DNA of 64,000 nucleotides from Paratinospora sagittata (taxonomy: Eukaryota > Streptophyta > Magnoliopsida > Ranunculales > Menispermaceae): contig CM069601.1 of NCBI GenBank assembly GCA_035771175.1, forward strand, positions 6,833,001-6,897,000. Reading direction: 5' to 3'. A model generated the notes under the pieces. The model did no database searches. It saw nothing but the letters and a program-made list of their open reading frames with translations, and was not told the DNA's origin. The translations under genes and the position numbers were made by a program. Below are positions 1 through 64,000 of this stretch, piece after piece; position 1 is the first letter of the stretch; each line of letters begins with the position of its first letter.

Positions 1-1809
1 ATTTTCTTTCTTGCTTCCATGAATGAATTTACATTAGTTTTCCGACATTCTGTTTTTAACCTCATGTTGAAGAGAGCATGGAGGGAAGGCAATTGCTACT
101 ACTAGTCATAATTTGGTTTCCAGTTTTTCGCTCTGTTGTAGAAAACTTCTTGTAGTTTACTCGGATCTAATGGGAGAAAATTACCTTTCTTGTCAATTTT
201 GTCATAACATTCTATAATCTATGTGCAGCGAGTTTTAGTAATTACATACAATTAGTTGGACCTAGTTTGAGTAAATTTTATGATGAAAGCAGTATTTTTT
301 CCTTCTTTAATACAATTTGTGAAATATTAAGTTGACCAATGATGACTTTAGCATGCATAACAAACAGATAAAATTGAGATTGAATAAGTTTGGGAGAGTT
401 TACAAATATCTTCAATAGAGGTTTAAATTAATGTTTGGGTTCATGGTAGCTGGAAAGAAGTCCAATAATAACACTTTAATAGTTTGAGGGCTCTTATAGG
501 GTGAGGGAAAGGTTAAAATTGACAACAATGTTGGTAGTAAGAAAAGTTATAAATGCGATGATTGGATCTAGATGTAGCAAAATGTTTATTAGAGAGAAAG
601 TGGATTTGTGTTGCTGTCTTAATGATTGGCTATGGCATAGGCAAGGATGACAGTAGAACAACTAAAGAAGTGGTTAGAAAAATAATGAAATTTCTTTGAA
701 TAAATATTTTTATGATTTGTTTATAACAATAATCATTTATTTGGATAAAGTCAACCTTAGGCAACTCAACAAAGTTTTTTTCCAACTGCATTGCGTCAAC
801 TACATAATGCCCTAGTTAGAAAAGGAGGACAATATTGTTCACTGCTGCCATTGCATGGGGGGGTTGTAGGGGGGAATTGCATTTGCTAGTGTCCAATTGT
901 TCTGTATAGAGAGAGAAAGATAGGTGAGATTGAGAGGGGCTTTCGAGGATGACAAAAATGGTCTTTTCTCGACTACGTGAATTCTTTGCTTTAAGCCAAA
1001 ACCTTATTGGCAAATGGCTAGGGAATCAACAATCCATTGAAACTACATAAAATAGATGGAGAGCGAAGAGATTAGCAAATAGATGCATACCTCGAGCAAA
1101 TGAGGAGCTCAACCAACTTCAACAATACGAGGTTGACAAGCATCGGAACAAAAATGGCAACAAAGGGAAAAAGGGCACTTAGTCAAGTTGGATCAAATGT
1201 TGTGCCATCGGGGAAGTCATCAATGGAAGCGGAAGGCATGGATGGTTAAGGACTATGAGAACAAGTGCAACTCGGTATTTGACATGAAGGTAATGATGCA
1301 AGATGATAGCAAAGATTCTTTATAGGGTGTGATGGGGATGACGAGATCTTTGAAAGATGAATGGAAATATGGGAACTCCCCAACCAGTTTACCTTGAGGA
1401 ACTTTTTTTCTAGAAGCTTCAAGATCATTCCAAGGTGTTCTATCTCTATGTGTGACAACTACATATCCCAAACCAGCTTTTGGATAAAGTAATGGGCTCT
1501 CTGACTCCCTTTCCCCAGAAAACTAATCCGCAAGACCTCTAAAACCTCAAACTGAGCCAAAACAATGATGCTCAACCATCTAATCGACCCTTAGATGATG
1601 TTCTAATTCCAGAGGCAAACTTTACAGCTCCCAATGAAATCCCATCTGTAGAGTATGTCCCCGTAGAAATGTTTGAAGTTCGAGTGGTGACAGATTAGTG
1701 ACCTTCAACCAACAATAACTTAGTGGATATATATATATTTTTGAGAGTAAACAAGGATATGTGTTAAAAGTATAACAGTCATAAAACTACAAAAGTAGAT
1801 CAGGTCGGT
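1..1809. other. Degraded intergenic sequence, no identifiable gene
   Basis: No open frame here has a recognisable domain. A segment near 950-1160 reads, with stops, like a lysine/arginine- and glutamine-rich protein and could be an old transposase relic. I could not match it to a specific family. The last 100 bases before the LINE are AT-rich. Confidence 0.5.
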
Positions 1810-4800
1810 ATGGCGGGCCAAGAATTGGATGGGCTTCGACACCAGGGGTCCAAGGCGTCTTATGAAATGGGGGCCACATCCTTGGGAGCTGATGCTGATC
1901 ACGTGGTCCATGATACAGAGAAGGGTATCGACTCTTTCGGTATTCCTGGTTCTCGACGTGACGATATGGTGAATAACTTGAGAACCAGTTCCCAGGTTTT
2001 TAAACAAGGTCAAATCTTTATTTCACAGGATGAAAACCTTTACAAAGCGAATTGTAGGAGATGCTCGAAAGGGGTTCTATCCCAAAACAACGACGACCCA
2101 CACCCAACGAAAGGTGGTGTCTCGTGAAGGAAGCTTAGAAAGGAGAGATAAGTTGCGGGGTTACATGGGGATTCATCGGCAGCACGAAGCATCACGAAAG
2201 TGGGTTCAGATGTTCCCCTCAAATCGTCAGGAAGGCGTTCGGAGGATTACTTCTGATCATCGGCCTATCTTATTAGACACTGTTGCCATCAAATGGGGAC
2301 CTCCGCCATTTCGTTTTGAAAATGTGTGGTTCTCCCATAGAGATTTTCAGCATAATATTGAACAGTGGTGGAGGGATGCTAGGCCTTTGGCAGAGAGGGA
2401 CACAGAGTTATGATGAAGCTGCAGTAGGTGAAGGAGTCCATAAGACAGTGGTATAGGGACGTTTTTGGGCTTACATGTCATAAGAAGAAAGTGGTGGAAG
2501 ACATCATTTGTTCGATGGATGTTATGGAGGAATCGGGTAACTGAAATACGAAATTGTCTTCCTTTCGTAATCTTTATAAGGTAAAATTGGAGGAGCTTTG
2601 TATTAGGGAAGACAAGATTGCTTTTCAGAAGGCTAAAATCAAATGGCTTAAGGTAGGGGATGCAAATTCAAAGTTCTTTCACAGTCTTCTTAATTCTCGT
2701 CGCAATAGGAATGCCATATCTTCTATTATGACGGATTTTGGGGGGGGGGGGTATCAACCTTTGATGTGGAGGTGATAAGGGCTGCTGTCTTTAGCTATGA
2801 TGGTTCAAAGCTCACGGACCACATGGCTTCTCCTTATTTTTTTTCAGAAGGCATGGGAGGTGGTTAAGGATGATGTAATGTTGGTTGTTGAGGATTTCTT
2901 CCAGACGGGCATTATTAATGCTTCGGTAAATGAGACATTTATTTGTTTAATTCCAAAACGCCCAGATGTCCGATGTTTAAAGGACTCCTGGCCTATTAGC
3001 CTTGTATCTAGTTTATATAAGATAATTGTGAAGGCACTCTCTTTGAGACTCCGATCGGTTCTCAGTAGTATGGTGGAGGACACTCAGTTCGCATTCATTG
3101 AGGGGCGTCAGATTCTTGATGCCGTTCTTGTGGCAAATGAGGATTTCAGGTCGCGGGGGGTTGAGGGCGTCTTGTTTAAAGTTGATTTTGCAAAAGCTTA
3201 TGATTCGGTCGAGTGGAATTTCCTTGAATATGTGATGCATAGGAAAGGATTCGGGGCCAAATGGATATCATGAATGATGGGATGTGTTCAGTCAGTATCC
3301 TATTCTGTGATGGTGAATGGTCGCCCTAGGGGCAAATTTCGGGTTGGGTGGGGTCTTCGTCAAGATGATCCTCTGTCTCCCTTTTTGTTTACTCTGGTGG
3401 TGCATATGTTGGGGTGTTTGATGACTAGAGCAAGACAGGCTGATGTGGTAAAAGGGTTTCGGCTTGGGGGTGATGGTTTCGAAGTGACCCACCTACAATT
3501 TGTCGCTGACACACTTTTTCTCCTTCAGGGGAAAGAAATGAACGTGCTTGATGCTTTAAAGCTCCTTCATTGTTTTTGTGAATTTTCTAGGGTTAAAGGT
3601 AAATTTGAACAAGTGTCAAATGGTGGGTGTTAATATGGATCACGAGGCGCTATTGAGACTCGCTAATGTGGCACGGTGTTCAGTGGGCTCATGGCCCATG
3701 CAGTATCTTGGTCTTCCTTTGGGTGGTGATCCAAGGTCTCATACTTTTTGGGACCCGGTGGTTAACGCGATATCTAGACGTCTTGATGGGTGGAAACGTG
3801 CTTTTTTTTCAAAAGGGGGTCAGTAAGCTTTGATTCGATCTGTTCTCCTTGCTATTCCATCTTATTTCTTGTCCTTTTTTAAAATTCCTATTGGTATGGC
3901 AAACAAAATTGAGAGGAGGAACAAACACCTTTTTTGGGGTTGTTCAGGTGACAAGGGTCTGAGATTTTTGGTAAAATGAAGGACTGTGCAGAGGCCTATG
4001 GAGGAAGGGGGTCTTGATATCGGGAATATTACAAAGAGGAACATTGCTTTATGTGGTAAATGGCTGTGGAGATTTTTGGGAGAAAAGAATTCCTTATGGG
4101 CTCGGGTAATTACTAGTAGATATGGTTGGATGGACTTCATGGGTGGGGGTAATAACGCCATAATTCATAAACGATTCACATGTAGAGGTCTGTGGAAGCT
4201 CATTGCATCATTGGGACCAGTGGTTGCACCTCATGTTAGGCGTTCAGTTGGTAGTGGGGATCTTTTCCGTTTTGGGAAGATAGATGGCTTGGCCCGTGTC
4301 CTTTTACAAAATCTTTTCCTCACCTTTTAAGGATTTCTACCTTGCATAATCATCCGATTTGTGCCTTTTTGTCCCTTGTCTCTCCCTCTCATCACTCAGG
4401 TTCCCCTTCTTGGAATTTCCACCTATCGAGAAATCTCACTGCGAGAGAGCATGTTGAGATCATTTCCTGATTACCTTCACTTGTGTGTGTTAGAATTTCC
4501 TCCCATCCCGATAGGTTCACCTAGTCTTTGGAAACAAATGGATTATTCTCATGCAAATCTCTCCGAGCTGCTCTCAACAACTGGTCCCAAGCTTCCTCTT
4601 TTCCCTTAGGCTCCATCATCTGGCATTCGCAGGTTCCTTCTAAGGTTAAAGTTTTGGTTGGATATTGGCATATAAACGTCTTAATGCCATGGACGTCATG
4701 CAAAGAAAACTATCATTCATGTGTATCTACCCTCACTGTTGCTTATTTTGTCTTCAGGATAGTGAATCTATGGATCATATTTTTTTTATCTTGCTCATTC

Positions 4801-5240
4801 GCTCAATGTTTGTGGGATCGGTGGGGCGCTTTCTCTGGGAATAGATTTCTTCAACCTCACACGTTGGAGGAGTGCTTCTCATTAGCTCAGAGTACAATAG
4901 TATCTAGTGTTGGCAAGGATGCAGCTATGTTGGCCTCTCTTTCCACACTATGGTGTTTATGGTTGGAGAGGAACGACAGAGTGTTCCATAATAGATCTAG
5001 GGATGTTGATCAATTGTGGGAGTTTATTAAGTTCACTGCTAGCTCCTGGGCCTTCTCGGCTAACTTGGGTCAGGACCTTTCTTTGGCAGATTGGGTGGGT
5101 GACTGTGGTAGATGTTTGTTTTGTTTGTATTGTGTGTTTTTACAAGGGTTTTAGGTGCTTGCTAGTCTTTGTGCTTCTTGTGTTGGGGTTATTATGCATT
5201 GTTCGTGCATAGTTTTGTATCTCCTTATTTCCTAATGAAA
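1810..5240 (+). mobile_element. Degenerate LINE (plant L1-type non-LTR retrotransposon) A
   Basis: The stretch carries, in order, the end of an endonuclease domain (SDHRPILL near 2255), a reverse transcriptase, and a C-terminal reverse-transcriptase-associated zinc-binding region. That is the layout of plant L1-type ORF2. The 3' end near 5215-5240 is followed directly by pararetroviral sequence on the opposite strand. The 5' boundary is unclear: 1810-2130 has an open frame that I do not recognise, and nothing upstream can be assigned to an ORF1. There is no clear poly(A) tail. The element is old, with many stops and frameshifts. Confidence 0.75.
2140..5154 (+). pseudogene. LINE ORF2 pseudogene (endonuclease C-terminus, reverse transcriptase, zinc-binding domain)
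   Basis: Pieces in several frames make up one ORF2. An endonuclease end lies at 2235-2290. A helical linker ending in DANSKFF lies near 2560-2690. The RT fingers and palm lie at 2840-3270, including SLYKIIVKALSLRLR, the Q-x-AFIEGRQILDA motif and DFAKAYDSVEW. GLRQDDPLSPFLF lies near 3355-3395. The catalytic loop near 3500 reads FVADT where active LINEs have FADD. The GxLPLGG-type motif is near 3700 and the C-terminal region with a damaged zinc-binding part is at 4120-5150. Stops, for example after 3273 and 3826, and a G-run near 2741 break the frame. The changed catalytic loop and repeated stops show it is not functional. Confidence 0.8.
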
Positions 5241-5242
5241 TC

Positions 5243-6344
5243 CCAAGTTCTGCTAAAGCTGCATCTTCAGCTTCTTGTTCTGCAAGTATTTCCTCGTAAG
5301 TCAGAGGAGTATTATCTTTGAATTGTGGAGGAGGAGGATCTGGACTGTAGGGTGCTAAGGACTGAACCAGAGAAGAAAGATGTTTTTCTGGGATTAATTC
5401 TCTGGGACCTTGAATCACAGGTGGAGGAGTTTCTGACTGGTTGTTGATGTCGTTCAAGAAACTACATAAGCCATTTATAACCTGTGTTGTCAGAGAGCCT
5501 GAATATGTCTGAAATTGCTGAAGATAATGTTCTGTAATTAACCCTTGAGGAGAATCAGAATAGGGCTGATGACATGTATATTGCATGTTTTCTTGGAGGC
5601 TGTAACTGACGAATTTTCTCAATGTGAGTAATCTAGGTGGATAAGGGAGTAAATAATTGTAGACAGTCCTTTATTCGTGAAGACTGAGGCTTCTGGAGCT
5701 GCTTGAGTAGCTTTAATGGTAGAAAAGCTATGGCGATCTTGTAGAGACAAGACACACACCAAATATACCAATACAAGTTATCAGTGAGTATGGTACGTAG
5801 GTGTATAATGAACATATATGTGCAAGTTTGGTTAAATGGATTGCTATGTTGGATCTGTTCTGGGAAGTCCATTAGATGCCGATGGACATAATAAAACATT
5901 TTGGACCGGGCTAACTCATTTACCTCATGAGCCGTTGTAGGTTCAGTACTGTCCGGTGGAACAGTGATGGCACATATAAGAGGTATGGACCCAAATTGGT
6001 GGTACAATTGAATGGGCTTGAGCCGTGTACCAATCTTGGGCTGTAACAGGAGAGGGAGATTGAAGCATCCTGTTAGTAATGAGGCTTGAGCCTTGGATTT
6101 TTGTATGGGCCTGGTTAGAAAATCTGCTAAGACGTTTTTCTGGCCTGGAATATGCTTAACAGTAAAATTATACTGTGTAAACCATTCCTGTAGGCGTAAT
6201 AGTTGAGCAGAAGGTACCATTTTATTTTTGAAATCCAACATTTTGGGAAAAGAGGAATTATCCATCTGAATTTCAAAATGAGCTGGACGAAGGAAGAAAG
6301 CAAACTTCTGAATACCATTTTTGACTGCAAGAATCTCTTTAATG
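5243..6344 (-). repeat. Left arm of 1.1-kb inverted repeat, pararetrovirus B
   Basis: This arm is the reverse complement of 6647-7750 with few differences. Both arms carry the RNase H end and C-terminal extension of the viral polyprotein. The outer end is at the motif around 5243 (mirrored at 7750) and the inner end at 6344 (mirrored at 6647). Lengths differ by only about two bases (1102 and 1104). Confidence 0.85.
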
Positions 6345-6646
6345 GAGATATTTTGAGTTTTGCTTGAAGATTATCAACAACTTGGATAAGATAAAGCTTA
6401 GGTACACTGGTATATGGAAGAAACTGTTGTTTATAAAGAATACCTGTGGGAAGGATTCTGAGTTTTGTCATTGAATAAATGTCCATGCCGAGTAAGATAT
6501 CTTTGTCAGGCAGATCACAACCAATGATGTGAGTCAAGATAATTAAATCTGGGAAGAATTTCAAACCAACTTTCTATGCTGTGATGAGATTTGTTTGAAA
6601 TACTTCATTATTGGCTGCTTTGAATAATTCCTTATGGGGCTTCCAA
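6345..6646 (-). other. Loop of the pararetrovirus B inverted repeat (protease remnant)
   Basis: This 302-bp single-copy segment separates the two inverted arms. It is read on the minus strand and encodes protease-region sequence, which shows that the left arm is the side carrying extra viral sequence. Confidence 0.75.
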
Positions 6647-7750
6647 CATTAAAGAGATTCTTGCAGTCAAAAATGGTATTCAGAAGTTTGCTTTCTTCTT
6701 TCGTCCAGCTCATTTTGAAATTCAGATGGATAATTCCTCTTTTCCTAAAATGCTGGATTTCAAAAATAAAATGGTACCTTCTGCTCAACTATTACGCCTA
6801 CAGGAATGGTTTACACAGTATAATTTTACTGTTAAGCATATTCCAGGCCAGAAAAACGTCTTAGCAGATTTTCTAACCAGGCCCATACAAAAATTCAAGG
6901 CTCAAGCCTCATTACTAACAGGATGCTTCAATCTCCCTCTCCTGTTACAGCCCAAGATTGGTACACGACCCAAGCCCATTCAATTGTACTACCAATTTGG
7001 GTCCATACCTCTTATATGTGCCATCACTGTTCCACCGGACAGTACTGAACCAACAACGGCCCATGAGGTAAATGAGTTAGCCCGGTCCAAAATGTTTTAT
7101 TATGCCCATCGACATCTGATGGACTTCCCAGAACAGATCCAACATGGCAATCGATTTAACCAAACTCGCCCATATCTGTTCATTATACACCTACGTACCA
7201 TACTCACTGATAACTTGTATTGGTATATTTGGTGTGTGTCTTGTCTCTACAAGATCGCCATAGCTTTTCTACCATTAAAGCTACTCAAGCAGCTCCAGAA
7301 GCCTCAGTCTTCCCGAATAAAGGACTGTCTACAATTATTTGCTCCCTTATCCACCTGGATTACTCACATTGAGCAAATTCGTCAGTTACAGCCTCCAAGA
7401 AAACATGCAATATACACATGTCATCAGCCCTATTCTGATTTTCCTCAAGGGTTAATTGCAGAACATTATCTTCAGCAATTGCAGACATATTCAGGCTCTC
7501 TGACAACACAGGTTATAAATGGCTTATGTAGTTTCTTGAACGACATCAACAACCAGTCAGAAACTCCTCCACCTGTGATTCAAGGTCCCAGAGAATTAAT
7601 CCCAGAAAAACATCTTTCTTCTCTGGTTCAGTCCTTAGCACCCTACAGTCCAGATCCTCCTCCTCCACAATTCAGAGATAATACTCCTCTGACTTACGAG
7701 GAAATACTTGCAGAACAAGAAGCTGAAGATGCAGCTTTAGCAGAACTTGG
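6647..7750 (+). repeat. Right arm of 1.1-kb inverted repeat, pararetrovirus B
   Basis: It mirrors 5243-6344. Beyond 7750 the viral sequence continues on this side only, through the polyprotein end, a small ORF, the promoter and the leader, so the arm is part of a longer plus-strand viral fragment. Confidence 0.85.
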
Positions 7751-7889
7751 TCTTACCCTTTCTCGTCCTGACGAACCTTACCAGTGTACTCAAGACTACT
7801 GGGATTCCCTCGACATAGATGAGGAAACCGAAGAGAATCTTTCCCCCTCACACTCGTATTCCCATACGCCGCCGACAAGATCTCCATGA
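6647..7889 (+). pseudogene. Endogenous pararetrovirus B polyprotein C-terminus (RNase H end and extension)
   Basis: The frame is open from 6726, and in practice from 6647, to a TGA at 7887-7889. It holds the end of the RNase H domain (HIPGQKNVLADFLTRP near 6838-6888) and a C-terminal extension of about 330 residues. The extension has the landmarks FWYIWCVSCLYKIA-like and GLIAEHYLQ. It becomes proline- and acid-rich (PDPPPPQF, EEILAEQEAEDAALAELG) before the end. The same extension, clearly diverged, closes the lineage A polyprotein at 47.4 kb, so A and B are separate viral lineages. It is 5' truncated and has no start of its own. Confidence 0.8.
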
Positions 7890-7932
7890 TCCTCTCCGAT
7901 TATACTCATATCCTCGCCTCAGGTTAACCTCG

Positions 7933-8277
7933 ATGATTTGTGCTTTGTACAATCACCACCATAACCAAGCTCACACTGATCTTCCCAATGTTCGTCCTCT
8001 TCTTCATCGACGCATCTACCATAGTTCTTTCAACATCCCGAGAAATCTTCATCGCACAGGTATGTTTTCTACCTTGCTGGTTTCCTCTCCTATGTTTTCA
8101 CCCGCCACGTCAACACCAACGACGTCAACTTCTCCTTCACCTGTCCAGTCTGCCAGCCTTGCAGATTCTATCTTATCCTCCGAATCCGACCATGTGTCTC
8201 CACATGATGCTGTCTCCACTAATGTCACTGTCTCTAGCACAGAAGATGCTAATTCCATCAGCCCATCAACTTTTTGA
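7933..8277 (+). pseudogene. Small ORF downstream of pararetrovirus B polyprotein (ORF2 position)
   Basis: An ATG at 7933 opens a 114-codon frame ending in TGA, 43 bases after the polyprotein stop. Its second half is very rich in Ser and Thr. It sits where lineage A has its 149-codon ORF2, which also has a Ser/Thr-rich tail, but the N-termini do not align by eye, so this frame may be shifted or eroded. A short ORF after a single large polyprotein is, as I recall, a feature of florendoviruses. Its function is unknown. Confidence 0.45.
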
Positions 8278-8472
8278 AAAGCAGTTGAATCTTATCCAAA
8301 CAGTTACTGTTTACTTTAAGAAAGTCGGTCAAAAAGTTCCACTCACCCGACAACTATCCCTATTCACCGGCACACCTCACATGCTGACAACGGACAAGCG
8401 TCCAGTCTCCATCAACTTTTCCTCGTGCTCATCCACCAGCTCATCCACCAGCTGTCCTCGGATTCGAAAGTC

Positions 8473-8509
8473 TTTGAAGTCCGCAAGCTTGTTCAATCCT
8501 CTATATAAG
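8473..8509 (+). promoter_or_regulatory. Pararetrovirus B promoter (conserved TTTGAAGTCCGC box and TATA box)
   Basis: TATATAA at 8503-8509 lies about 220 bases before the primer-binding site, as expected for the pregenomic-RNA promoter of a plant pararetrovirus. The 12-base box TTTGAAGTCCGC at 8473-8484 recurs exactly upstream of the TATA box of lineage A (46741-46730, minus strand). Confidence 0.6.
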
Positions 8510-8725
8510 GAGATCCTTTCTTCAGTTCAAGACAGGACCTAGTTACGAAGTTCAAGAGTCCCTTCCAGATCATGAGTCTTCTGTATTTTCTGAAGTTTGT
8601 TTTCGCAGTTGTTTATGTTTTCAGTTTGTATTTACATATCTTGTACTTAGAGTTTGTACTGTATGTTTGCCTAGGTGTTTAAAATATCCTAGAAGTCTAC
8701 TTGTTGTGATAGTAGAAACCCTTCA

Positions 8726-8737
8726 TGGTATCAGAGC
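8726..8737 (+). other. tRNA-Met primer-binding site, pararetrovirus B
   Basis: TGGTATCAGAGC is complementary to the 3' end of plant initiator tRNA-Met. This is the standard minus-strand primer site of caulimovirids and many Copia elements. It lies 467 bases before the next viral start codon. Confidence 0.85.
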
Positions 8738-9192
8738 CATCCCTCTCTCCTTTGCAGAGCAGGTATATGTATGTTAAGTTTGTACTATGTAATGTCTAGC
8801 CATATTTCCTTACTTGGATTATGTGTTATTATCTTAATAGTATTGAGTGCATTTGTGTTTTTAAAACTGTTCACTTGTCTCCTTGAACGTTTGCATCACA
8901 CAATGTTTTCTTCATGACGTCATCCATCGTCAATTCTCTCCCAGTCTGGTTATTAGTGGTTTTGATTATTCTATTTCTACTTCTTGTCTGTATCTGCCAT
9001 CTCTGTTTTGTTTTTGTTATTTGTGATTCAGAATCTGAGTAAATTTCTAGACTCCTATTTGGGTATAGGATAAGTTGTACCTCAGATTACCAAGGTTAGT
9101 TGTTTTCACCGGTTTTCCTTGGATACCAAAGGCCCAGTCCAGCTAGGCCAGGTGAGCCGCAACGCGTAAGTGACATTTAGCCTCCCTATCCA
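8738..9192 (+). promoter_or_regulatory. Pararetrovirus B 5' leader
   Basis: This non-coding leader lies between the primer-binding site and the movement-protein ATG. Near its end, a short hairpin (CCTTGG at 9117-9122 against CCAAAGG at 9126-9132) and a GCCAGG-x-GAGCCG block just before the ATG are shared with lineage A. The conserved structure suggests a role in ribosome loading or shunting, as in other caulimovirid leaders. Confidence 0.55.
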
Positions 9193-9637
9193 ATGGAAGT
9201 TTTTGGTGACAATTCTCCTTCTACATCTGCAGCTACCTCAACTCCTATCCTTAAGTCTTCGTCTTTTAATTTCTCAAGTCTTCCAGAATCATGTCTCAAA
9301 AATAAAACATCTAAAATAGGTCAGCTTGTAGAAATCACCCATATACCAGAAGATAGTAAAGTAAATGAAACCGTCCCTCCTTTGTTAAATCCCTACTCTT
9401 TGTTTAAAAATAAACGTCAGTCTGTCAGTTCGTCTATACGTACTTTAATTTCTAGAAAGGTCCCTCCAATCAAAGAATATGTCCAGAGTACTGCCCTCAC
9501 AAATTGCCAACTTGAATCCACTCATCAAGAGCAGTATGTTACACTGGAGTTTGAACCTGATTTCATACGCCATTGGTTAGCAAACGGATATACACATGTC
9601 CATCTTGGCGCAATCAGACTTGTCTTATCTTATCAAC
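9193..9637 (+). pseudogene. Pararetrovirus B movement-protein N-terminus, truncated
   Basis: The frame starts at ATG 9193 and follows the lineage A polyprotein N-terminus closely for about 148 codons (landmarks ILKSSSFNFSSLPESC, EQYVTLEFEP, RHWLANGYTH). At about 9637 the similarity stops inside the 30K-type movement-protein core, and unrelated sequence follows until the LINE. Polyprotein end, ORF2, promoter, leader and the next polyprotein start lie in one direction. This fragment therefore spans the circular genome junction, from a circle or a head-to-tail unit. Confidence 0.8.
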
Positions 9638-9756
9638 AGATTTGGAAGACTCTTCAAAAATGCGTTGATTGCTCTCAATCCATATCATCCAAAGGGTGGT
9701 CATCATCGCCGATCTCATGATAATCTGCCCCCTACTGTTGAGACCTCAGATAGGAT
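9638..9756. other. Short junction segment between pararetrovirus B and LINE B
   Basis: No match to the viral lineage A copy or to a LINE domain is visible. It may be the LINE 3' tail on the minus strand or older host sequence. Confidence 0.4.
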
Positions 9757-10980
9757 TCAATAATAAGCACTCCCCACAAGATGTCGGGCTGGAGAAACAA
9801 TCACCAAGCCTAGTCTTCCATTCGCCCATATTATGGAAGAGAAAGAACACCTGAAGAAGAGACGATGAACATTATCTGCATCCTTAAAGCAAAGTTGGCA
9901 ACAATGAGGATGCAAGTAAAAGTGTGGTAGTCTCCTTTGGATAACATCACCCATGTTAAGCTTATTATGGGCCAAGATCCACCCAAAAATTTTAATCTTG
10001 GAACAGACTTGAGCTTTCCAAATAACATCCGCCAATGGGAAAGGAGGGAATGAGGTATCATCAATCAAAGAACGAAAATAGGACTTTCTAGTAAAGGATC
10101 TAGACTGATGGAGGGACCACTCAAGGCGATCATGCCTTGAGGAGAGGCGAACAATACTCAAAAGAGAGAGCAACGGGTCCAACTCTGATTGTTGCCCGAC
10201 AGTAAGGACAAATTGGAAGAGGAAATTCCATTGGATGGGCATCATCTGATCAAGGTTAGATATTAAATGGGCTATGGGAAAATTGGGGAAAGGCGAAGCA
10301 TGGTAGAGTCTCGGCAATTGGGGTGCCACTAAGCCAACGATCTTCCCAAAATCTAAAAGTTCTACCATTCCTACAACCAGATGCAAGTGATGGAACCACT
10401 CAGAGATCAGGGATGTGACAAATTTCCAAGGACTCCTAAAGGTTGTTCTAATGATGGGGGTAATTCTCCTATTGAAATCAATTGACCCAAATTTGCTAGT
10501 AATAACCTTTGCCCAAAAAGACTGATTGTCTTTGTAGAACCTCCACAGCCACTTAGCACATAAACCCTTGTTCCTCATCGACATGTTACCAATACCCAAT
10601 TCACCTTTGCTCACATGACATTAGACTAACTTCCATTTAATTAGGTGTAACCCATGACTCTTATCGGTCCCATTCCATAAGAAAGCTTTCATTTTCTTCT
10701 CAATAACCTTGGCGATTGCAGACGTCATTTGAAAGAGAGACATATAATAGGTTGGAATGGCTGCCAAAACTGAATTGATGAGAGCAAGTCTTCCCCCCCC
10801 CCCGAAAGAAAAGCTCTCTTCCACCCCTCTAACCGATGTGATATTTTGGCTACGACCGGGTCCCAGAAGGACTTACAAAGAGGGTTGCCTCCTAGAGGCA
10901 TGCCTAAGTAAGTGAGCGTCCATGTCCTAATAGAACACCCAAACTTAGTGGATATATAAAGCTGCTTCCGAATCACAAAG
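9757..10980 (-). mobile_element. LINE B, 5'-truncated 3' part of ORF2
   Basis: On the minus strand the C-terminal third of a plant LINE ORF2 can be read. It holds LTYLGMPLGGNP near 10910, a GWKRAFLSGGG-type motif near 10810, then the linker and the zinc-binding region with an HP-x-C-x-x-C-type core near 9900-9860. The main open frame is 10614-9757. Upstream pieces lie at 10976-10621, separated by a frame change at a C-run (10796-10803) and a stop at 10621. The RT core is missing, so it is a dead, 5'-truncated insertion. It belongs to the same broad clade as LINE A but is clearly diverged from it. Confidence 0.75.
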
Positions 10981-12514
10981 TGGATAGGGCCTTAGCCAAT
11001 TGCCATATTCTAGGTTCATAGACATATATTCTAATGCCATCTTGAATAGAAAATTTCTTTTTTTGGGTTTGTCCTATTTTCTTGTATGTAAACAGTCTTA
11101 ATAATTAGACTCGCCACAAAGAAAAAAGACAAAAGGCCGAAAACCCCTACTAGTTTGTTATACATATTTTAACCTTGGTGATGTTATCAACCAGGTAAGT
11201 TGGTCTGGTCTACAAGTACCAATTACCAAATATCTGATATTAGATTGGTTTTCACATATTCACATATTATTGCTCCGAATCTTTTTATTTCATTATTTAT
11301 TATTGTTTTTTATTTGTTCATTTTTTTCTAGCCACTCGACAGAATGGCTTGCCTCTTTTTGTTGTATTAGCTTGGATTGATTTTCCGTCAGCTTGAGAAG
11401 TCCGCTGTCAGGTCCAACAATTTCCAAAGAAACAAGGAATAGAAAAAGAAAAAAAAATGATATGAATTTTTGAAATTTTAGTTTTATTTTTGAGAAATGT
11501 GTCTTATCCTGCTACTTATCAGATACTTGAATTTGAGTATTTGACTCAGTTTGGTCCTATAGTCTAATGTTTGGGTAATGATGTATGCTAACACGGGATA
11601 TCTCTATTTTGATGATGTGTATCATGTGTTTTGGTATGTCACATTTCTTTCTATGGTGTTTTTACGTTCTAGAATTTGTTGAGTAATATTTGAGGCTCAG
11701 GTCTTGCCTTGCCCCTTTCAAAAATTGCTCATAAATTTATTGGTCCACGAATTGTTCAACCACAGCAGTGAGCTGTAGTAGGTGTGTGTCTATGGATACC
11801 TGGTTAACTGCAACTATAGACCCAGTTAGGGATTAACATTTTACATACTGAGTCATATGGAAGAAAAAAAGGGGCCATGTTGGAATAGGAATTGAGGCTG
11901 AATCTGTTAAAAATAGCCATAGGGGCCATCTCTGATTTAACATTCCTAGGCTACTGTTTGTTTTGTTGGGTCAGCTGGGAAGTTCTATTGTTTATTTGAG
12001 CTCAAATGGGAAGGAATAGGATAGAATTCATCAGTGTCAAACCATTTCTAACCTTTTTTCTTTCTTTCTTCCTGGGAGTGGGGGGAGGGGATGTTGTAAA
12101 CTATTTCACACCAATCATTCTTGCTGGAAACAAATAGAATTGCCCTTTTACTTGAGCTCATTTGCAGATAATGATTGCTGTTGAATGCTATTATTCGTCT
12201 TCACTTGCTAATACCAGAAACCTTTCAATTAGATGGAGAAACAATACAAGCAAATCTTTTTTTCATTTGCTAGTTAAAGAATTGATATCATAAGAAAAAG
12301 CAAGTTGATTCCTCTTTCAATGCAGTCCAACATACATATCTAACTTGGTTGTGGGCTTAGTCTCCTCAAGTGCTAATCAAACATCTTGTGTTTCTATAAT
12401 ACTGAATTTGATACTATGAGTTACAATTTCTATTTTCAATTAACAGCTTTAGAAGTAAAAATGGAATAGCCGTAAGTTAATGTATTTATCATTGCTCTTT
12501 TTAATTCTTTGCAG
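10981..12514. other. Non-coding region before the TatA exon (probable intron or gap)
   Basis: I found no exon of the TatA gene, no transposon domain and no RNA gene here. If the TatA gene is intact, this is the 3' end of its last intron. Confidence 0.5.
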
Positions 12515-12649
12515 GCAGCCAAGGAGTTTGAATCCGAGTTGAAGAAAGAACCTGATCCTGCAATTGAACCACCTGCAGAAAAACCAGTGGCAGGCAGTGA
12601 AGAGAAGAAACAAGAAATAAAGGTCCCAAGCACAGAGGAGAATTTATGA
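12515..12649 (+). CDS. TATA: Last exon of thylakoid Sec-independent translocase TatA/Tha4-like protein
   Basis: The exon follows a pyrimidine-rich tract ending TTTGCAG at 12508-12514 and encodes 44 residues before TGA at 12647-12649. It begins AAKEFESELKKEPDP, the end of the amphipathic helix of plant TatA (Tha4), followed by the acidic, proline- and lysine-rich stromal tail ending in STEENL. TatA forms the pore-like oligomer of the chloroplast delta-pH/Tat pathway in thylakoid membranes. The N-terminal transmembrane helix and transit peptide are not in any upstream frame down to position 1. The gene is therefore either split by an intron longer than 12 kb filled with transposons, or truncated. 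HCF106 (TatB) is the main alternative, but its helix and tail differ from what I recall. Confidence 0.7.
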   Translation, partial: AAKEFESELKKEPDPAIEPPAEKPVAGSEEKKQEIKVPSTEENL

Positions 12650-13129
12650 GTGTGTAAATTAGGGTCCTTTGACACTGAATCCCACGTCAACTTGCTGGCT
12701 CATTTTGTTTCAAATCATTGTCTCTGTTCTCATGCACACCAGAATGTCAACTTAAAAGGAATCCTCTGTTTAGGGATGGCATTATTAACAGCAGTTAATT
12801 TTGTATCATTTATGTAATCTATGAGTTCAATTTGACTTTTGAGGTCTAATTTCTCCGAGTTTCTTTTATTTTTAATGTGTTACCCCCACTTAACCAACTT
12901 AGAAGTAAGTAGGCGATGATGCGTGCTCTTGGAGCATTATCCGATCGAGGCATCAAAAACTACTATTAGGTGAGAGATGCTCTATTGAGCACTTTTTTTT
13001 TAGAATTAGAAATGAGTATATTTCAAAAATGAAGGTAGTAATTTAATAAAAAATTAAATAAGAAAAAAATTAAATAAAGTGGCTTGTACACGTACAATGA
13101 AGACTTTAAGATGCTTTAGTAAATAAAAT
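12650..13129 (+). other. Probable 3' UTR and downstream flank of the TatA exon
   Basis: AT-rich sequence follows the stop codon, with the likely polyadenylation region around 12780-12880. No other feature is visible. Confidence 0.35.
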
Positions 13130-14107
13130 TGCAAGCGACTAGATATATTTTACAAAAAACCTCTTATCCTTATACATCTACTAACTTTATATTACTACTT
13201 TCTTTACTAACAAAAAATTTCAAAATCACCCCAAAATACCCTTACCTCTAAAATTACTACCATCCCATCTTCCCCTAAACTTTTAAACCTTAACCACCTC
13301 CGCCACGGTCCCCCACCATTGTTCTTCTCCCAAGTCTTCTTTTGGTTCTTCCTCTTTGAAAACGCTAAGATCCAAGCTTCTTTTTCACCATTCGGTTTTT
13401 TCATCTTCAAACCAAACCTCATCTTCAACCACCCACAATCTTTCATTTCTAACCTTCAAATCGAGTTGGAAAAGTATTAGATTCAAGTTCTCAAGGCCGT
13501 TTTTGGGTTTTAGGTTTATTGTTTGAAAACAAATCATCTATGATTTGGTCCTACGTGACCGAATCTGAGACTTGTGATTCAATTACAGAGGATCGAACCT
13601 TAGCACTCGATTCAGTCCTGTCCGATCGAACATGTGATGATAAAATCACAATTATGCATATTTTTACTTTATTTTTAGTGCTTTTAGGATAGGAAACTAA
13701 ACAAAAGAATAAAAAAAATTAAAAAAAAACAAATATCACTTTAGGTCACATTTTAGTGTTTTATGTCATTTTAGGCATTTTAGGATTGCATTTTAGAATT
13801 TTTTTTGTTTTTCGTCACATTATCTTAGGATTCATTAGAAATTAGGTTGTGATTTTCTTTATTATTTTTATTTTTTGAGAGTTGAAAAAACTCAATGTTC
13901 CAAAGGGTCTAAATATTATTTTATCAAAGAGCATTAGACAATTGTTAAAAGTAATTTATTATTATAAATTATATTTTGATGTTTCACTTGTCTTTTCTTA
14001 AGGTATTTTTAGGTCTAACATTAATTTTGAAATAAAATTCTGAAGCCCAAGTGTAGCCTATGAATTTGTTTTCATCCCAATTATAACCCATGAAGAAGAC
14101 TCAACAT

Positions 14108-14757
14108 TAGGGGTGTACATGGGTTGGGTTGGGTTGGGTTGGGTCGGGCTAGGGCCAAAATCTAACCCAACCTAAACAATTCGAGTTCGGTTTCGATTGG
14201 GTCAGTTCATCGGGTTGGACATAGCCAAAATTCTTATTTGCAACAAAAAAAATACAGCTTGTTTAGCAAAAAAAAAAAAAAGCCAAAAGTTTTTGAGACA
14301 CTTCATCAACACAAAAAAAGAAACAATTTAAGCAAATCCTATACCAAGAAAACAAATTTACGGAATATTAATCATTAAGAAAATCAATTAGAAAATAATA
14401 ATTCTTCAAGAATTTTAACACACAAAAGCAAAGGACTAATCATAATAATTTAACAATACTTCAAGATTTTTAACACAATCAACAAGTTTGAGAAGTATGC
14501 AAATAATAAATGAGCAATGTATAATAGTTAAGCAATATAAACCATTATACCTTTCCAAAAAGGTCTAGGGTTTCGATACTTACGTTCTGTTCGAGTCGGG
14601 TTATTCGGTTTTTTATGGGCTCAACCCATGACCCAACCCAAATTGATCGGGTTGGACATTTTAGAACCCAACCTAACCCAAATAACCAATCTAATCCAAC
14701 CCAAACCAACCAAAAGGTTTGGTTCAGTCGGGTTGATCGGGTTGATGAACACCCCTA
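14108..14757. mobile_element. hAT-type MITE (650 bp) with 8-bp target duplication
   Basis: The ends are TAGGGGTGT and ACACCCCTA in inverted orientation. They continue into GGGTTGGGTTGGG-type subterminal repeats on the left and CCCAACC-type repeats on the right. The flanks CTCAACAT (14100-14107) and CTCCACAT (14758-14765) form an 8-bp target duplication with one mismatch, the hAT signature. There is no transposase, so it depends on another hAT element. Confidence 0.85.
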
Positions 14758-14904
14758 CTCCACATGTCAAAAAAGTCAAGAAATCAAATTTGGAAAAAAA
14801 TGAAAAGATTCTCACCCAAGATGGCACTAATTATGATTTTACTTTTTTTTGAAAATATTTTGTATTAAGAATGTGCTTAATTGGGGTTGGGTTAGGGTTG
14901 GCTT

Positions 14905-15095
14905 GGGTGGAAGGGGCTCTGGTCGCTTAAGCAAGAGGTCTCGGTTTCGAATCCTTGTGGATGCAGAAAATTCGGTTGGGAGAGGTCTCCGTTTCGTTGC
15001 CCAACAGTTACCTCTAGTCCAGGTGGATTAGTCTCGCCGCGAAGCAGAAGGAGGACATCACCTGGGCACCAAAATCCCAGTAATAAAAAAAAAAA
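14905..15095 (+). mobile_element. tRNA-derived SINE
   Basis: A pol III B box GGTTTCGAATCC lies at 14943-14954 with an A-box-like segment before it. The body ends with GTCTCGCC and similar blocks and an A-rich tail at 15084-15096. The SINE in the PnsB5 intron (58129-58342) shares this plan. Confidence 0.65.
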
Positions 15096-15689
15096 GAGAA
15101 TTGGATTTTTTAATTTAAATATAAAAAGTTGTTTTGAAAACAAAATAATTATATATAGGGGCTAGGGACCAAGAGAGGTGCATCTCATCTCCATTCACAT
15201 TTTTATTTTCACTTTTTAGGTTAGATTTATTTTTAGTCGTCGATTCAAGCCTTGAATAAAGTGATATTGCCTAAGGATTTGAAGTTTTGTAAGTTTTAAT
15301 TTTTTTTATTAATGAAATTCTTCTTATTTCTAGTAATTTATATTTCTCTATCATTCTTATTTCGTTGCCTTTATCATTTATTTCTTGTTATTTATTATCC
15401 TTTTGTTCATTTCGTTGCTTTTTTCAATTCAATTTTAGATTTTTTTTTATTTATTGCTTTCATAAACCTAGGATGACATAGGCAACAATTATTATTTTTT
15501 AACTTATTCAATATATAATATTTTTAATTTATTTTCTAAAAAAAAATTTAAAGTGACTTACCCAATCCTTGTGGATCGATCTCGTTAAGTGCTACAACTT
15601 ATGTTATGTGCTTGCAAATATTTATTATTGATCTATTCAAAAGATCACATCATGCGCTCTCGGTTTGGTATGACAGAACTAAATCGACA

Positions 15690-16020
15690 ATGTTAGGTTC
15701 GGTCGTGTCCTACCGAACCTATGATTTTTAGTGTTTTTTCATGGATTTACCCCATCAATCTGAAATTTACTCCTTTAGAACGCATTTGAATGTGTTTTGT
15801 GGGGTTTATTACGTTATTTGAATGGTGGGTGCACCATTTCACATCCTAAGAGGTCACCTCTTAGTGTTGACCAATGCACCGCCATTCCATTAACGTAATA
15901 AGCACCACAAAACACATTTAAATGCCTTCTAAAGTAGTAAAGTTTAGATTGATGGGACAAATCCTTGAAGAAACACCAAAAATCATAGATTCCGTAGGAC
16001 ACGACTAAACCTAACACTTT
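15690..16020. repeat. Imperfect 130-160-bp hairpin (foldback MITE-like)
   Basis: Arms at 15690-15830 and 15885-16020 are imperfect reverse complements. They share GTCGTGTCCTAC/GTAGGACACGAC, an AAAACACA-type block and a TTACGT centre. It could be a MITE or an inner palindrome of the surrounding element. Confidence 0.55.
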
Positions 16021-16690
16021 TAGTTTAGTTCTGTCCAACCATTGGCAGGACCGAACTGACAGTTTCAGGTTCGATCGGATAGGACTGAACTGAGAGCACA
16101 TGTTCGATCGGATAGGACCGAACAGAGAGCTTCGGTTCAAACTTGTGCAATTGAACCACAAGTCTTGGGTTTGGTCACGTAGAATCGAACTAAAGATGAA
16201 TTTCTTTTAAAAGTAGTTTTCAACCCCAAAAAAATAAAAAAAAAACATATAGTGATGTACGTCATCTTCACAATTTGAATCATTTGTCATAATGCTATCA
16301 TATGTGTTGAAGAGTAGAGTTTTTTGAATGCTTTTTGATTTAGTTTCTACCACACTAAAAGACCAAGAAAATGAAATTTAAAAAAAGATGTTTACCTTTT
16401 CAAAATGACTCTTAAAGATTTCAAAGAGAAATTAAAAGGAAGAAAATTTGTAGGAGAAAAAAGAAGATGAAAAGGGAAGAAGGCTTAGGGTTTTGGAAAG
16501 AAGATGAATGTGAGAATGGTGGTGGGTAAAGTTAGTAAATAGTTTGGAGATAAATAGAAACAAAAATTTATGCAAGGGCATTTTGGAAAAATCATAGAAG
16601 GGAAATATAGGAATTACTTTTTTGTGTGGGTAAGGATAGTGTTTAGTGGGGTATAAATAAAACTCCCATAAAATGATTAATTAATATTTT

Positions 16691-17139
16691 ATGGTGATGA
16701 TAGAGATAAAAAAAACTTAAAAATATTATTAATAGAAATAATAAAAATATATATAATAATTTAAGGGCAATTTTAAATGTATCCACAAAAAACACTTTAC
16801 CCACATGCTTCATAAATTTTAACAATGATAAATAACAAGTGGGTATAGTGAATATTTTTGAAAAGTACATTTAGAATTACCCTAATTTAAATATCAACTT
16901 AGCAATGATAGAGTGTATTGAAAAAAAAAGAAAGAACAAAAAGTGGATTTCCATTAATGGGAAGATCAAGGGCGATATTTCTCATCGTCGGGGACTTCAT
17001 CAATGAGATCCTCTTTCCCCATATCTTTTTATTATTGTGTTGAAGGCCCTATCTCATCTTATAAATATGTTTGAAAAAAAAAGTTAATTGAAGGCATTAA
17101 AATAGTAAGATATAGCCCATCCATATCTCACATTGTTTT
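16691..17139. other. AT-rich spacer, no feature recognised
   Basis: There are short homopolymer runs only. No gene, RNA or clear repeat end is visible. Confidence 0.4.
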
Positions 17140-17225
17140 TGCTGATGACAACTGGCCCAGCATTATAGTTCAAGAAGGGGGTTGCTGATGACAACTGGCC
17201 CAACATTATAGTTCAAGAAGGGGGG
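17140..17225. repeat. 43-bp tandem duplication at the LTR end
   Basis: Two adjacent units start TGCTGATGACAACTGGCCCA and differ by one base (GCATT against ACATT). They end in a G-run that is longer in the second copy. Confidence 0.85.
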
Positions 17226-17459
17226 GGGGTGAATTAGATTTGACGGATTTAGCTTTTGGATATTTTAATTAAACAAGTAATGTTTGTAGTAGGTAACAAT
17301 CCAAATAACAGATGCAGGAAAATAAATGAACACAAAGGATTTAGAGTGGTTCTGTTCCCCTGGAACCTATGTCCACTACCCAATCACCACGATTAGGATT
17401 TCCCAATACACTATTGGCTAATTACTTACGAGCGTGATTAGAAGCCGTTTACACTCTAA

Positions 17460-17570
17460 CTGACACAAAGGCTTGGTTAGAAAAATTACAACCGCTAACC
17501 TACACCAAGGCTTGGTTAGAAAGTAACAAACTAGCCTACACCAAGGCTTGGTTAGAAAATCACACTTGTA
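17460..17570. repeat. Three-fold short repeat in the LTR
   Basis: The motif CAAGGCTTGGTTAGAAA, with minor variation, occurs three times about 45 bases apart. Confidence 0.7.
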
Positions 17571-17818
17571 ACCCACTTATGGGCGTGGTTACGTGCCGTA
17601 CAACGTATGGTAATATCTCGGTTGACTTAATCAAGTCAACAATACATCAAGATTACAAAAATATAGAAAAGTGTACAACAACACTCTCAACAATATAAGT
17701 TTACAATCTTGAACAAGTCAACAATTACTATTCCAACCACTATGATTCTAAATGATGCAAAATGTTGAAAGAGGTTTTTGTCAAATGCAATCAATTCAAA
17801 TATATGTGATGTAAAACA

Positions 17819-20534
17819 TGTTGAATATACCCTAGAGGGGGGTGAGTTGGGTATGATGGCCAAAATGTAACTTTTTAGAAAATTTGTAACATACTTGAAT
17901 ACATAAGAAGTAGATGATCAATCTAAACAATATACTATGGAGAAAATTGTAGGAAACAAGGGACAAGCGATTTATAGTGGTTTGACACTCCTACATCCAC
18001 TACCTAATCTCCCGATTAGGATTTCTTAATCCACTGACTGATTCTCTTACGAGTGAGAACCAAATCGTTACAAATGCCCTTTTACAAGTTCAAGGCAAAC
18101 TTATCCTTTTGCGGGCTAAGGATGAACTGCATTTCCTTTTTTCGGGCAGAGAAAAAACCCATATTTCTTTTGCAGGCTAAGAAAGAACTGGTAGATCCTA
18201 CTTCAAGGTGGATAATAAACCTTCGTATGATTCCAACCTTGGAATCATCAAGTGAACTAAATTCACTAGACTTGGTTGTTTCAATCCTGAAACACACCAA
18301 CTCATAAATACAAAATAATAATGATGGTTCTAACTGAGTAGAACATTTACAATTCAGCTCATATTATATTACAATGATATGTAGAATTAAGCATGTAATG
18401 CTGAGAGGAGTATTCTTACAATCCTTTTACCTTTCAGTGTTTTAGTATTGCTCAAGTACATGTCGAAAAGCTTGTATGATGCTTCTTGAAAAATGGTTGT
18501 GACATGCATCTACAGAAACACTTTTGCTTGATCAAACATTAAATTTCAAATCAAAGGAAAACATGTGTAAAAACGTAAGAGATTTTGGAAAACACGATTA
18601 ATTTAATTTTTATCTCTTTTTCTTCTCGTGTGTCTCCCTTTCTTGAGAAATGGCTAGAACAACTGATTATATAGATGAAGATCGATTACTAGCCGTTACA
18701 CAAAGAGTGAGCAGGACAAGTTTGAAAAACAAATTCAAATGTTTGTAAAATAGTCGAAAACTAAGACAAATACAGAGGGTTTTCCAAACGGATAAAAACA
18801 TATGTGAAATAAGATATAACTATATCTCGTGAACTATCTCTCAAATTTCTCGTTTAGCAAGACTGATATACGAATAAAACAGTGCTGAAAATTTGAGTAG
18901 AGAATAGTTCAATAACTTTTAAATAGATTTTGAAGGAAAGATAGATATTAGGCTCAGTATGAAAATCTTTTGAATAAGTTAAGTTTCAATAACACTTTGA
19001 AAACTAAAACAGTTTAAGCTTTGAAAATTAAATTGAAAGAATTCGACTAAGTTTCAAATTGAAAGAATTTGCTTAATAAAAATTCGGTCAGTGTTTGGTT
19101 TGAGTCTAAGTGCAAGTATATATAAACTCAGTAGAGTAAAGCTGTTGGTTGTTTGAATTTGAAATTCAAAATGAATGTTTACTCACAACAGCTAGAATCT
19201 TTCATGAAAATGACAACTGTAATTTTCACGAACATTCTAGTTTTTCTTAGATTGCATGAATAAAGAGTGTTTCAAGAAACGTGATTCATGCATAAGAGGA
19301 AATCTCTGACATATCTGAAAAAGGTTTTGTGCATAAATTTTTTTTAAGAGTAATCTAAAAAAGTGTAAGTATCACAACCGTGATAATGTTGAATTAGCAT
19401 CCTGATTGGTTAATCAGCGTCCTGACGCATAATGTCAACTTTGTCGTTTTGTTCCTTTGAGGACGCTCATGAACCATAAGCGTATTGCTGAACTGTGAAG
19501 TGAGGGCACTATTTAATCGTAAACGTCCTAACTTACTTGACAATTAAAACAACTAAAATTTATGAGGGCGCTAATCCACAATTAGAGTTCTTCCTTGTTT
19601 TAAAATATTTTAAAGTCACGAGGGCACTACTAACGAGTAAGCGGCCTGTTATATTAAAAGCAATTTAAAACAACTGAAAGACATAAGGGTGCTTCTAAAT
19701 GATGAACGTCCTGATATTTTAACTTGTAAAAATGATAAGTGCGTTGTAGGACGATCAACGTCTTGAAAGTTATTAAGTTGGTCTTTTAGCGAGGGCGCTC
19801 CTAATTAGGCAGCGTCCTGTAGTTTCCAACTAATAACTATCAATGTCCTTAAAGATTAAAACATTGAAAAACTTGGAAATATTTTAGAGTGATGATTTTG
19901 AATCAGTGTCCTGACAAGTTCACAGGTTGACATAATGAGGTTGCTACCGGTGAAGTAAGCGTCCTGATAGATAAGTACATTTCAACCATGAACTCAATCA
20001 GCGTCCTAATGTATTATAAGCGTCCTGACTTACAAAGTCCAGGAGGGAGCTGCTAAGATATTAGCGTCCTGATGGACACTTAAAGATAATTTTGATTTTT
20101 CATTTAAAACTTGATAAATATGATTAAAATCTCAGTATTTTCGGATCAAATCAAACGCTTAAAATAATTGATAATTTAAATCATTAGAAAAAAACCTTTC
20201 AAATATATCAATAAAAATGCAAGAGTTTTATGCGTGATTTTGGAAAACATTTTGAGCGGTAAAGAATAAGGAAGGTTGCATTACATTCTTTATTCCTCTC
20301 ATAATTCATCAGTTTGTTTGCACTTAGGAGATCTTTCATTGTTGAGTCGAGTGGTCATGAACTTCGATTGTATGATGTGATTTTGAAGACCTTGATCGAA
20401 TTGGTTTTTTACTTTTTGCTTTCTTGAGGTGTTGAAATATATACTTGATTGAAATGTTAACACCAAATAGTATATTGTTTGTTAGCATCAAAATCTTTAG
20501 AAGCGTGCTAAGTGATGAACCATTTAGACCAACA
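17819..20534. mobile_element. Element X1: LTR-like insertion of 2.7 kb
   Basis: It starts TGTTGAATATACCC and ends AGACCAACA. It aligns over much of its length with X2 (30709-33580): the same opening GGGTGA-x-TTGGGT, the shared CTCCCGATTA and CTTACGAGTGAGAACCAAA blocks, the CTTTTACAAGTT region, and the motif array. Flanks AAACA (17814-17818) and AGACA (20535-20539) may be a decayed 5-bp target duplication. It has no coding capacity. Terminal TG...CA and the sequence style point to a solo LTR of a SIRE-type Copia or a non-autonomous relative. Confidence 0.6.
19400..20075. repeat. Array of alternating complementary short motifs in X1
   Basis: GAGGGCGCT-like and AGCGTCCTG-like 9-mers, near reverse complements, alternate about every 10 to 60 bases. 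Many adjacent pairs could fold into small hairpins with loops of about 10 bases. Confidence 0.7.
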
Positions 20535-21239
20535 AGACATTGAATCGAATATGCACAACTATCAAGATATTGATTATAAACAATGATAAGTTTAAAGCTT
20601 GAGAATCAATATTTCATGATGTCAAACTTTGATGATTCTAAATGAATATGTGATTAAAATCAAGAATCAAATGACTCAAGTATGATAAAAATCTTTGATT
20701 CAATATAATATGATATTAGCACATGAATCGATATCTCAAACTATTTATGAAACCACTAAACAAGGTGTTTTGTTATGAAAATCAAGATAGGGTTTCACAA
20801 ATACAATCAATACAAAATCAGTTTTAAAGATGATAATCTAAACACAAAATTGATTTGCATAAACCCAAAATCACAAGAATCTAGATTAGAAATGTATACC
20901 CTACTCAGTAAGGTTGAAGCACCAAGATTCTTCTTGTGTGAAGTTGGATGAGAAAAAGCACGATCAAGACTCAATAGATGGTGTAGAAAACACTTGAATC
21001 ATCTTGAACACTTGCACAAGAGAAACTCTCCAAGTTTCTCAAGGTTTAGAAAGATGTGGAGAAATATTCGGAAGATTAGATCAATAGATCAAATGTTGTT
21101 AAACTTTTTCTTTCAAAGAAGGTTTAAATCACTCAAAAACTTGTTGTTGGCTTGTATAAAGACTAATACAAAAAATGCACAAGTTCTCTAGATTTTGTAA
21201 AAGTTGCTCTTCAAATGAGCAAGTGTGGTATTTATAGAT

Positions 21240-21560
21240 AAACACCATACCGAGGCACAAGAGCGCTCTTCTGGTTTAAAATCTAAAAAATTTCAGATTT
21301 CCCTCCAATTAAAAAGCGTGTTCCTCAATATGTTCATTGGGCATAGGAATGAGTTCTTTCAACAAGAACCACTGACTCTTAAAGTTTTTCCTATTTTGTA
21401 CTTGGCAACAGGAGCGCGTTCCTTTTCTTTAATTAGAAAAATTCTGAGTCTCGGGAAAAGCCACAGGAGCGTGTTCCTTCAACCCTGATAAAAAATCACT
21501 GAGTCTCGGAAAAAAGCTCAGGAGCGCGTTCCTCACTATAAAAGCGTTTCCTTCACTGAC
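21240..21560. repeat. Repeated AGGAGCGCGTTCCT-type motifs in the SIRE-like LTR
   Basis: AGGAGCGCGTTCCT and close variants occur at about 21410, 21467 and 21520, with the related AAGAGCGCTCTT near 21250. They are near-palindromic. A similar set lies in the solo LTR at 34380-34550. Confidence 0.65.
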
Positions 21561-22143
21561 AAGTGAAAAAAACTCAATTTTTTATCATTATAGGTTTAGG
21601 ACATTGTCAAAACATAGACTAACATTTTTAAAATATTTTAAAACATTTTTGACAGGATTAAAGTATAATTAACACACTTAAACATGAGTGATTTGATCGA
21701 TTAAACCAATGATCAAAACAATAAGTACAATGCATGTGAAATGGTAAAACCATGCAAACATGACAAGATGAATACATGTTAAACACTGATCAATATATGT
21801 ATGATAAACAATTATGACTAAGTGATAACATAATTATCAAACTAAAATATGTGCATGCATCATAATAATAAGCTATATGAATGATTTTAAAAAGATGCAA
21901 ATCATATGTGATTGGAACAGGTAACTGTTACTCTACAACACTAAGATTCTAATAAAGAAATACAATCATGAAGCTCTTGAATCTTCGTGAGGGGTTGTTC
22001 CTTCAACATGTTTTGACAATGCAGTTGAATCCATTAGATATATCTAGTTAGCACTGAAACAACTACGTCAAAGAGATTAGATAACACAGGTATGTTGTTT
22101 GCAATCATCAAAACAAAACTGGGTGAGAGTAGTTATATCAACA

Positions 22144-22157
22144 ATCTCCCCCTTTTT
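22144..22157 (-). other. Polypurine tract of the minus-strand SIRE-like element
   Basis: On the minus strand AAAAAAGGGGGAGAT directly precedes the LTR start TGTTGAT. This is the usual plus-strand primer position. Confidence 0.7.
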
Positions 22158-22849
22158 TATGATTTCAAACAAATTCACTATTGGCCTGATTGAAGCACGA
22201 AACATGATTTCTCAAATGAATGAATGAGTTAAGTGAATAATTTTATCATGCCACTTTTAAGAATATACACTTAATAAAAGATTTAACATTCAATTCCATG
22301 TGGAATGATCAATCAGATACCAATAAAAACATACTCAAAGATTTGATCAATAAGCACAAAATGTACATGTATATAAATATACTCAAATCAAACATATACA
22401 TGTGATCATCATAGATGTGTACATCAAAAAATAAAGTACAAATAACATAAGTACACAAAGAGTACAAAAGTGTAAACAAAAAATACAAAACATCTCCAAA
22501 ATATGTCCAACTCCAAACACTCCCCCTGAGTGTATAAACTCTCCCCCTAGGTATGTGCACAGAATGATCTAGTCAATCAGACCAATCATATTAATCTCTC
22601 CCCCTTTTGAAACATCAAAAAGAGGGTGTGCTTATGATGGAGGTGACGATCGAAGATCAAGAGATTCCAACCGGCGAATATATCTAGTGAGGTCGGGGCA
22701 TCGTCCTCCGTGGCTATGGTACCAGAATCTGTATCAGATATGACAGTGGTAGCAGTAGATGAGGTAGCAGATAAGGAGCCGAAGTGGATAACTAAGTCAC
22801 GTCCCGGAGATGGTGGAGAGATGCATAATTAATTAAGCACTTGGCAAGT
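22158..22849 (-). other. Spacer between pol remnant and 3' LTR of the SIRE-like element
   Basis: AT-rich sequence contains further GGGGGAG-type purine tracts on the minus strand (near 22520, 22550 and 22600). A short region near 22640-22820 may be the eroded end of a coding region. I identify no protein. Confidence 0.4.
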
Positions 22850-24127
22850 TTGAAAAGTCAAACATTCCCAATTCTCGCCTTATATGTGAAAATTGATCTT
22901 TAGCCAAAGGCTTGGTAAAAATATTAGCTAACTGATCTTTAGTTCCAATATGGATCAATTTCACGTCTCCACGGTGCACATGATCTCGAAGAAAATGATG
23001 TCAAATTTTAATGTGTTTCGTTCGAGAGTGCATTACAGGATTTTTGGAAATATTTATAGCGCTTGTATTATCACAATAAATATCCGCACATGAAATATTG
23101 ATTTGATAATCTGAAAGTTGTTGTTTAAGATATAACACTTAAGCACAACAACTTCCGGCTGTAACGTATTCAGCCTCTGTTGTGGATAATGCCACTAAAT
23201 TCTATTTCTTGCTAAACCAAGAAATGAGTGAATCGCTCATGAAGTGACAAAATCGTGAGGTATTATTTCGATCTGTTAAACTTTTGGCATAGGCAGAATC
23301 AACAAAGCTCTTGAGATCGAAAGAAGTTCCTTTAGCATACCAGATGCCCATATTTAGTGTTGTATCAAATTATTCGTTTAATACACTTTAGATGAGACTC
23401 TTTAGGATCAGACTAGAATGTAGCACATAGACAAACACCGAACATAATGTCAGGTCTGCTTGCCGTTAGATATAACAAACTTCCTATGATTTCTCGATAA
23501 GCTTATGGTCGACTGGTTTGCCTTTTTCATCCTTATCCATTTTGATGGTTGAATTAGAAGGAGTATCAATAGTTTTCAAATTTTCGAATTTAAACTTTTT
23601 AATCATGTTCCTTGCATACTTCGATTGGTTTAAGAATGTTCCATTTTTCACTTGCTTAATTTGTAAACCAAGGAAGAAGTTTAATTCTCCCAATCATGCT
23701 CATTTCAAACTCACTTGTCATGATAGAAGAGAACTCATCACACAAGGTCTTGTTTGGTGCACCAAAGATAATGTCGTCAACATAGATTTGCATTAGAAGC
23801 ATATCATTATCTTTGCATTTAATGAATAAAGTTGGATCTAGGGTTCCTTTCTTGAACTTATGATCCAAAAGGAATGTGCTAAGCCTATCATACCACGCTT
23901 TAGGAGCCTGTTTGAAACCATATAAAGCTTTTTTAAGTCTATAAACACGACCAAGTTTGTAACTGTCCTCAAAACCGGGTGGTTGTTTAGACCTCTTCGT
24001 TTATAAATCCATTCAAGAAAGCACTTTTGACATCCATTTGATATAACATGAATCCGTTATAGCAAGCATAAGAAAGTAATAATCTAATTGCTTTTAATCT
24101 TGCTTAAATATATTTTTCCAAATTCCT
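22850..24127 (-). pseudogene. SIRE-like Copia pol fragment (reverse transcriptase and RNase H)
   Basis: On the minus strand, 23868-23656 encodes an RT segment with the catalytic YVDDIIFG. 23693-23484 continues with MGELNFFLGLQIKQ, a typical Copia RT end. RNase H follows at 23400-22850, with LVALSTTEAEYVTA near 23200, a CDNTSAI-type block and an IFTKPL-like end, broken by stops and frame changes. The polyprotein is cut off upstream at about 24127, where LINE C begins. Gag, protease and integrase are absent. It is oriented with, and joined through a polypurine tract to, the LTR at 17140-22143. Confidence 0.8.
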
Positions 24128-25180
24128 ATAAGTAGTAGAGTAGTGGAAGATAAGTTCATTTGGTATTGCACAAAAAATGGGAGATACATTGTAAGAAGTG
24201 GCTATTGGTTGCATAGATCACTAAGCCAACATGATAGCCTTTTTTCATCATGCAAACTAGACTCAAATTGGAAGAAACTACGAAACCTATGCTTGCCTCC
24301 AAAAATAAAGGTTTTCTTTTGGAGAATCATGCATAATATCCTCCCTGCAAATGTTAATCTATTCCAAAAAACATGTAATTAGATCCCCTTTTTGTAATTT
24401 TTGGCAAGAGGAGCCAGAGACTTTAGTACATGTATCAGGAGAATGCATGCATGCTAAAAATAAATGGGGGCTTACCCAGCCAAAACCTAGGTATGAAGCT
24501 ATTATTAATTTCATTCAGTGTGGTAATTTCAAAGAGTTTTTTTCAAATTTTTGATAATAGAGAAGTGGAAGACTTCATTACAATTTGCTGGAATATATGA
24601 GGATCTAGAAATAAGTTAATAAAAAAATGAAGTTCTCTTTCAAAAGAATCATACAACAGAAAATGTAATTCAATTTGTTCAACAACTCCACTCTATACAT
24701 GTGAATGATACTGAACATTCTCAAAGAGGTAGATCCTCTTGGGTACCTCCAAAAGATATAGCTCTAAAAAAGAATGTTGATATTGGTATCTACGTAGCCT
24801 CAAAACACATTAGAATTGGTGTCATACTTCATGATAGCTAGGGGCAAGTAGTGGCAGCTTTAGCTAAGTGCATGTTGGGTAGAATTCTAGCCAAGGTAGC
24901 TAAAGCTGTGGCCATAAGAGAGAGGCTTATTTTGCACTTGATTCAGGGATTATCATACACATAACTGAAGAAGACTCATCTCTAGTGTTATGAAGGCTTT
25001 GCTTTCCGAAGAAAAATGATTAGGGTAACTGGGTTTATTGAAGAAAGATTGCAAACATTTGCTATCTTTCGTTCCCAACATTTAAATCAAATCAATGTAC
25101 AGAGAATGTAATAAAGCTGCATATAGATTAGGTTAGTATGCTTCAACCTTGGAAAATTTTGTTGTATGGATGAAGAGAAC
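24128..25180 (+). mobile_element. LINE C, 3' end (zinc-binding and RNase H-like domains)
   Basis: The plus strand encodes the RT-associated zinc-binding domain (KFIWYCTKNGRYIVRSGYW near 24150 and LPPKIKVFFWRIMHNILP near 24295). After stops comes an RNase H-like tail (VDIGIYVASKHIRIGVILHD near 24780). It is heavily 5' truncated. Its right side is cut directly by the Copia LTR at 25181. Confidence 0.75.
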
Positions 25181-25547
25181 TGTTAGTTTTTTAATTTTGA
25201 ATAAGTCAAATATGGTCCAATATCTTCCATCAATTTAGGAACGTTCAAAAGGCTCAATTCATTACTGCCCATGAAATGCACCGGATGACATTCTTGATGG
25301 GAGAATGTCTATAAATATAAGCATCATTCGGTTGAGTCACTAAGCCATTCAATCTCGTTCTTGTCAATATACACCATCACTTGAGATTGTCTAAAGTTTA
25401 GAAGCACTTGAACCCACTGAAATTCAATTCCGGATTGCACAATATCAATGGCCCGAGGTACGTTCTTAATCGTTTTATTTCTGCATTTGATCTTTTATGC
25501 TATTTAAGGTTATTGAAGCATGTTTAGGTCATAATTTTAGTCTAACA
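25181..25547 (+). mobile_element. Copia T1 5' LTR
   Basis: The 367-bp LTR begins TGTTAG and ends CTAACA, perfect 6-bp terminal inverted repeats. A TATA box (TATAAATA) lies at 25310-25317. It is related to 56952-57237 over most of its length, with clear divergence and a small insertion difference. Five bases before it (AGAAC) would be the target duplication, but the right side is lost. Confidence 0.8.
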
Positions 25548-25549
25548 GT

Positions 25550-25561
25550 TGGTATCACAGC
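25550..25561 (+). other. Copia T1 primer-binding site
   Basis: TTGGTATCACAGC right after the LTR matches the tRNA-Met site TGGTATCAGAGC except for one base. Confidence 0.75.
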
Positions 25562-28500
25562 AATAGTTTGTCTCTGTCTTGATTTTTATGCTATCTGGAA
25601 AAAAAAATCAAAAGTATTAGCTAAATTAGTTGAAGATCATGAAAATATCATGATTTAAAGTTTCGGATCTCCGGCAAAATCACCGGATTTTGGTCATCGT
25701 TTTATCTTCCGCACCCACCGATTGTGATCTCCTTACTCTGGCGATCATTTCGAGTTATTACATGAAAATTTTGGGCAATAAATAGTCGGTATGCATAGTC
25801 ACCCATGGTGTTCTATTTTTGCAACAACTTTTTGACGAGGAAGATGAACAGCGGCAATATATGAGTTTATTTATTAAAATACATATTTATATATAAAACA
25901 GATCTCAGTCGTCCGATTATTCACATGATAAATCGGATTGTGTATAGCAAACAATTTTGAAGTGAGACCCATGGTATTTTCTTGTGATCTTTACATTATG
26001 TATGGTTAGAAATTTCAGATTCATACGTATGATGTAGATTGATCATGTATCTTGAGATTGAATTCGGACCGTTAATATTAGATGTATTATAAATATGCAT
26101 GTAGATCATGATTTTGGCAAACCTGGAATCTGTGACCTAAGGTTGATTGTTATGAATTTTGCATCTATACTGTGCCATCCCTACTATGTACCCTAGTAAA
26201 AGTGACCCTTAAAACTCTAATTCCATGGGAAAAACATGAACGTAAAGACTTAAATGTATCTTAAAATGAAGTGTTTAGAACCTTAGAAAACTAGATTTTA
26301 GTGCCAAACACCACCTATGAAGTGCTGAGACTCGAAAATGACGAAATCGAAAAGAAAATGTGCAAAATACCCAAAAGGAGGAAGAAGAAACACGTTTTTC
26401 ATCAGGGGGAAATGCGTTTGGCTTTCGTCACCCGAGAAGGATAGTCGACACTCTAGAAACGTGTTTTTAGGCTCAGAGTCCTATATAAACTCAATTTTCC
26501 TCATTTTAAACCTTTTCAACTTTGGCTAAAAAGATAGAGCTCTAGTGACGAATTGGGGGTGTTTGTAGGAGATCCAAAGGAGCTCAAAGGTGATTCCTAA
26601 GGGTGGATTAAGGCTACTACGCACTAAAACAAAGAGGATTGGAGGTATAATCTCTCACTTTTCATGATTAATCTTCATTGTTTTGCATTTTCCTTGTTCC
26701 TCAAGTTATGGTTATGGATTTGTATGAGTCTCTTGAGGTATTAATGATGATTTTGAAGGTTTCTTGATGTTTTAAACATGTTTTGAGCAAAAATGATAAG
26801 ATTAGGGAGACTTTGATGAATATGGGAAGGTTGCTTGTTCATCAAGCAACCAAGAGGTTCTTGACTTGGCCTTTAGATATGTGTTTTCTCTTGAGATTTC
26901 CTTGAAGATCTTGGTTATTATAGATGAAATAATGATATAAGAGACCCTTTACCCATGATTTTGAGGTATCTTTCTCTCCAAGAAATCATGGAAGGTTTGC
27001 TAAGAATCACATGAGGCTTTGCTAAGAATCACATGAGGCTTACTTATATTGATGTATTAGTCCGGAAACATTGATGCTTGAGTTTATTGATGTGAAAGGA
27101 ACTTAGAATTAAGATTGTTGGGTGCTTAGACTAGAAACAAGTGGATTTGCCTAGTTATGGTTATTAACTTAGGGTTTGAAAATCAAACCCTTGTAATAAT
27201 ATGAATGAGATGAGAAGAACCATTCTCATGAATTAAATGAAGGATGAATCAGTGTTAAATGTTAGTTGGATATGTTTATGTTCAAAATTGATTAAGTATA
27301 GTATGTTTTGTAAATGCTAGTAAGTGAGAATCGACAAAGTGAGGTGAGGTTCCCAAGGCGGGGAACTAATTTGGTAACGGTATCACTATGAGTAGATTTC
27401 ATTCTCGCATCATATGCATATCAACATAACTATAAATGTTGTTTTATATCATGATTCATGCTTATATTCATGTTATGAAATGTTGTTAGCATGAGATGTT
27501 GATAAATGAATTTATTTACATATATGAGGAAGACAAGCATGCCTATCATGTATCCATATTTAATTATGTATGTTCTTGTCTTTATTGATGATAATCTTAA
27601 TTATGCCTTGCTTGAGGTAGAACATGTTTAGGATATATGATGATGTTATTCAAGCTTATGAATGGTTTTGGAGTAATAACATGTCTTTTATTCTAAGGTA
27701 GAAGTTGTATGTGATAAAACCTAGCATGCCATAAGTATAGACTTGCATAGTAATATCATGCATAAACATTGAGTATAGTTCCATGTGGTTGGTTGTTGGA
27801 AGTAGTTGACATTGTGATGTATGTGAGTGAGGTCTAACGGTAGACACGTCGGTTGGATGTCTAGGGGAAATTTTATTGGTAAATATGACCTCATGGTAGA
27901 GACGTCACCGGTTGGACGTCTGAAATACTTTCAATAGCAACCAACCATCAGAACAGGAAACTCGATTGCCATCATAAAGTCATAGGTTTGATACTTCATA
28001 GGATTGGAAGTATCTAGGATGCACCTATGTTATATGAGCAGAATGAGACATGATTTTGAACTATGGGTTTTGTGTAAATGTTAAGTTTTTTATGGAATTA
28101 TCTATTTTCCCTACTTGCACATGTAATAGTTGTACTTATGACATCTATGGTGATTGATGTATGCACGGTTTTAAATCTATTGATGAGCATGTGATGGTGA
28201 ACATGCAAAATCATCTCACTGGGCTATAAGCTCACTCTACTTATCATTTTTTTTAGGATGCAATAGTGTCCTAGATAAGGGCAAGAGTATCGCATACAGA
28301 CCCATTTCTCCCCAATGTTGACGCCATTACTTCTTGCTAGTGAGTACCAGATGGAGCGGGAGGCATCTCGAGCTTGGTTAGGACGTTTGATTTTCATTAA
28401 ACTTTGAGATTTTACTTAGAAATGGATAATTGCAATAACTATTACTTTACCTAGCTTTTCATGATAATTCTGCACAATAGTTGATTATCTTTGTCTTGTA

Positions 28501-29241
28501 GTTTTCTATGCCTTGTGCGACTTGTTCATAGTTGAATGTGTGTGAGAATAGTGACATAAGTAGAGGCTGAGGGTTACTAGTAATCTATTGGAGAGGGTAC
28601 TAGCCCGGGTAGCTCGATGTTTTCTTGATTGGAAACTAGGGTCGTCTCATACCCGATCAAGATTATCATATGAGTTTATTATCATTCAGATCTGTGATTT
28701 GTGCTTAAATTATGTTAAATTTTGTATCTATAACTTATAATTATATGATTATTCATGCAAATTTGTGTAATGTATTTAATGCATTAAATTTTAAATGTCT
28801 AAGTGATGTATATAATTTTGAATAATTAGGGATTAGCCACAACATCTTTAATTATGAAAAAGTTATATAATAAAGTTTTGTAAATCACATAAAGAATTAA
28901 AGACATTTATAGTAATTAATTATATTTAATATAATAAATCTTATTCCACATGAATTTTTATTATTTTTATATGATTAATTAGGATAGAGTATCAAATTAT
29001 ATTTCTTAATTTACCCACAAGAATTAGGAAAAGGAACATAATTGGATAGTTTCATCATAAAGTTATAAATGAATCTAATTGAATTAGAATTTTAGCCCAC
29101 AAACAAGTTATATGTCACTTGATCCATAATTTTTGAAGCATGATTTACATTGGTAAAACATTATATGTATTTAGTAGTCTCAAATTTATGTAATGTAAGC
29201 ATGTATGCTTAGTTTTTATTTTATTTTATTTTTATGTAGTC
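25562..29241 (+). other. Copia T1 leader, interrupted by a probable LTR insertion
   Basis: 3.7 kb without a gene, far longer than a normal Copia leader. The excess is explained by the insertion at 26171-28649. The remaining parts (25562-26170 and 28650-29241) are AT-rich and non-coding. Confidence 0.5.
26171..28649. mobile_element. Probable solo LTR S3 (2.5 kb)
   Basis: The segment begins TGTGCCATCCCTA and ends TAGGGTCGTCTCA, imperfect inverted ends of LTR type. It contains a GCTATAAGCTCACTCT stretch near 28222 of the kind common in plant Ty3 LTRs. Flanks (TATAC and TACCC) are only partly alike, so the target duplication is doubtful. There is no coding region. Confidence 0.4.
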
Positions 29242-30088
29242 ATGCAACCTACAAATTACTTTCATATACGATGTGACATTCCCAGACTAAAGGGTGATAA
29301 CTATAGGGTTGGGAAGGAGTGAATTCTCCTTCATTTGGGGTGGATGGACATTGATTATGCTATTAGGAAAGACGAGCCAGCCATTACTGCAACCAACACT
29401 CCAAATGAAATTGCTCTTTATGAACGATGGGAGCGATCCAATAGTCTCAGTGTGATGTTCATAAAGACCAAGATTTCTGCTGGTATTCATGGTTCAATTG
29501 ATCAGCATGACAAAGTCAAAGATTTACTGAAGGTTATTAATGAGCAATTTGAGACTTCAGATAAGGCACTTGCTAGCACCCTGATTATGTTTCCATCCTT
29601 AAGGCTCACCAATGTGAAAGATGTGCGTGAGCACATCATGCAAATAAGGGACATTGTGGCTCAATTGAAGACTCTTGAGGTGATGTCTGAGTCTTTCCTT
29701 GTGCACTATATATTGGACACCCTTCCACAAAAATATGGATACTTCAAAATATCCTACAAAAAATATAAGGTCAAATGGTCAATTAACGAGTTCTTTACCA
29801 TGTGTACATTTGTTCAAAAGGAAGGAAAGAAGGCTCATTATGGAATTGGGTGAGAGTGCATTGATGGTAACACAAAGGAAGAACCAAAACCAAGCTAAAA
29901 ACAAGTGGAAAGGTAAAATACCACCCCAAGGTGATATAAAAAAGGAATACAAATGTTTCTTCTACAAAAAGAAGCGACACATGAAGAAGGATTACACCAA
30001 ATTTCAAAAATGGCTTAAGAAGAAAGGTAATCCAATGTCATTTGTTTTTTATGAATCTAATATGGTTGATGTTATTTATAACACGTGA
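29242..30088 (+). pseudogene. Copia T1 gag pseudogene
   Basis: An ATG at 29242 opens gag (IPRLKGDNYRV near 29278), but a TGA at 29320-29322 cuts it after 26 codons. The frame continues from 29335 to 29853 with the gag core (YERWERSNSLSVMFIKTKIS near 29420 and SLRLTNVKDVREHIMQIRDIV near 29600). A frame change near 29830 leads into 29845-30088, with the lysine-rich region and a broken zinc knuckle (CFFYKKKRHMKKDY, which lacks the second and third cysteines). It is inactive. Confidence 0.8.
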
Positions 30089-30640
30089 TGGATTGATTCT
30101 GGTTCAACAATTCATTATTTGAATACCTTGTAGGGTATACGAAACCTAAAGAAGCCAGTGGGAAGTGAGCAATACGTTTATTCAGGAAACAAGATGCATT
30201 TACATGTAGAAGCCATTGGACATGAAGTTTAACTTTAAGTAGTGGTTTTATTTTGAATTCAGAAAAGACTTTTTATATTCTTAGTTTTTCTAAAATTTTT
30301 ATTTTAGTATCAAGACTTGTACCTTTTGGTTATTCCTTTAACGTTTCAGAAACATCTTTCAGTTTATTTTATAAAATTGATCCTGTTGGGAATGGTACAT
30401 TATCTGATGGTTTTTTCTCTATTAATTTGCAAAATGATACTACTTATGAAGGTATGGATGTTCTTATTGGTACTACACGATGTGTTATGAATGAAGATTC
30501 CTCTATGTTGTGCCACCACATATTAGGACATATCTCCATAGATAGAATTAAAAAAATAGTGAATCATGGAATATTTAGTACTTCAGATTTCATTGATTTT
30601 CAAACTTGTGTGGATTGTATTAAGAGAAAGCAATCAACCA
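30089..30640 (+). pseudogene. Copia T1 protease and GAG-pre-integrase remnant
   Basis: After the gag stop, WIDSGSTIHYLNTL (near 30092) is the aspartic-protease active site. It is followed by stops. The frame 30253-30640 carries the GAG-pre-integrase region, with LCHHILGHISIDRIKK and the CVDCIKRKQ cysteine pair. The coding match ends at about 30640. The last 253 bp (30388-30640) are repeated, with differences, at 36821-37073. Confidence 0.75.
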
Positions 30641-30999
30641 ACTTCCCTTTAGATCTAGTTGTTGTTGAAGCTCCATCTACATATGGCTAAGATTTAGGTC
30701 GTAGTGTATGTTGGTCCACCCAAAAGGAGGGTGAATTGGGTGCGATGGTCAATTTTAAATATCTCTTCCAATAACTTAGTGATGTGCATAAATATATTGG
30801 AACTGATTGCAAAATTAGAACTCAAACTAAATTGCAAACGTGAGACACACAAGATTTATAGTGGTTCGGCTAAGCCTACGTCCACTACCTAATCTCCCGA
30901 TTATGATTTTCTCAATCCACTAACTGATTCTCTTACGAGTGAGAACCAAACCGTTACAACTACCCTTTTACAAGTTAAAGGCAAACCTATCCTTTCACG

Positions 31000-31245
31000 G
31001 GCTAAGGATGAACCAAATTTTCTTTTCTCGGGATGAGAAAAAACCCATGTTCCTTTTACGGGATAAGAGGAAGAACCGTTTTCCTTTTATGGGTTAAAGA
31101 ACAATTGTTTCTCTTTTACAGGTTAAGAGATAACCTATCCTTTTACAGGTTAAGGACGCACCTATTCTTTTACGAGATTAGGACGAACCGATTTCCTACT
31201 TGTAGGTGAGGATGAACCTTTTTCTCTTTTACAGGTTCAGAGATA
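31000..31245. repeat. Degenerate tandem units in X2
   Basis: Units of about 30-40 bases built on CCTTTTAC-GGGTTAAGGATGAACC-like text are repeated at least six times with variation. X1 has a shorter version near 18080-18190. Confidence 0.65.
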
Positions 31246-32259
31246 ACCGTACATGATTTCAATCCTAACATCATTAAGTGAACTGCATTCACTTGTCCTA
31301 GTTGTTTCAGTTCAGAAACACACCCGCATTACAACATAATAATGTTGGTTCTAACTGAGTGGAACACTTTACAATTAAGCTAATTACATAACATTACAAA
31401 GATATGAAATATGAAATAGGTAATGCTAAGTTGAAATACACATACAGTCCTTTACCTTTCAATGTTCGATACTGCTCAAGTGCAGTTTCGAAAAAGATGA
31501 ATGATATGATATAACAATCAGTGCTTCTTTAAAAATAATATGATACCAAATAAACATTGATTTGAAAAATTGAAGGACTAGTGTAAATCAAGGACACAAA
31601 CAATTTTCAAAGTAGTTATAAAATATAAGTATGAAAACTTCTGGTTCAGTGATCAGTAGTTAATGCAACTACTGATATAGTTCAATACAATACTTAAGAT
31701 ATGAAATTAAGTACAACTGTATTTCTCATGAACTATATCTCAAATTCTATCTTCAGTAAGAATAATACCAAGTATGAATCGGTGCTAAGAATTTGAGTTG
31801 ATACGAGATCAAATGGATTTTCAAAGATAGAATGAAAATAAGCAGTATGAAAATCATTTGAAGGCGTAAAGGTATCAGTAAAAATACTTGAAAGTTTAGA
31901 TAATGAAAAATGTTTTGACACAGACTAACTTTCACAAAGTATTGGCACAATACAAAATTATTAGCAAGTTGTTTGATCCTAAGTGCTGATATTTATAGAC
32001 TTACTGAGACATAGCCGTTAGACATTTGAAGTTCAAATAATATGAACATTTACACACAACGGCTAGAGTGTTATATGAAAATGACAACAAAAATTTTCAC
32101 TAACATTCTGGTTCTTTTTATATTTCATGAAAAATGAAAGTTTTAGAAAAACTTATTTCATGTATCAGAGAAGATCTCTGATAAGTCTGAAAAGGACTTT
32201 GTGCAAAACTCCATTCTGAAAAAGTAAACTGATGCAGTGTACTTGTTCGAACAGTGACG

Positions 32260-32965
32260 GTTGTTGAATTAGCGACCTGATTCCATAATCAGTGTCCTGA
32301 CGCATAATATCAACTTTGTCGTTTTGTTCCTTAAGGCGCTCATTGCATATAAGCGTCCCGCTGAACACTTAAGTGAGGACGCTATTAATTCGTAAGTGTC
32401 TTGACTTACTTTGATACTTAAACAACTTAAACCTGAGGGCGTTAATGCACAAATAGCGTCTTGCTATGTTTTAAAATAGCTAAGTGCATGAGGGCGCTAC
32501 TTTCCAAGTAAGCGTCCTGCCTTTTAAAACATAAAACAAAATATGAGGGCGTTACAACTATGTAAGCGTCCTACCAGTTAAAAACATAAAACACAAAAAC
32601 ACAAGCGTGCTAAACACAATAAGCGTTCTGAAAGTTACTAAGTTGATTCCCAAAGATTATGGCACTCATATCCAGATAGCGTCCTGATAGATTATTCAAC
32701 TTATAACTATCAACGTCTTCAAAGATACATTCTTTGAAGAACTTTAAGAAGTCTTTCAATGAGCTGATGCTGAGTCAGCTTCCTGACAACTTCAGAGGTT
32801 GACTAATAAAGGAGGCCACTACTATACAAGTAAGCATCCTAATAAATCAGTTCTATTCAACCTTGAATGTTATCAGCGTCCTAATGAACTATTAGCGTCC
32901 TGACATATTAGCGTCCTAACGTTCAGGAGAACGTTGTTATCTCATTAGCGTCCTGAAAGACTTTT
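32260..32965. repeat. Array of alternating complementary short motifs in X2
   Basis: GAGGACGCT, GAGGGCGTT and GAGGGCGCT alternate with AGCGTCTTG, AAGCGTCCTG and similar. Four consecutive pairs at 32375-32575 have 9-11-base spacers and could form a row of small hairpins. Confidence 0.75.
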
Positions 32966-33580
32966 TAAAAACAGTTTTGACTCGCGACTAAATATTGATA
33001 AATGCGAATAAAAACTCGGTAAATTTCAAATTAAATATATCAAATTAAGTCATTTGAAATACCGTAAAACGTATGATCAAAACATGCAAGTATGCAAGTG
33101 GTTTGTGCATGATTTTGGAAAACGTTTGAGCAATGACGATTAGAAAAAGATATACCTTAAACACTTTGTGTATTTCTCATTTCTCATAATCGTTAAATCC
33201 AACTCTTCATTATGAGATCTTCATAAGAGCTTTGCGCAGAGTTGAATGTCTTGAATGTTGATCGAAGGATGTAGACTTGAAGCTTGATCGAATCATTCGA
33301 TTGAAATGATCTTGAAATCATGATGTGATCGTTGATGTTCACTGGTTGAAACGAACTTGACCATTGGATGTGATCTTTGTGTTCCTTGATCGAGTCGTTC
33401 CTTGGCTTTTTGTTTTCCTCAGATGCTTTGATGAAATCTTGATAAACGCTCGTTAGCACCGAAAAATACTTTGTTTGTGATCATCAAAATATACTATATC
33501 ACAGTATATTTAGGGACGAACAAGTGATGAACCGTATAGGTTAATAGTGTATACGAGTCGTTGAAGTTGAAGGACCAATA

Positions 33581-34187
33581 GCCAATTTTTTGTTCCACCA
33601 GGGGGGCGAGTATTGCTCCTTTCCTTCAGTTGAGATTAGTAGTATTTTATTCACATAAACATTTTTTTGACATTTTCTATTTCTTTATTTCTTTTCAACT
33701 TAAGGAATTCAGAAAAAAAGCATTAATACAGATTTTTGGATTTATATTATTTTTATTGAGTATTAGTATTATACTTTTTTTCAATACTCGCTCTTCAGAT
33801 TGAAGAGGAATGAGAGCGACCTTATTGCCAGGGGATCGCATGGGAAGCTTACGTTTTTGACGTGGCATGGTCGAAGAGCAAAGAAAATTGTGAAAAATAT
33901 GAAAATAATGAAAGCCTAAGGCAAAACCTAGAAGTGACAAAAAAGCACAAATATCTATTAAAGATGAAGATTTTACCAAAGATTCGAAGAAATCGAAGCT
34001 GAAATTGACAAAACGTAGAGTTCGAGGAGTGAGTTGGGAAGGGCGAGAGCAAACGCTAATGAGCTAGGGCAAGAAATGAAGGAAATGAACTAGATGACCT
34101 ATTTATGGGTCGAGGTTACTTCTAGTAAATGACCCTAGCTTCTAAACCCATGGGGTTACCAACATCATCATCACACAACTCACAAAT
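33581..34187. other. Unassigned segment with minus-strand promoter-like start and short ORF
   Basis: On the minus strand a CATAAATAGG TATA-like box (near 34105) is followed by a pyrimidine-rich leader. An ATG at 33868 then opens a short, basic frame starting MPRQKRKLPMRSPGNK. It resembles the 5' end of a host or captured gene, but I do not recognise it and the frame soon becomes low-complexity. Removing solo LTR S2 makes it contiguous with 36120-36812. Confidence 0.3.
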
Positions 34188-36114
34188 TGTAACACCCAGT
34201 AAATTGGTCAAATGCATATGTTGACTTATACATATTGTAGACGTATTTATATGCATATACATATGTATATTGGCCTTAGAATAGGAAAATATAAGTATGG
34301 TAGAGTCATTGATACACTAGGATGTTAGTTGTGTAATAAAATGTCCCATACTTTGAAAAATTTCAAAAGTGGACTTTAAAGAACGCGCTCCTTGAGGAGG
34401 AACACACTCCTGCGGTGAATTCCAGATAGCATGATTTTTAAGATTTACGCAAGGAACGAGTTCCTGATGGAAGAAGCGCACTCAACGGGGAAAAACAAAG
34501 AAAAAAATATTTATGGGCAGAGCAGGCCTAGGAAGGAGGAACGCGTTCCTCGAAGCCTGACTGTGTTTTTTTAAATGGATGGTGAGACGGTTTCTTTATT
34601 TTAAAATGAAATTTTTAGTCGTTTCGAGCTGAGAAAAGAGAAAAACGAAGGGAAAGAGGAAACGAGAGCTAGGGATTGCGATTCCAAGATAAGATTTGCT
34701 CTGTTTTCAATAAAAATTGTGTAGATTTGTTCATTGCGAAAAGTTGTGTAACATACATCATTTTTATAAATTTTCAATGGTTATTTTGGTGGAGTGGGGA
34801 AACGAAATGTAAGCTAGAAAGTGTGCATTTTGTATGAATTTGATACGTAAGTGACTTGTGATAAGTGTGCATGTTATTGCTTTTGAAATCACTAAAAAAT
34901 AATGGGTTTCCATGCACGAACGCCCCACCACTACTGTTGTATCAGTTGAGGGTTTGGAAGCAACTGTAATGGTGTTTTTGTTTGTGTTTGATGCTGAAAT
35001 TTGTTGGAAATAGATTGGTCATCAATTGTATGCAATTTACATCGAGAATCATCGGTTGATTTGGTGAATTGGGCAAGTTGTGAGTAAGCAGCTAGTCTAT
35101 TGAACAATAGGCTGTGCGTTGTCTGCGAGTATTTCTGTACTTTGGTTTTCTATATATAACATTGTATGATAGAAATTGTGTTATGAATCATGAGCGTGTA
35201 TATGTATATGCATTGCTTTGAATTCATGACAATGTTTGACATTGAAGCGTGTTTTAAACTTGTTAGAGCAATTTGAAACATGCGATCATTTTCAAGAAAT
35301 AGTCCTGCATGAGTAAAGAGAAAACTAATGGCTTGAGTGATGTTTCTAGATGAAAGTGGAATGAAATTCTAATTTGAAATGATCAATGTGAAAAAAATAG
35401 GGTAATAAGAAGTTCGAGTGTAGACTTCTTATAAATGCATAATAAGGGGTGAGTACCCGCTCTATTATTCGCAAGAGGAAATGGATATGATTTCGTTGAA
35501 AATGTGCATGTTTTAGAAAAAACTATTGCATTTGAATTATGTCATGAACATATATATATTCTGAAATGTTTCATATGTGTTTTGAATGAGATTTTAATAT
35601 GTATGAATCACATGTTTCTTTAAATGCATATATGATGCCACAGTTAGAAATATTCACTGAGCTGTGGTTGCTCACTTTATTCTCAAACATTTCAAGTTTA
35701 GACTCCATGGGCAAGGGGAAGGCATGAGAATGATAAAAGCTCCTTCTGTTTTGAAATGTATGTAAATGTTTGAGAATGTTTAATTACTTATTTTGAGTTG
35801 TAATTAAGTATATAACACTATCTATAGTATATGTATCACATAGTTGGGAATGAATGGCATAGATAGTTATGCATGGGAATATATATGAATTTTGAGGTTT
35901 ATGTGTGTGAATGGAAATGGGATGAATATTTGTTTGCGAAAAAAAAAATCAGGTTGTGATATCGTGAATAAACAAAGGAGATTATGTCAAAATTTTGAAA
36001 AAAAAATTGTATGTGATTATGAGGGAAGCTAACAGGATATTGTGTACGTCGCTATATGGCATATATGATATTTTGTGCCGGTCGTGACATCACTCTACGG
36101 AACGGGTCACGACA
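34188..36114. mobile_element. Solo LTR S2 (1.9 kb) with 5-bp target duplication CAAAT
   Basis: The element starts TGTAACACCCAG and ends GGGTCACGACA. It is flanked by CAAAT on both sides (34183-34187 and 36115-36119). No internal retrotransposon genes are present, so it is a solo LTR, Ty3-type by the TGTAACACC start. It contains near-palindromic GGAACGCGTTCC-like motifs (34380-34550). Confidence 0.85.
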
Positions 36115-36119
36115 CAAAT

Positions 36120-36820
36120 GATGTTGACATTTTCTTTCCTTCTCCACCTAAGTCTCCTTAATACATAGCTCTTCAAAACTTCCCATTCCGCATTCTATAT
36201 TATTAATTTGACTCCAAATGAGGTTATATGTTTGGTAAACATAATGAGAAATGCTGACCCCATGTGAACACGTTCTCTACACACTCCTCCCCATCAAACC
36301 TCATTATCATCAGGTGAATAAACGATAATCCAATGGCTATAATTCTTTTTGATGATATTGTTGCGTGGCACCAATGAGGCACTGAAACATTGAACAATTT
36401 TTGACTAATCTTTGACTTGATTGGTCGCTCGTGATGACCATTCATATGATACAACATCAGGAGGGCCCACTGCATGTTACGAGTGCGGAAATTAATAATA
36501 TCATGTTTCAGGTAGTAGACACCTAAATCAAAACGTTTCGCCACGCAATGCCATGTGTGTGTGAGAGAGAGTTTCAGACCACCATGTGCAAGTTGACTGA
36601 TACCACACTCACTTCCACTTGTTTGTGTGCTTATCTTTTGCATGTGCGCCACGTGTCAAACACTGCATCAATCTCCCTTTCTGATGCTTATCCACCACCG
36701 TACCTTAATGCATCACGTGTGACTCTTACAGAGAAGTTTCGATGAAATTGCTAATCAATCCAACAGTAACAACATATATTAAGAATACATAAAATTTTGT
36801 ATTAGCTGAAAATAATATAG
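36120..36820. other. Unassigned sequence between solo LTR S2 and Copia fragment
   Basis: The minus-strand frame 36652-36224 is open but has no recognisable domain. I cannot tell whether it is host DNA or another element. Confidence 0.35.
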
Positions 36821-38302
36821 GGGAATGGTACATTGTCTGATGGTCTTTTCTCTATTAATTTGCAAAATGATACTACTTATGAAAGTATGCATGTTCATAC
36901 TGGTGTTAAATGATGTGCTATGAATGAAAATTCCTCTATGTTGTGGCCCCGGAGATTGGGACATATATCCATAGACAGAATTAAAAGATTAGTGAATGAT
37001 GAAGAACTTAGTAATTTAGAGTTCATTGATTTTCAAACTTGTGTGGATTGTATTAAGGGAAAGCAAACCAGCAAGTCAAAGAAAGGTGCTAAGAGGAGCA
37101 CAAACATATTAAAAATCGTACATTTAGATATTTGTAGTCCAGGCATGGACTCTATGGTCCGAAATATTTCATCTCTTTCATAGATGCTTACTCATGATAC
37201 ATGTATCTCTACTTGCTTCACAACAAGAACAAAACATTAGATGCCTTTAAGATTTTTAAGGCCGAAGTAGAAAAACAATGTGGTAAACAAATCAAGATTT
37301 TGAGAATAGATAGAGATGGAGAATATTATGGTAGATACATCGAGGATGGACAAGCATCTGATCCATTTGTGAAGTTTTTTCAAGAAGAAAGGATAGTAGC
37401 CCAATACGCCTTGCTTGGTTCACAAGACCAGAATGGTGTAGTAGAAAGAAGAAATCGAATGTTAATGGACATGGTAAGGAGTATGCTTAGTAGCTCCAAG
37501 CTTCCTAGATCCTTGTGGACTGAAGCTCTTAAAACAACAATGTATATATTGAACCAAATTTTAACCAAGGTTGTTCTAAAAAAGCCGTTTGAATTATTGA
37601 AAGGTTGAAAATCGAGTTTGCAAAATACTTATTTAGGGATGCCCGTTTGAAGTAAGAGTTTACAATCTTAAAAGAGAAAAAACTAGATCCAAGGACCATA
37701 AGTGGGTATTTTGTGGGATATGTTGAAAGGTCTAAAGGTTACAGATTCTATTGTCTATCTAGCAACATTAGGATTGTGGAATCAAAGAATGCAAAATTTC
37801 TTGAAAATGACTTGATTAGTGAGAGCGGTCAATCACAAGACATTGTTTATGAGAGAGACCATATTAATGCTCAACCTTCCACCTCAAGTGATAGATTGAT
37901 TGTCGTTCACACCATTCCTCAAGTTCAAATTGGTGTTGGACAACCAATCGTTGAAGTTCCACAAGCTGCTCAAAACAATCTAGTTGATCAAGTTGTTTAG
38001 GAATTGTCAAAAATAGTTGAACAACCAATTGAACAACATGTTCCTCAAGAATATGTTGATACAATATTGAAAAGATCTACTAGAGAAAGGAGATAAACAA
38101 TTCCTAGTGATTACATTGTGTATATGCAAGAATCGAACTATAACATTGGAGCAGAAAATGACCTTGAAACGTTTTCCCATGCCATGAGGTAAAGAATCCA
38201 ATTTATTGTACTATGTCATGAAAGATGAGATGAATTCTATGGCATCTAACGGAGTCTGGGATCTTGTTGAGTTGCCCAATGGTGCAAAAGCCATAGGATG
38301 TA
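36821..38302 (+). pseudogene. Copia T1b fragment: GAG-pre-integrase, integrase, start of reverse transcriptase
   Basis: The GAG-pre-integrase motif (RLGHISIDRIKRL and CVDCIKGKQ) is at 36920-37075. The integrase core follows at 37200-37608, with the aspartate in [10 protein letters not shown] and the glutamate in [10 protein letters not shown]. Then comes the integrase C-terminal part (SKGYRFYCLSSNIRIVESKNAKF near 37735). The RT N-terminal start (MKDEMNSMASNGVWDLVELPNGAKAIGC) lies near 38220-38300. Stops at 37184, 37606, 38000 and 38094 and frame changes break it. At 38302 it is cut by solo LTR S1. RT continues at 55239. Confidence 0.8.
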
Positions 38303-38610
38303 TGTAACACCGTGCTTTTATTCAATATATTTGGTTGACTTATACGTACATTGAAGAGTATAATACACATGTAAGTACCTTTAAAGTCATGTATACATGT
38401 GACAAATGAACTTGAAAATGTCAAAAGTGAGTTCGGAATGTGATTTTAAATAGAAATCGATTTATAATACGTGTATTCCTCAGGTGAATTGAGTGCATAG
38501 AAGAAGAAAAAAAAATAAATAAATAAATTACTGTTCATTTGTGGGTACTATTCATGGAACAGTACTCGTATGAAAAAAAAAATTTAAAAGAAGTTGCAGA
38601 GGACGAAAGA

Positions 38611-38649
38611 AGAGAAAGAGAAAGAGAAAGAGAAAGAGAAAGAGAAAGA
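38611..38649. repeat. (GAGAAA)n microsatellite
   Basis: About six and a half GAGAAA units lie inside solo LTR S1. Confidence 0.9.
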
Positions 38650-39411
38650 ACGAAGGGGAACAAAGGACTCGCGGCCAAATTTGATGTGCTGATAAGCTAT
38701 TTTTGCTATTTTTCGTCTGGAAATTGATCTTTAACTAGTGTATGACGATTCTAGCAGAGTAATTTTAGCTATGGGAGCTGTTTTACGGTATTTTCAAAAT
38801 CAAAATTTTTATCCAACTTGAATGAAAATTTGTTCGAAAGGTGAAAAAATACTCCCTAGACTGTAGGATCCCCGGATATATGGTTAGATTTCATTTATTT
38901 GTTCATTTGGAATTTTTATGGCTGTTGGAAGTTAGAGTTTATATTAGAAAGCTTTTGAATCATATCAAAACCAGATGAAACTCCAGTTTAAGGCTATAGA
39001 ATGGAAGAATGAACTGTTATGAGTCCATCGATGCTCATTTCATGAATTTTGGAAACCGTTTGACAATTTTAGTTAAAATTTATATGTGTCCAATGAATAG
39101 TGATGTGAACTGTACTGTGATTATATCCAGTGAATAAAATAGAATTGGAATCCAATGAAACTTCGGTTTGAGATCATAGAATCGTAGATAACTGAATTTT
39201 GGACTTTTCGATACTAAGATTGTGATTTTTGGATATAATTTGATATTTTTAGTAACGAAATATATGGTTTTGGTGAGTAAAATTTACTTTCGCGACCTCC
39301 GCGAATGTGTAAAACTTTAGTAAAATACCTGTCAAAGGTAGTAGAATGGTAGTATGACTGATTTTACACGTGTCGATGTGGACAAAATAATTTTAAGAAT
39401 GTATTAAGGAG

Positions 39412-39423
39412 TGGTATCAGAGA
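39412..39423 (+). other. Primer-binding site, pararetrovirus A plus copy
   Basis: TGGTATCAGAGA differs by its last base from the canonical TGGTATCAGAGC, which is present in the minus copy. Confidence 0.8.
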
Positions 39424-39858
39424 CATCTTTTGTGTCCCGGGGTAATATTATGTTAAGTTTGTTCTGGTTGTTTATTCCAATCAATCCTTTTGGTTTTATT
39501 GTTATAATCCTCTTAGGTATCTTGACGTGTGTTTGTTTACATACTGTTATTATCATCCTCGAACATCTTCTTCGTATTTAAAGTATGTCTTTATTAAGTC
39601 ATCTTCCTTTGTGGTTAATAATTGTTCTAATTATTCTTGCTATCTTATTTTGTGGTTTACTTCGTCTATGCTTTGCCTGTTACATATGTGATGCAGTCGA
39701 AGTTGATGATTAACTGAGTACTAGATTTTTCTAATTGGTTTTGGTCCTTAATAGAAGCAGAGGAATCTATTTTTCACCAGTTTTCTCCTTTGGATATCAA
39801 AGACGAGGTCTTGACGGGCCAGGAGAGCCGACGTAAGACAAAAGGTCTGTAAGTATCC
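39424..39858 (+). promoter_or_regulatory. Pararetrovirus A 5' leader with conserved hairpin
   Basis: The leader carries a CTTTG-GATAT-CAAAG stem-loop at 39788-39802 and a GCCAGGAGAGCCG block near 39819. Both are also found, with changes, in lineage B. The minus copy has the same leader at 53899-54333. Confidence 0.55.
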
Positions 39859-42800
39859 ATGGAACCTTTTTGTGATAGTCCCCCTTCATCTTCTACGTCC
39901 GACCCTAGTCCGATTTTAAAATCTTCCTCTTTTAATTTTTCAAGTCTTCCTGAGTCATGTATTAAACAAGCGTCTAAAATTGATGATTTAGTCGAAGTAA
40001 CTCATATCCCAGCAGATAGTAAAGTTTCTGAAACAATTCCTCCTTTGTTAAACCCCTACTGGTTATTTACAAAAAAGTCTCAGTCTTTTAGTACTTCTGT
40101 TAAAAAACTTATTAGTCGTAAGAGTCCTCCTATTAAGGAATACATACAAAGTACTGCTCTTACCCACTGTACTCTTGAGTCTACTATGCAAGAACAATAT
40201 GTAACTCTTGAGTTTGAACCATCGTTCATCCGTCACTGGTTGGCTAATGGTTATACCCATCTCCATATGGGTGCTATCCGTTTAGTTCTATCATATCATG
40301 GTCGAGGTGACCTACCCATGTATGCACGTATTGCTCTGCTTGATACGAATCTTCTTTCATATGAACATGCTTGTATTGGAACAGTCATCACTACACTTAG
40401 TCATGGATCTATGGTCTTTACCATCACTCCAGACTTCAACGTCTGTTTAAAGGATCCTACTTTGCCTACTCGATTTAAAGTCCAGATTCAATTTTCTGGA
40501 GTTCAACATCGGCAGGATAGTATTATGGCAACTCTCCATCATCAGATGGCATTCCGCCTTCAAGATCATGCTATCCACCTCCGAACTCAAAAACCGACAG
40601 GTACGATCATGGCCTTTGTTCATGATAATGATATTCCTACAATTGTTCAGATACCAAAGCAGATTCCCCAGCGGGAACTCCGTCACATGTTACCATTAAC
40701 ATGGTTCACCAATTATGAACGGTTTCTACAACGTTCTGAACCTGTTACTAGTGTAACTTGTCCCCTTCTAAAGAAACAAGCTGATGGTGCTGTCAAGATA
40801 TCTTTTGATTCTCTGAAGCAATCCACAGACAGTCTACCTGTTCACCATTCAATGATGGTACAACCTGTTTCTACTCATGAACCAGCTGAAGATCCTCATC
40901 TTCATTCTTTCCACTCTGATGGACATCCAGTGTATCATTCTCATATTGATGGTCATTTCATTTGGGATTGTGCCCCTGAGATGTGCAAACTTGGTTGCAC
41001 ATGTATCGATGAACTCGAATATGATGCTTGGTTAGATGATCTTGATTCTCCTTATGATGATTTCTCTCGACAACGCAAAATCAAGAAAAAGAAGAAGATT
41101 CCTGTCTTCTCTTCTTGCCGCTCATCTATTAAGCATTATAAAGAACCTCCAGCTCCACCTGCAGCTCCAATGGTTCCTCCTTGTTATCCAATTGGCTCAT
41201 ATGATCAGAATTTTCCTCCTCTTACTAGAGTGACAGATCCTACACATCAGACTACTGCTAAACCATTTGTTTCTCTCAATGAGATTCGGTCAGATGGTAC
41301 TCCAAAGCCGCTCACATCTGCTGAAGAAGTATTGAATTGGCAAACAAAAAATGCTATTGTCCAAAATAGTTATCTTCAACAGATTGATGAACATCTTAAT
41401 TCTCTCACTATAACAACGACCAGTCTTGTCCGCAATACAGATATCCAAGCTGCTATCAGTCAGAAATATTATACTGAACTTCAAACGAAGATTCAAGAAT
41501 TGGATACTCTTCTCCGGTATTATTTACAACAGAATATCACTGGTCCTAATTTTGAGGCTGCTGAGAGAGAAATCCGATATTTGAAAGAACAACTTTCTTA
41601 TGTCACTACTGATCTACATAAGCTCCAAACACCAACAGCTCCTGTGTTTCCTGAAGCTTATCCTATGTCTTTAGTCAGGTCGTCATTCCCTTCTCCGCCA
41701 ATTTTCCAGAACTTACCACCTCCTTTACCTCAAACTAATCCTCAGTCCGTTTTACTTCAGACCCTCATGTTAGCAAAAAACCTCACGAAACCTCAAATGT
41801 CTCCACAATCACCGATTACTCCTTTTTCGGTTCCACCTGTTGCTACAACTCCACCACAGCCACCAGCCAACATACATCCTCAACCTAGAGGCCCTAGACC
41901 TATTTTTGGTGATAAAGGTAAGGCACCTATGCCTTCCTCACCATTTGTGCCCCTAGTACCTGCACACTTACCTATCTCCCAACAACCAATCCTACCAGGA
42001 CCACTTGCAACTAGAGATCCACCCTCTCCACAACCACCTCCGAGTCATCCTATCATACCTTATGACGACTTCAATTATGTCACACCTATTGAAGACCTTG
42101 CTCGTTTTGAATCCCTCTCTTTGGGATCTACAGAATCAGACAATAATGCTGATGCTCTTACCAAAGACTCATCTAATTCAGCTTTATCAGACTTATCTGC
42201 TACAGATTCCTACCAGATGGATATATCTGCTCTTGCTCAGATACATATGGCTGATGACCCTTCTTCATCTCAAAACCAGCCACAACCTTTTGATGAAGAG
42301 GTCGATATGCGTGATCCAGCTAATCAATCGCCAGCACAAGACCAAGCTCCTAATCCTCAACAATTCTTTAACAGAAATAGTAATGGTCCTTGGTTTTCTC
42401 TTGAAGACATCCCTTATGAGCAATGGCGCTCAAAGATCTTAACTTGGGCTGCTTGGATGTCAAACCAAATGATGGCTGACCGAACATCTAATGCAATCAT
42501 CTCTGATTTTATATCAAGATGCACTGGATTTGTTAGAGATTGGTTTTCTTCTCTTGGTGAATATCGCATGCTTCAGCTCACTCAGCTATCTATTGTGGAT
42601 TTCTATAATGTCCTTATTCGGGAATTCGTTGGTGATAGTGGTATCCTGGAGAAAAAATACAAACAAGAATATTTCACAATGAAATGTTGTTCTCTCCGGA
42701 AAAAAGACCTCTATCGGCATTTTACTCGTATGCTCCAGCGTTATCATCTCCTTGGTGGTTATGATAAAACAGATCTGAAACATACTTTTATTGCCTCACT

Positions 42801-45800
42801 AGCACAAGAAATTCACCCCAAATTAAATCGTCTTCTCAAAGCTCTCGGTAGACCATTGGAACAATTGTCTCTTGCTGAAATCTTCCAGCAACTCCTTGAA
42901 GCCATTGAGAAAAATTGTGAATTAAGGCGCATCATTGCAGAATCTCAAACTTCATCTTTTTATAGCTCAAATATCTGTGATAAGAAGTATCTTGAAATTG
43001 GATGCAAGTCCAAATGTGCATGCCCTCCTCACAAAAAGAAAAATCCGAAATTCTGGCGTTTTCACAAGAAGAATCCTCAGAAGCCTTCAAAGTTTTCTAA
43101 GCAACAGCGTTGAAAGAAAAAACGGCGTCTTCGCTACTTCAAAAGAAGAACAACTCCTCCTAAATCTGCTCGCTGTTATATATGTAAGAAACCTGGACAT
43201 TTTGCAAAACAGTGTCCTGACAAGAAGAAAGGCCAGCATCTTATTCAACAGATTCAGCTCTCTTATTCATTACAAGATGACCAAGATATTGAATCTGTCT
43301 TTTCTGAACAAGATTCGCCTGATAACAGTACTCTCTTTGCTTACCAAGAAGCTTCTTCTGATGATGATCCTAATTCTTCTGCATCAGACAATGATGATTA
43401 TATTGGCATGATCCAACTCTACCGCCCTCCGGCCATGGCTACAACCCATGTCATGCCCTATGCCGAAATATCCATTCTCCCTACAAAATTTGATAATCCT
43501 GTCAAGGTAATTGGATATTTTGATACCGGTGTTTTTAAGAGTATGATGAATCCTCGTATCCTTCCCGATACATTTTGGAAATCTCATACTGAATCTTTCA
43601 AAGCTGCTAATAATGAGATTTTCCAGACCCATCTGATTACTGCTAGGAAGATTGGTCTGAAATTCTTCCCAAATATCATTATCTGGACACACATTCTAGG
43701 CTGTGATCTACCCGATAAGGATATTCTCTTTGGAATGGACCTCTATTCAAAATCAAAATTTAGAATTCTACCTCATGGAATCTCTTATCAGAATCAGACC
43801 CTTCCATATACAACTATTCCTAAGTTGTATACAATTCAAGACATTCCATCCTACCACGATAAACTTAAGTCTTGTTTCAGTGAATCACACAAGACTTTTA
43901 CGAACCCTCATCCCTTATGGAAGAATTCTCAGTTTTATGTCCATCTCCCATTTAAGCTGAATGAAGATATCAATCCGACCAAGGCCATTCACCCTGGAAT
44001 GCCTCCTGAAGAACTTGCCCTAGCAAGGCAAGAATGTGAAGAATTACTATCACAAGGCTTAATCGAGCCTACTACTTCTGATTGGGCTTGCCAAGCCTTT
44101 TACGTCAACAAAAGAGCTGAACTCAAACGTGGCAAGAAACGTCTTGTTATCAATTACAAGCCGTTAAATATCTTTCTCAAGGATGATAAGTTTCCTTTAC
44201 CGAAGATCTCTTCCCAGCTTACCTTACTTTCAGGATCCACTATCTATAGTAAATTTGATCTGAAAGCAGGATTTTGGCAACTGGGCATCCATCCTGATGA
44301 TTGATCGAAGACAGCTTTCTGCATACCCAATGCTCATTATCAATGGACTGTCATGCCTTTCGGCTTGAAAGTCGCGCCGTCCTTATTTTAGAAAGCTATG
44401 ACACGTATATATGCCTCCATCTTATCAACAACTCTTATTTATATTGATGATATCTTGCTCTTTTCTAAGACTGAAGATGACCATCACCGACTTATTTCTC
44501 AGTTCTTAGACATAACTCAACAACATGGTATTATGCTTTCCGAGAAGAAGAGTATTCTATGCACATCCGAAATTGATTTTCTTGGTATGAAATTTTTTAA
44601 TGGTGTCTATCAGCCTGGTTCTCATATTGCTGTGGAACTACTGCAATTCCCCGACTCTCACTTATCTGTTAAACAACTTCAGCAATTTCTTGGTATTATC
44701 AATTATCTACGGATGTTTATTCCTCATATCTCTCGGCATACATCAGTTTTATCTTCTTTATTAAAGAAAGATCCACCACCATGGCAATCTATACATACTG
44801 ATGTTGTTCAAGTTCTTAAGCAGATCTGTCAGAACCCTCCTCCTTTAGTGATTCCTAGCACTGGTTCACTAATATTACAGACGGATGCTTCTGATCTTTA
44901 CTGGGGTGTTGTTCTCCTTGAACATAAAGATTCCACTGATTCTATTTGTGGATATCACAGTGGACAATTTTCAGCATCTGAACTCCATTACCATATTACA
45001 ATTAAAGAAGTCCTTGCAGTTAAATATGGTATTATGAAGTTCGCATTTTTCTTAAGGCCTGCTCACTTTAACATCCAAATGGATAATTCCTCATTTCCCA
45101 AAATGTTGGAATTCCGGAACAAGATGGTTCCCTCTGCTCAACTTCTTCGTCTCCAGGAATGGTTTACTTAATTCCAGTTTACAGTTAAACGTATTCCCGA
45201 AACTAAGAACGTTTTGGCTGATTTTCTATCCAGACCTATCCAAAAACCCAAATCTCCCCAGATTTCACTATTCCATAATGGTCTTAGTCTACCACTATTA
45301 ATCCAGCCCAATACTATTCCTAAAACTCAGCCTATCCAAGTTATTCACGCCCATGGTATTTTCCCTCTCATCGGTGCCATTTTTCCTCCTAATTTACCTA
45401 AGCCCACAACTGCTTATGAAGTCCAAACTTATGCTCAACAACACCTTTTTGAGTTCGCCCATAACTATTTCATGGACTTTCCAGCCCATCTTCATCCTAA
45501 TTCGTTTCATCAAACCAAACCCTACTTATTCCTATTTCACCTTCGTCCCGACATATCTGAAAAGTTCTTCTGGTATTTATGGTGTATTTCTTGCTTATAC
45601 AAAATAGCTTTAACATTTATACCCTCTGAAATACAGCATTACTTTCAGTCACATGATACATCTCTTCTAGATCGTTGCATGGATCTTTTTGCTCCACGAC
45701 AAACCTGGTTACGTCATGTTTCTGATATCTGCCAGCAACGACCACACCGTCTTCATGCTATATATATTGGTTACCAACCATTCTCCGATTCATCTCAAGG

Positions 45801-46395
45801 GCTTGTTGCAGAACATTACCTCCAAGAGTTTCAGACTTACTCTTGCCATCTTACAGAAGCAGTCCTCTCAGGAGTCCGATGATTTTTAGAAGAAATTAAT
45901 GGTCCTTCACCACCAAGGTCTCAAACCATTATTGGACCACATGAATTCATTCCTCCCACTCAACTGGATGAATTAATTTCCAATCTAGTCGCTCCTGATG
46001 TTCCTTCTCTGCAATTCAGAGATCCTCCAGAACGATCTCCCAGTCCTTCACCACTCAGACAACGCCTCAGTGATTCTCCACTGAATTATGAAGATCTCTA
46101 TGACTGTCAACAACAACAGGACATAGAATATCACAATCAAGTTCTTCAAGGTTTTCTTCCATCACCAAACTTTCGAGATCCTCCAAGAAGAACTCAACGA
46201 CGTATAAACGATCCACCTCTTTCTGACACTGAGATTCTTGAATGTCAGCAAGCTCAAGACTTTGAAGACAATGCTCTTATTGCCTTGGGTGTTCGATCCC
46301 CTCCAACTACTGATCATCAAGACGACTGGCTCGACAATTTTGATACAGGTGACCCAGATGTAGATATGGAAACCCAGTGTGATACTTCTCCATAA
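39859..46395 (+). pseudogene. Pararetrovirus A polyprotein, plus copy, five in-frame stops
   Basis: A single frame of 2178 codons runs from ATG 39859 to TAA 46393-46395 with no frameshift. In order it holds: a 30K-type movement domain (about residues 95-290); a coiled-coil-like region (about 492-600); a proline-rich linker (about 640-760); a capsid region (about 830-1085); a CCHC zinc knuckle (1106-1119); an aspartic protease with DTG at 1222; RT with YIDD at 1528-1531; RNase H with an aspartate at 1676; and a C-terminal extension of about 380 residues. Stops occur at codons 1085 (TGA), 1482 (TGA), 1511 (TAG), 1771 (TAA) and 2008 (TGA). It is therefore inactive. The layout matches petuviruses and florendoviruses. 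Confidence 0.85.
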
Positions 46396-46430
46396 TCTCC
46401 CCTCTCGTGTTTGTGCAAGCACTTTGTATC

Positions 46431-46535
46431 ATGCGGCCTCCTCTTTCTCATCTTTCTCAAGCTCTTCGTAATTTCCTACACATGGATGATGATGAGCACC
46501 AACCACATCAGTTTAATCAGTATCCAGTCATACAA
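46431..46535 (+). pseudogene. Pararetrovirus A ORF2, plus copy, truncated
   Basis: ATG 46431 starts the same small protein as in the minus copy (MRPPLSHLSQALRNFLHMD). After about 34 codons, at 46533-46535, the sequence switches to the inverted intergenic end of the minus copy. The two copies are fused here tail to tail. Confidence 0.75.
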
Positions 46536-46683
46536 TACAAGATTATCTTACAATACAGAGTATAAACAAGATGACTCTTACGATGATTCTGGAAACAAAA
46601 ACTTGGAAGATCAACTTCAAACACTTACTTACAAAATTAGATACTAAACATATTTCTACCTTGAGTTCTAACAAATGAACTCT

Positions 46684-46741
46684 CTTATTTATAAGCATAC
46701 AGACACGGACTTAAGACATTTTCAATTCCGCGGACTTCAAA
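46684..46741 (-). promoter_or_regulatory. Pararetrovirus A promoter (TTTGAAGTCCGC box and TATAAATAAG)
   Basis: On the minus strand TATAAATAAG (46693-46684) follows TTTGAAGTCCGC (46741-46730). The same 12-base box lies upstream of the lineage B TATA box. The position, after ORF2 and before the primer site of the circular genome, fits the single pregenomic promoter. Confidence 0.6.
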
Positions 46742-46876
46742 TGGGTTGGAATCCGTAGACAGCTAGAAGTCATTGAGCTGGCTTGAAGATAAGGTCGACT
46801 TGATGGAAAGACATGCACTCACAAAGTGAAGAGACATAAAAGCAAAGATGTTTTATCTGTACATAAAGTGGACGCG

Positions 46877-47326
46877 TCATGTTGATTTGTCTTCTTGTGA
46901 TGATTGGGGGACAAATGTGGGGACCACTGTAGAAGTGGATGTGCTTGCTGAGTCAGAAGATAAGGAGGAATCTTCAAGACGTCGCATCAATGAGTCAGGT
47001 GTCTGGAGTGGAGATGATTCTTGGGCGATGTTGATGTCTTCCATGATGTCAGCCAAGTATGGGTCGAGTTGTTGTTGGAACAGGAGACGAGCACGTTGGA
47101 TTCGTCGGAGAACATCAAGTCTAGTTGCCGGAGAGGAGAATGATAGATCTATGTTGGAGAGTCGTTGGAGCATCCGTCGAGCGTCACGGAATCGTCGAAG
47201 GCGGAGAAGAGCAAGTTCTTTGCGTATGATTGGATACTGATTAAACTGATGTGGTTGGTGCTCATCATCATCCATGTGTAGGAAATTACGAAGAGCTTGA
47301 GAAAGATGAGAAAGAGGAGGCCGCAT
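46877..47326 (-). CDS. Pararetrovirus A ORF2, unknown function
   Basis: ATG at 47326 opens 149 codons to a stop at 46877-46879, starting 35 bases after the polyprotein stop. The protein has an N-terminal His/Asp patch (HMDDDEHQPHQF), an arginine-rich helical middle with repeated RR and LL pairs, and an acidic, Ser/Thr-rich tail. I recognise no domain. The Arg-rich, heptad-like middle (LRLRRFRDARRML) could be an amphipathic helix. A small ORF after the polyprotein separates florendoviruses from petuviruses as I recall, and supports that placement. It is intact in this copy. Confidence 0.65.
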   Translation of the reverse strand: MRPPLSHLSQALRNFLHMDDDEHQPHQFNQYPIIRKELALLRLRRFRDARRMLQRLSNIDLSFSSPATRLDVLRRIQRARLLFQQQLDPYLADIMEDINIAQESSPLQTPDSLMRRLEDSSLSSDSASTSTSTVVPTFVPQSSQEDKST

Positions 47327-47361
47327 GATACAAAGTGCTTGCACAAACACGAGAGGGAAGA

Positions 47362-50300
47362 TTATGGAGAAGTATCACACTGGGTTTCCATATCTACAGC
47401 TGGGTCACCTGTATCAAAATTGTCGAGCCAGTCGTCATGATGATCAGTAGGTGGAGGGGATCGAACACCCAAGGCAATAAGAACATTGTCTTCAAAGTCT
47501 TGAGCTTGCTGACATTCAAGAATCTCAGTGTCAGAAAGAGGTGGATCGTTTATACGTCGTTGAGTTCTTCTTGGAGGATCTCGGAAGTTTGGTGATGGAA
47601 GAAAACCTTGAAGAACTTGATTGTGATATTCTATGTCCTGTTGTTGTTGACAGTCATAGAGATCTTCATAATTCAGTGGAGAATCACTTAGGCGTTGTCT
47701 GAGTGGTGAAGGATTGGGAGATCGTTCTGGAGGATCTCTGAATTGCGGAGAAGGAACATCAGGAGCGACTAGATTGGAAATTAATTCATCCAGTTGAGTG
47801 GGAGGAATGAATTCATGTGGTCCAATAATGGTTTGAGACCTTGGTGGTGAAGGACCCTTAATTTCTTCTAAAAAACGTCGGACTCCTGAGAGGACTGCTT
47901 CTGTAAGATGGCAAGAGTAAGTCTGAAACTCTTGGAGGTAATGTTCTGCAACAAGCCCTTGAGATGAATCAGAGAATGGTTGGTAACCAATATATATAGC
48001 ATGAAGACGGTGTGGTCGTTGCTGGCAGATATCAGAAACATGACGTAACCAGGTTTGTCGTGGAGCAAAAAGATCCATGCAACGATCTAGAAGAGATGTA
48101 TCATGTGACTGAAAGTAATGCTGTATTTCAGAGGGTATAAATGTTAAAGCTATTTTGTATAAGCAAGAAATACACCATAAATACCAGAAGAACTTTTCAG
48201 ATATGTCGGGACGAAGGTGAAATAGGAATAAGTAGGGTTTGGTTTGATGAAACGAATTAGGATGAAGATGGGCTGGAAAGTCCATGAAATAGTTATGGGC
48301 GAACTCAAAAAGGTGTTGTTGAGCATAAGTTTGGACTTCATAAGCAGTTGTGGGCTTAGGTAAATTAGGAGGGAAAATGGCACCGATGAGAGGTAAAATA
48401 CCATGGGCGTGAATAACTTGGATAGGCTGAGTTTTAGGAATAGTATTGGGCTGGATTAATAGTGGTAGACTAAGACCATTATGGAATAGTGAAATCTGGG
48501 GAGATTTGGATTTTTGGATAGGTCTGGATAGAAAATCAGCCAAAACGTTCTTAGTTCCGGGAATATGTTTAACTGTAAACTGGAATTGAGTAAGCCATTC
48601 CTGGAGACGAAGAAGTTGAGCAGAGGGAACCATCTTGTTCCGGAATTCCAACATTTTGGGAAATGAGGAATTATCCATTTGGATTTCAAAGTGAGCAGGC
48701 CTTAAGAAAAAGGCGAACTTCATAATACCATATTTAACTGCAAGGACTTCTTTAATTGTAATATGGTAATGGAGTTCAGATGCTGAAAATTGTCCACTGT
48801 GATATCCACAAATAGAATCAATGGAATCTTTATGTTCAAGGAGAACAGCACCCCAGTAAAGATCAGAAGCATCCGTCTGTAATATTAGTGAACCAGTGCT
48901 AGGAATCACTAAAGGATGAGGGTTCTGACAGATCTGCTTAAGAACTTGAACGGCATCAGTATGTATAGATTGCCATGGTGGTGGATCTTTCTTTAATAAA
49001 GAAGATAAAACTGATGTATGCCGAGAGATATGAGGAATAAACAACCGTAGATAATTGATAATACCAAGAAATTGCTGAAGTTGTTTAACAGATAAGTGAG
49101 TGTCGGGGAATTGCAGTAGTTCCACAGCAATATGAGAACCAGGCTGATAGACACCATTAAAAAACTTCATACCAAGAAAATCAATTTCGGATGTGCATAA
49201 AATACTCTTCTTCTCGGAAAGCATAATACCATGTTGTTGAGTTATGTCTAAGAACTGAGAAATAAGTCGGTGATGGTCATCTTCAGTCTTAGAAAAGAGC
49301 AAGATACCATCAATATAAATAAGAGTTGTTGATAAGATGGAGGCATATATACGTGTCATAGCTTTTTGAAATAAGGATGGCGCGACTTTCAGGCCGAAAG
49401 GCATGACAGTCCATTGATAATGAGCATTGGGTATGCAGAAAGCTGTCTTGGATCGATCATCAGGATGGATGCCCAGTTGCCAAAATCCTGCTTTCAGATC
49501 AAATTTACTATAGATAGTGGATCCTGAAAGTAAGGTAAGCTGGGAAGAGATCTTCGGTAAAGGAAACTTATCATCCTTGAGAAAGATATTTAACGGCTTG
49601 TAATTGATAACAAGACGTTTCTTGCCACGTTTGAGTTCAGCTCTTTTGTTGACGTAAAAGGCTTGGCAAGCCCAATCAGAAGTTGTAGGCTCGATTAAGC
49701 CTTGTGACAGTAATTCTTCACATTCTTGCCTTGCTAGGGCAAGTTCTTCAGGAGGCATTCCAGGGTGAATGGCCTTGGTCGGATTGATATCTTCATTCAG
49801 CTTAAATGGGAGATGGACATAAAACTGAGAATTCTTCCATAAGGGATGAGGGTTCGTAAAAGTCTTGTGTGATTCACTGAAACAAGACTTAAGTTTATCT
49901 TGGTAGGATGGAATGTCTTGAATTGTATACAACTTAGGAATAGTTGTATATGGAAGGGTCTGATTCTGATAAGAGATTCCATGAGGTAGAATCCTTAATT
50001 TTGATTTTGAATAGAGGTTCATTCCAAAGAGAATATCCTTATCGGGTAGATCACAGCCTAGAATGTGTGTCCATATAATGAGATTTGGGAAGAATTTCAG
50101 ACCGATCTTCCTAGCAGTAATCAGATGGGTCTGGAAAATCTCATTATTAGCAGCTTTGAAAGATTCAGTATGAGATTTCCAAAATGTATCGGGAAGGATA
50201 CGAGGATTCATCATACTCTTAAAAGCACCAGTATCAAAATATCCAATTACCTTGATAGGATTATCAAATTTTGTAGGGAGAATGAATATTTCGGCATAGG

Positions 50301-53300
50301 GCATGACATGGGTTGTAGCCATGGCCGGAGGGCGGTAGAGTTGGATCATGCCAATATAATCATCATTGTCTGATGCAGAAGAATTAGGATCATCATCAGA
50401 AGAAGCTTCTTGGTAAGCAAAGAGAGTACTGTTATCAGGCGAATCTTGTTCAGAAAAGATAGATTCAATATCTTGGTCATCTTGTAATGAATAAGAGAGT
50501 TGAATCTGTTGAATAAGATGCTGGCCTTTCTTCTTGTCAGGACACTGTTTTGCAAAATGTCCAGGTTTCTTACATATATAACAGCGAGCAGATTTAGGAG
50601 GAGTTGTTCTTCTTTTGAAGTAGCGAAGACGCCGTTTTTTCTTCCAACGCTGTTGCTTAGAAAACTTTGAAGGCTTCTGAGGATTCTTCTTGTGAAAACG
50701 CCAGAATTTCGGATTTTTCTTTTTGTGAGGAGGGCATGCACATTTGGACTTGCATCCAATTTCAAGATACTTCTTATCACAGATATTTGAGCTATAAAAA
50801 GATGAAGTTTGAGATTCTGCAATGATGCGCCTTAATTCACAATTTTTCTCAATGGCTTCAAGGAGTTGCTGGAAGATTTCAGCAAGAGACAATTGTTCCA
50901 ATGGTCTACCGAGAGCTTTGAGAAGACGATTTAATTTGGGGTGAATTTCTTGTGCTAGTGAGGCAATAAAAGTATGTTTCAGATCTGTTTTATCATAACC
51001 ACCAAGGAGATGATAACGCTGGAGCATACGAGTAAAATGCCGATAGAGGTCTTTTTTCCGGAGAGAACAACATTTCATTGTGAAATATTCTTGTTTGTAT
51101 TTTTTCTCCAGGATACCACTATCACCAACGAATTCCCGAATAAGGACATTATAGAAATCCACAATAGATAGCTGAGTGAGCTGAAGCATGCGATATTCAC
51201 CAAGAGAAGAAAACCAATCTCTAACAAATCCAGTGAATCTTGATATAAAATCAGAGATGATTGCATTAGATGTTCGGTCAGCCATCATTTGGTTTGACAT
51301 CCAAGCAGCCCAAGTTAAGATCTTTGAGCGCCATTGCTCATAAGGGATGTCTTCAAGAGAAAACCAAGGACCATTACTATTTCTGTTAAAGAATTGTTGA
51401 GGATTAGGAGCTTGGTCTTGTGCTGGCGATTGATTAGCTGGATCACGCATATCGACCTCTTCATCAAAAGGTTGTGGCTGGTTTTGAGATGAAGAAGGGT
51501 CATCAGCCATATGTATCTGAGCAAGAGCAGATATATCCATCTGGTAGGAATCTGTAGCAGATAAGTCTGATAAAGCTGAATTAGATGAGTCTTTGGTAAG
51601 AGCATTAGCATTATTGTCTGATTCCGTAGATCCCAAAGAGAGGGATTCAAAACGAGCAAGGTCTTCAATAGGTGTGACATAATTGAAGTCGTCATAAGGT
51701 ATGATAGGATGACTCGGAGGTGGTTGTGGAGAGGGTGGATCTCTAGTTGCAAGTGGTCCTGGTAGGATTGGTTGTTGGGAGATAGGTAAGTGTGCAGGTA
51801 CTAGGGGCACAAATGGTGAGGAAGGCATAGGTGCCTTACCTTTATCACCAAAAACAGGTCTAGGGCCTCTAGGTTGAGGATGTATGTTGGCTGGTGGCTG
51901 TGGTGGAGTTGTAGCAACAGGTGGAACCGAAAAAGGAGTAATCGGTGATTGTGGAGACATTTGAGGTTTGGTGAGGTTTTTTGCTAACATGAGGGTCTGA
52001 AGTAAAACGGGCTGAGGATCAGTTTGAGGTAAAGGAGGTGGTAATTTCTGGAAAATTGGCGGAGAAGGGAATGACGACCTGACTAAAGACATAGGATAAG
52101 CTTCAGGAAACACAGGAGCTGTTGGTGTTTGGAGCTTATGTAGATCAGTAGTGACATAAGAAAGTTGTTCTTTCAAATATCGGATTTCTCTCTCAGCAGC
52201 CTCAAAATTAGGACCAGTGATATTTTGTTGTAAATAATACCGGAGAAGAGTATCCAATTCTTGAATCTTCGTTTGAAGTTCAGTATAATATTTCTGACTG
52301 ATAGCAGCTTGGATATCGGTATTGCGGACAAGACTGGTCGTTGTTGTAGTGAGAGAATTAAGATGTTCATCAATCTGTTGAAGATAATTATTTTGGACAA
52401 TAGCATTTTTTGTTTGCCAATTCAATACTTCTTCAACAGATGTGAGCGGCTTTGGAGTACCATCTGACCGAATCTCATTGAGAGAAACAAATGGTTTAGC
52501 AGTAGTCTGGTGTGTAGGATCTGTCACTCTAGTAAGAGGAGGAAAATCCTGATCATATGAGCCAATTGGATAACAAGGAGGAACCATTGGAGCTGCAGGT
52601 GGAGCTGGAGGTTCTTTATAATGCTTAATAGATGAGCGGCAAGAAGAGAAGACAGGAATCTTCTTCTTTTTCTTGATTTTGCATTGTCGAGAGAAATCAT
52701 CATAAGGAGAATCAAGATCATCTAACCAAGCATCATATTCGAGTTCATCGATACATGTGCAACCAGGTTTGCACATCTCAGGGGCACAATCCCAAATGAA
52801 ATGACCATCAATATGAGAATGCTACACTGGATGTCCATCAGAGTGGAAACAATGAAGAGGAGGATCTTCAGCTGGTTCATGAGTAGAAACAGGTTGTACC
52901 ATCATTGAATGGTGAACAGGTAGACTGTCTGTGGATTGCTTCAGAGAATCAAAAGATATCTTGACAGCACCATCAGCTTGTTTCTTTAGAAGGGGACAAG
53001 TTACACTAGTAACAGGTTCAGAACGTTGTAGAAACCGTTCATAATTGGTGAACCATGTTAATGGTAACATGTGACGGAGTTCCCGCTGGGGAATCTGCTT
53101 TGGAATCTGAACAATTGTAGGAATATCATTATCATGAACAAAGGCCATGATCGTACCTGTCGGTTTTTGAGTTCGGAGGTGGATAGCATGATCTTGAAGG
53201 CGGAATGCCATCTGATGATGGAGAGTTGCCATAATACTATCCTGCCGATGTTGAACTCCAGAAAATTGAATCTGGACTTTAAATCGAGTAGGCAAAGTAG

Positions 53301-53898
53301 GATCCTTTAAACAGACGTTGAAGTCTGGAGTGATGGCAAAGACCATAGATCCATGACTAAGTGTAGTGATGACTGTTCCAATACAAGCATGTTCATATGA
53401 AAGAAGATTCGTATCAAGCAGAGCAATACGTGCATACATGGGTAGGTCACCTCGACCATGATATGATAGAACTAAACGGATAGCACCCATATGGAGATGG
53501 GTATAACCATTAGCCAACCAGTGACGGATGAACGATGGTTCAAACTCAAGAGTTACATATTGTTCTTGCATAGTAGACTCAAGAGTACAGTGGGTAAGAG
53601 CAGTACTTTGTATGTATTCCTTAATAGGAGGACTCTTACGACTAATAAGTTTTTTAACAGAAGTACTAAAAGACTGAGACTTTTTTGTAAATAACCAGTA
53701 GGGGTTTAACAAAGGAGGAATTGTTTCAGAAACTTTACTATCTGCTGGGATATGAGTTACTTCGACTAAATCATCAATTTTAGACGCTTGTTTAATACAT
53801 GACTGAGGAAGACTTGAAAAATTAAAAGAGGAAGATTTTAAAATCGGACTAGGGTCGGACGTGGAAGATGAAGGGGGACTATCACCAAAGGGTTCCAT
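47362..53898 (-). pseudogene. Pararetrovirus A polyprotein, minus copy, one stop and RT active-site change
   Basis: The frame runs from ATG at 53898 to TAA at 47362-47364, 2178 codons as in the plus copy, with no frameshift. A single TAG at 52822-52824 (codon 359, just after the movement domain) splits it into open parts of 358 and 1804 codons. The RT catalytic motif reads YIDG instead of YIDD (codon 1531 at 49306-49308), which removes a metal-binding aspartate. Zinc knuckle, protease DTG and RNase H landmarks are intact. The few differences from the plus copy suggest recent insertion or gene conversion. Product: MP-CP-AP-RT-RH polyprotein. Confidence 0.85.
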
Positions 53899-54333
53899 GG
53901 ATACTTACAGACCTTTTGTCTTACCTCGGCTCTCCTGGCCCGTCAAGACCTCGTCTTTGATATCCAAAGGAGAAAACTGGTGAAAAATAGATTCCTCTGC
54001 TTCTATTAAGGACCAAAACCAATTAGAAAAATCTAGTACTCAGTTAATCATCAACTTCGACTGCATCACATATGTAACAGGCAAAGCATAGACGAAGTAA
54101 ACCACAAAATAAGATAGCAAGAATAATTAGAACAATTATTAACCACAAAGGAAGATGACTTAATAAAGACATACTTTAAATACGAAGAAGATGTTCGAGG
54201 ATGATAATAACAGTATGTAAACAGACACACGTCAAGATACCTAAGAGGATTATAACAATAAAACCAAAAGGATTGATTGGAATAAACAACCAGAACAAAC
54301 TTAACATAATATTACCCCGGGACACAAAAGATG

Positions 54334-54345
54334 GCTCTGATACCA
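54334..54345 (-). other. Primer-binding site, pararetrovirus A minus copy
   Basis: The minus strand reads TGGTATCAGAGC, a perfect match to the tRNA-Met primer site. Upstream leader sequence (54346-54445), absent from the plus copy, is present here. Confidence 0.85.
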
Positions 54346-54438
54346 CTCCTTAGTGCTAGGATTTTAAACACCTATTACGGCACACAACACACTTAGTGTT
54401 ACAGGATTATCTTACAATACAGAGTATAAACAAGATGA

Positions 54439-54787
54439 CTCTTACCGAAGACTCATCTAATTCAGCTTTATCAGACTTATCTGCTACAGATTCCTACCAG
54501 ATGGATATATCTGCTCTTGCTCAGATACATATGGCTGATGACCCTTCTTCATCTCAAAACCAGCCACAACCTTTTGATGAAGAGGTCGATATGTGTGATC
54601 CAGCTAATCAATCGCCAGCACAAGACCAAGCTCCTAATCCTCAACAATTCTTTAACAAAAATAGTAATGGTCCTTGGTTTTCTCTTGAAGACATCCCTTA
54701 TGAGCAATGGCGCTCAAAGATCTTAACTTGGGCTGCTTGGATGTCAAACCAAATGATGGCTGACCGAACATTTAATGCAATCATCTC
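54439..54787 (+). pseudogene. Third pararetrovirus A piece: 349-bp capsid-region fragment
   Basis: This plus-strand stretch matches 42155-42503 almost base for base. It joins the end of the minus copy through the shared bases CTCTTACC and stops at 54787, where solo LTR S1 resumes. It looks like filler captured during end joining. Confidence 0.85.
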
Positions 54788-55238
54788 CAGTAGAAAAATA
54801 AAACTAAGAATTAATGAAAATATGAATTGGAAATTTATTTTCACTGTTCTTTCTTGTGAAAATATCTAGATTGACTACAGAAACGAGATAGTAGTTTCTT
54901 CATCTGCTTATGAGTCCTAAATTGAGTTGGAATCTAAATTCACAGAATGTGTATATGATCGTACATATCTATCATGTGAGAATTTGATTTGTGGAATGAA
55001 TGAGATGATTATCTATATATATATATATATATTGGATTTGATTTGTGGTATATCAGGGAAAAGTGTGAAATGTCCATTTTATGGGGAGATGCTGTCAGAA
55101 TTTCTATAAATTTTGGGAAGTATTGTGAATGTCTGTTGAGGCTGACAGTGTATTGTATACTGTATATAGGTATGTAAATTGTATAATACATTGTACTGGT
55201 CATGACGTCAACCTACGTCAGGGTGTCATGACAATGTA

Positions 55239-56636
55239 AATGGGTCTTTAAGATAAAAAAAGACTCATTGGGCAACATTGAGAGATATAAAGCAAGATTC
55301 GTTACTAAAGGATTCACTAAAAAGGAAGGAATGACTACAAGAAGACATTTTCTCATATATCCAAGAAAGATTCTTTTCATATCATTATGGCATTAGTTGC
55401 ACATTTTGACTTAGAGCTACAACAATTGGATATGAAAATGACTTTTCTCAATGGAGATATAGAAGAAGAGGTTTACATGAAACAACCAAAAGGATTCTCC
55501 TCTAGTGGTGCTAAACATTTAGTATGCAAGCTCAAGAAATCCATATATAGATTGAAACAAGCTTCCTGTTCGTGGTATTTGAAATTTCATATTGTTATCT
55601 CTTCATTTGGATTCCTGGAGAACATTATGGATCAATGTATATACCAGAAGGTTAGTGGGAGGAAAATTTGTTCCTTGTTCTATATGTGGATGACATTTTA
55701 CTTGTAATTAATGATAAAGGTTTGCTACATGAGGTGAAACAATTCTCTTTGAAAATTTTGATATGAAAGATATGGATAATGCATCTTATGTGATTGACAT
55801 TAAGATTCATAAAGACAGATATCGAGGTATTGTAAGTTTGTCTCAAGAAGCCTATATCAATAAAGTTTTAAGGAGATTTTAGATGAAAGTTGTTCACCAA
55901 GTATAGCTCCCAGTGTGAACGGTGACAGGTTCAATTTGGACCAGTGCCCGAAAAATGATTTCGAAAGGGAACAAATGAAGAACATTCCATATGCTTCAGT
56001 TGTTGGAAGCTTGATGTATGTTCAGGTCTGCACAAGGCCTAACATTGCACTTGCTGTTGGAATGTTAGGAAGATTTTAGAGTAATCCAGGTATAAACCAC
56101 TAGAGAGCTGCAAAGAAAGTGATGAGGTACCTTCAAGGGACCAAAGACTACATGCTTATGTATAGATAGACTGATAATTTGGAGGTGATTGGCTACTTTG
56201 ATTCAAATTTTGCTGGTTGTGTTGATTCGCAAAAATCAACTTCTGGATACATCTTTAAGTTTGCGGCTGGAGTTGTATCTTGGAGGAGTGCAAAACAGAC
56301 TTTGACTACTACTTCCACTATGGAAGCTGAGTTCATATCTTGTTTTGAGACTACCTTGCATGGTGTATGGATGAAGAGTTTCATTTATGGGCTTAAAATT
56401 GTGGATTCGATTTCTAAGCCATTGAGAATATATTGTGACAATTCAGTTGCAGTTTTTATGGCTAAAAACAACAATAGTGGTAGTCGAAGCAAACACATGG
56501 ACGTCAAGTATTTAGCCATGAGGGAACATGTTAAAGAGAAAATAATGGTCATTGAACAAGTTAACACTAAATTGACGATTCTTAATCCTTTGACAAAAGG
56601 CATGCCACCGCTTAAATTAAAGGATCACGTAGACTG
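55239..56636 (+). pseudogene. Copia T1b reverse transcriptase and RNase H remnant
   Basis: The RT resumes right after the ATGTA duplication (KWVFK, then [12 protein letters not shown] near 55290). RT continues at 55387-55707 (LDMKMTFLNGDIEEEVYMKQPKGF and KSIYRLKQASCSWY). A frame change removes the YVDD motif near 55685 from the open frame. RNase H is at 56179-56637, with STMEAEFISC and IYCDNSVAVFMAKN, ending LKLKDHVD. Stops near 55880 and 56165 separate the parts. It is inactive. Confidence 0.8.
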
Positions 56637-56951
56637 AATGGGACTTGGTTCTTTTGTACGATTTTTGTTTTTGTTGTTTAGACCAATGTTATTTGTAACG
56701 AAGCTTTATTTCAGTTGTGATCATATTTAATTTTCTTTTGTGTACACATTTATTTATTTGAGAAATATCATTAGTTGGCCTTAGAATAAACATAAGGTTT
56801 ATTCATTAAGTTATATGGGCTGCTGTTTAAGAAATATAATATATTGTGATACATGGAAGATAATACTTATTTTTAGAGAACCTATAGCCATGATCGTGTA
56901 TTTTGTTTCTTAGTATAGTGAAATATGGAATATATGGACCAAGTGAGAGAA
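56637..56951 (+). other. Copia T1 3' untranslated region
   Basis: AT-rich sequence between the RNase H stop and the 3' LTR ends in a purine-rich stretch (AAGTGAGAGAA) that may serve as polypurine tract. Confidence 0.5.
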
Positions 56952-57237
56952 TGTTAGTTTTTTAATTTTAAATAAGTCAAATATGATCCAATATCTTCCA
57001 TCAATTTAGTAACGTTCCATTATTTTAGAAACGTTCAGTACACGTTTATAACTGCCAATAATATACACCAGACGACATTCTTGATGGGAGGATGTCTATA
57101 AATACATATTCGGTTGGGTCTCTAAGCCGTTCAATCTTGATTTTGTCGGTATAAACTATCACTTTAGATTGTCTAAGGTTTAGAAGTACTTAACCGGTTA
57201 ACCCGCTGAAATTCGATTTCGCATTGCATAATATCAA
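56952..57237 (+). mobile_element. Copia T1 3' LTR, truncated
   Basis: It starts TGTTAG like the 5' LTR and keeps the TATA box (57097-57104) and the GATTGTCTAA block. It stops matching at about 57237, some 110 bp before the expected CTAACA end. Divergence from 25181-25547 is high, so the pair is old or comes from two elements. Confidence 0.75.
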
Positions 57238-57318
57238 TTAATACAATTTTATTTTTTTCATAAAAAAGTAATAATTGAGCTTGGGGGGGTTGGGGGCGGA
57301 CACGTTATACTGAATCCG

Positions 57319-57423
57319 CACGTGACATTTCATGTGCAGAGATAAGCTTACCTGGCCCACGGCCACGCTTTCCTTCATTCAAATAGAATTAAAAAAAAGA
57401 AAAAGAAAAAAGGAAAAGATAAG
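57319..57423 (+). promoter_or_regulatory. G-box and I-box cluster upstream of the PnsB5-like gene
   Basis: A CACGTG G-box lies at 57319-57324. GATAAG I-boxes lie at 57341-57346 and 57418-57423. This pairing is typical of light-responsive promoters of nuclear photosynthesis genes. No clear TATA box is seen between it and the ATG. Confidence 0.55.
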
Positions 57424-57488
57424 GTGGGGCGGGTAAAGAAGCTGAAGGGTAAGGTTTCAAGCTTTCAACTTCCAGTTAAGTCTCAAAA

Positions 57489-59830
57489 ATGGCGGTTTCT
57501 TCCACTGCCTCTACTCTCGCTACCAATTCAATCTCCAAAATCATCTCAAAACCTCACGAAATTAGGGTTAGGGTTTCCTTCAAGAGGTCCCTTAATAACT
57601 TTCTCTTTAATTCAAGTAGAACAACTCTTATTAGCCTCACTAGATTGAATGCAGCTGGTTTGTCTGAGATCGAACCCGATCTCGTCGAAGACAAGCGCGG
57701 CGATCGCTGGGCGACTAATGGAGTTGATCCAGTAAGCTCACTAGCTCGCTCATTCTTTTCACTTTTATTTTTTGGGGTTCATTCTTTCAAGTTTTTTAAG
57801 TTTGTTGTTTTATGATCATTTTGTTGTTTGACTGAGTGTTTCAGGAAGATTTTGTTTATGGTGTGTACGATGAGCACCACACCTACCATGAAGGTCATGA
57901 GAAGAAAGGTACATATGAAGTGTGTTCTAATTTTGATTTCTTTGAAGAGTGGAATATTCATGTTGTATTATGCACGACAGAAATGAAGGAAGTTCGAATA
58001 GAGAATTCCGTTGAGTTCTATTTAAATTGTTTAGTTTGGACTTTTGTTAGGTTTTTTTATTTTTGGGCTATACTGTTTCAAGTATTCTGCTGGAGTAACT
58101 GTAGTGCTTTGATACTATAAATAAGAGGTTTTTTACCCAAAGTTGGGTAGCCTCGTTGGTTGCAGAGGTATAGGCTGTGGTTGAGGGATGAGGGACGAGG
58201 TCTCAGGTTTCGAGTCCAAGTTTGTGCCCACGTCTATGCGCCCACTCTGGGGAGGGATCTGTCTAATGTCGCGTATCGTTCCCAACTTCAGAATAGTCTC
58301 GCCCTGCAAAGGGTTAGCGGGGATACACCAAAAAAAATAAAAAATAAGAGGATTTCTATTAGGTGACAATTGATCTTCTCATTTTTGTTCATATTCAAGA
58401 ACAAGATATTTATATCTATACTATTATAATGCAGGAAGTCCTAAAATTCACGGAGTGATTATTTTTGCCAATCTTTTTAAAACCTTGTTGTTGTTTTAAA
58501 TTTTACAATATACATTTTAGTAAAATAAATAAAGGGTGATATGATGGTATTTTAAAATTTTATTTATTTATTTATTTTCCCGTCAATCCCATATTTCGTC
58601 CACATTTTAAAACTTTAATTGACATCTTCAATTTAGCCCTTTGTAGTTTCAACATTTTACCCTCTTTTAAATAAGATTTTTTTTTTAATTCATTAAAAGA
58701 TAAAAAAAAAATTAATAAAAGAAATGATAATAATAATACCAATAAAAATTGTAAAACTTTGAATTTTGTTAAAAATAGTAGAAATCACACACATATTAGT
58801 GCTAATAAACACTGAATTTGTGTTTCATTTGCATTTCTATTGATATATGAGTTCCTGCTGTTAACCATACTTGTTCATTGCCTTCCTCTGTTTTCTTTTT
58901 GTTGGAATTCTATGATTGATAATTGGCATTTAGTTGTGTTTTTAATGCTAATGTTTTTATGACATGAAAAACTTCACATTTTAGGGACATTTTGGGAAAC
59001 AGTCAAACAAGAATATATGGCAGCAGAACCTCCAACTGGCTTCCAGGGTATTGATTATTACAAATGACCCTTGATTCTCAAACTTGTAAATAGTTTTATT
59101 AACATATTCTTTTATGGTTTTGTTTTGATTCTTTTTAATTGGTTCTCTCACTAGCAGGGCTTATTTCGTGGCTTTTTCTTCCAGCAGTATTTGCTGGAAT
59201 GGCTTTCCATGTTCCGGTAATGTAAAATCTAATTTTCTCAATAGTTTTTTGAAGAGATTATTAAAGGCCCGTTTGTTAATTCTATTTAGTCTCTACTTCT
59301 ATTTTGAAATGAACTTCTATTATTAGTAGAGATTTAAGCTCTAATATAATAAGCCAAGATTTTTTTGCTTCTTAATTAGAGGTAGAATAAATGAAAATAT
59401 TTTCCATTTTTTTATTACTGCTCTCTACTTTTTTTAGAGGTTGAAAGTAGAGTTAACAAACATGACCTTTTGTTGTGTATGCTCTATACTCTCCTTTGCA
59501 CTTGAAAACAGCTATAACAGGTTTTGGTTTTCATGGCAACTATTTTTCTCATCCAAGACACTCTTGTGGACTCTTTTTTCTTTTTTTTTTCTTTGACAGG
59601 GGGAGTACTTATACATAGGAGCAGCCCTTTTCACGGTGATATTTTGCATTATTGAGATGGATAAACCAGATAAACCACACAACTTTGAGCCTCAAATCTA
59701 CAATATGGAAAGGGGAGCTCGGGATAAGTTGATATCAGATTATAACACCATGGACATATGGGACTTCAACGAGAAGTATGGGGACCTTTGGGATTTCACT
59801 GTGAAGAAGGATGACATTGCAAAGAGATAG
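57489..59830 (+). CDS. PNSB5: Photosynthetic NDH subunit of subcomplex B 5 (PnsB5/NDH18)-like, five exons
   Basis: Exons are 57489-57731, 57845-57908, 58985-59047, 59158-59216 and 59600-59830. All introns are GT-AG. The joined frame is 660 nt (219 residues). The first roughly 50 residues are Ser-, Thr-, Arg- and Lys-rich with almost no acids, as in a chloroplast transit peptide. Then come an acidic stretch (LSEIEPDLVEDK), a YDEHHTYHEGHEKKG segment, a membrane segment at about 124-143 (GLISWLFLPAVFAGMAFHV) and a second hydrophobic stretch at about 146-161. The conserved tail has NMERGARDKLI and YNTMDIWDFNEKYGDLWDF. PnsB5 belongs to the membrane-bound part of subcomplex B of the thylakoid NDH complex, which drives cyclic electron flow around photosystem I. 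The name rests on remembered family features. The gene model is intact. Confidence 0.75.
58129..58342 (+). mobile_element. tRNA-derived SINE in intron 2 of the PnsB5-like gene
   Basis: An A-box-like TAGCCTCGTTGGTTGC lies near 58148 and the B box GGTTTCGAGTCC at 58206-58217. An A-rich tail follows. Perfect 9-bp target duplications AATAAGAGG flank it (58120-58128 and 58343-58351). It is in sense with the gene. Confidence 0.85.
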
Positions 59831-61054
59831 TCAATTTTTATTATCTTCCTGAATACCATGCATAACTGAAATGGTCAATGACAGGTATATTAAAATTCAT
59901 GTTTTATCTGTTACTGTAAATCTTTATCTTTATCTTTTTGCTTCCTTTTCTGTATATTTTCATGGTGTATCCCTCTCTTGCATTGGTATATTTTGATTTA
60001 TGCAAGACCATTGGCAATGGCAGTACTCCTAATTTCTTCAAGGATAAAGAATTATCAACAAAGTTAATAGAATGAAAATTTTCAAATTCAGAATTCATGC
60101 AGTACTGGTGATATAAACAGGTCTGTCAAAACTGTTGTTGACGTGATAAAGCCAAAGAATCTACTTGCTGGACCTACTCATCTCCTCTGCATATTTTGGG
60201 TTTCAGTAAGGCACATTTTGTCTGCTTACATCACTATAAAGAAATACAATTTCTTCACACTCCTTGTTATGCTAGTATTTTTTTTTTTCTTAGTTTTCTA
60301 CAATCATAAACCAAACAATTCAGAAGAAGAAGATATGAAAAACTGTATAGTTTGGCTTCTTACCTATATCCATAATGACTAGTTGCACATCTTAATTCTT
60401 TTATTAACGAGTTGTGCATGAGCTCTTATCTCTTCATCTACAAGCTCAGAGGTAAATTTGTAGGTAAACTACCCAAGAAGAGTAATATCCCCAAGGTTCT
60501 TGGAAGAGAATTGGGATTTGATGTTGATTTTGTCAATGTTCTAATACTCCTCAATTTGTAACGTGAACGTATAGTAGTCATTGAAATTGATACTTTCCAA
60601 GTGTTTTAGCAAAGGTTTTGGCTAGCTACAAGTCTTAAGGGATGTAGACCTTTCTGAATACTAAATTAGTAATAGTATGTAAAGAGTGAGACTGGTAAAG
60701 GGTAACAGCTGGAAAGGTCTTGCAAGAAATAATTCAGTCAAATGATTTCACATGTACTTGTTGTCATTGCTCTGTTATTTACCTCAGCTGATTTTCTATG
60801 GATTGTTTCCAACTTCTCCAAGATATTAGACAATAACTGAAGAAGATACAATAACCCGTAGTGGCCATCAAGCTTCAGCGCGACTAGCCAATCATAACTA
60901 CCAGACGCTTCCATGTGGAAGCTGGAAGTTTATGGTCATAAGATTCCTTTCCGGGAGCTAATTTGAGATACCAAAAGAACTAGATGAGTAGCGTCAAGTT
61001 GTAGTTAATGAGTTGCTTGCGCATGTTGACCATGAATTTGAATTGAATGGATTT
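59831..61054. other. Downstream flank of the PnsB5-like gene, no further gene seen
   Basis: The first 100-250 bases are probably 3' UTR. The rest is AT-rich with short open frames that show no domain. Confidence 0.45.
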
Positions 61055-61502
61055 TGTTAAGCTGAGTGATTGTCAAGGAGATGTGTCATTCATAGTTACT
61101 CAGGCCAGCTATAGTATTCTTGTAAACTTTCACCAATTTATCAACCTGGCAGCGTCTAATTTGATTTAATGAACATGATGGTTTACTATGAACATGGGAT
61201 GACAAGGTGAACTTAGGAGAGGATTTTAAACAGTTTTGCAATTGGTCCTTATTGTGGAGAAGAGCAAAATCTGTGGGATTTATTCCTTTAAGGAAAGATG
61301 ATGATTTTAGTAGTCATTTTATTTAGCAGTTACTAAAATTGTAATTATAGCTATATGTGTGCATAACCCTGTATGTCTATATATATGGTGTCCCTCCATT
61401 AAGACATCATTAAGAATAAGAAAATATTTCATCTCTTCTCCCGTGGACGTAGGCCTTAGAGCCGAACCACGTTACATCTTTGTGTATTTTATTGTTTTAA
61501 CA
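61055..61502 (+). mobile_element. Copia T2 5' LTR
   Basis: The right end (GTTTTAACA at 61502) directly precedes a tRNA-Met primer site. The R/U5 part contains a TCTTCTCCCGTGGACGTAGGC stretch common in plant Copia LTRs. The left end is placed at TGTTAA (61055) because it pairs with TTAACA. This is a guess, since the other LTR lies outside the window. Confidence 0.6.
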
Positions 61503-61514
61503 TGGTATCAGAGC
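61503..61514 (+). other. Copia T2 primer-binding site
   Basis: TGGTATCAGAGC sits immediately after the LTR. Confidence 0.9.
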
Positions 61515-62257
61515 TTTAAGCTCGTACAACTGGAAAATTTTTCTTTTCTTCCGACCTTCATCGTCGAAATTGTTTTATTTTGGCCTTCATTGCCGGAACA
61601 TTCCTCGTTGGCCTTCATCGCCATTATTCGTGTTGTTGATTGGTGCGTACGTCTTCATTACTGCTACTATATCACCATCAGCTACTGCGTCTTCCTCGTC
61701 GGCACTGCTGATATCCTCGTCGTCGTCGACGCCTTCGTCTCCATTGCTACTGTGTTTCAGTCGTCGTTGACGTTGCTACTAATCTTCGTCGTCTCTCTTG
61801 CGCATCACTGCATCACTGCATCACTGCACCACTGCACCACTGCATCTCTATAATCTTCATCGCCGTCCTCTTCTTCTTTTTCTTCTTTCTCTGTCGTCGC
61901 CGTCTGCAACTACTCCCTCGATCTTCCAATGTCACAGTCGTTAATGATCTTTGATTTAACGATATCTCCGAACTACCCGAAAACTCTCGACAGGGTTTGA
62001 TCGTCGGTCGTCCATGCTAGTCCACCGACGAAGCATCTGAACTCAACTTCTGCAGTGCCATCTTCTTCTTTGAGCAGTACGAACCAAGAGTCGAAGAAAC
62101 CCGATTGTTATCGTCGTTTATGATCTGCTGCTGCGTTTTTTGCTGTGCCGATCTGCAGCTCCTGGTTCGTCTTCTTTGTCTGCATCTGATATTCATCTTT
62201 TATTTTTATTTTTATTTTTTCCTTTTTTTTTTGAGTTTGTAACTTATAAATAAATAA
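61515..62257 (+). other. Copia T2 leader
   Basis: Pyrimidine-rich leader has many CGTCG and CATCACTGCA-like short reiterations (61800-61850). No gene. Confidence 0.6.
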
Positions 62258-63237
62258 ATGTCGGTTACTTCCGAAACAGTGCAGAATGAAGAAGCAATTG
62301 ACAAACGGAGAAAGGAGAACTACCAAACATTTAGGCAGCATGCAGACTTGATGGAAAGAATTATTTGAAGTGGTCTCAGCTGGTGCGTACTTTTCTGAAG
62401 GGCAAAAGGAAATTAAGTCATTTTTTGGGCATTGCACCTACACTTGGAGATCCTAAGTTTATAGCGTGGGATAACGAAGATGCTTCTATAATGGCGTGGC
62501 TATGGAATTCAAGGACGCCAAACATTAGTGATACACGCATGTTTCTAACTACCGTCAAAGGCATTTGGGATGTCGTTCATCAGACCTATTCTAAGGCCCA
62601 TGATGCAGCCCAAGTGTATGAGATCAAAGTGAAAGTTGGAACAACAAAACAAGGCAACATGACGGTTACCGAATATGCCAATGTATTAAAAAACCTCTGG
62701 CAGAAACTTGACCATTATAGGTGTATTGAGACTAAATGCCCTGCAGATGCTGTAGTTTTAAAGAACTATATTGAGAAGGATCGGGTCTATGACTTCTTGG
62801 CTAGACTCAATGCAGAATTTGATCAAGTGAGAGTTCAAACTCTCAGCAAAGAGTTGCCAACTCTGAATGAGACTATCTCAGTTATCCGGACTGAAGAAAG
62901 CAGAAGAAGTGTTATGCTCACACCTCAAAAGATGGAAGGCTCAGCTATGGTTGCCAATCGGGGAAATGATCAGAAGACACACACTGCGCGCACTGAATCA
63001 TCAAAGGTCCCAAATCGAGACAATAGGGACAATTTATGGTGTACTTATTGTCAGAAGACTAGACATACCAGGGAGAAGTGTTGGAAACTTCATGGCAAGC
63101 CTTCAATTTCCAGTAAAGAATGGGCTACAAAGGAAGACAGCAGAAGACCAGTGGACAAGCACATCTGTCTACTGAACAAACAGTTGCAGACTCCCCGGTG
63201 CCAGACGGATTCATCCAAGACGACATTGAAAGATTGA
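62258..63237 (+). pseudogene. Copia T2 gag (slightly damaged)
   Basis: The natural start is ATG 62258 (MSVTSETVQNEEAID). A one-base frame change near 62350 separates it from the main open frame, which runs to 63237. That frame shows NYLKWSQLVRTFLKGK, then WDVVHQTYSKAHDAAQVYEIK and FLARLNAEFDQVRVQTLSKE, which are standard gag blocks. The zinc knuckle CTYCQKTRHTREKCWKLHG has the full CCHC pattern, although the usual glycine is replaced. It is younger than Copia T1. Confidence 0.75.
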
Positions 63238-63238
63238 A

Positions 63239-64000
63239 ATCTTTGCTTGGCACACTGGACAAACCCTCAGGTACCTGTTCATTGGCCCATTCAGGTAACT
63301 TTCCTATTTCTATTGGATTTAACGTCTCGGATAAGTCTTTTGCTAACTCTTGGGTTATAGATTCTAGTGTTACTGATCACATGACCAATTCCCCCAATAT
63401 ATTTCATACCTACAACCCATGTCCTAGTAGTCGGAAAATAGCCACAGCTGATGGATCCTTAACCACAGTTGTTGGTATAGGTGATGTTCACATTAGCCCC
63501 ACCCTTACACTCAGAAATGTTCTTCATGTTCCTAAACTATCTACTAATCTTATCTCTATTAAAAACTGACCCATGATCTGAGTTGTAATGTAATCTTCTT
63601 CCCTACTTACTGTGCATTTCAGGACCAGGACTTGGGGACGATGATTGGACATGCTAAGGAACAGGACGGGTTATATTACCTTAAGACACCAGTACATCCT
63701 ATCAAGAGTACCACTTCATTTATCTCCGAGCACAAATTTTCCAATAAAAAAAAGTTATGGCTCCATCATTGCCGCCTTGGCCATCCTTCTTTTCGAACCC
63801 TTAAAATTATGTTTTCTTTTTTGTTTAAGTCTCTCAATGTTGTAGATTTTTATTGTGAAGTGTGTGAACTTGCGAAACACAAGCGTATATCTTTTCCACT
63901 TAGTAATGAAAGAAGTTCAGATCCTTTTGATCTCATTTATAGTGATATTTGGGGTCCCTCTTCAATACCTAATGTTTCTGGAGCGCGATGGTTTGTGTTT
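63239..64000 (+). pseudogene. Copia T2 protease, GAG-pre-integrase and integrase start, cut by window end
   Basis: The frame 63120-63569 holds the protease, but its active site reads WVIDSSVTDHM, with Ser in place of the Gly of DSG. A frameshift near 63563 leads to the GAG-pre-integrase region (LWLHHCRLGHPS and CEVCELAKHKR) and the start of integrase (LIYSDIWGPS). The element continues beyond 64000. Confidence 0.75.

What the first reader, a model, noticed from the sequence alone, without database searches (positions are those of the whole stretch)
39405..54787. 15.4-kb pararetrovirus cluster: two nearly identical copies tail to tail plus a third scrap
The plus copy (39405-46535) and minus copy (46536-54445) form inverted arms of about 7.1 kb, separated only by the minus copy's intergenic region and the 3' part of its ORF2. 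Transcription across the junction from either side would give a very long hairpin RNA. Such a locus could feed 21-24-nt siRNAs against related viruses, or silence itself.
Basis: partly seen in the sequence, partly recalled or inferred. Interest (0 to 1): 0.9.

Follow-up and report, generated by a model that had tools for sequence, protein, structure and literature searches.

The report
Mirror-image pair of silenced viral fossils
A stretch of what is likely a plant genome holds two broken copies of a plant pararetrovirus, 98.8% identical over 7.1 kb, in mirror-image order; they were likely captured together, their mutations suggest that the host kept them chemically silenced, and if read through they would fold into double-stranded RNA of the kind that can trigger antiviral silencing.

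Summary
Plus arm 39405-46533 and minus arm 47224-54352 match over 7,129 nt at 98.81%, with 85 substitutions and no gap. The 690-nt loop belongs to the minus copy alone; a third fragment ends at 54787. The virus is petuvirus-like: its RT-RNase H groups with Citrus endogenous pararetrovirus in a clade of 18 of 38 rows. Both copies are broken: the ORF1 frame has 1 in-frame stop in the minus and 5 in the plus copy. Ends and joins suggest capture of at least three viral DNA molecules by end joining (inferred). New evidence: 30 of 55 transitions between the arms fall at CG/CHG sites against 15.3 expected (0 of 20,000 permutations), split 16:14 between arms; two controls show no excess. This resembles the CG/CHG methylation reported for endogenous petunia vein clearing virus. 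So 'it silences itself' has indirect support; 'it feeds siRNAs' stays untested. The expected viral promoter region lies in the loop and faces the plus arm, so it would make antisense RNA, not a hairpin. Inverted endogenous pararetroviruses that make siRNA are known from tomato.

The parts
39405..46533 (+). plus copy of the petuvirus-like pararetrovirus (left arm): starts 7 nt before the tRNA-Met primer site, lacks the last ~0.7 kb (3' part of ORF2 and intergenic region)
39412..39422 (+). primer-binding-site-like TGGTATCAGAG of the plus copy
   Evidence: motif recalled, found by pattern
46534..46540 (.). junction plus copy | minus copy; 2 nt unassigned, AATACA possibly templated filler (near-repeat 46528-46539 / 46546-46557)
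   Evidence: templating inferred
46534..47223 (-). loop of 690 nt present in the minus copy only: intergenic region and 3' part of ORF2
46541..46876 (-). intergenic stretch after the ORF2 frame = expected promoter region; TATAAATA at 46693 (minus strand), facing the plus arm
   Evidence: function inferred
46541..46581 (-). 3' member of the 41-nt terminal direct repeat of the minus copy
46877..47374 (-). ORF2 frame of the minus copy, 165 aa stop to stop, no homologue found
47224..54352 (-). right arm (part of the minus copy pairing with the plus copy)
47362..53904 (-). ORF1 frame of the minus copy: MP, CCHC coat region, D[TSA]G motif, RT, RNase H; 2,178 codons from the first ATG of the frame, one of them an in-frame stop
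46536..54445 (-). whole minus copy, about 1.006 viral units
54335..54345 (-). primer-binding-site-like TGGTATCAGAG of the minus copy
54405..54445 (-). 5' member of the 41-nt terminal direct repeat
54439..54445 (.). CTCTTAC shared by the end of the minus copy and the start of the scrap (7-nt microhomology)
54439..54787 (+). third viral fragment (part of the coat region; 54441-54787 corresponds to 42157-42503)

Best explanation
Two near-complete but broken copies of a petuvirus-like pararetrovirus lie tail to tail beside a third fragment; they were likely captured together as separate viral DNA molecules by end joining in a chromosome break, were then likely methylated at CG and CHG sites and left to decay, and would give hairpin or antisense RNA only if transcribed. 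Shown: the arrangement, the family, the broken ORF1 frames, the shared bases at the minus/scrap join, the end 7 nt from the primer site, and the CG/CHG excess of transitions shared about equally by the arms. Inferred: capture in one event by the plant's end joining, methylation as the cause of the excess, and that the locus is mostly silent. Predicted and untested: the intergenic promoter region in the loop, if active, would read leftwards and make RNA antisense to the plus copy; read-through from a flank would make a hairpin; either double-stranded RNA would be cut into 21-24-nt siRNAs that could match a related virus.
For: Different ends: plus copy from -7 to -743, minus copy from -100 round to -53, scrap 2745-3091 on the circular map with the primer site as 0. 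Chance that one of 6 random ends falls within 8 nt of the primer site: 0.013, the 8-nt limit being set after seeing the end. Caulimovirid DNA is discontinuous at that site (recalled). Minus/scrap join shares CTCTTAC. Near-repeat at the central join. Scrap is a third sequence: 4 of 347 positions differ where plus and minus agree. Near-neutral decay: 25 synonymous and 47 nonsynonymous differences and 6 arm-specific stop codons against 22.0/54.9/3.1 for 80 random hits. Derived residues in both arms of an RT piece (5 plus, 3 minus, 2 unclear of 10). Transitions per site: CG 11/274, CHG 19/511.5, CHH 25/2042; 30 of 55 at CG/CHG against 15.3 (sd 3.4) matched for codon position, 0 of 20,000 reach it; transversions (10 of 28 C/G states) and mirrored contexts (20 of 55) show no excess (P 0.40, 0.30); T/A state 16 plus, 14 minus. 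Proviral PVCV promoter in young petunia: nearly 100% CG/CHG and about 10% CHH methylation, episomal DNA unmethylated (PMC7496347, passages).
Against: No indel against 85 substitutions is odd for neutral decay: the seven non-viral repeat pairs found in the window show 55 gap openings per 287 substitutions. At an assumed indel:substitution ratio of 0.05, P(0) is 0.014; part of the divergence may therefore predate integration. Differences are uneven (29 and 56 in the two halves, P 0.0045), which could mean conversion between arms. The other viral pair in the window (5243-6344/6647-7750) shows no clear CG/CHG excess (7 of 18 transitions, P 0.61), and none of the seven non-viral pairs is significant (P 0.07 to 1.0), so the footprint rests on one pair. 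The primer-site coincidence is only P 0.013. Methylation is inferred from mutations, not measured. No empty site or host genome was available.
Confidence: 0.66

Rival explanations
1. The locus is an active silencing locus: it is transcribed through the centre, the RNA folds back, and DCL2/DCL3/DCL4 cut it into siRNAs that act against related viruses and copies, as in the tomato inverted-repeat endogenous caulimovirids.
For: 7.1-kb arms with 63 of 86 perfect runs of 22 nt or more; no AATAAA on the + strand between 39405 and 48995 or on the - strand between 54787 and 44762; published precedent in tomato and soybean as told in PMC10377300 section 16; many DCL2-dependent sRNAs that change in tomato hybrids map to endogenous pararetroviruses (PMC9124383, passages).
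Against: No expression or small-RNA data here; the expected promoter region faces antisense into one arm; CHH transitions (25 of 2,042 sites) are well below the CG and CHG rates, whereas lasting siRNA-directed methylation might raise them; in 1-month-old petunia the silent proviral PVCV promoter gave no detected small RNAs (PMC7496347, passages).
Confidence: 0.24
2. On origin alone: one copy was integrated and the inverted copy arose later by chromosomal inverted duplication.
For: The arms are 98.8% identical without a gap; the second viral pair in the window (5243-6344 / 6647-7750) could be such a fold-back.
Against: A fold-back copy should carry flanking sequence too, but the plus copy stops at -7 while the minus copy goes on to -100 and into the scrap; the plus copy starts next to the primer site; two extra breakpoints would be needed.
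Confidence: 0.14
3. The inverted pair is an assembly artefact.
For: Palindromes are hard to assemble (recalled), and no reads could be examined.
Against: A fold-back read artefact would give arms that differ by sequencing errors, mostly indels (recalled); here there are 85 substitutions, no gap, a near-even split of T/A states and a methylation-type context bias. The arms have different ends and the window holds no N. A wrong join of two real copies is not excluded.
Confidence: 0.05

Closest known systems
Citrus endogenous pararetrovirus (petuvirus-like)
   Same: RT-RNase H 63% and 59% identical to the two records P0139 and P0180; same starred clade, 18 of 38 rows; in P0139 the MP, second coat, AP-RT and RT-RH pieces align in the same order
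   Different: Only protein identity was measured, so the 80% nucleotide species threshold (PMC4241990) was not tested; the first coat piece found no match in P0139; its arrangement in Citrus was not studied here
Petunia vein clearing virus (Petuvirus) and its endogenous copies
   Same: Single long polyprotein of 2,179 aa (P0175) against 2,178 codons here; RT-RNase H 58%; the mutation footprint fits its CG/CHG methylation
   Different: PVCV falls outside the 18-row clade; ePVCV is described as head-to-tail concatemers (PMC10377300 section 15), here tail to tail and broken; the C-terminal piece 47365-48021 and ORF2 found no match in it or in the 8 other records compared
Tomato transcriptionally competent siRNA areas (rearranged endogenous caulimovirids in inverted repeat)
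   Same: Endogenous caulimovirid DNA in inverted repeat that could form hairpin RNA (review section)
   Different: Those are reported to yield 22-nt siRNA; here transcription and siRNA are untested. The original paper was not seen, only the review
Endogenous banana streak virus locus eBSGFV-7
   Same: Rearranged viral pieces in both orientations at one locus (PMC10377300 section 15)
   Different: A badnavirus, described there as able to give virus; here both copies carry in-frame stops
Florendovirus loci (Geering et al. 2014)
   Same: Compound insertions, more-than-unit-length copies, tRNA-Met start, proposed capture by end joining (PMC4241990 results section and part 1 of 2 of the discussion; passages)
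   Different: Their ORF1 is mostly 205-216 kDa with an ORF2 of 45-58 kDa; here ORF1 has 2,178 codons and ORF2 only 165 aa. No named florendovirus was in the comparison

Membership tests
Caulimoviridae (endogenous) | movement protein, CCHC coat region, RT and RNase H in this order | tested here: met
   Pfam MP 4e-15, zf-CCHC 1.1e-05, RVT_1 2e-24, RT_RNaseH 7.7e-18 on pieces of the minus copy
Caulimoviridae (endogenous) | aspartic protease between coat and RT | tested here: inconclusive
   No Pfam protease match at E <= 1; one D[TSA]G motif in the expected piece in both copies
Caulimoviridae (endogenous) | tRNA-Met primer-binding site upstream of ORF1 | tested here: met
   TGGTATCAGAG at 39412 (+) and 54345 (-); motif recalled
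Petuvirus / petuvirus-like | RT-RNase H groups with PVCV and Citrus endogenous pararetrovirus rather than with other genera | tested here: inconclusive
   Grouped with the Citrus virus (99/98, 18 of 38 rows); PVCV is outside that clade and no named florendovirus was in the tree
Petuvirus / petuvirus-like | single long polyprotein | tested here: met
   2,178 codons from the first ATG of the frame to a stop shared by both copies, though a 165-aa second frame follows
Florendovirus | ORF2 of 45-58 kDa after an ORF1 of 205-216 kDa (most members) | tested here: not met
   The frame after ORF1 is 165 aa; definition from PMC4241990, which also names exceptions
Tomato-type siRNA-producing inverted repeat (TSA) | endogenous caulimovirid in inverted repeat | tested here: met
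Tomato-type siRNA-producing inverted repeat (TSA) | transcription and dense 22-nt siRNA | not testable with these tools
   no RNA or small-RNA data on hand
Capture by end joining (T-DNA-like) | microhomology or templated filler at joins | tested here: inconclusive
   7 shared bases at minus/scrap; possible 6-nt templated filler at the centre; no shared bases seen at the left host join; right host join not judgeable without the empty site

The most novel reading that the evidence does not exclude
A viral promoter trapped in the loop of its own mirror-image pair turns the locus into an antisense generator: it reads leftwards out of the loop and makes RNA complementary to the viral genome, pairs with the RNA of any invading or re-activated relative, and so protects the plant without needing a host promoter or a hairpin.
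Probability: 0.12. Interest if true: 0.7.

Novelty: new member of a known kind. Interest (0 to 1): 0.42.

Why it matters
It is a near-full-length tail-to-tail pair of a petuvirus-like element with a context-resolved mutation record. If the CG/CHG reading is right, the sequence alone tells that the locus was methylated during its history in the genome, and that the two arms decayed at about the same pace. That makes a standing question testable at one locus: do inverted endogenous pararetroviruses act as siRNA sources against viruses, or are they first of all silenced relics? The promoter region in the loop gives a sharp prediction (antisense RNA of one arm) that differs from the hairpin model.

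Tried and rejected
Florendovirus as the genus was my first guess; ORF2 size and the grouping with Citrus endogenous pararetrovirus speak against it, though no named florendovirus was compared. Purifying selection between the arms (two selected viral lineages) was tested and not supported: codon changes are close to random and there are 6 arm-specific stops, P 0.09 for 6 or more by chance; the first random set used 76 hits, the frame has 80 differences, so it was repeated with 80. ORF2 as a route to the genus failed: 91 candidates, none at E <= 0.001. Relatives in viral contigs: none with one protein (5 pattern matches); with an alignment 1 of 89 stretches, 25% identical, not used. Insertion into a TA repeat: the only TA run of 18 nt in the window starts 227 nt right of the scrap; by my reckoning it is too short for the published search settings, so not claimed. 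Rfam: 0 matches at gathering threshold; ARAGORN: 0 tRNA genes. Host name: not found. Paper searches (listings and starts of abstracts) listed no paper whose title or abstract start tells of a near-full-length tail-to-tail petuvirus pair; they are too narrow to say that none exists. One search took 4 of the 7 non-viral repeat pairs; the other 3 were added.
Full report
Check of the observation. A self-comparison of the window gives an inverted match of 7,129 columns between 39405-46533 and 54352-47224, 98.808% identical, with no gap; base by base there are 85 substitutions, 55 transitions and 30 transversions. The 690 bases between the arms (46534-47223) belong to the minus copy only. They hold the 3' part of the ORF2 frame (47374-46877, 165 aa) and the intergenic region. 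The minus copy is a little longer than one viral unit: 54405-54445 and 46541-46581 are identical (41 nt), 7,864 nt apart. A third fragment runs to 54787, in the sense of the plus copy; its 54441-54787 matches 42157-42503. At 4 of 347 positions it differs from both copies where they agree; no other difference occurs there.

What the virus is. Pieces of the minus copy, searched apart, match Pfam movement protein, zinc knuckle, reverse transcriptase and RNase H in this order. The RT piece has 584 relatives at E <= 0.001 among 3,774 candidates; of the 120 listed, those with an organism name are nearly all flowering plants. Its best solved relative is chain 8r0s_A, named 'Enzymatic polyprotein', 1.4e-83. 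A second search that allowed longer proteins listed 120 of 1,204, among them two records of Citrus endogenous pararetrovirus (63% and 59%) and one of petunia vein clearing virus (58%). In a maximum-likelihood tree of 38 rows (37 chosen by me from the 116 of 238 fetched proteins that span the piece, plus the window), the virus sits in a clade of 18 rows with the Citrus virus, support 99/98; petunia vein clearing virus is outside it. ORF1 has 2,178 codons from the first ATG of its frame, against 2,179 aa in the petunia record. Geering et al. 2014 state that a caulimovirid of Carrizo citrange, which I take to be this Citrus virus (recalled), groups apart from florendoviruses and much closer to petunia vein clearing virus (PMC4241990, section read). 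I call it petuvirus-like; the genus is not settled, because no named florendovirus was in the set. ORF2 has no relative found.

State of the copies. The ORF1 frame carries one in-frame stop in the minus and five in the plus copy; the stop that ends the frame is shared, and no indel separates the arms. The YxDD pattern of the RT was not found in the minus copy. The plus copy lacks the end of ORF2 and, but for 7 nt before the primer site, the intergenic region. Neither copy is intact.

How the cluster arose. With the primer site as zero on the circular map, the plus copy runs from -7 to -743, the minus copy from -100 right round to -53, and the scrap from 2745 to 3091. Viral DNA of this family is discontinuous at the primer site (recalled), so an end 7 nt away fits a linear viral molecule; the chance that one of six random ends lies within 8 nt is 0.013, a limit set after seeing the end. 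The minus copy and the scrap share CTCTTAC at their join. At the centre the bases TCATACAATACA recur as TCTTACAATACA 18 nt further on, which may be templated filler. At the left host join no shared bases are seen; the right host join cannot be judged without the empty site. A later inverted duplication of one copy would need to stop short of the end of the minus copy and of the scrap. I therefore favour capture of at least three viral molecules by end joining in one event, as proposed for endogenous caulimovirids in general (PMC10377300 section 12; PMC4241990 discussion, part 1 of 2). This is inference.

What happened afterwards. Between the arms the ORF1 frame shows 25 synonymous and 47 nonsynonymous differences and 6 arm-specific stop codons; 80 random hits would give 22.0, 54.9 and 3.1, with P 0.26 for 25 or more synonymous and P 0.09 for 6 or more stops. 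Of 10 residues that differ in a 400-aa RT piece, by a five-fold frequency rule 5 are derived in the plus copy (2 of them stops), 3 in the minus copy, 2 unclear. So both arms decayed without clear selection. The transitions have a context: 11 at 274 CG sites, 19 at 511.5 CHG sites and 25 at 2,042 CHH sites. Matched for codon position, 15.3 (sd 3.4) of 55 would be expected at CG or CHG; 30 are seen, and none of 20,000 permutations reaches that. Transversions (10 of 28 C/G states, P 0.40) and the same count with contexts read on the wrong side (20 of 55, P 0.30) show no excess. The T or A state lies in the plus arm 16 times and in the minus arm 14 times. This is what deamination of methylated cytosine in CG and CHG sites would leave, at an equal pace in both arms. 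Proviral petunia vein clearing virus in young plants is reported to be nearly fully methylated at CG and CHG and about 10% at CHH in its promoter, with unmethylated episomal DNA (PMC7496347, passages only). The divergence corresponds to about 0.46 to 0.92 million years at 1.3e-8 or 6.5e-9 changes per site per year (rates recalled, host unknown, so rough).

Results against this reading. There is no indel against 85 substitutions, while the seven non-viral repeat pairs of the window have 0, 3, 22, 12, 14, 1 and 3 gap openings against 31, 27, 115, 32, 36, 25 and 21 substitutions. The differences are uneven, 29 in one half and 56 in the other (P 0.0045), and one run of 591 bases is free of them (P 0.05). 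Some divergence may predate integration, or the arms may have exchanged sequence. The second viral pair in the window shows 7 of 18 transitions at CG/CHG (P 0.61), the scrap against the plus copy 3 of 4 (P 0.07), and none of the seven non-viral pairs is significant on its own (P 0.07 to 1.0). The footprint is therefore strong for the main pair only, and says nothing about whether inversion caused it.

What it could do. A transcript through the centre would pair over long perfect runs: 63 of 86 runs are at least 22 nt and hold 6,836 of 7,129 bases, the longest 591. No AATAAA occurs on the + strand from 39405 to 48995 or on the - strand from 54787 to 44762, so a read-through RNA from either side would meet its first such signal 1,771 nt into the second arm. 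[quoted passage not shown] Here 336 bases of that region, with TATAAATA at 46693 (P 0.022 by shuffling, for a motif picked after a looser TATA search; the window holds 18 such octamers on both strands), lie in the loop and face the plus arm. The other end of the minus copy keeps only 100 nt before the primer site and the plus copy 7. So the virus's own promoter, if alive, would make RNA antisense to the plus copy, not a hairpin. The review PMC10377300 (section 16) reports tomato endogenous caulimovirids in inverted repeat that give 22-nt siRNA able to degrade matching transcripts, and cases in soybean.

Verdict. A real inverted pair of petuvirus-like relics; a new member of a known kind. The added value is the mutation footprint and the placement of the promoter region in the loop. 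The odds given for the rivals overlap: the duplication rival concerns origin only.

Noticed in passing
5243-7750 (to about 9636): A second, different caulimovirid in the same window: arms 5243-6344 (-) and 6647-7750 (+), head to head, 97.55%, 1 gap, with a 302-nt centre from the AP-RT region. The right copy seems to run on through a primer-site-like motif at 8726 to a movement-protein piece at 9193-9636, 74% identical to the main virus.
   Followed up: partly
39405-54352: No indel against 85 substitutions between the arms, although stops and CG/CHG transitions accumulated; unexplained.
   Followed up: partly
46877-47374 (-): ORF2 frame of 165 aa; 91 candidates but no homologue at E <= 0.001. 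A frame of 201 aa at 7937-8542 holds a like place in the second virus but shows no similarity.
   Followed up: partly
2779-3273 and 9757-10620: Reverse-transcriptase pieces near the second virus: RVT_1 in the first, zf-RVT in the second, perhaps from non-LTR elements.
   Followed up: no
29323-30690 and 62335-63569: Copia-type gag and pol pieces, and a primer-site-like motif at 61503.
   Followed up: no
15666-16041: A region that matches its own reverse complement at 82% over 378 columns, perhaps a fold-back element.
   Followed up: partly
55014-55031: The longest TA run of the window (18 nt) lies 227 nt right of the cluster; such repeats are reported near endogenous florendoviruses, but this one is short.
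   Followed up: partly
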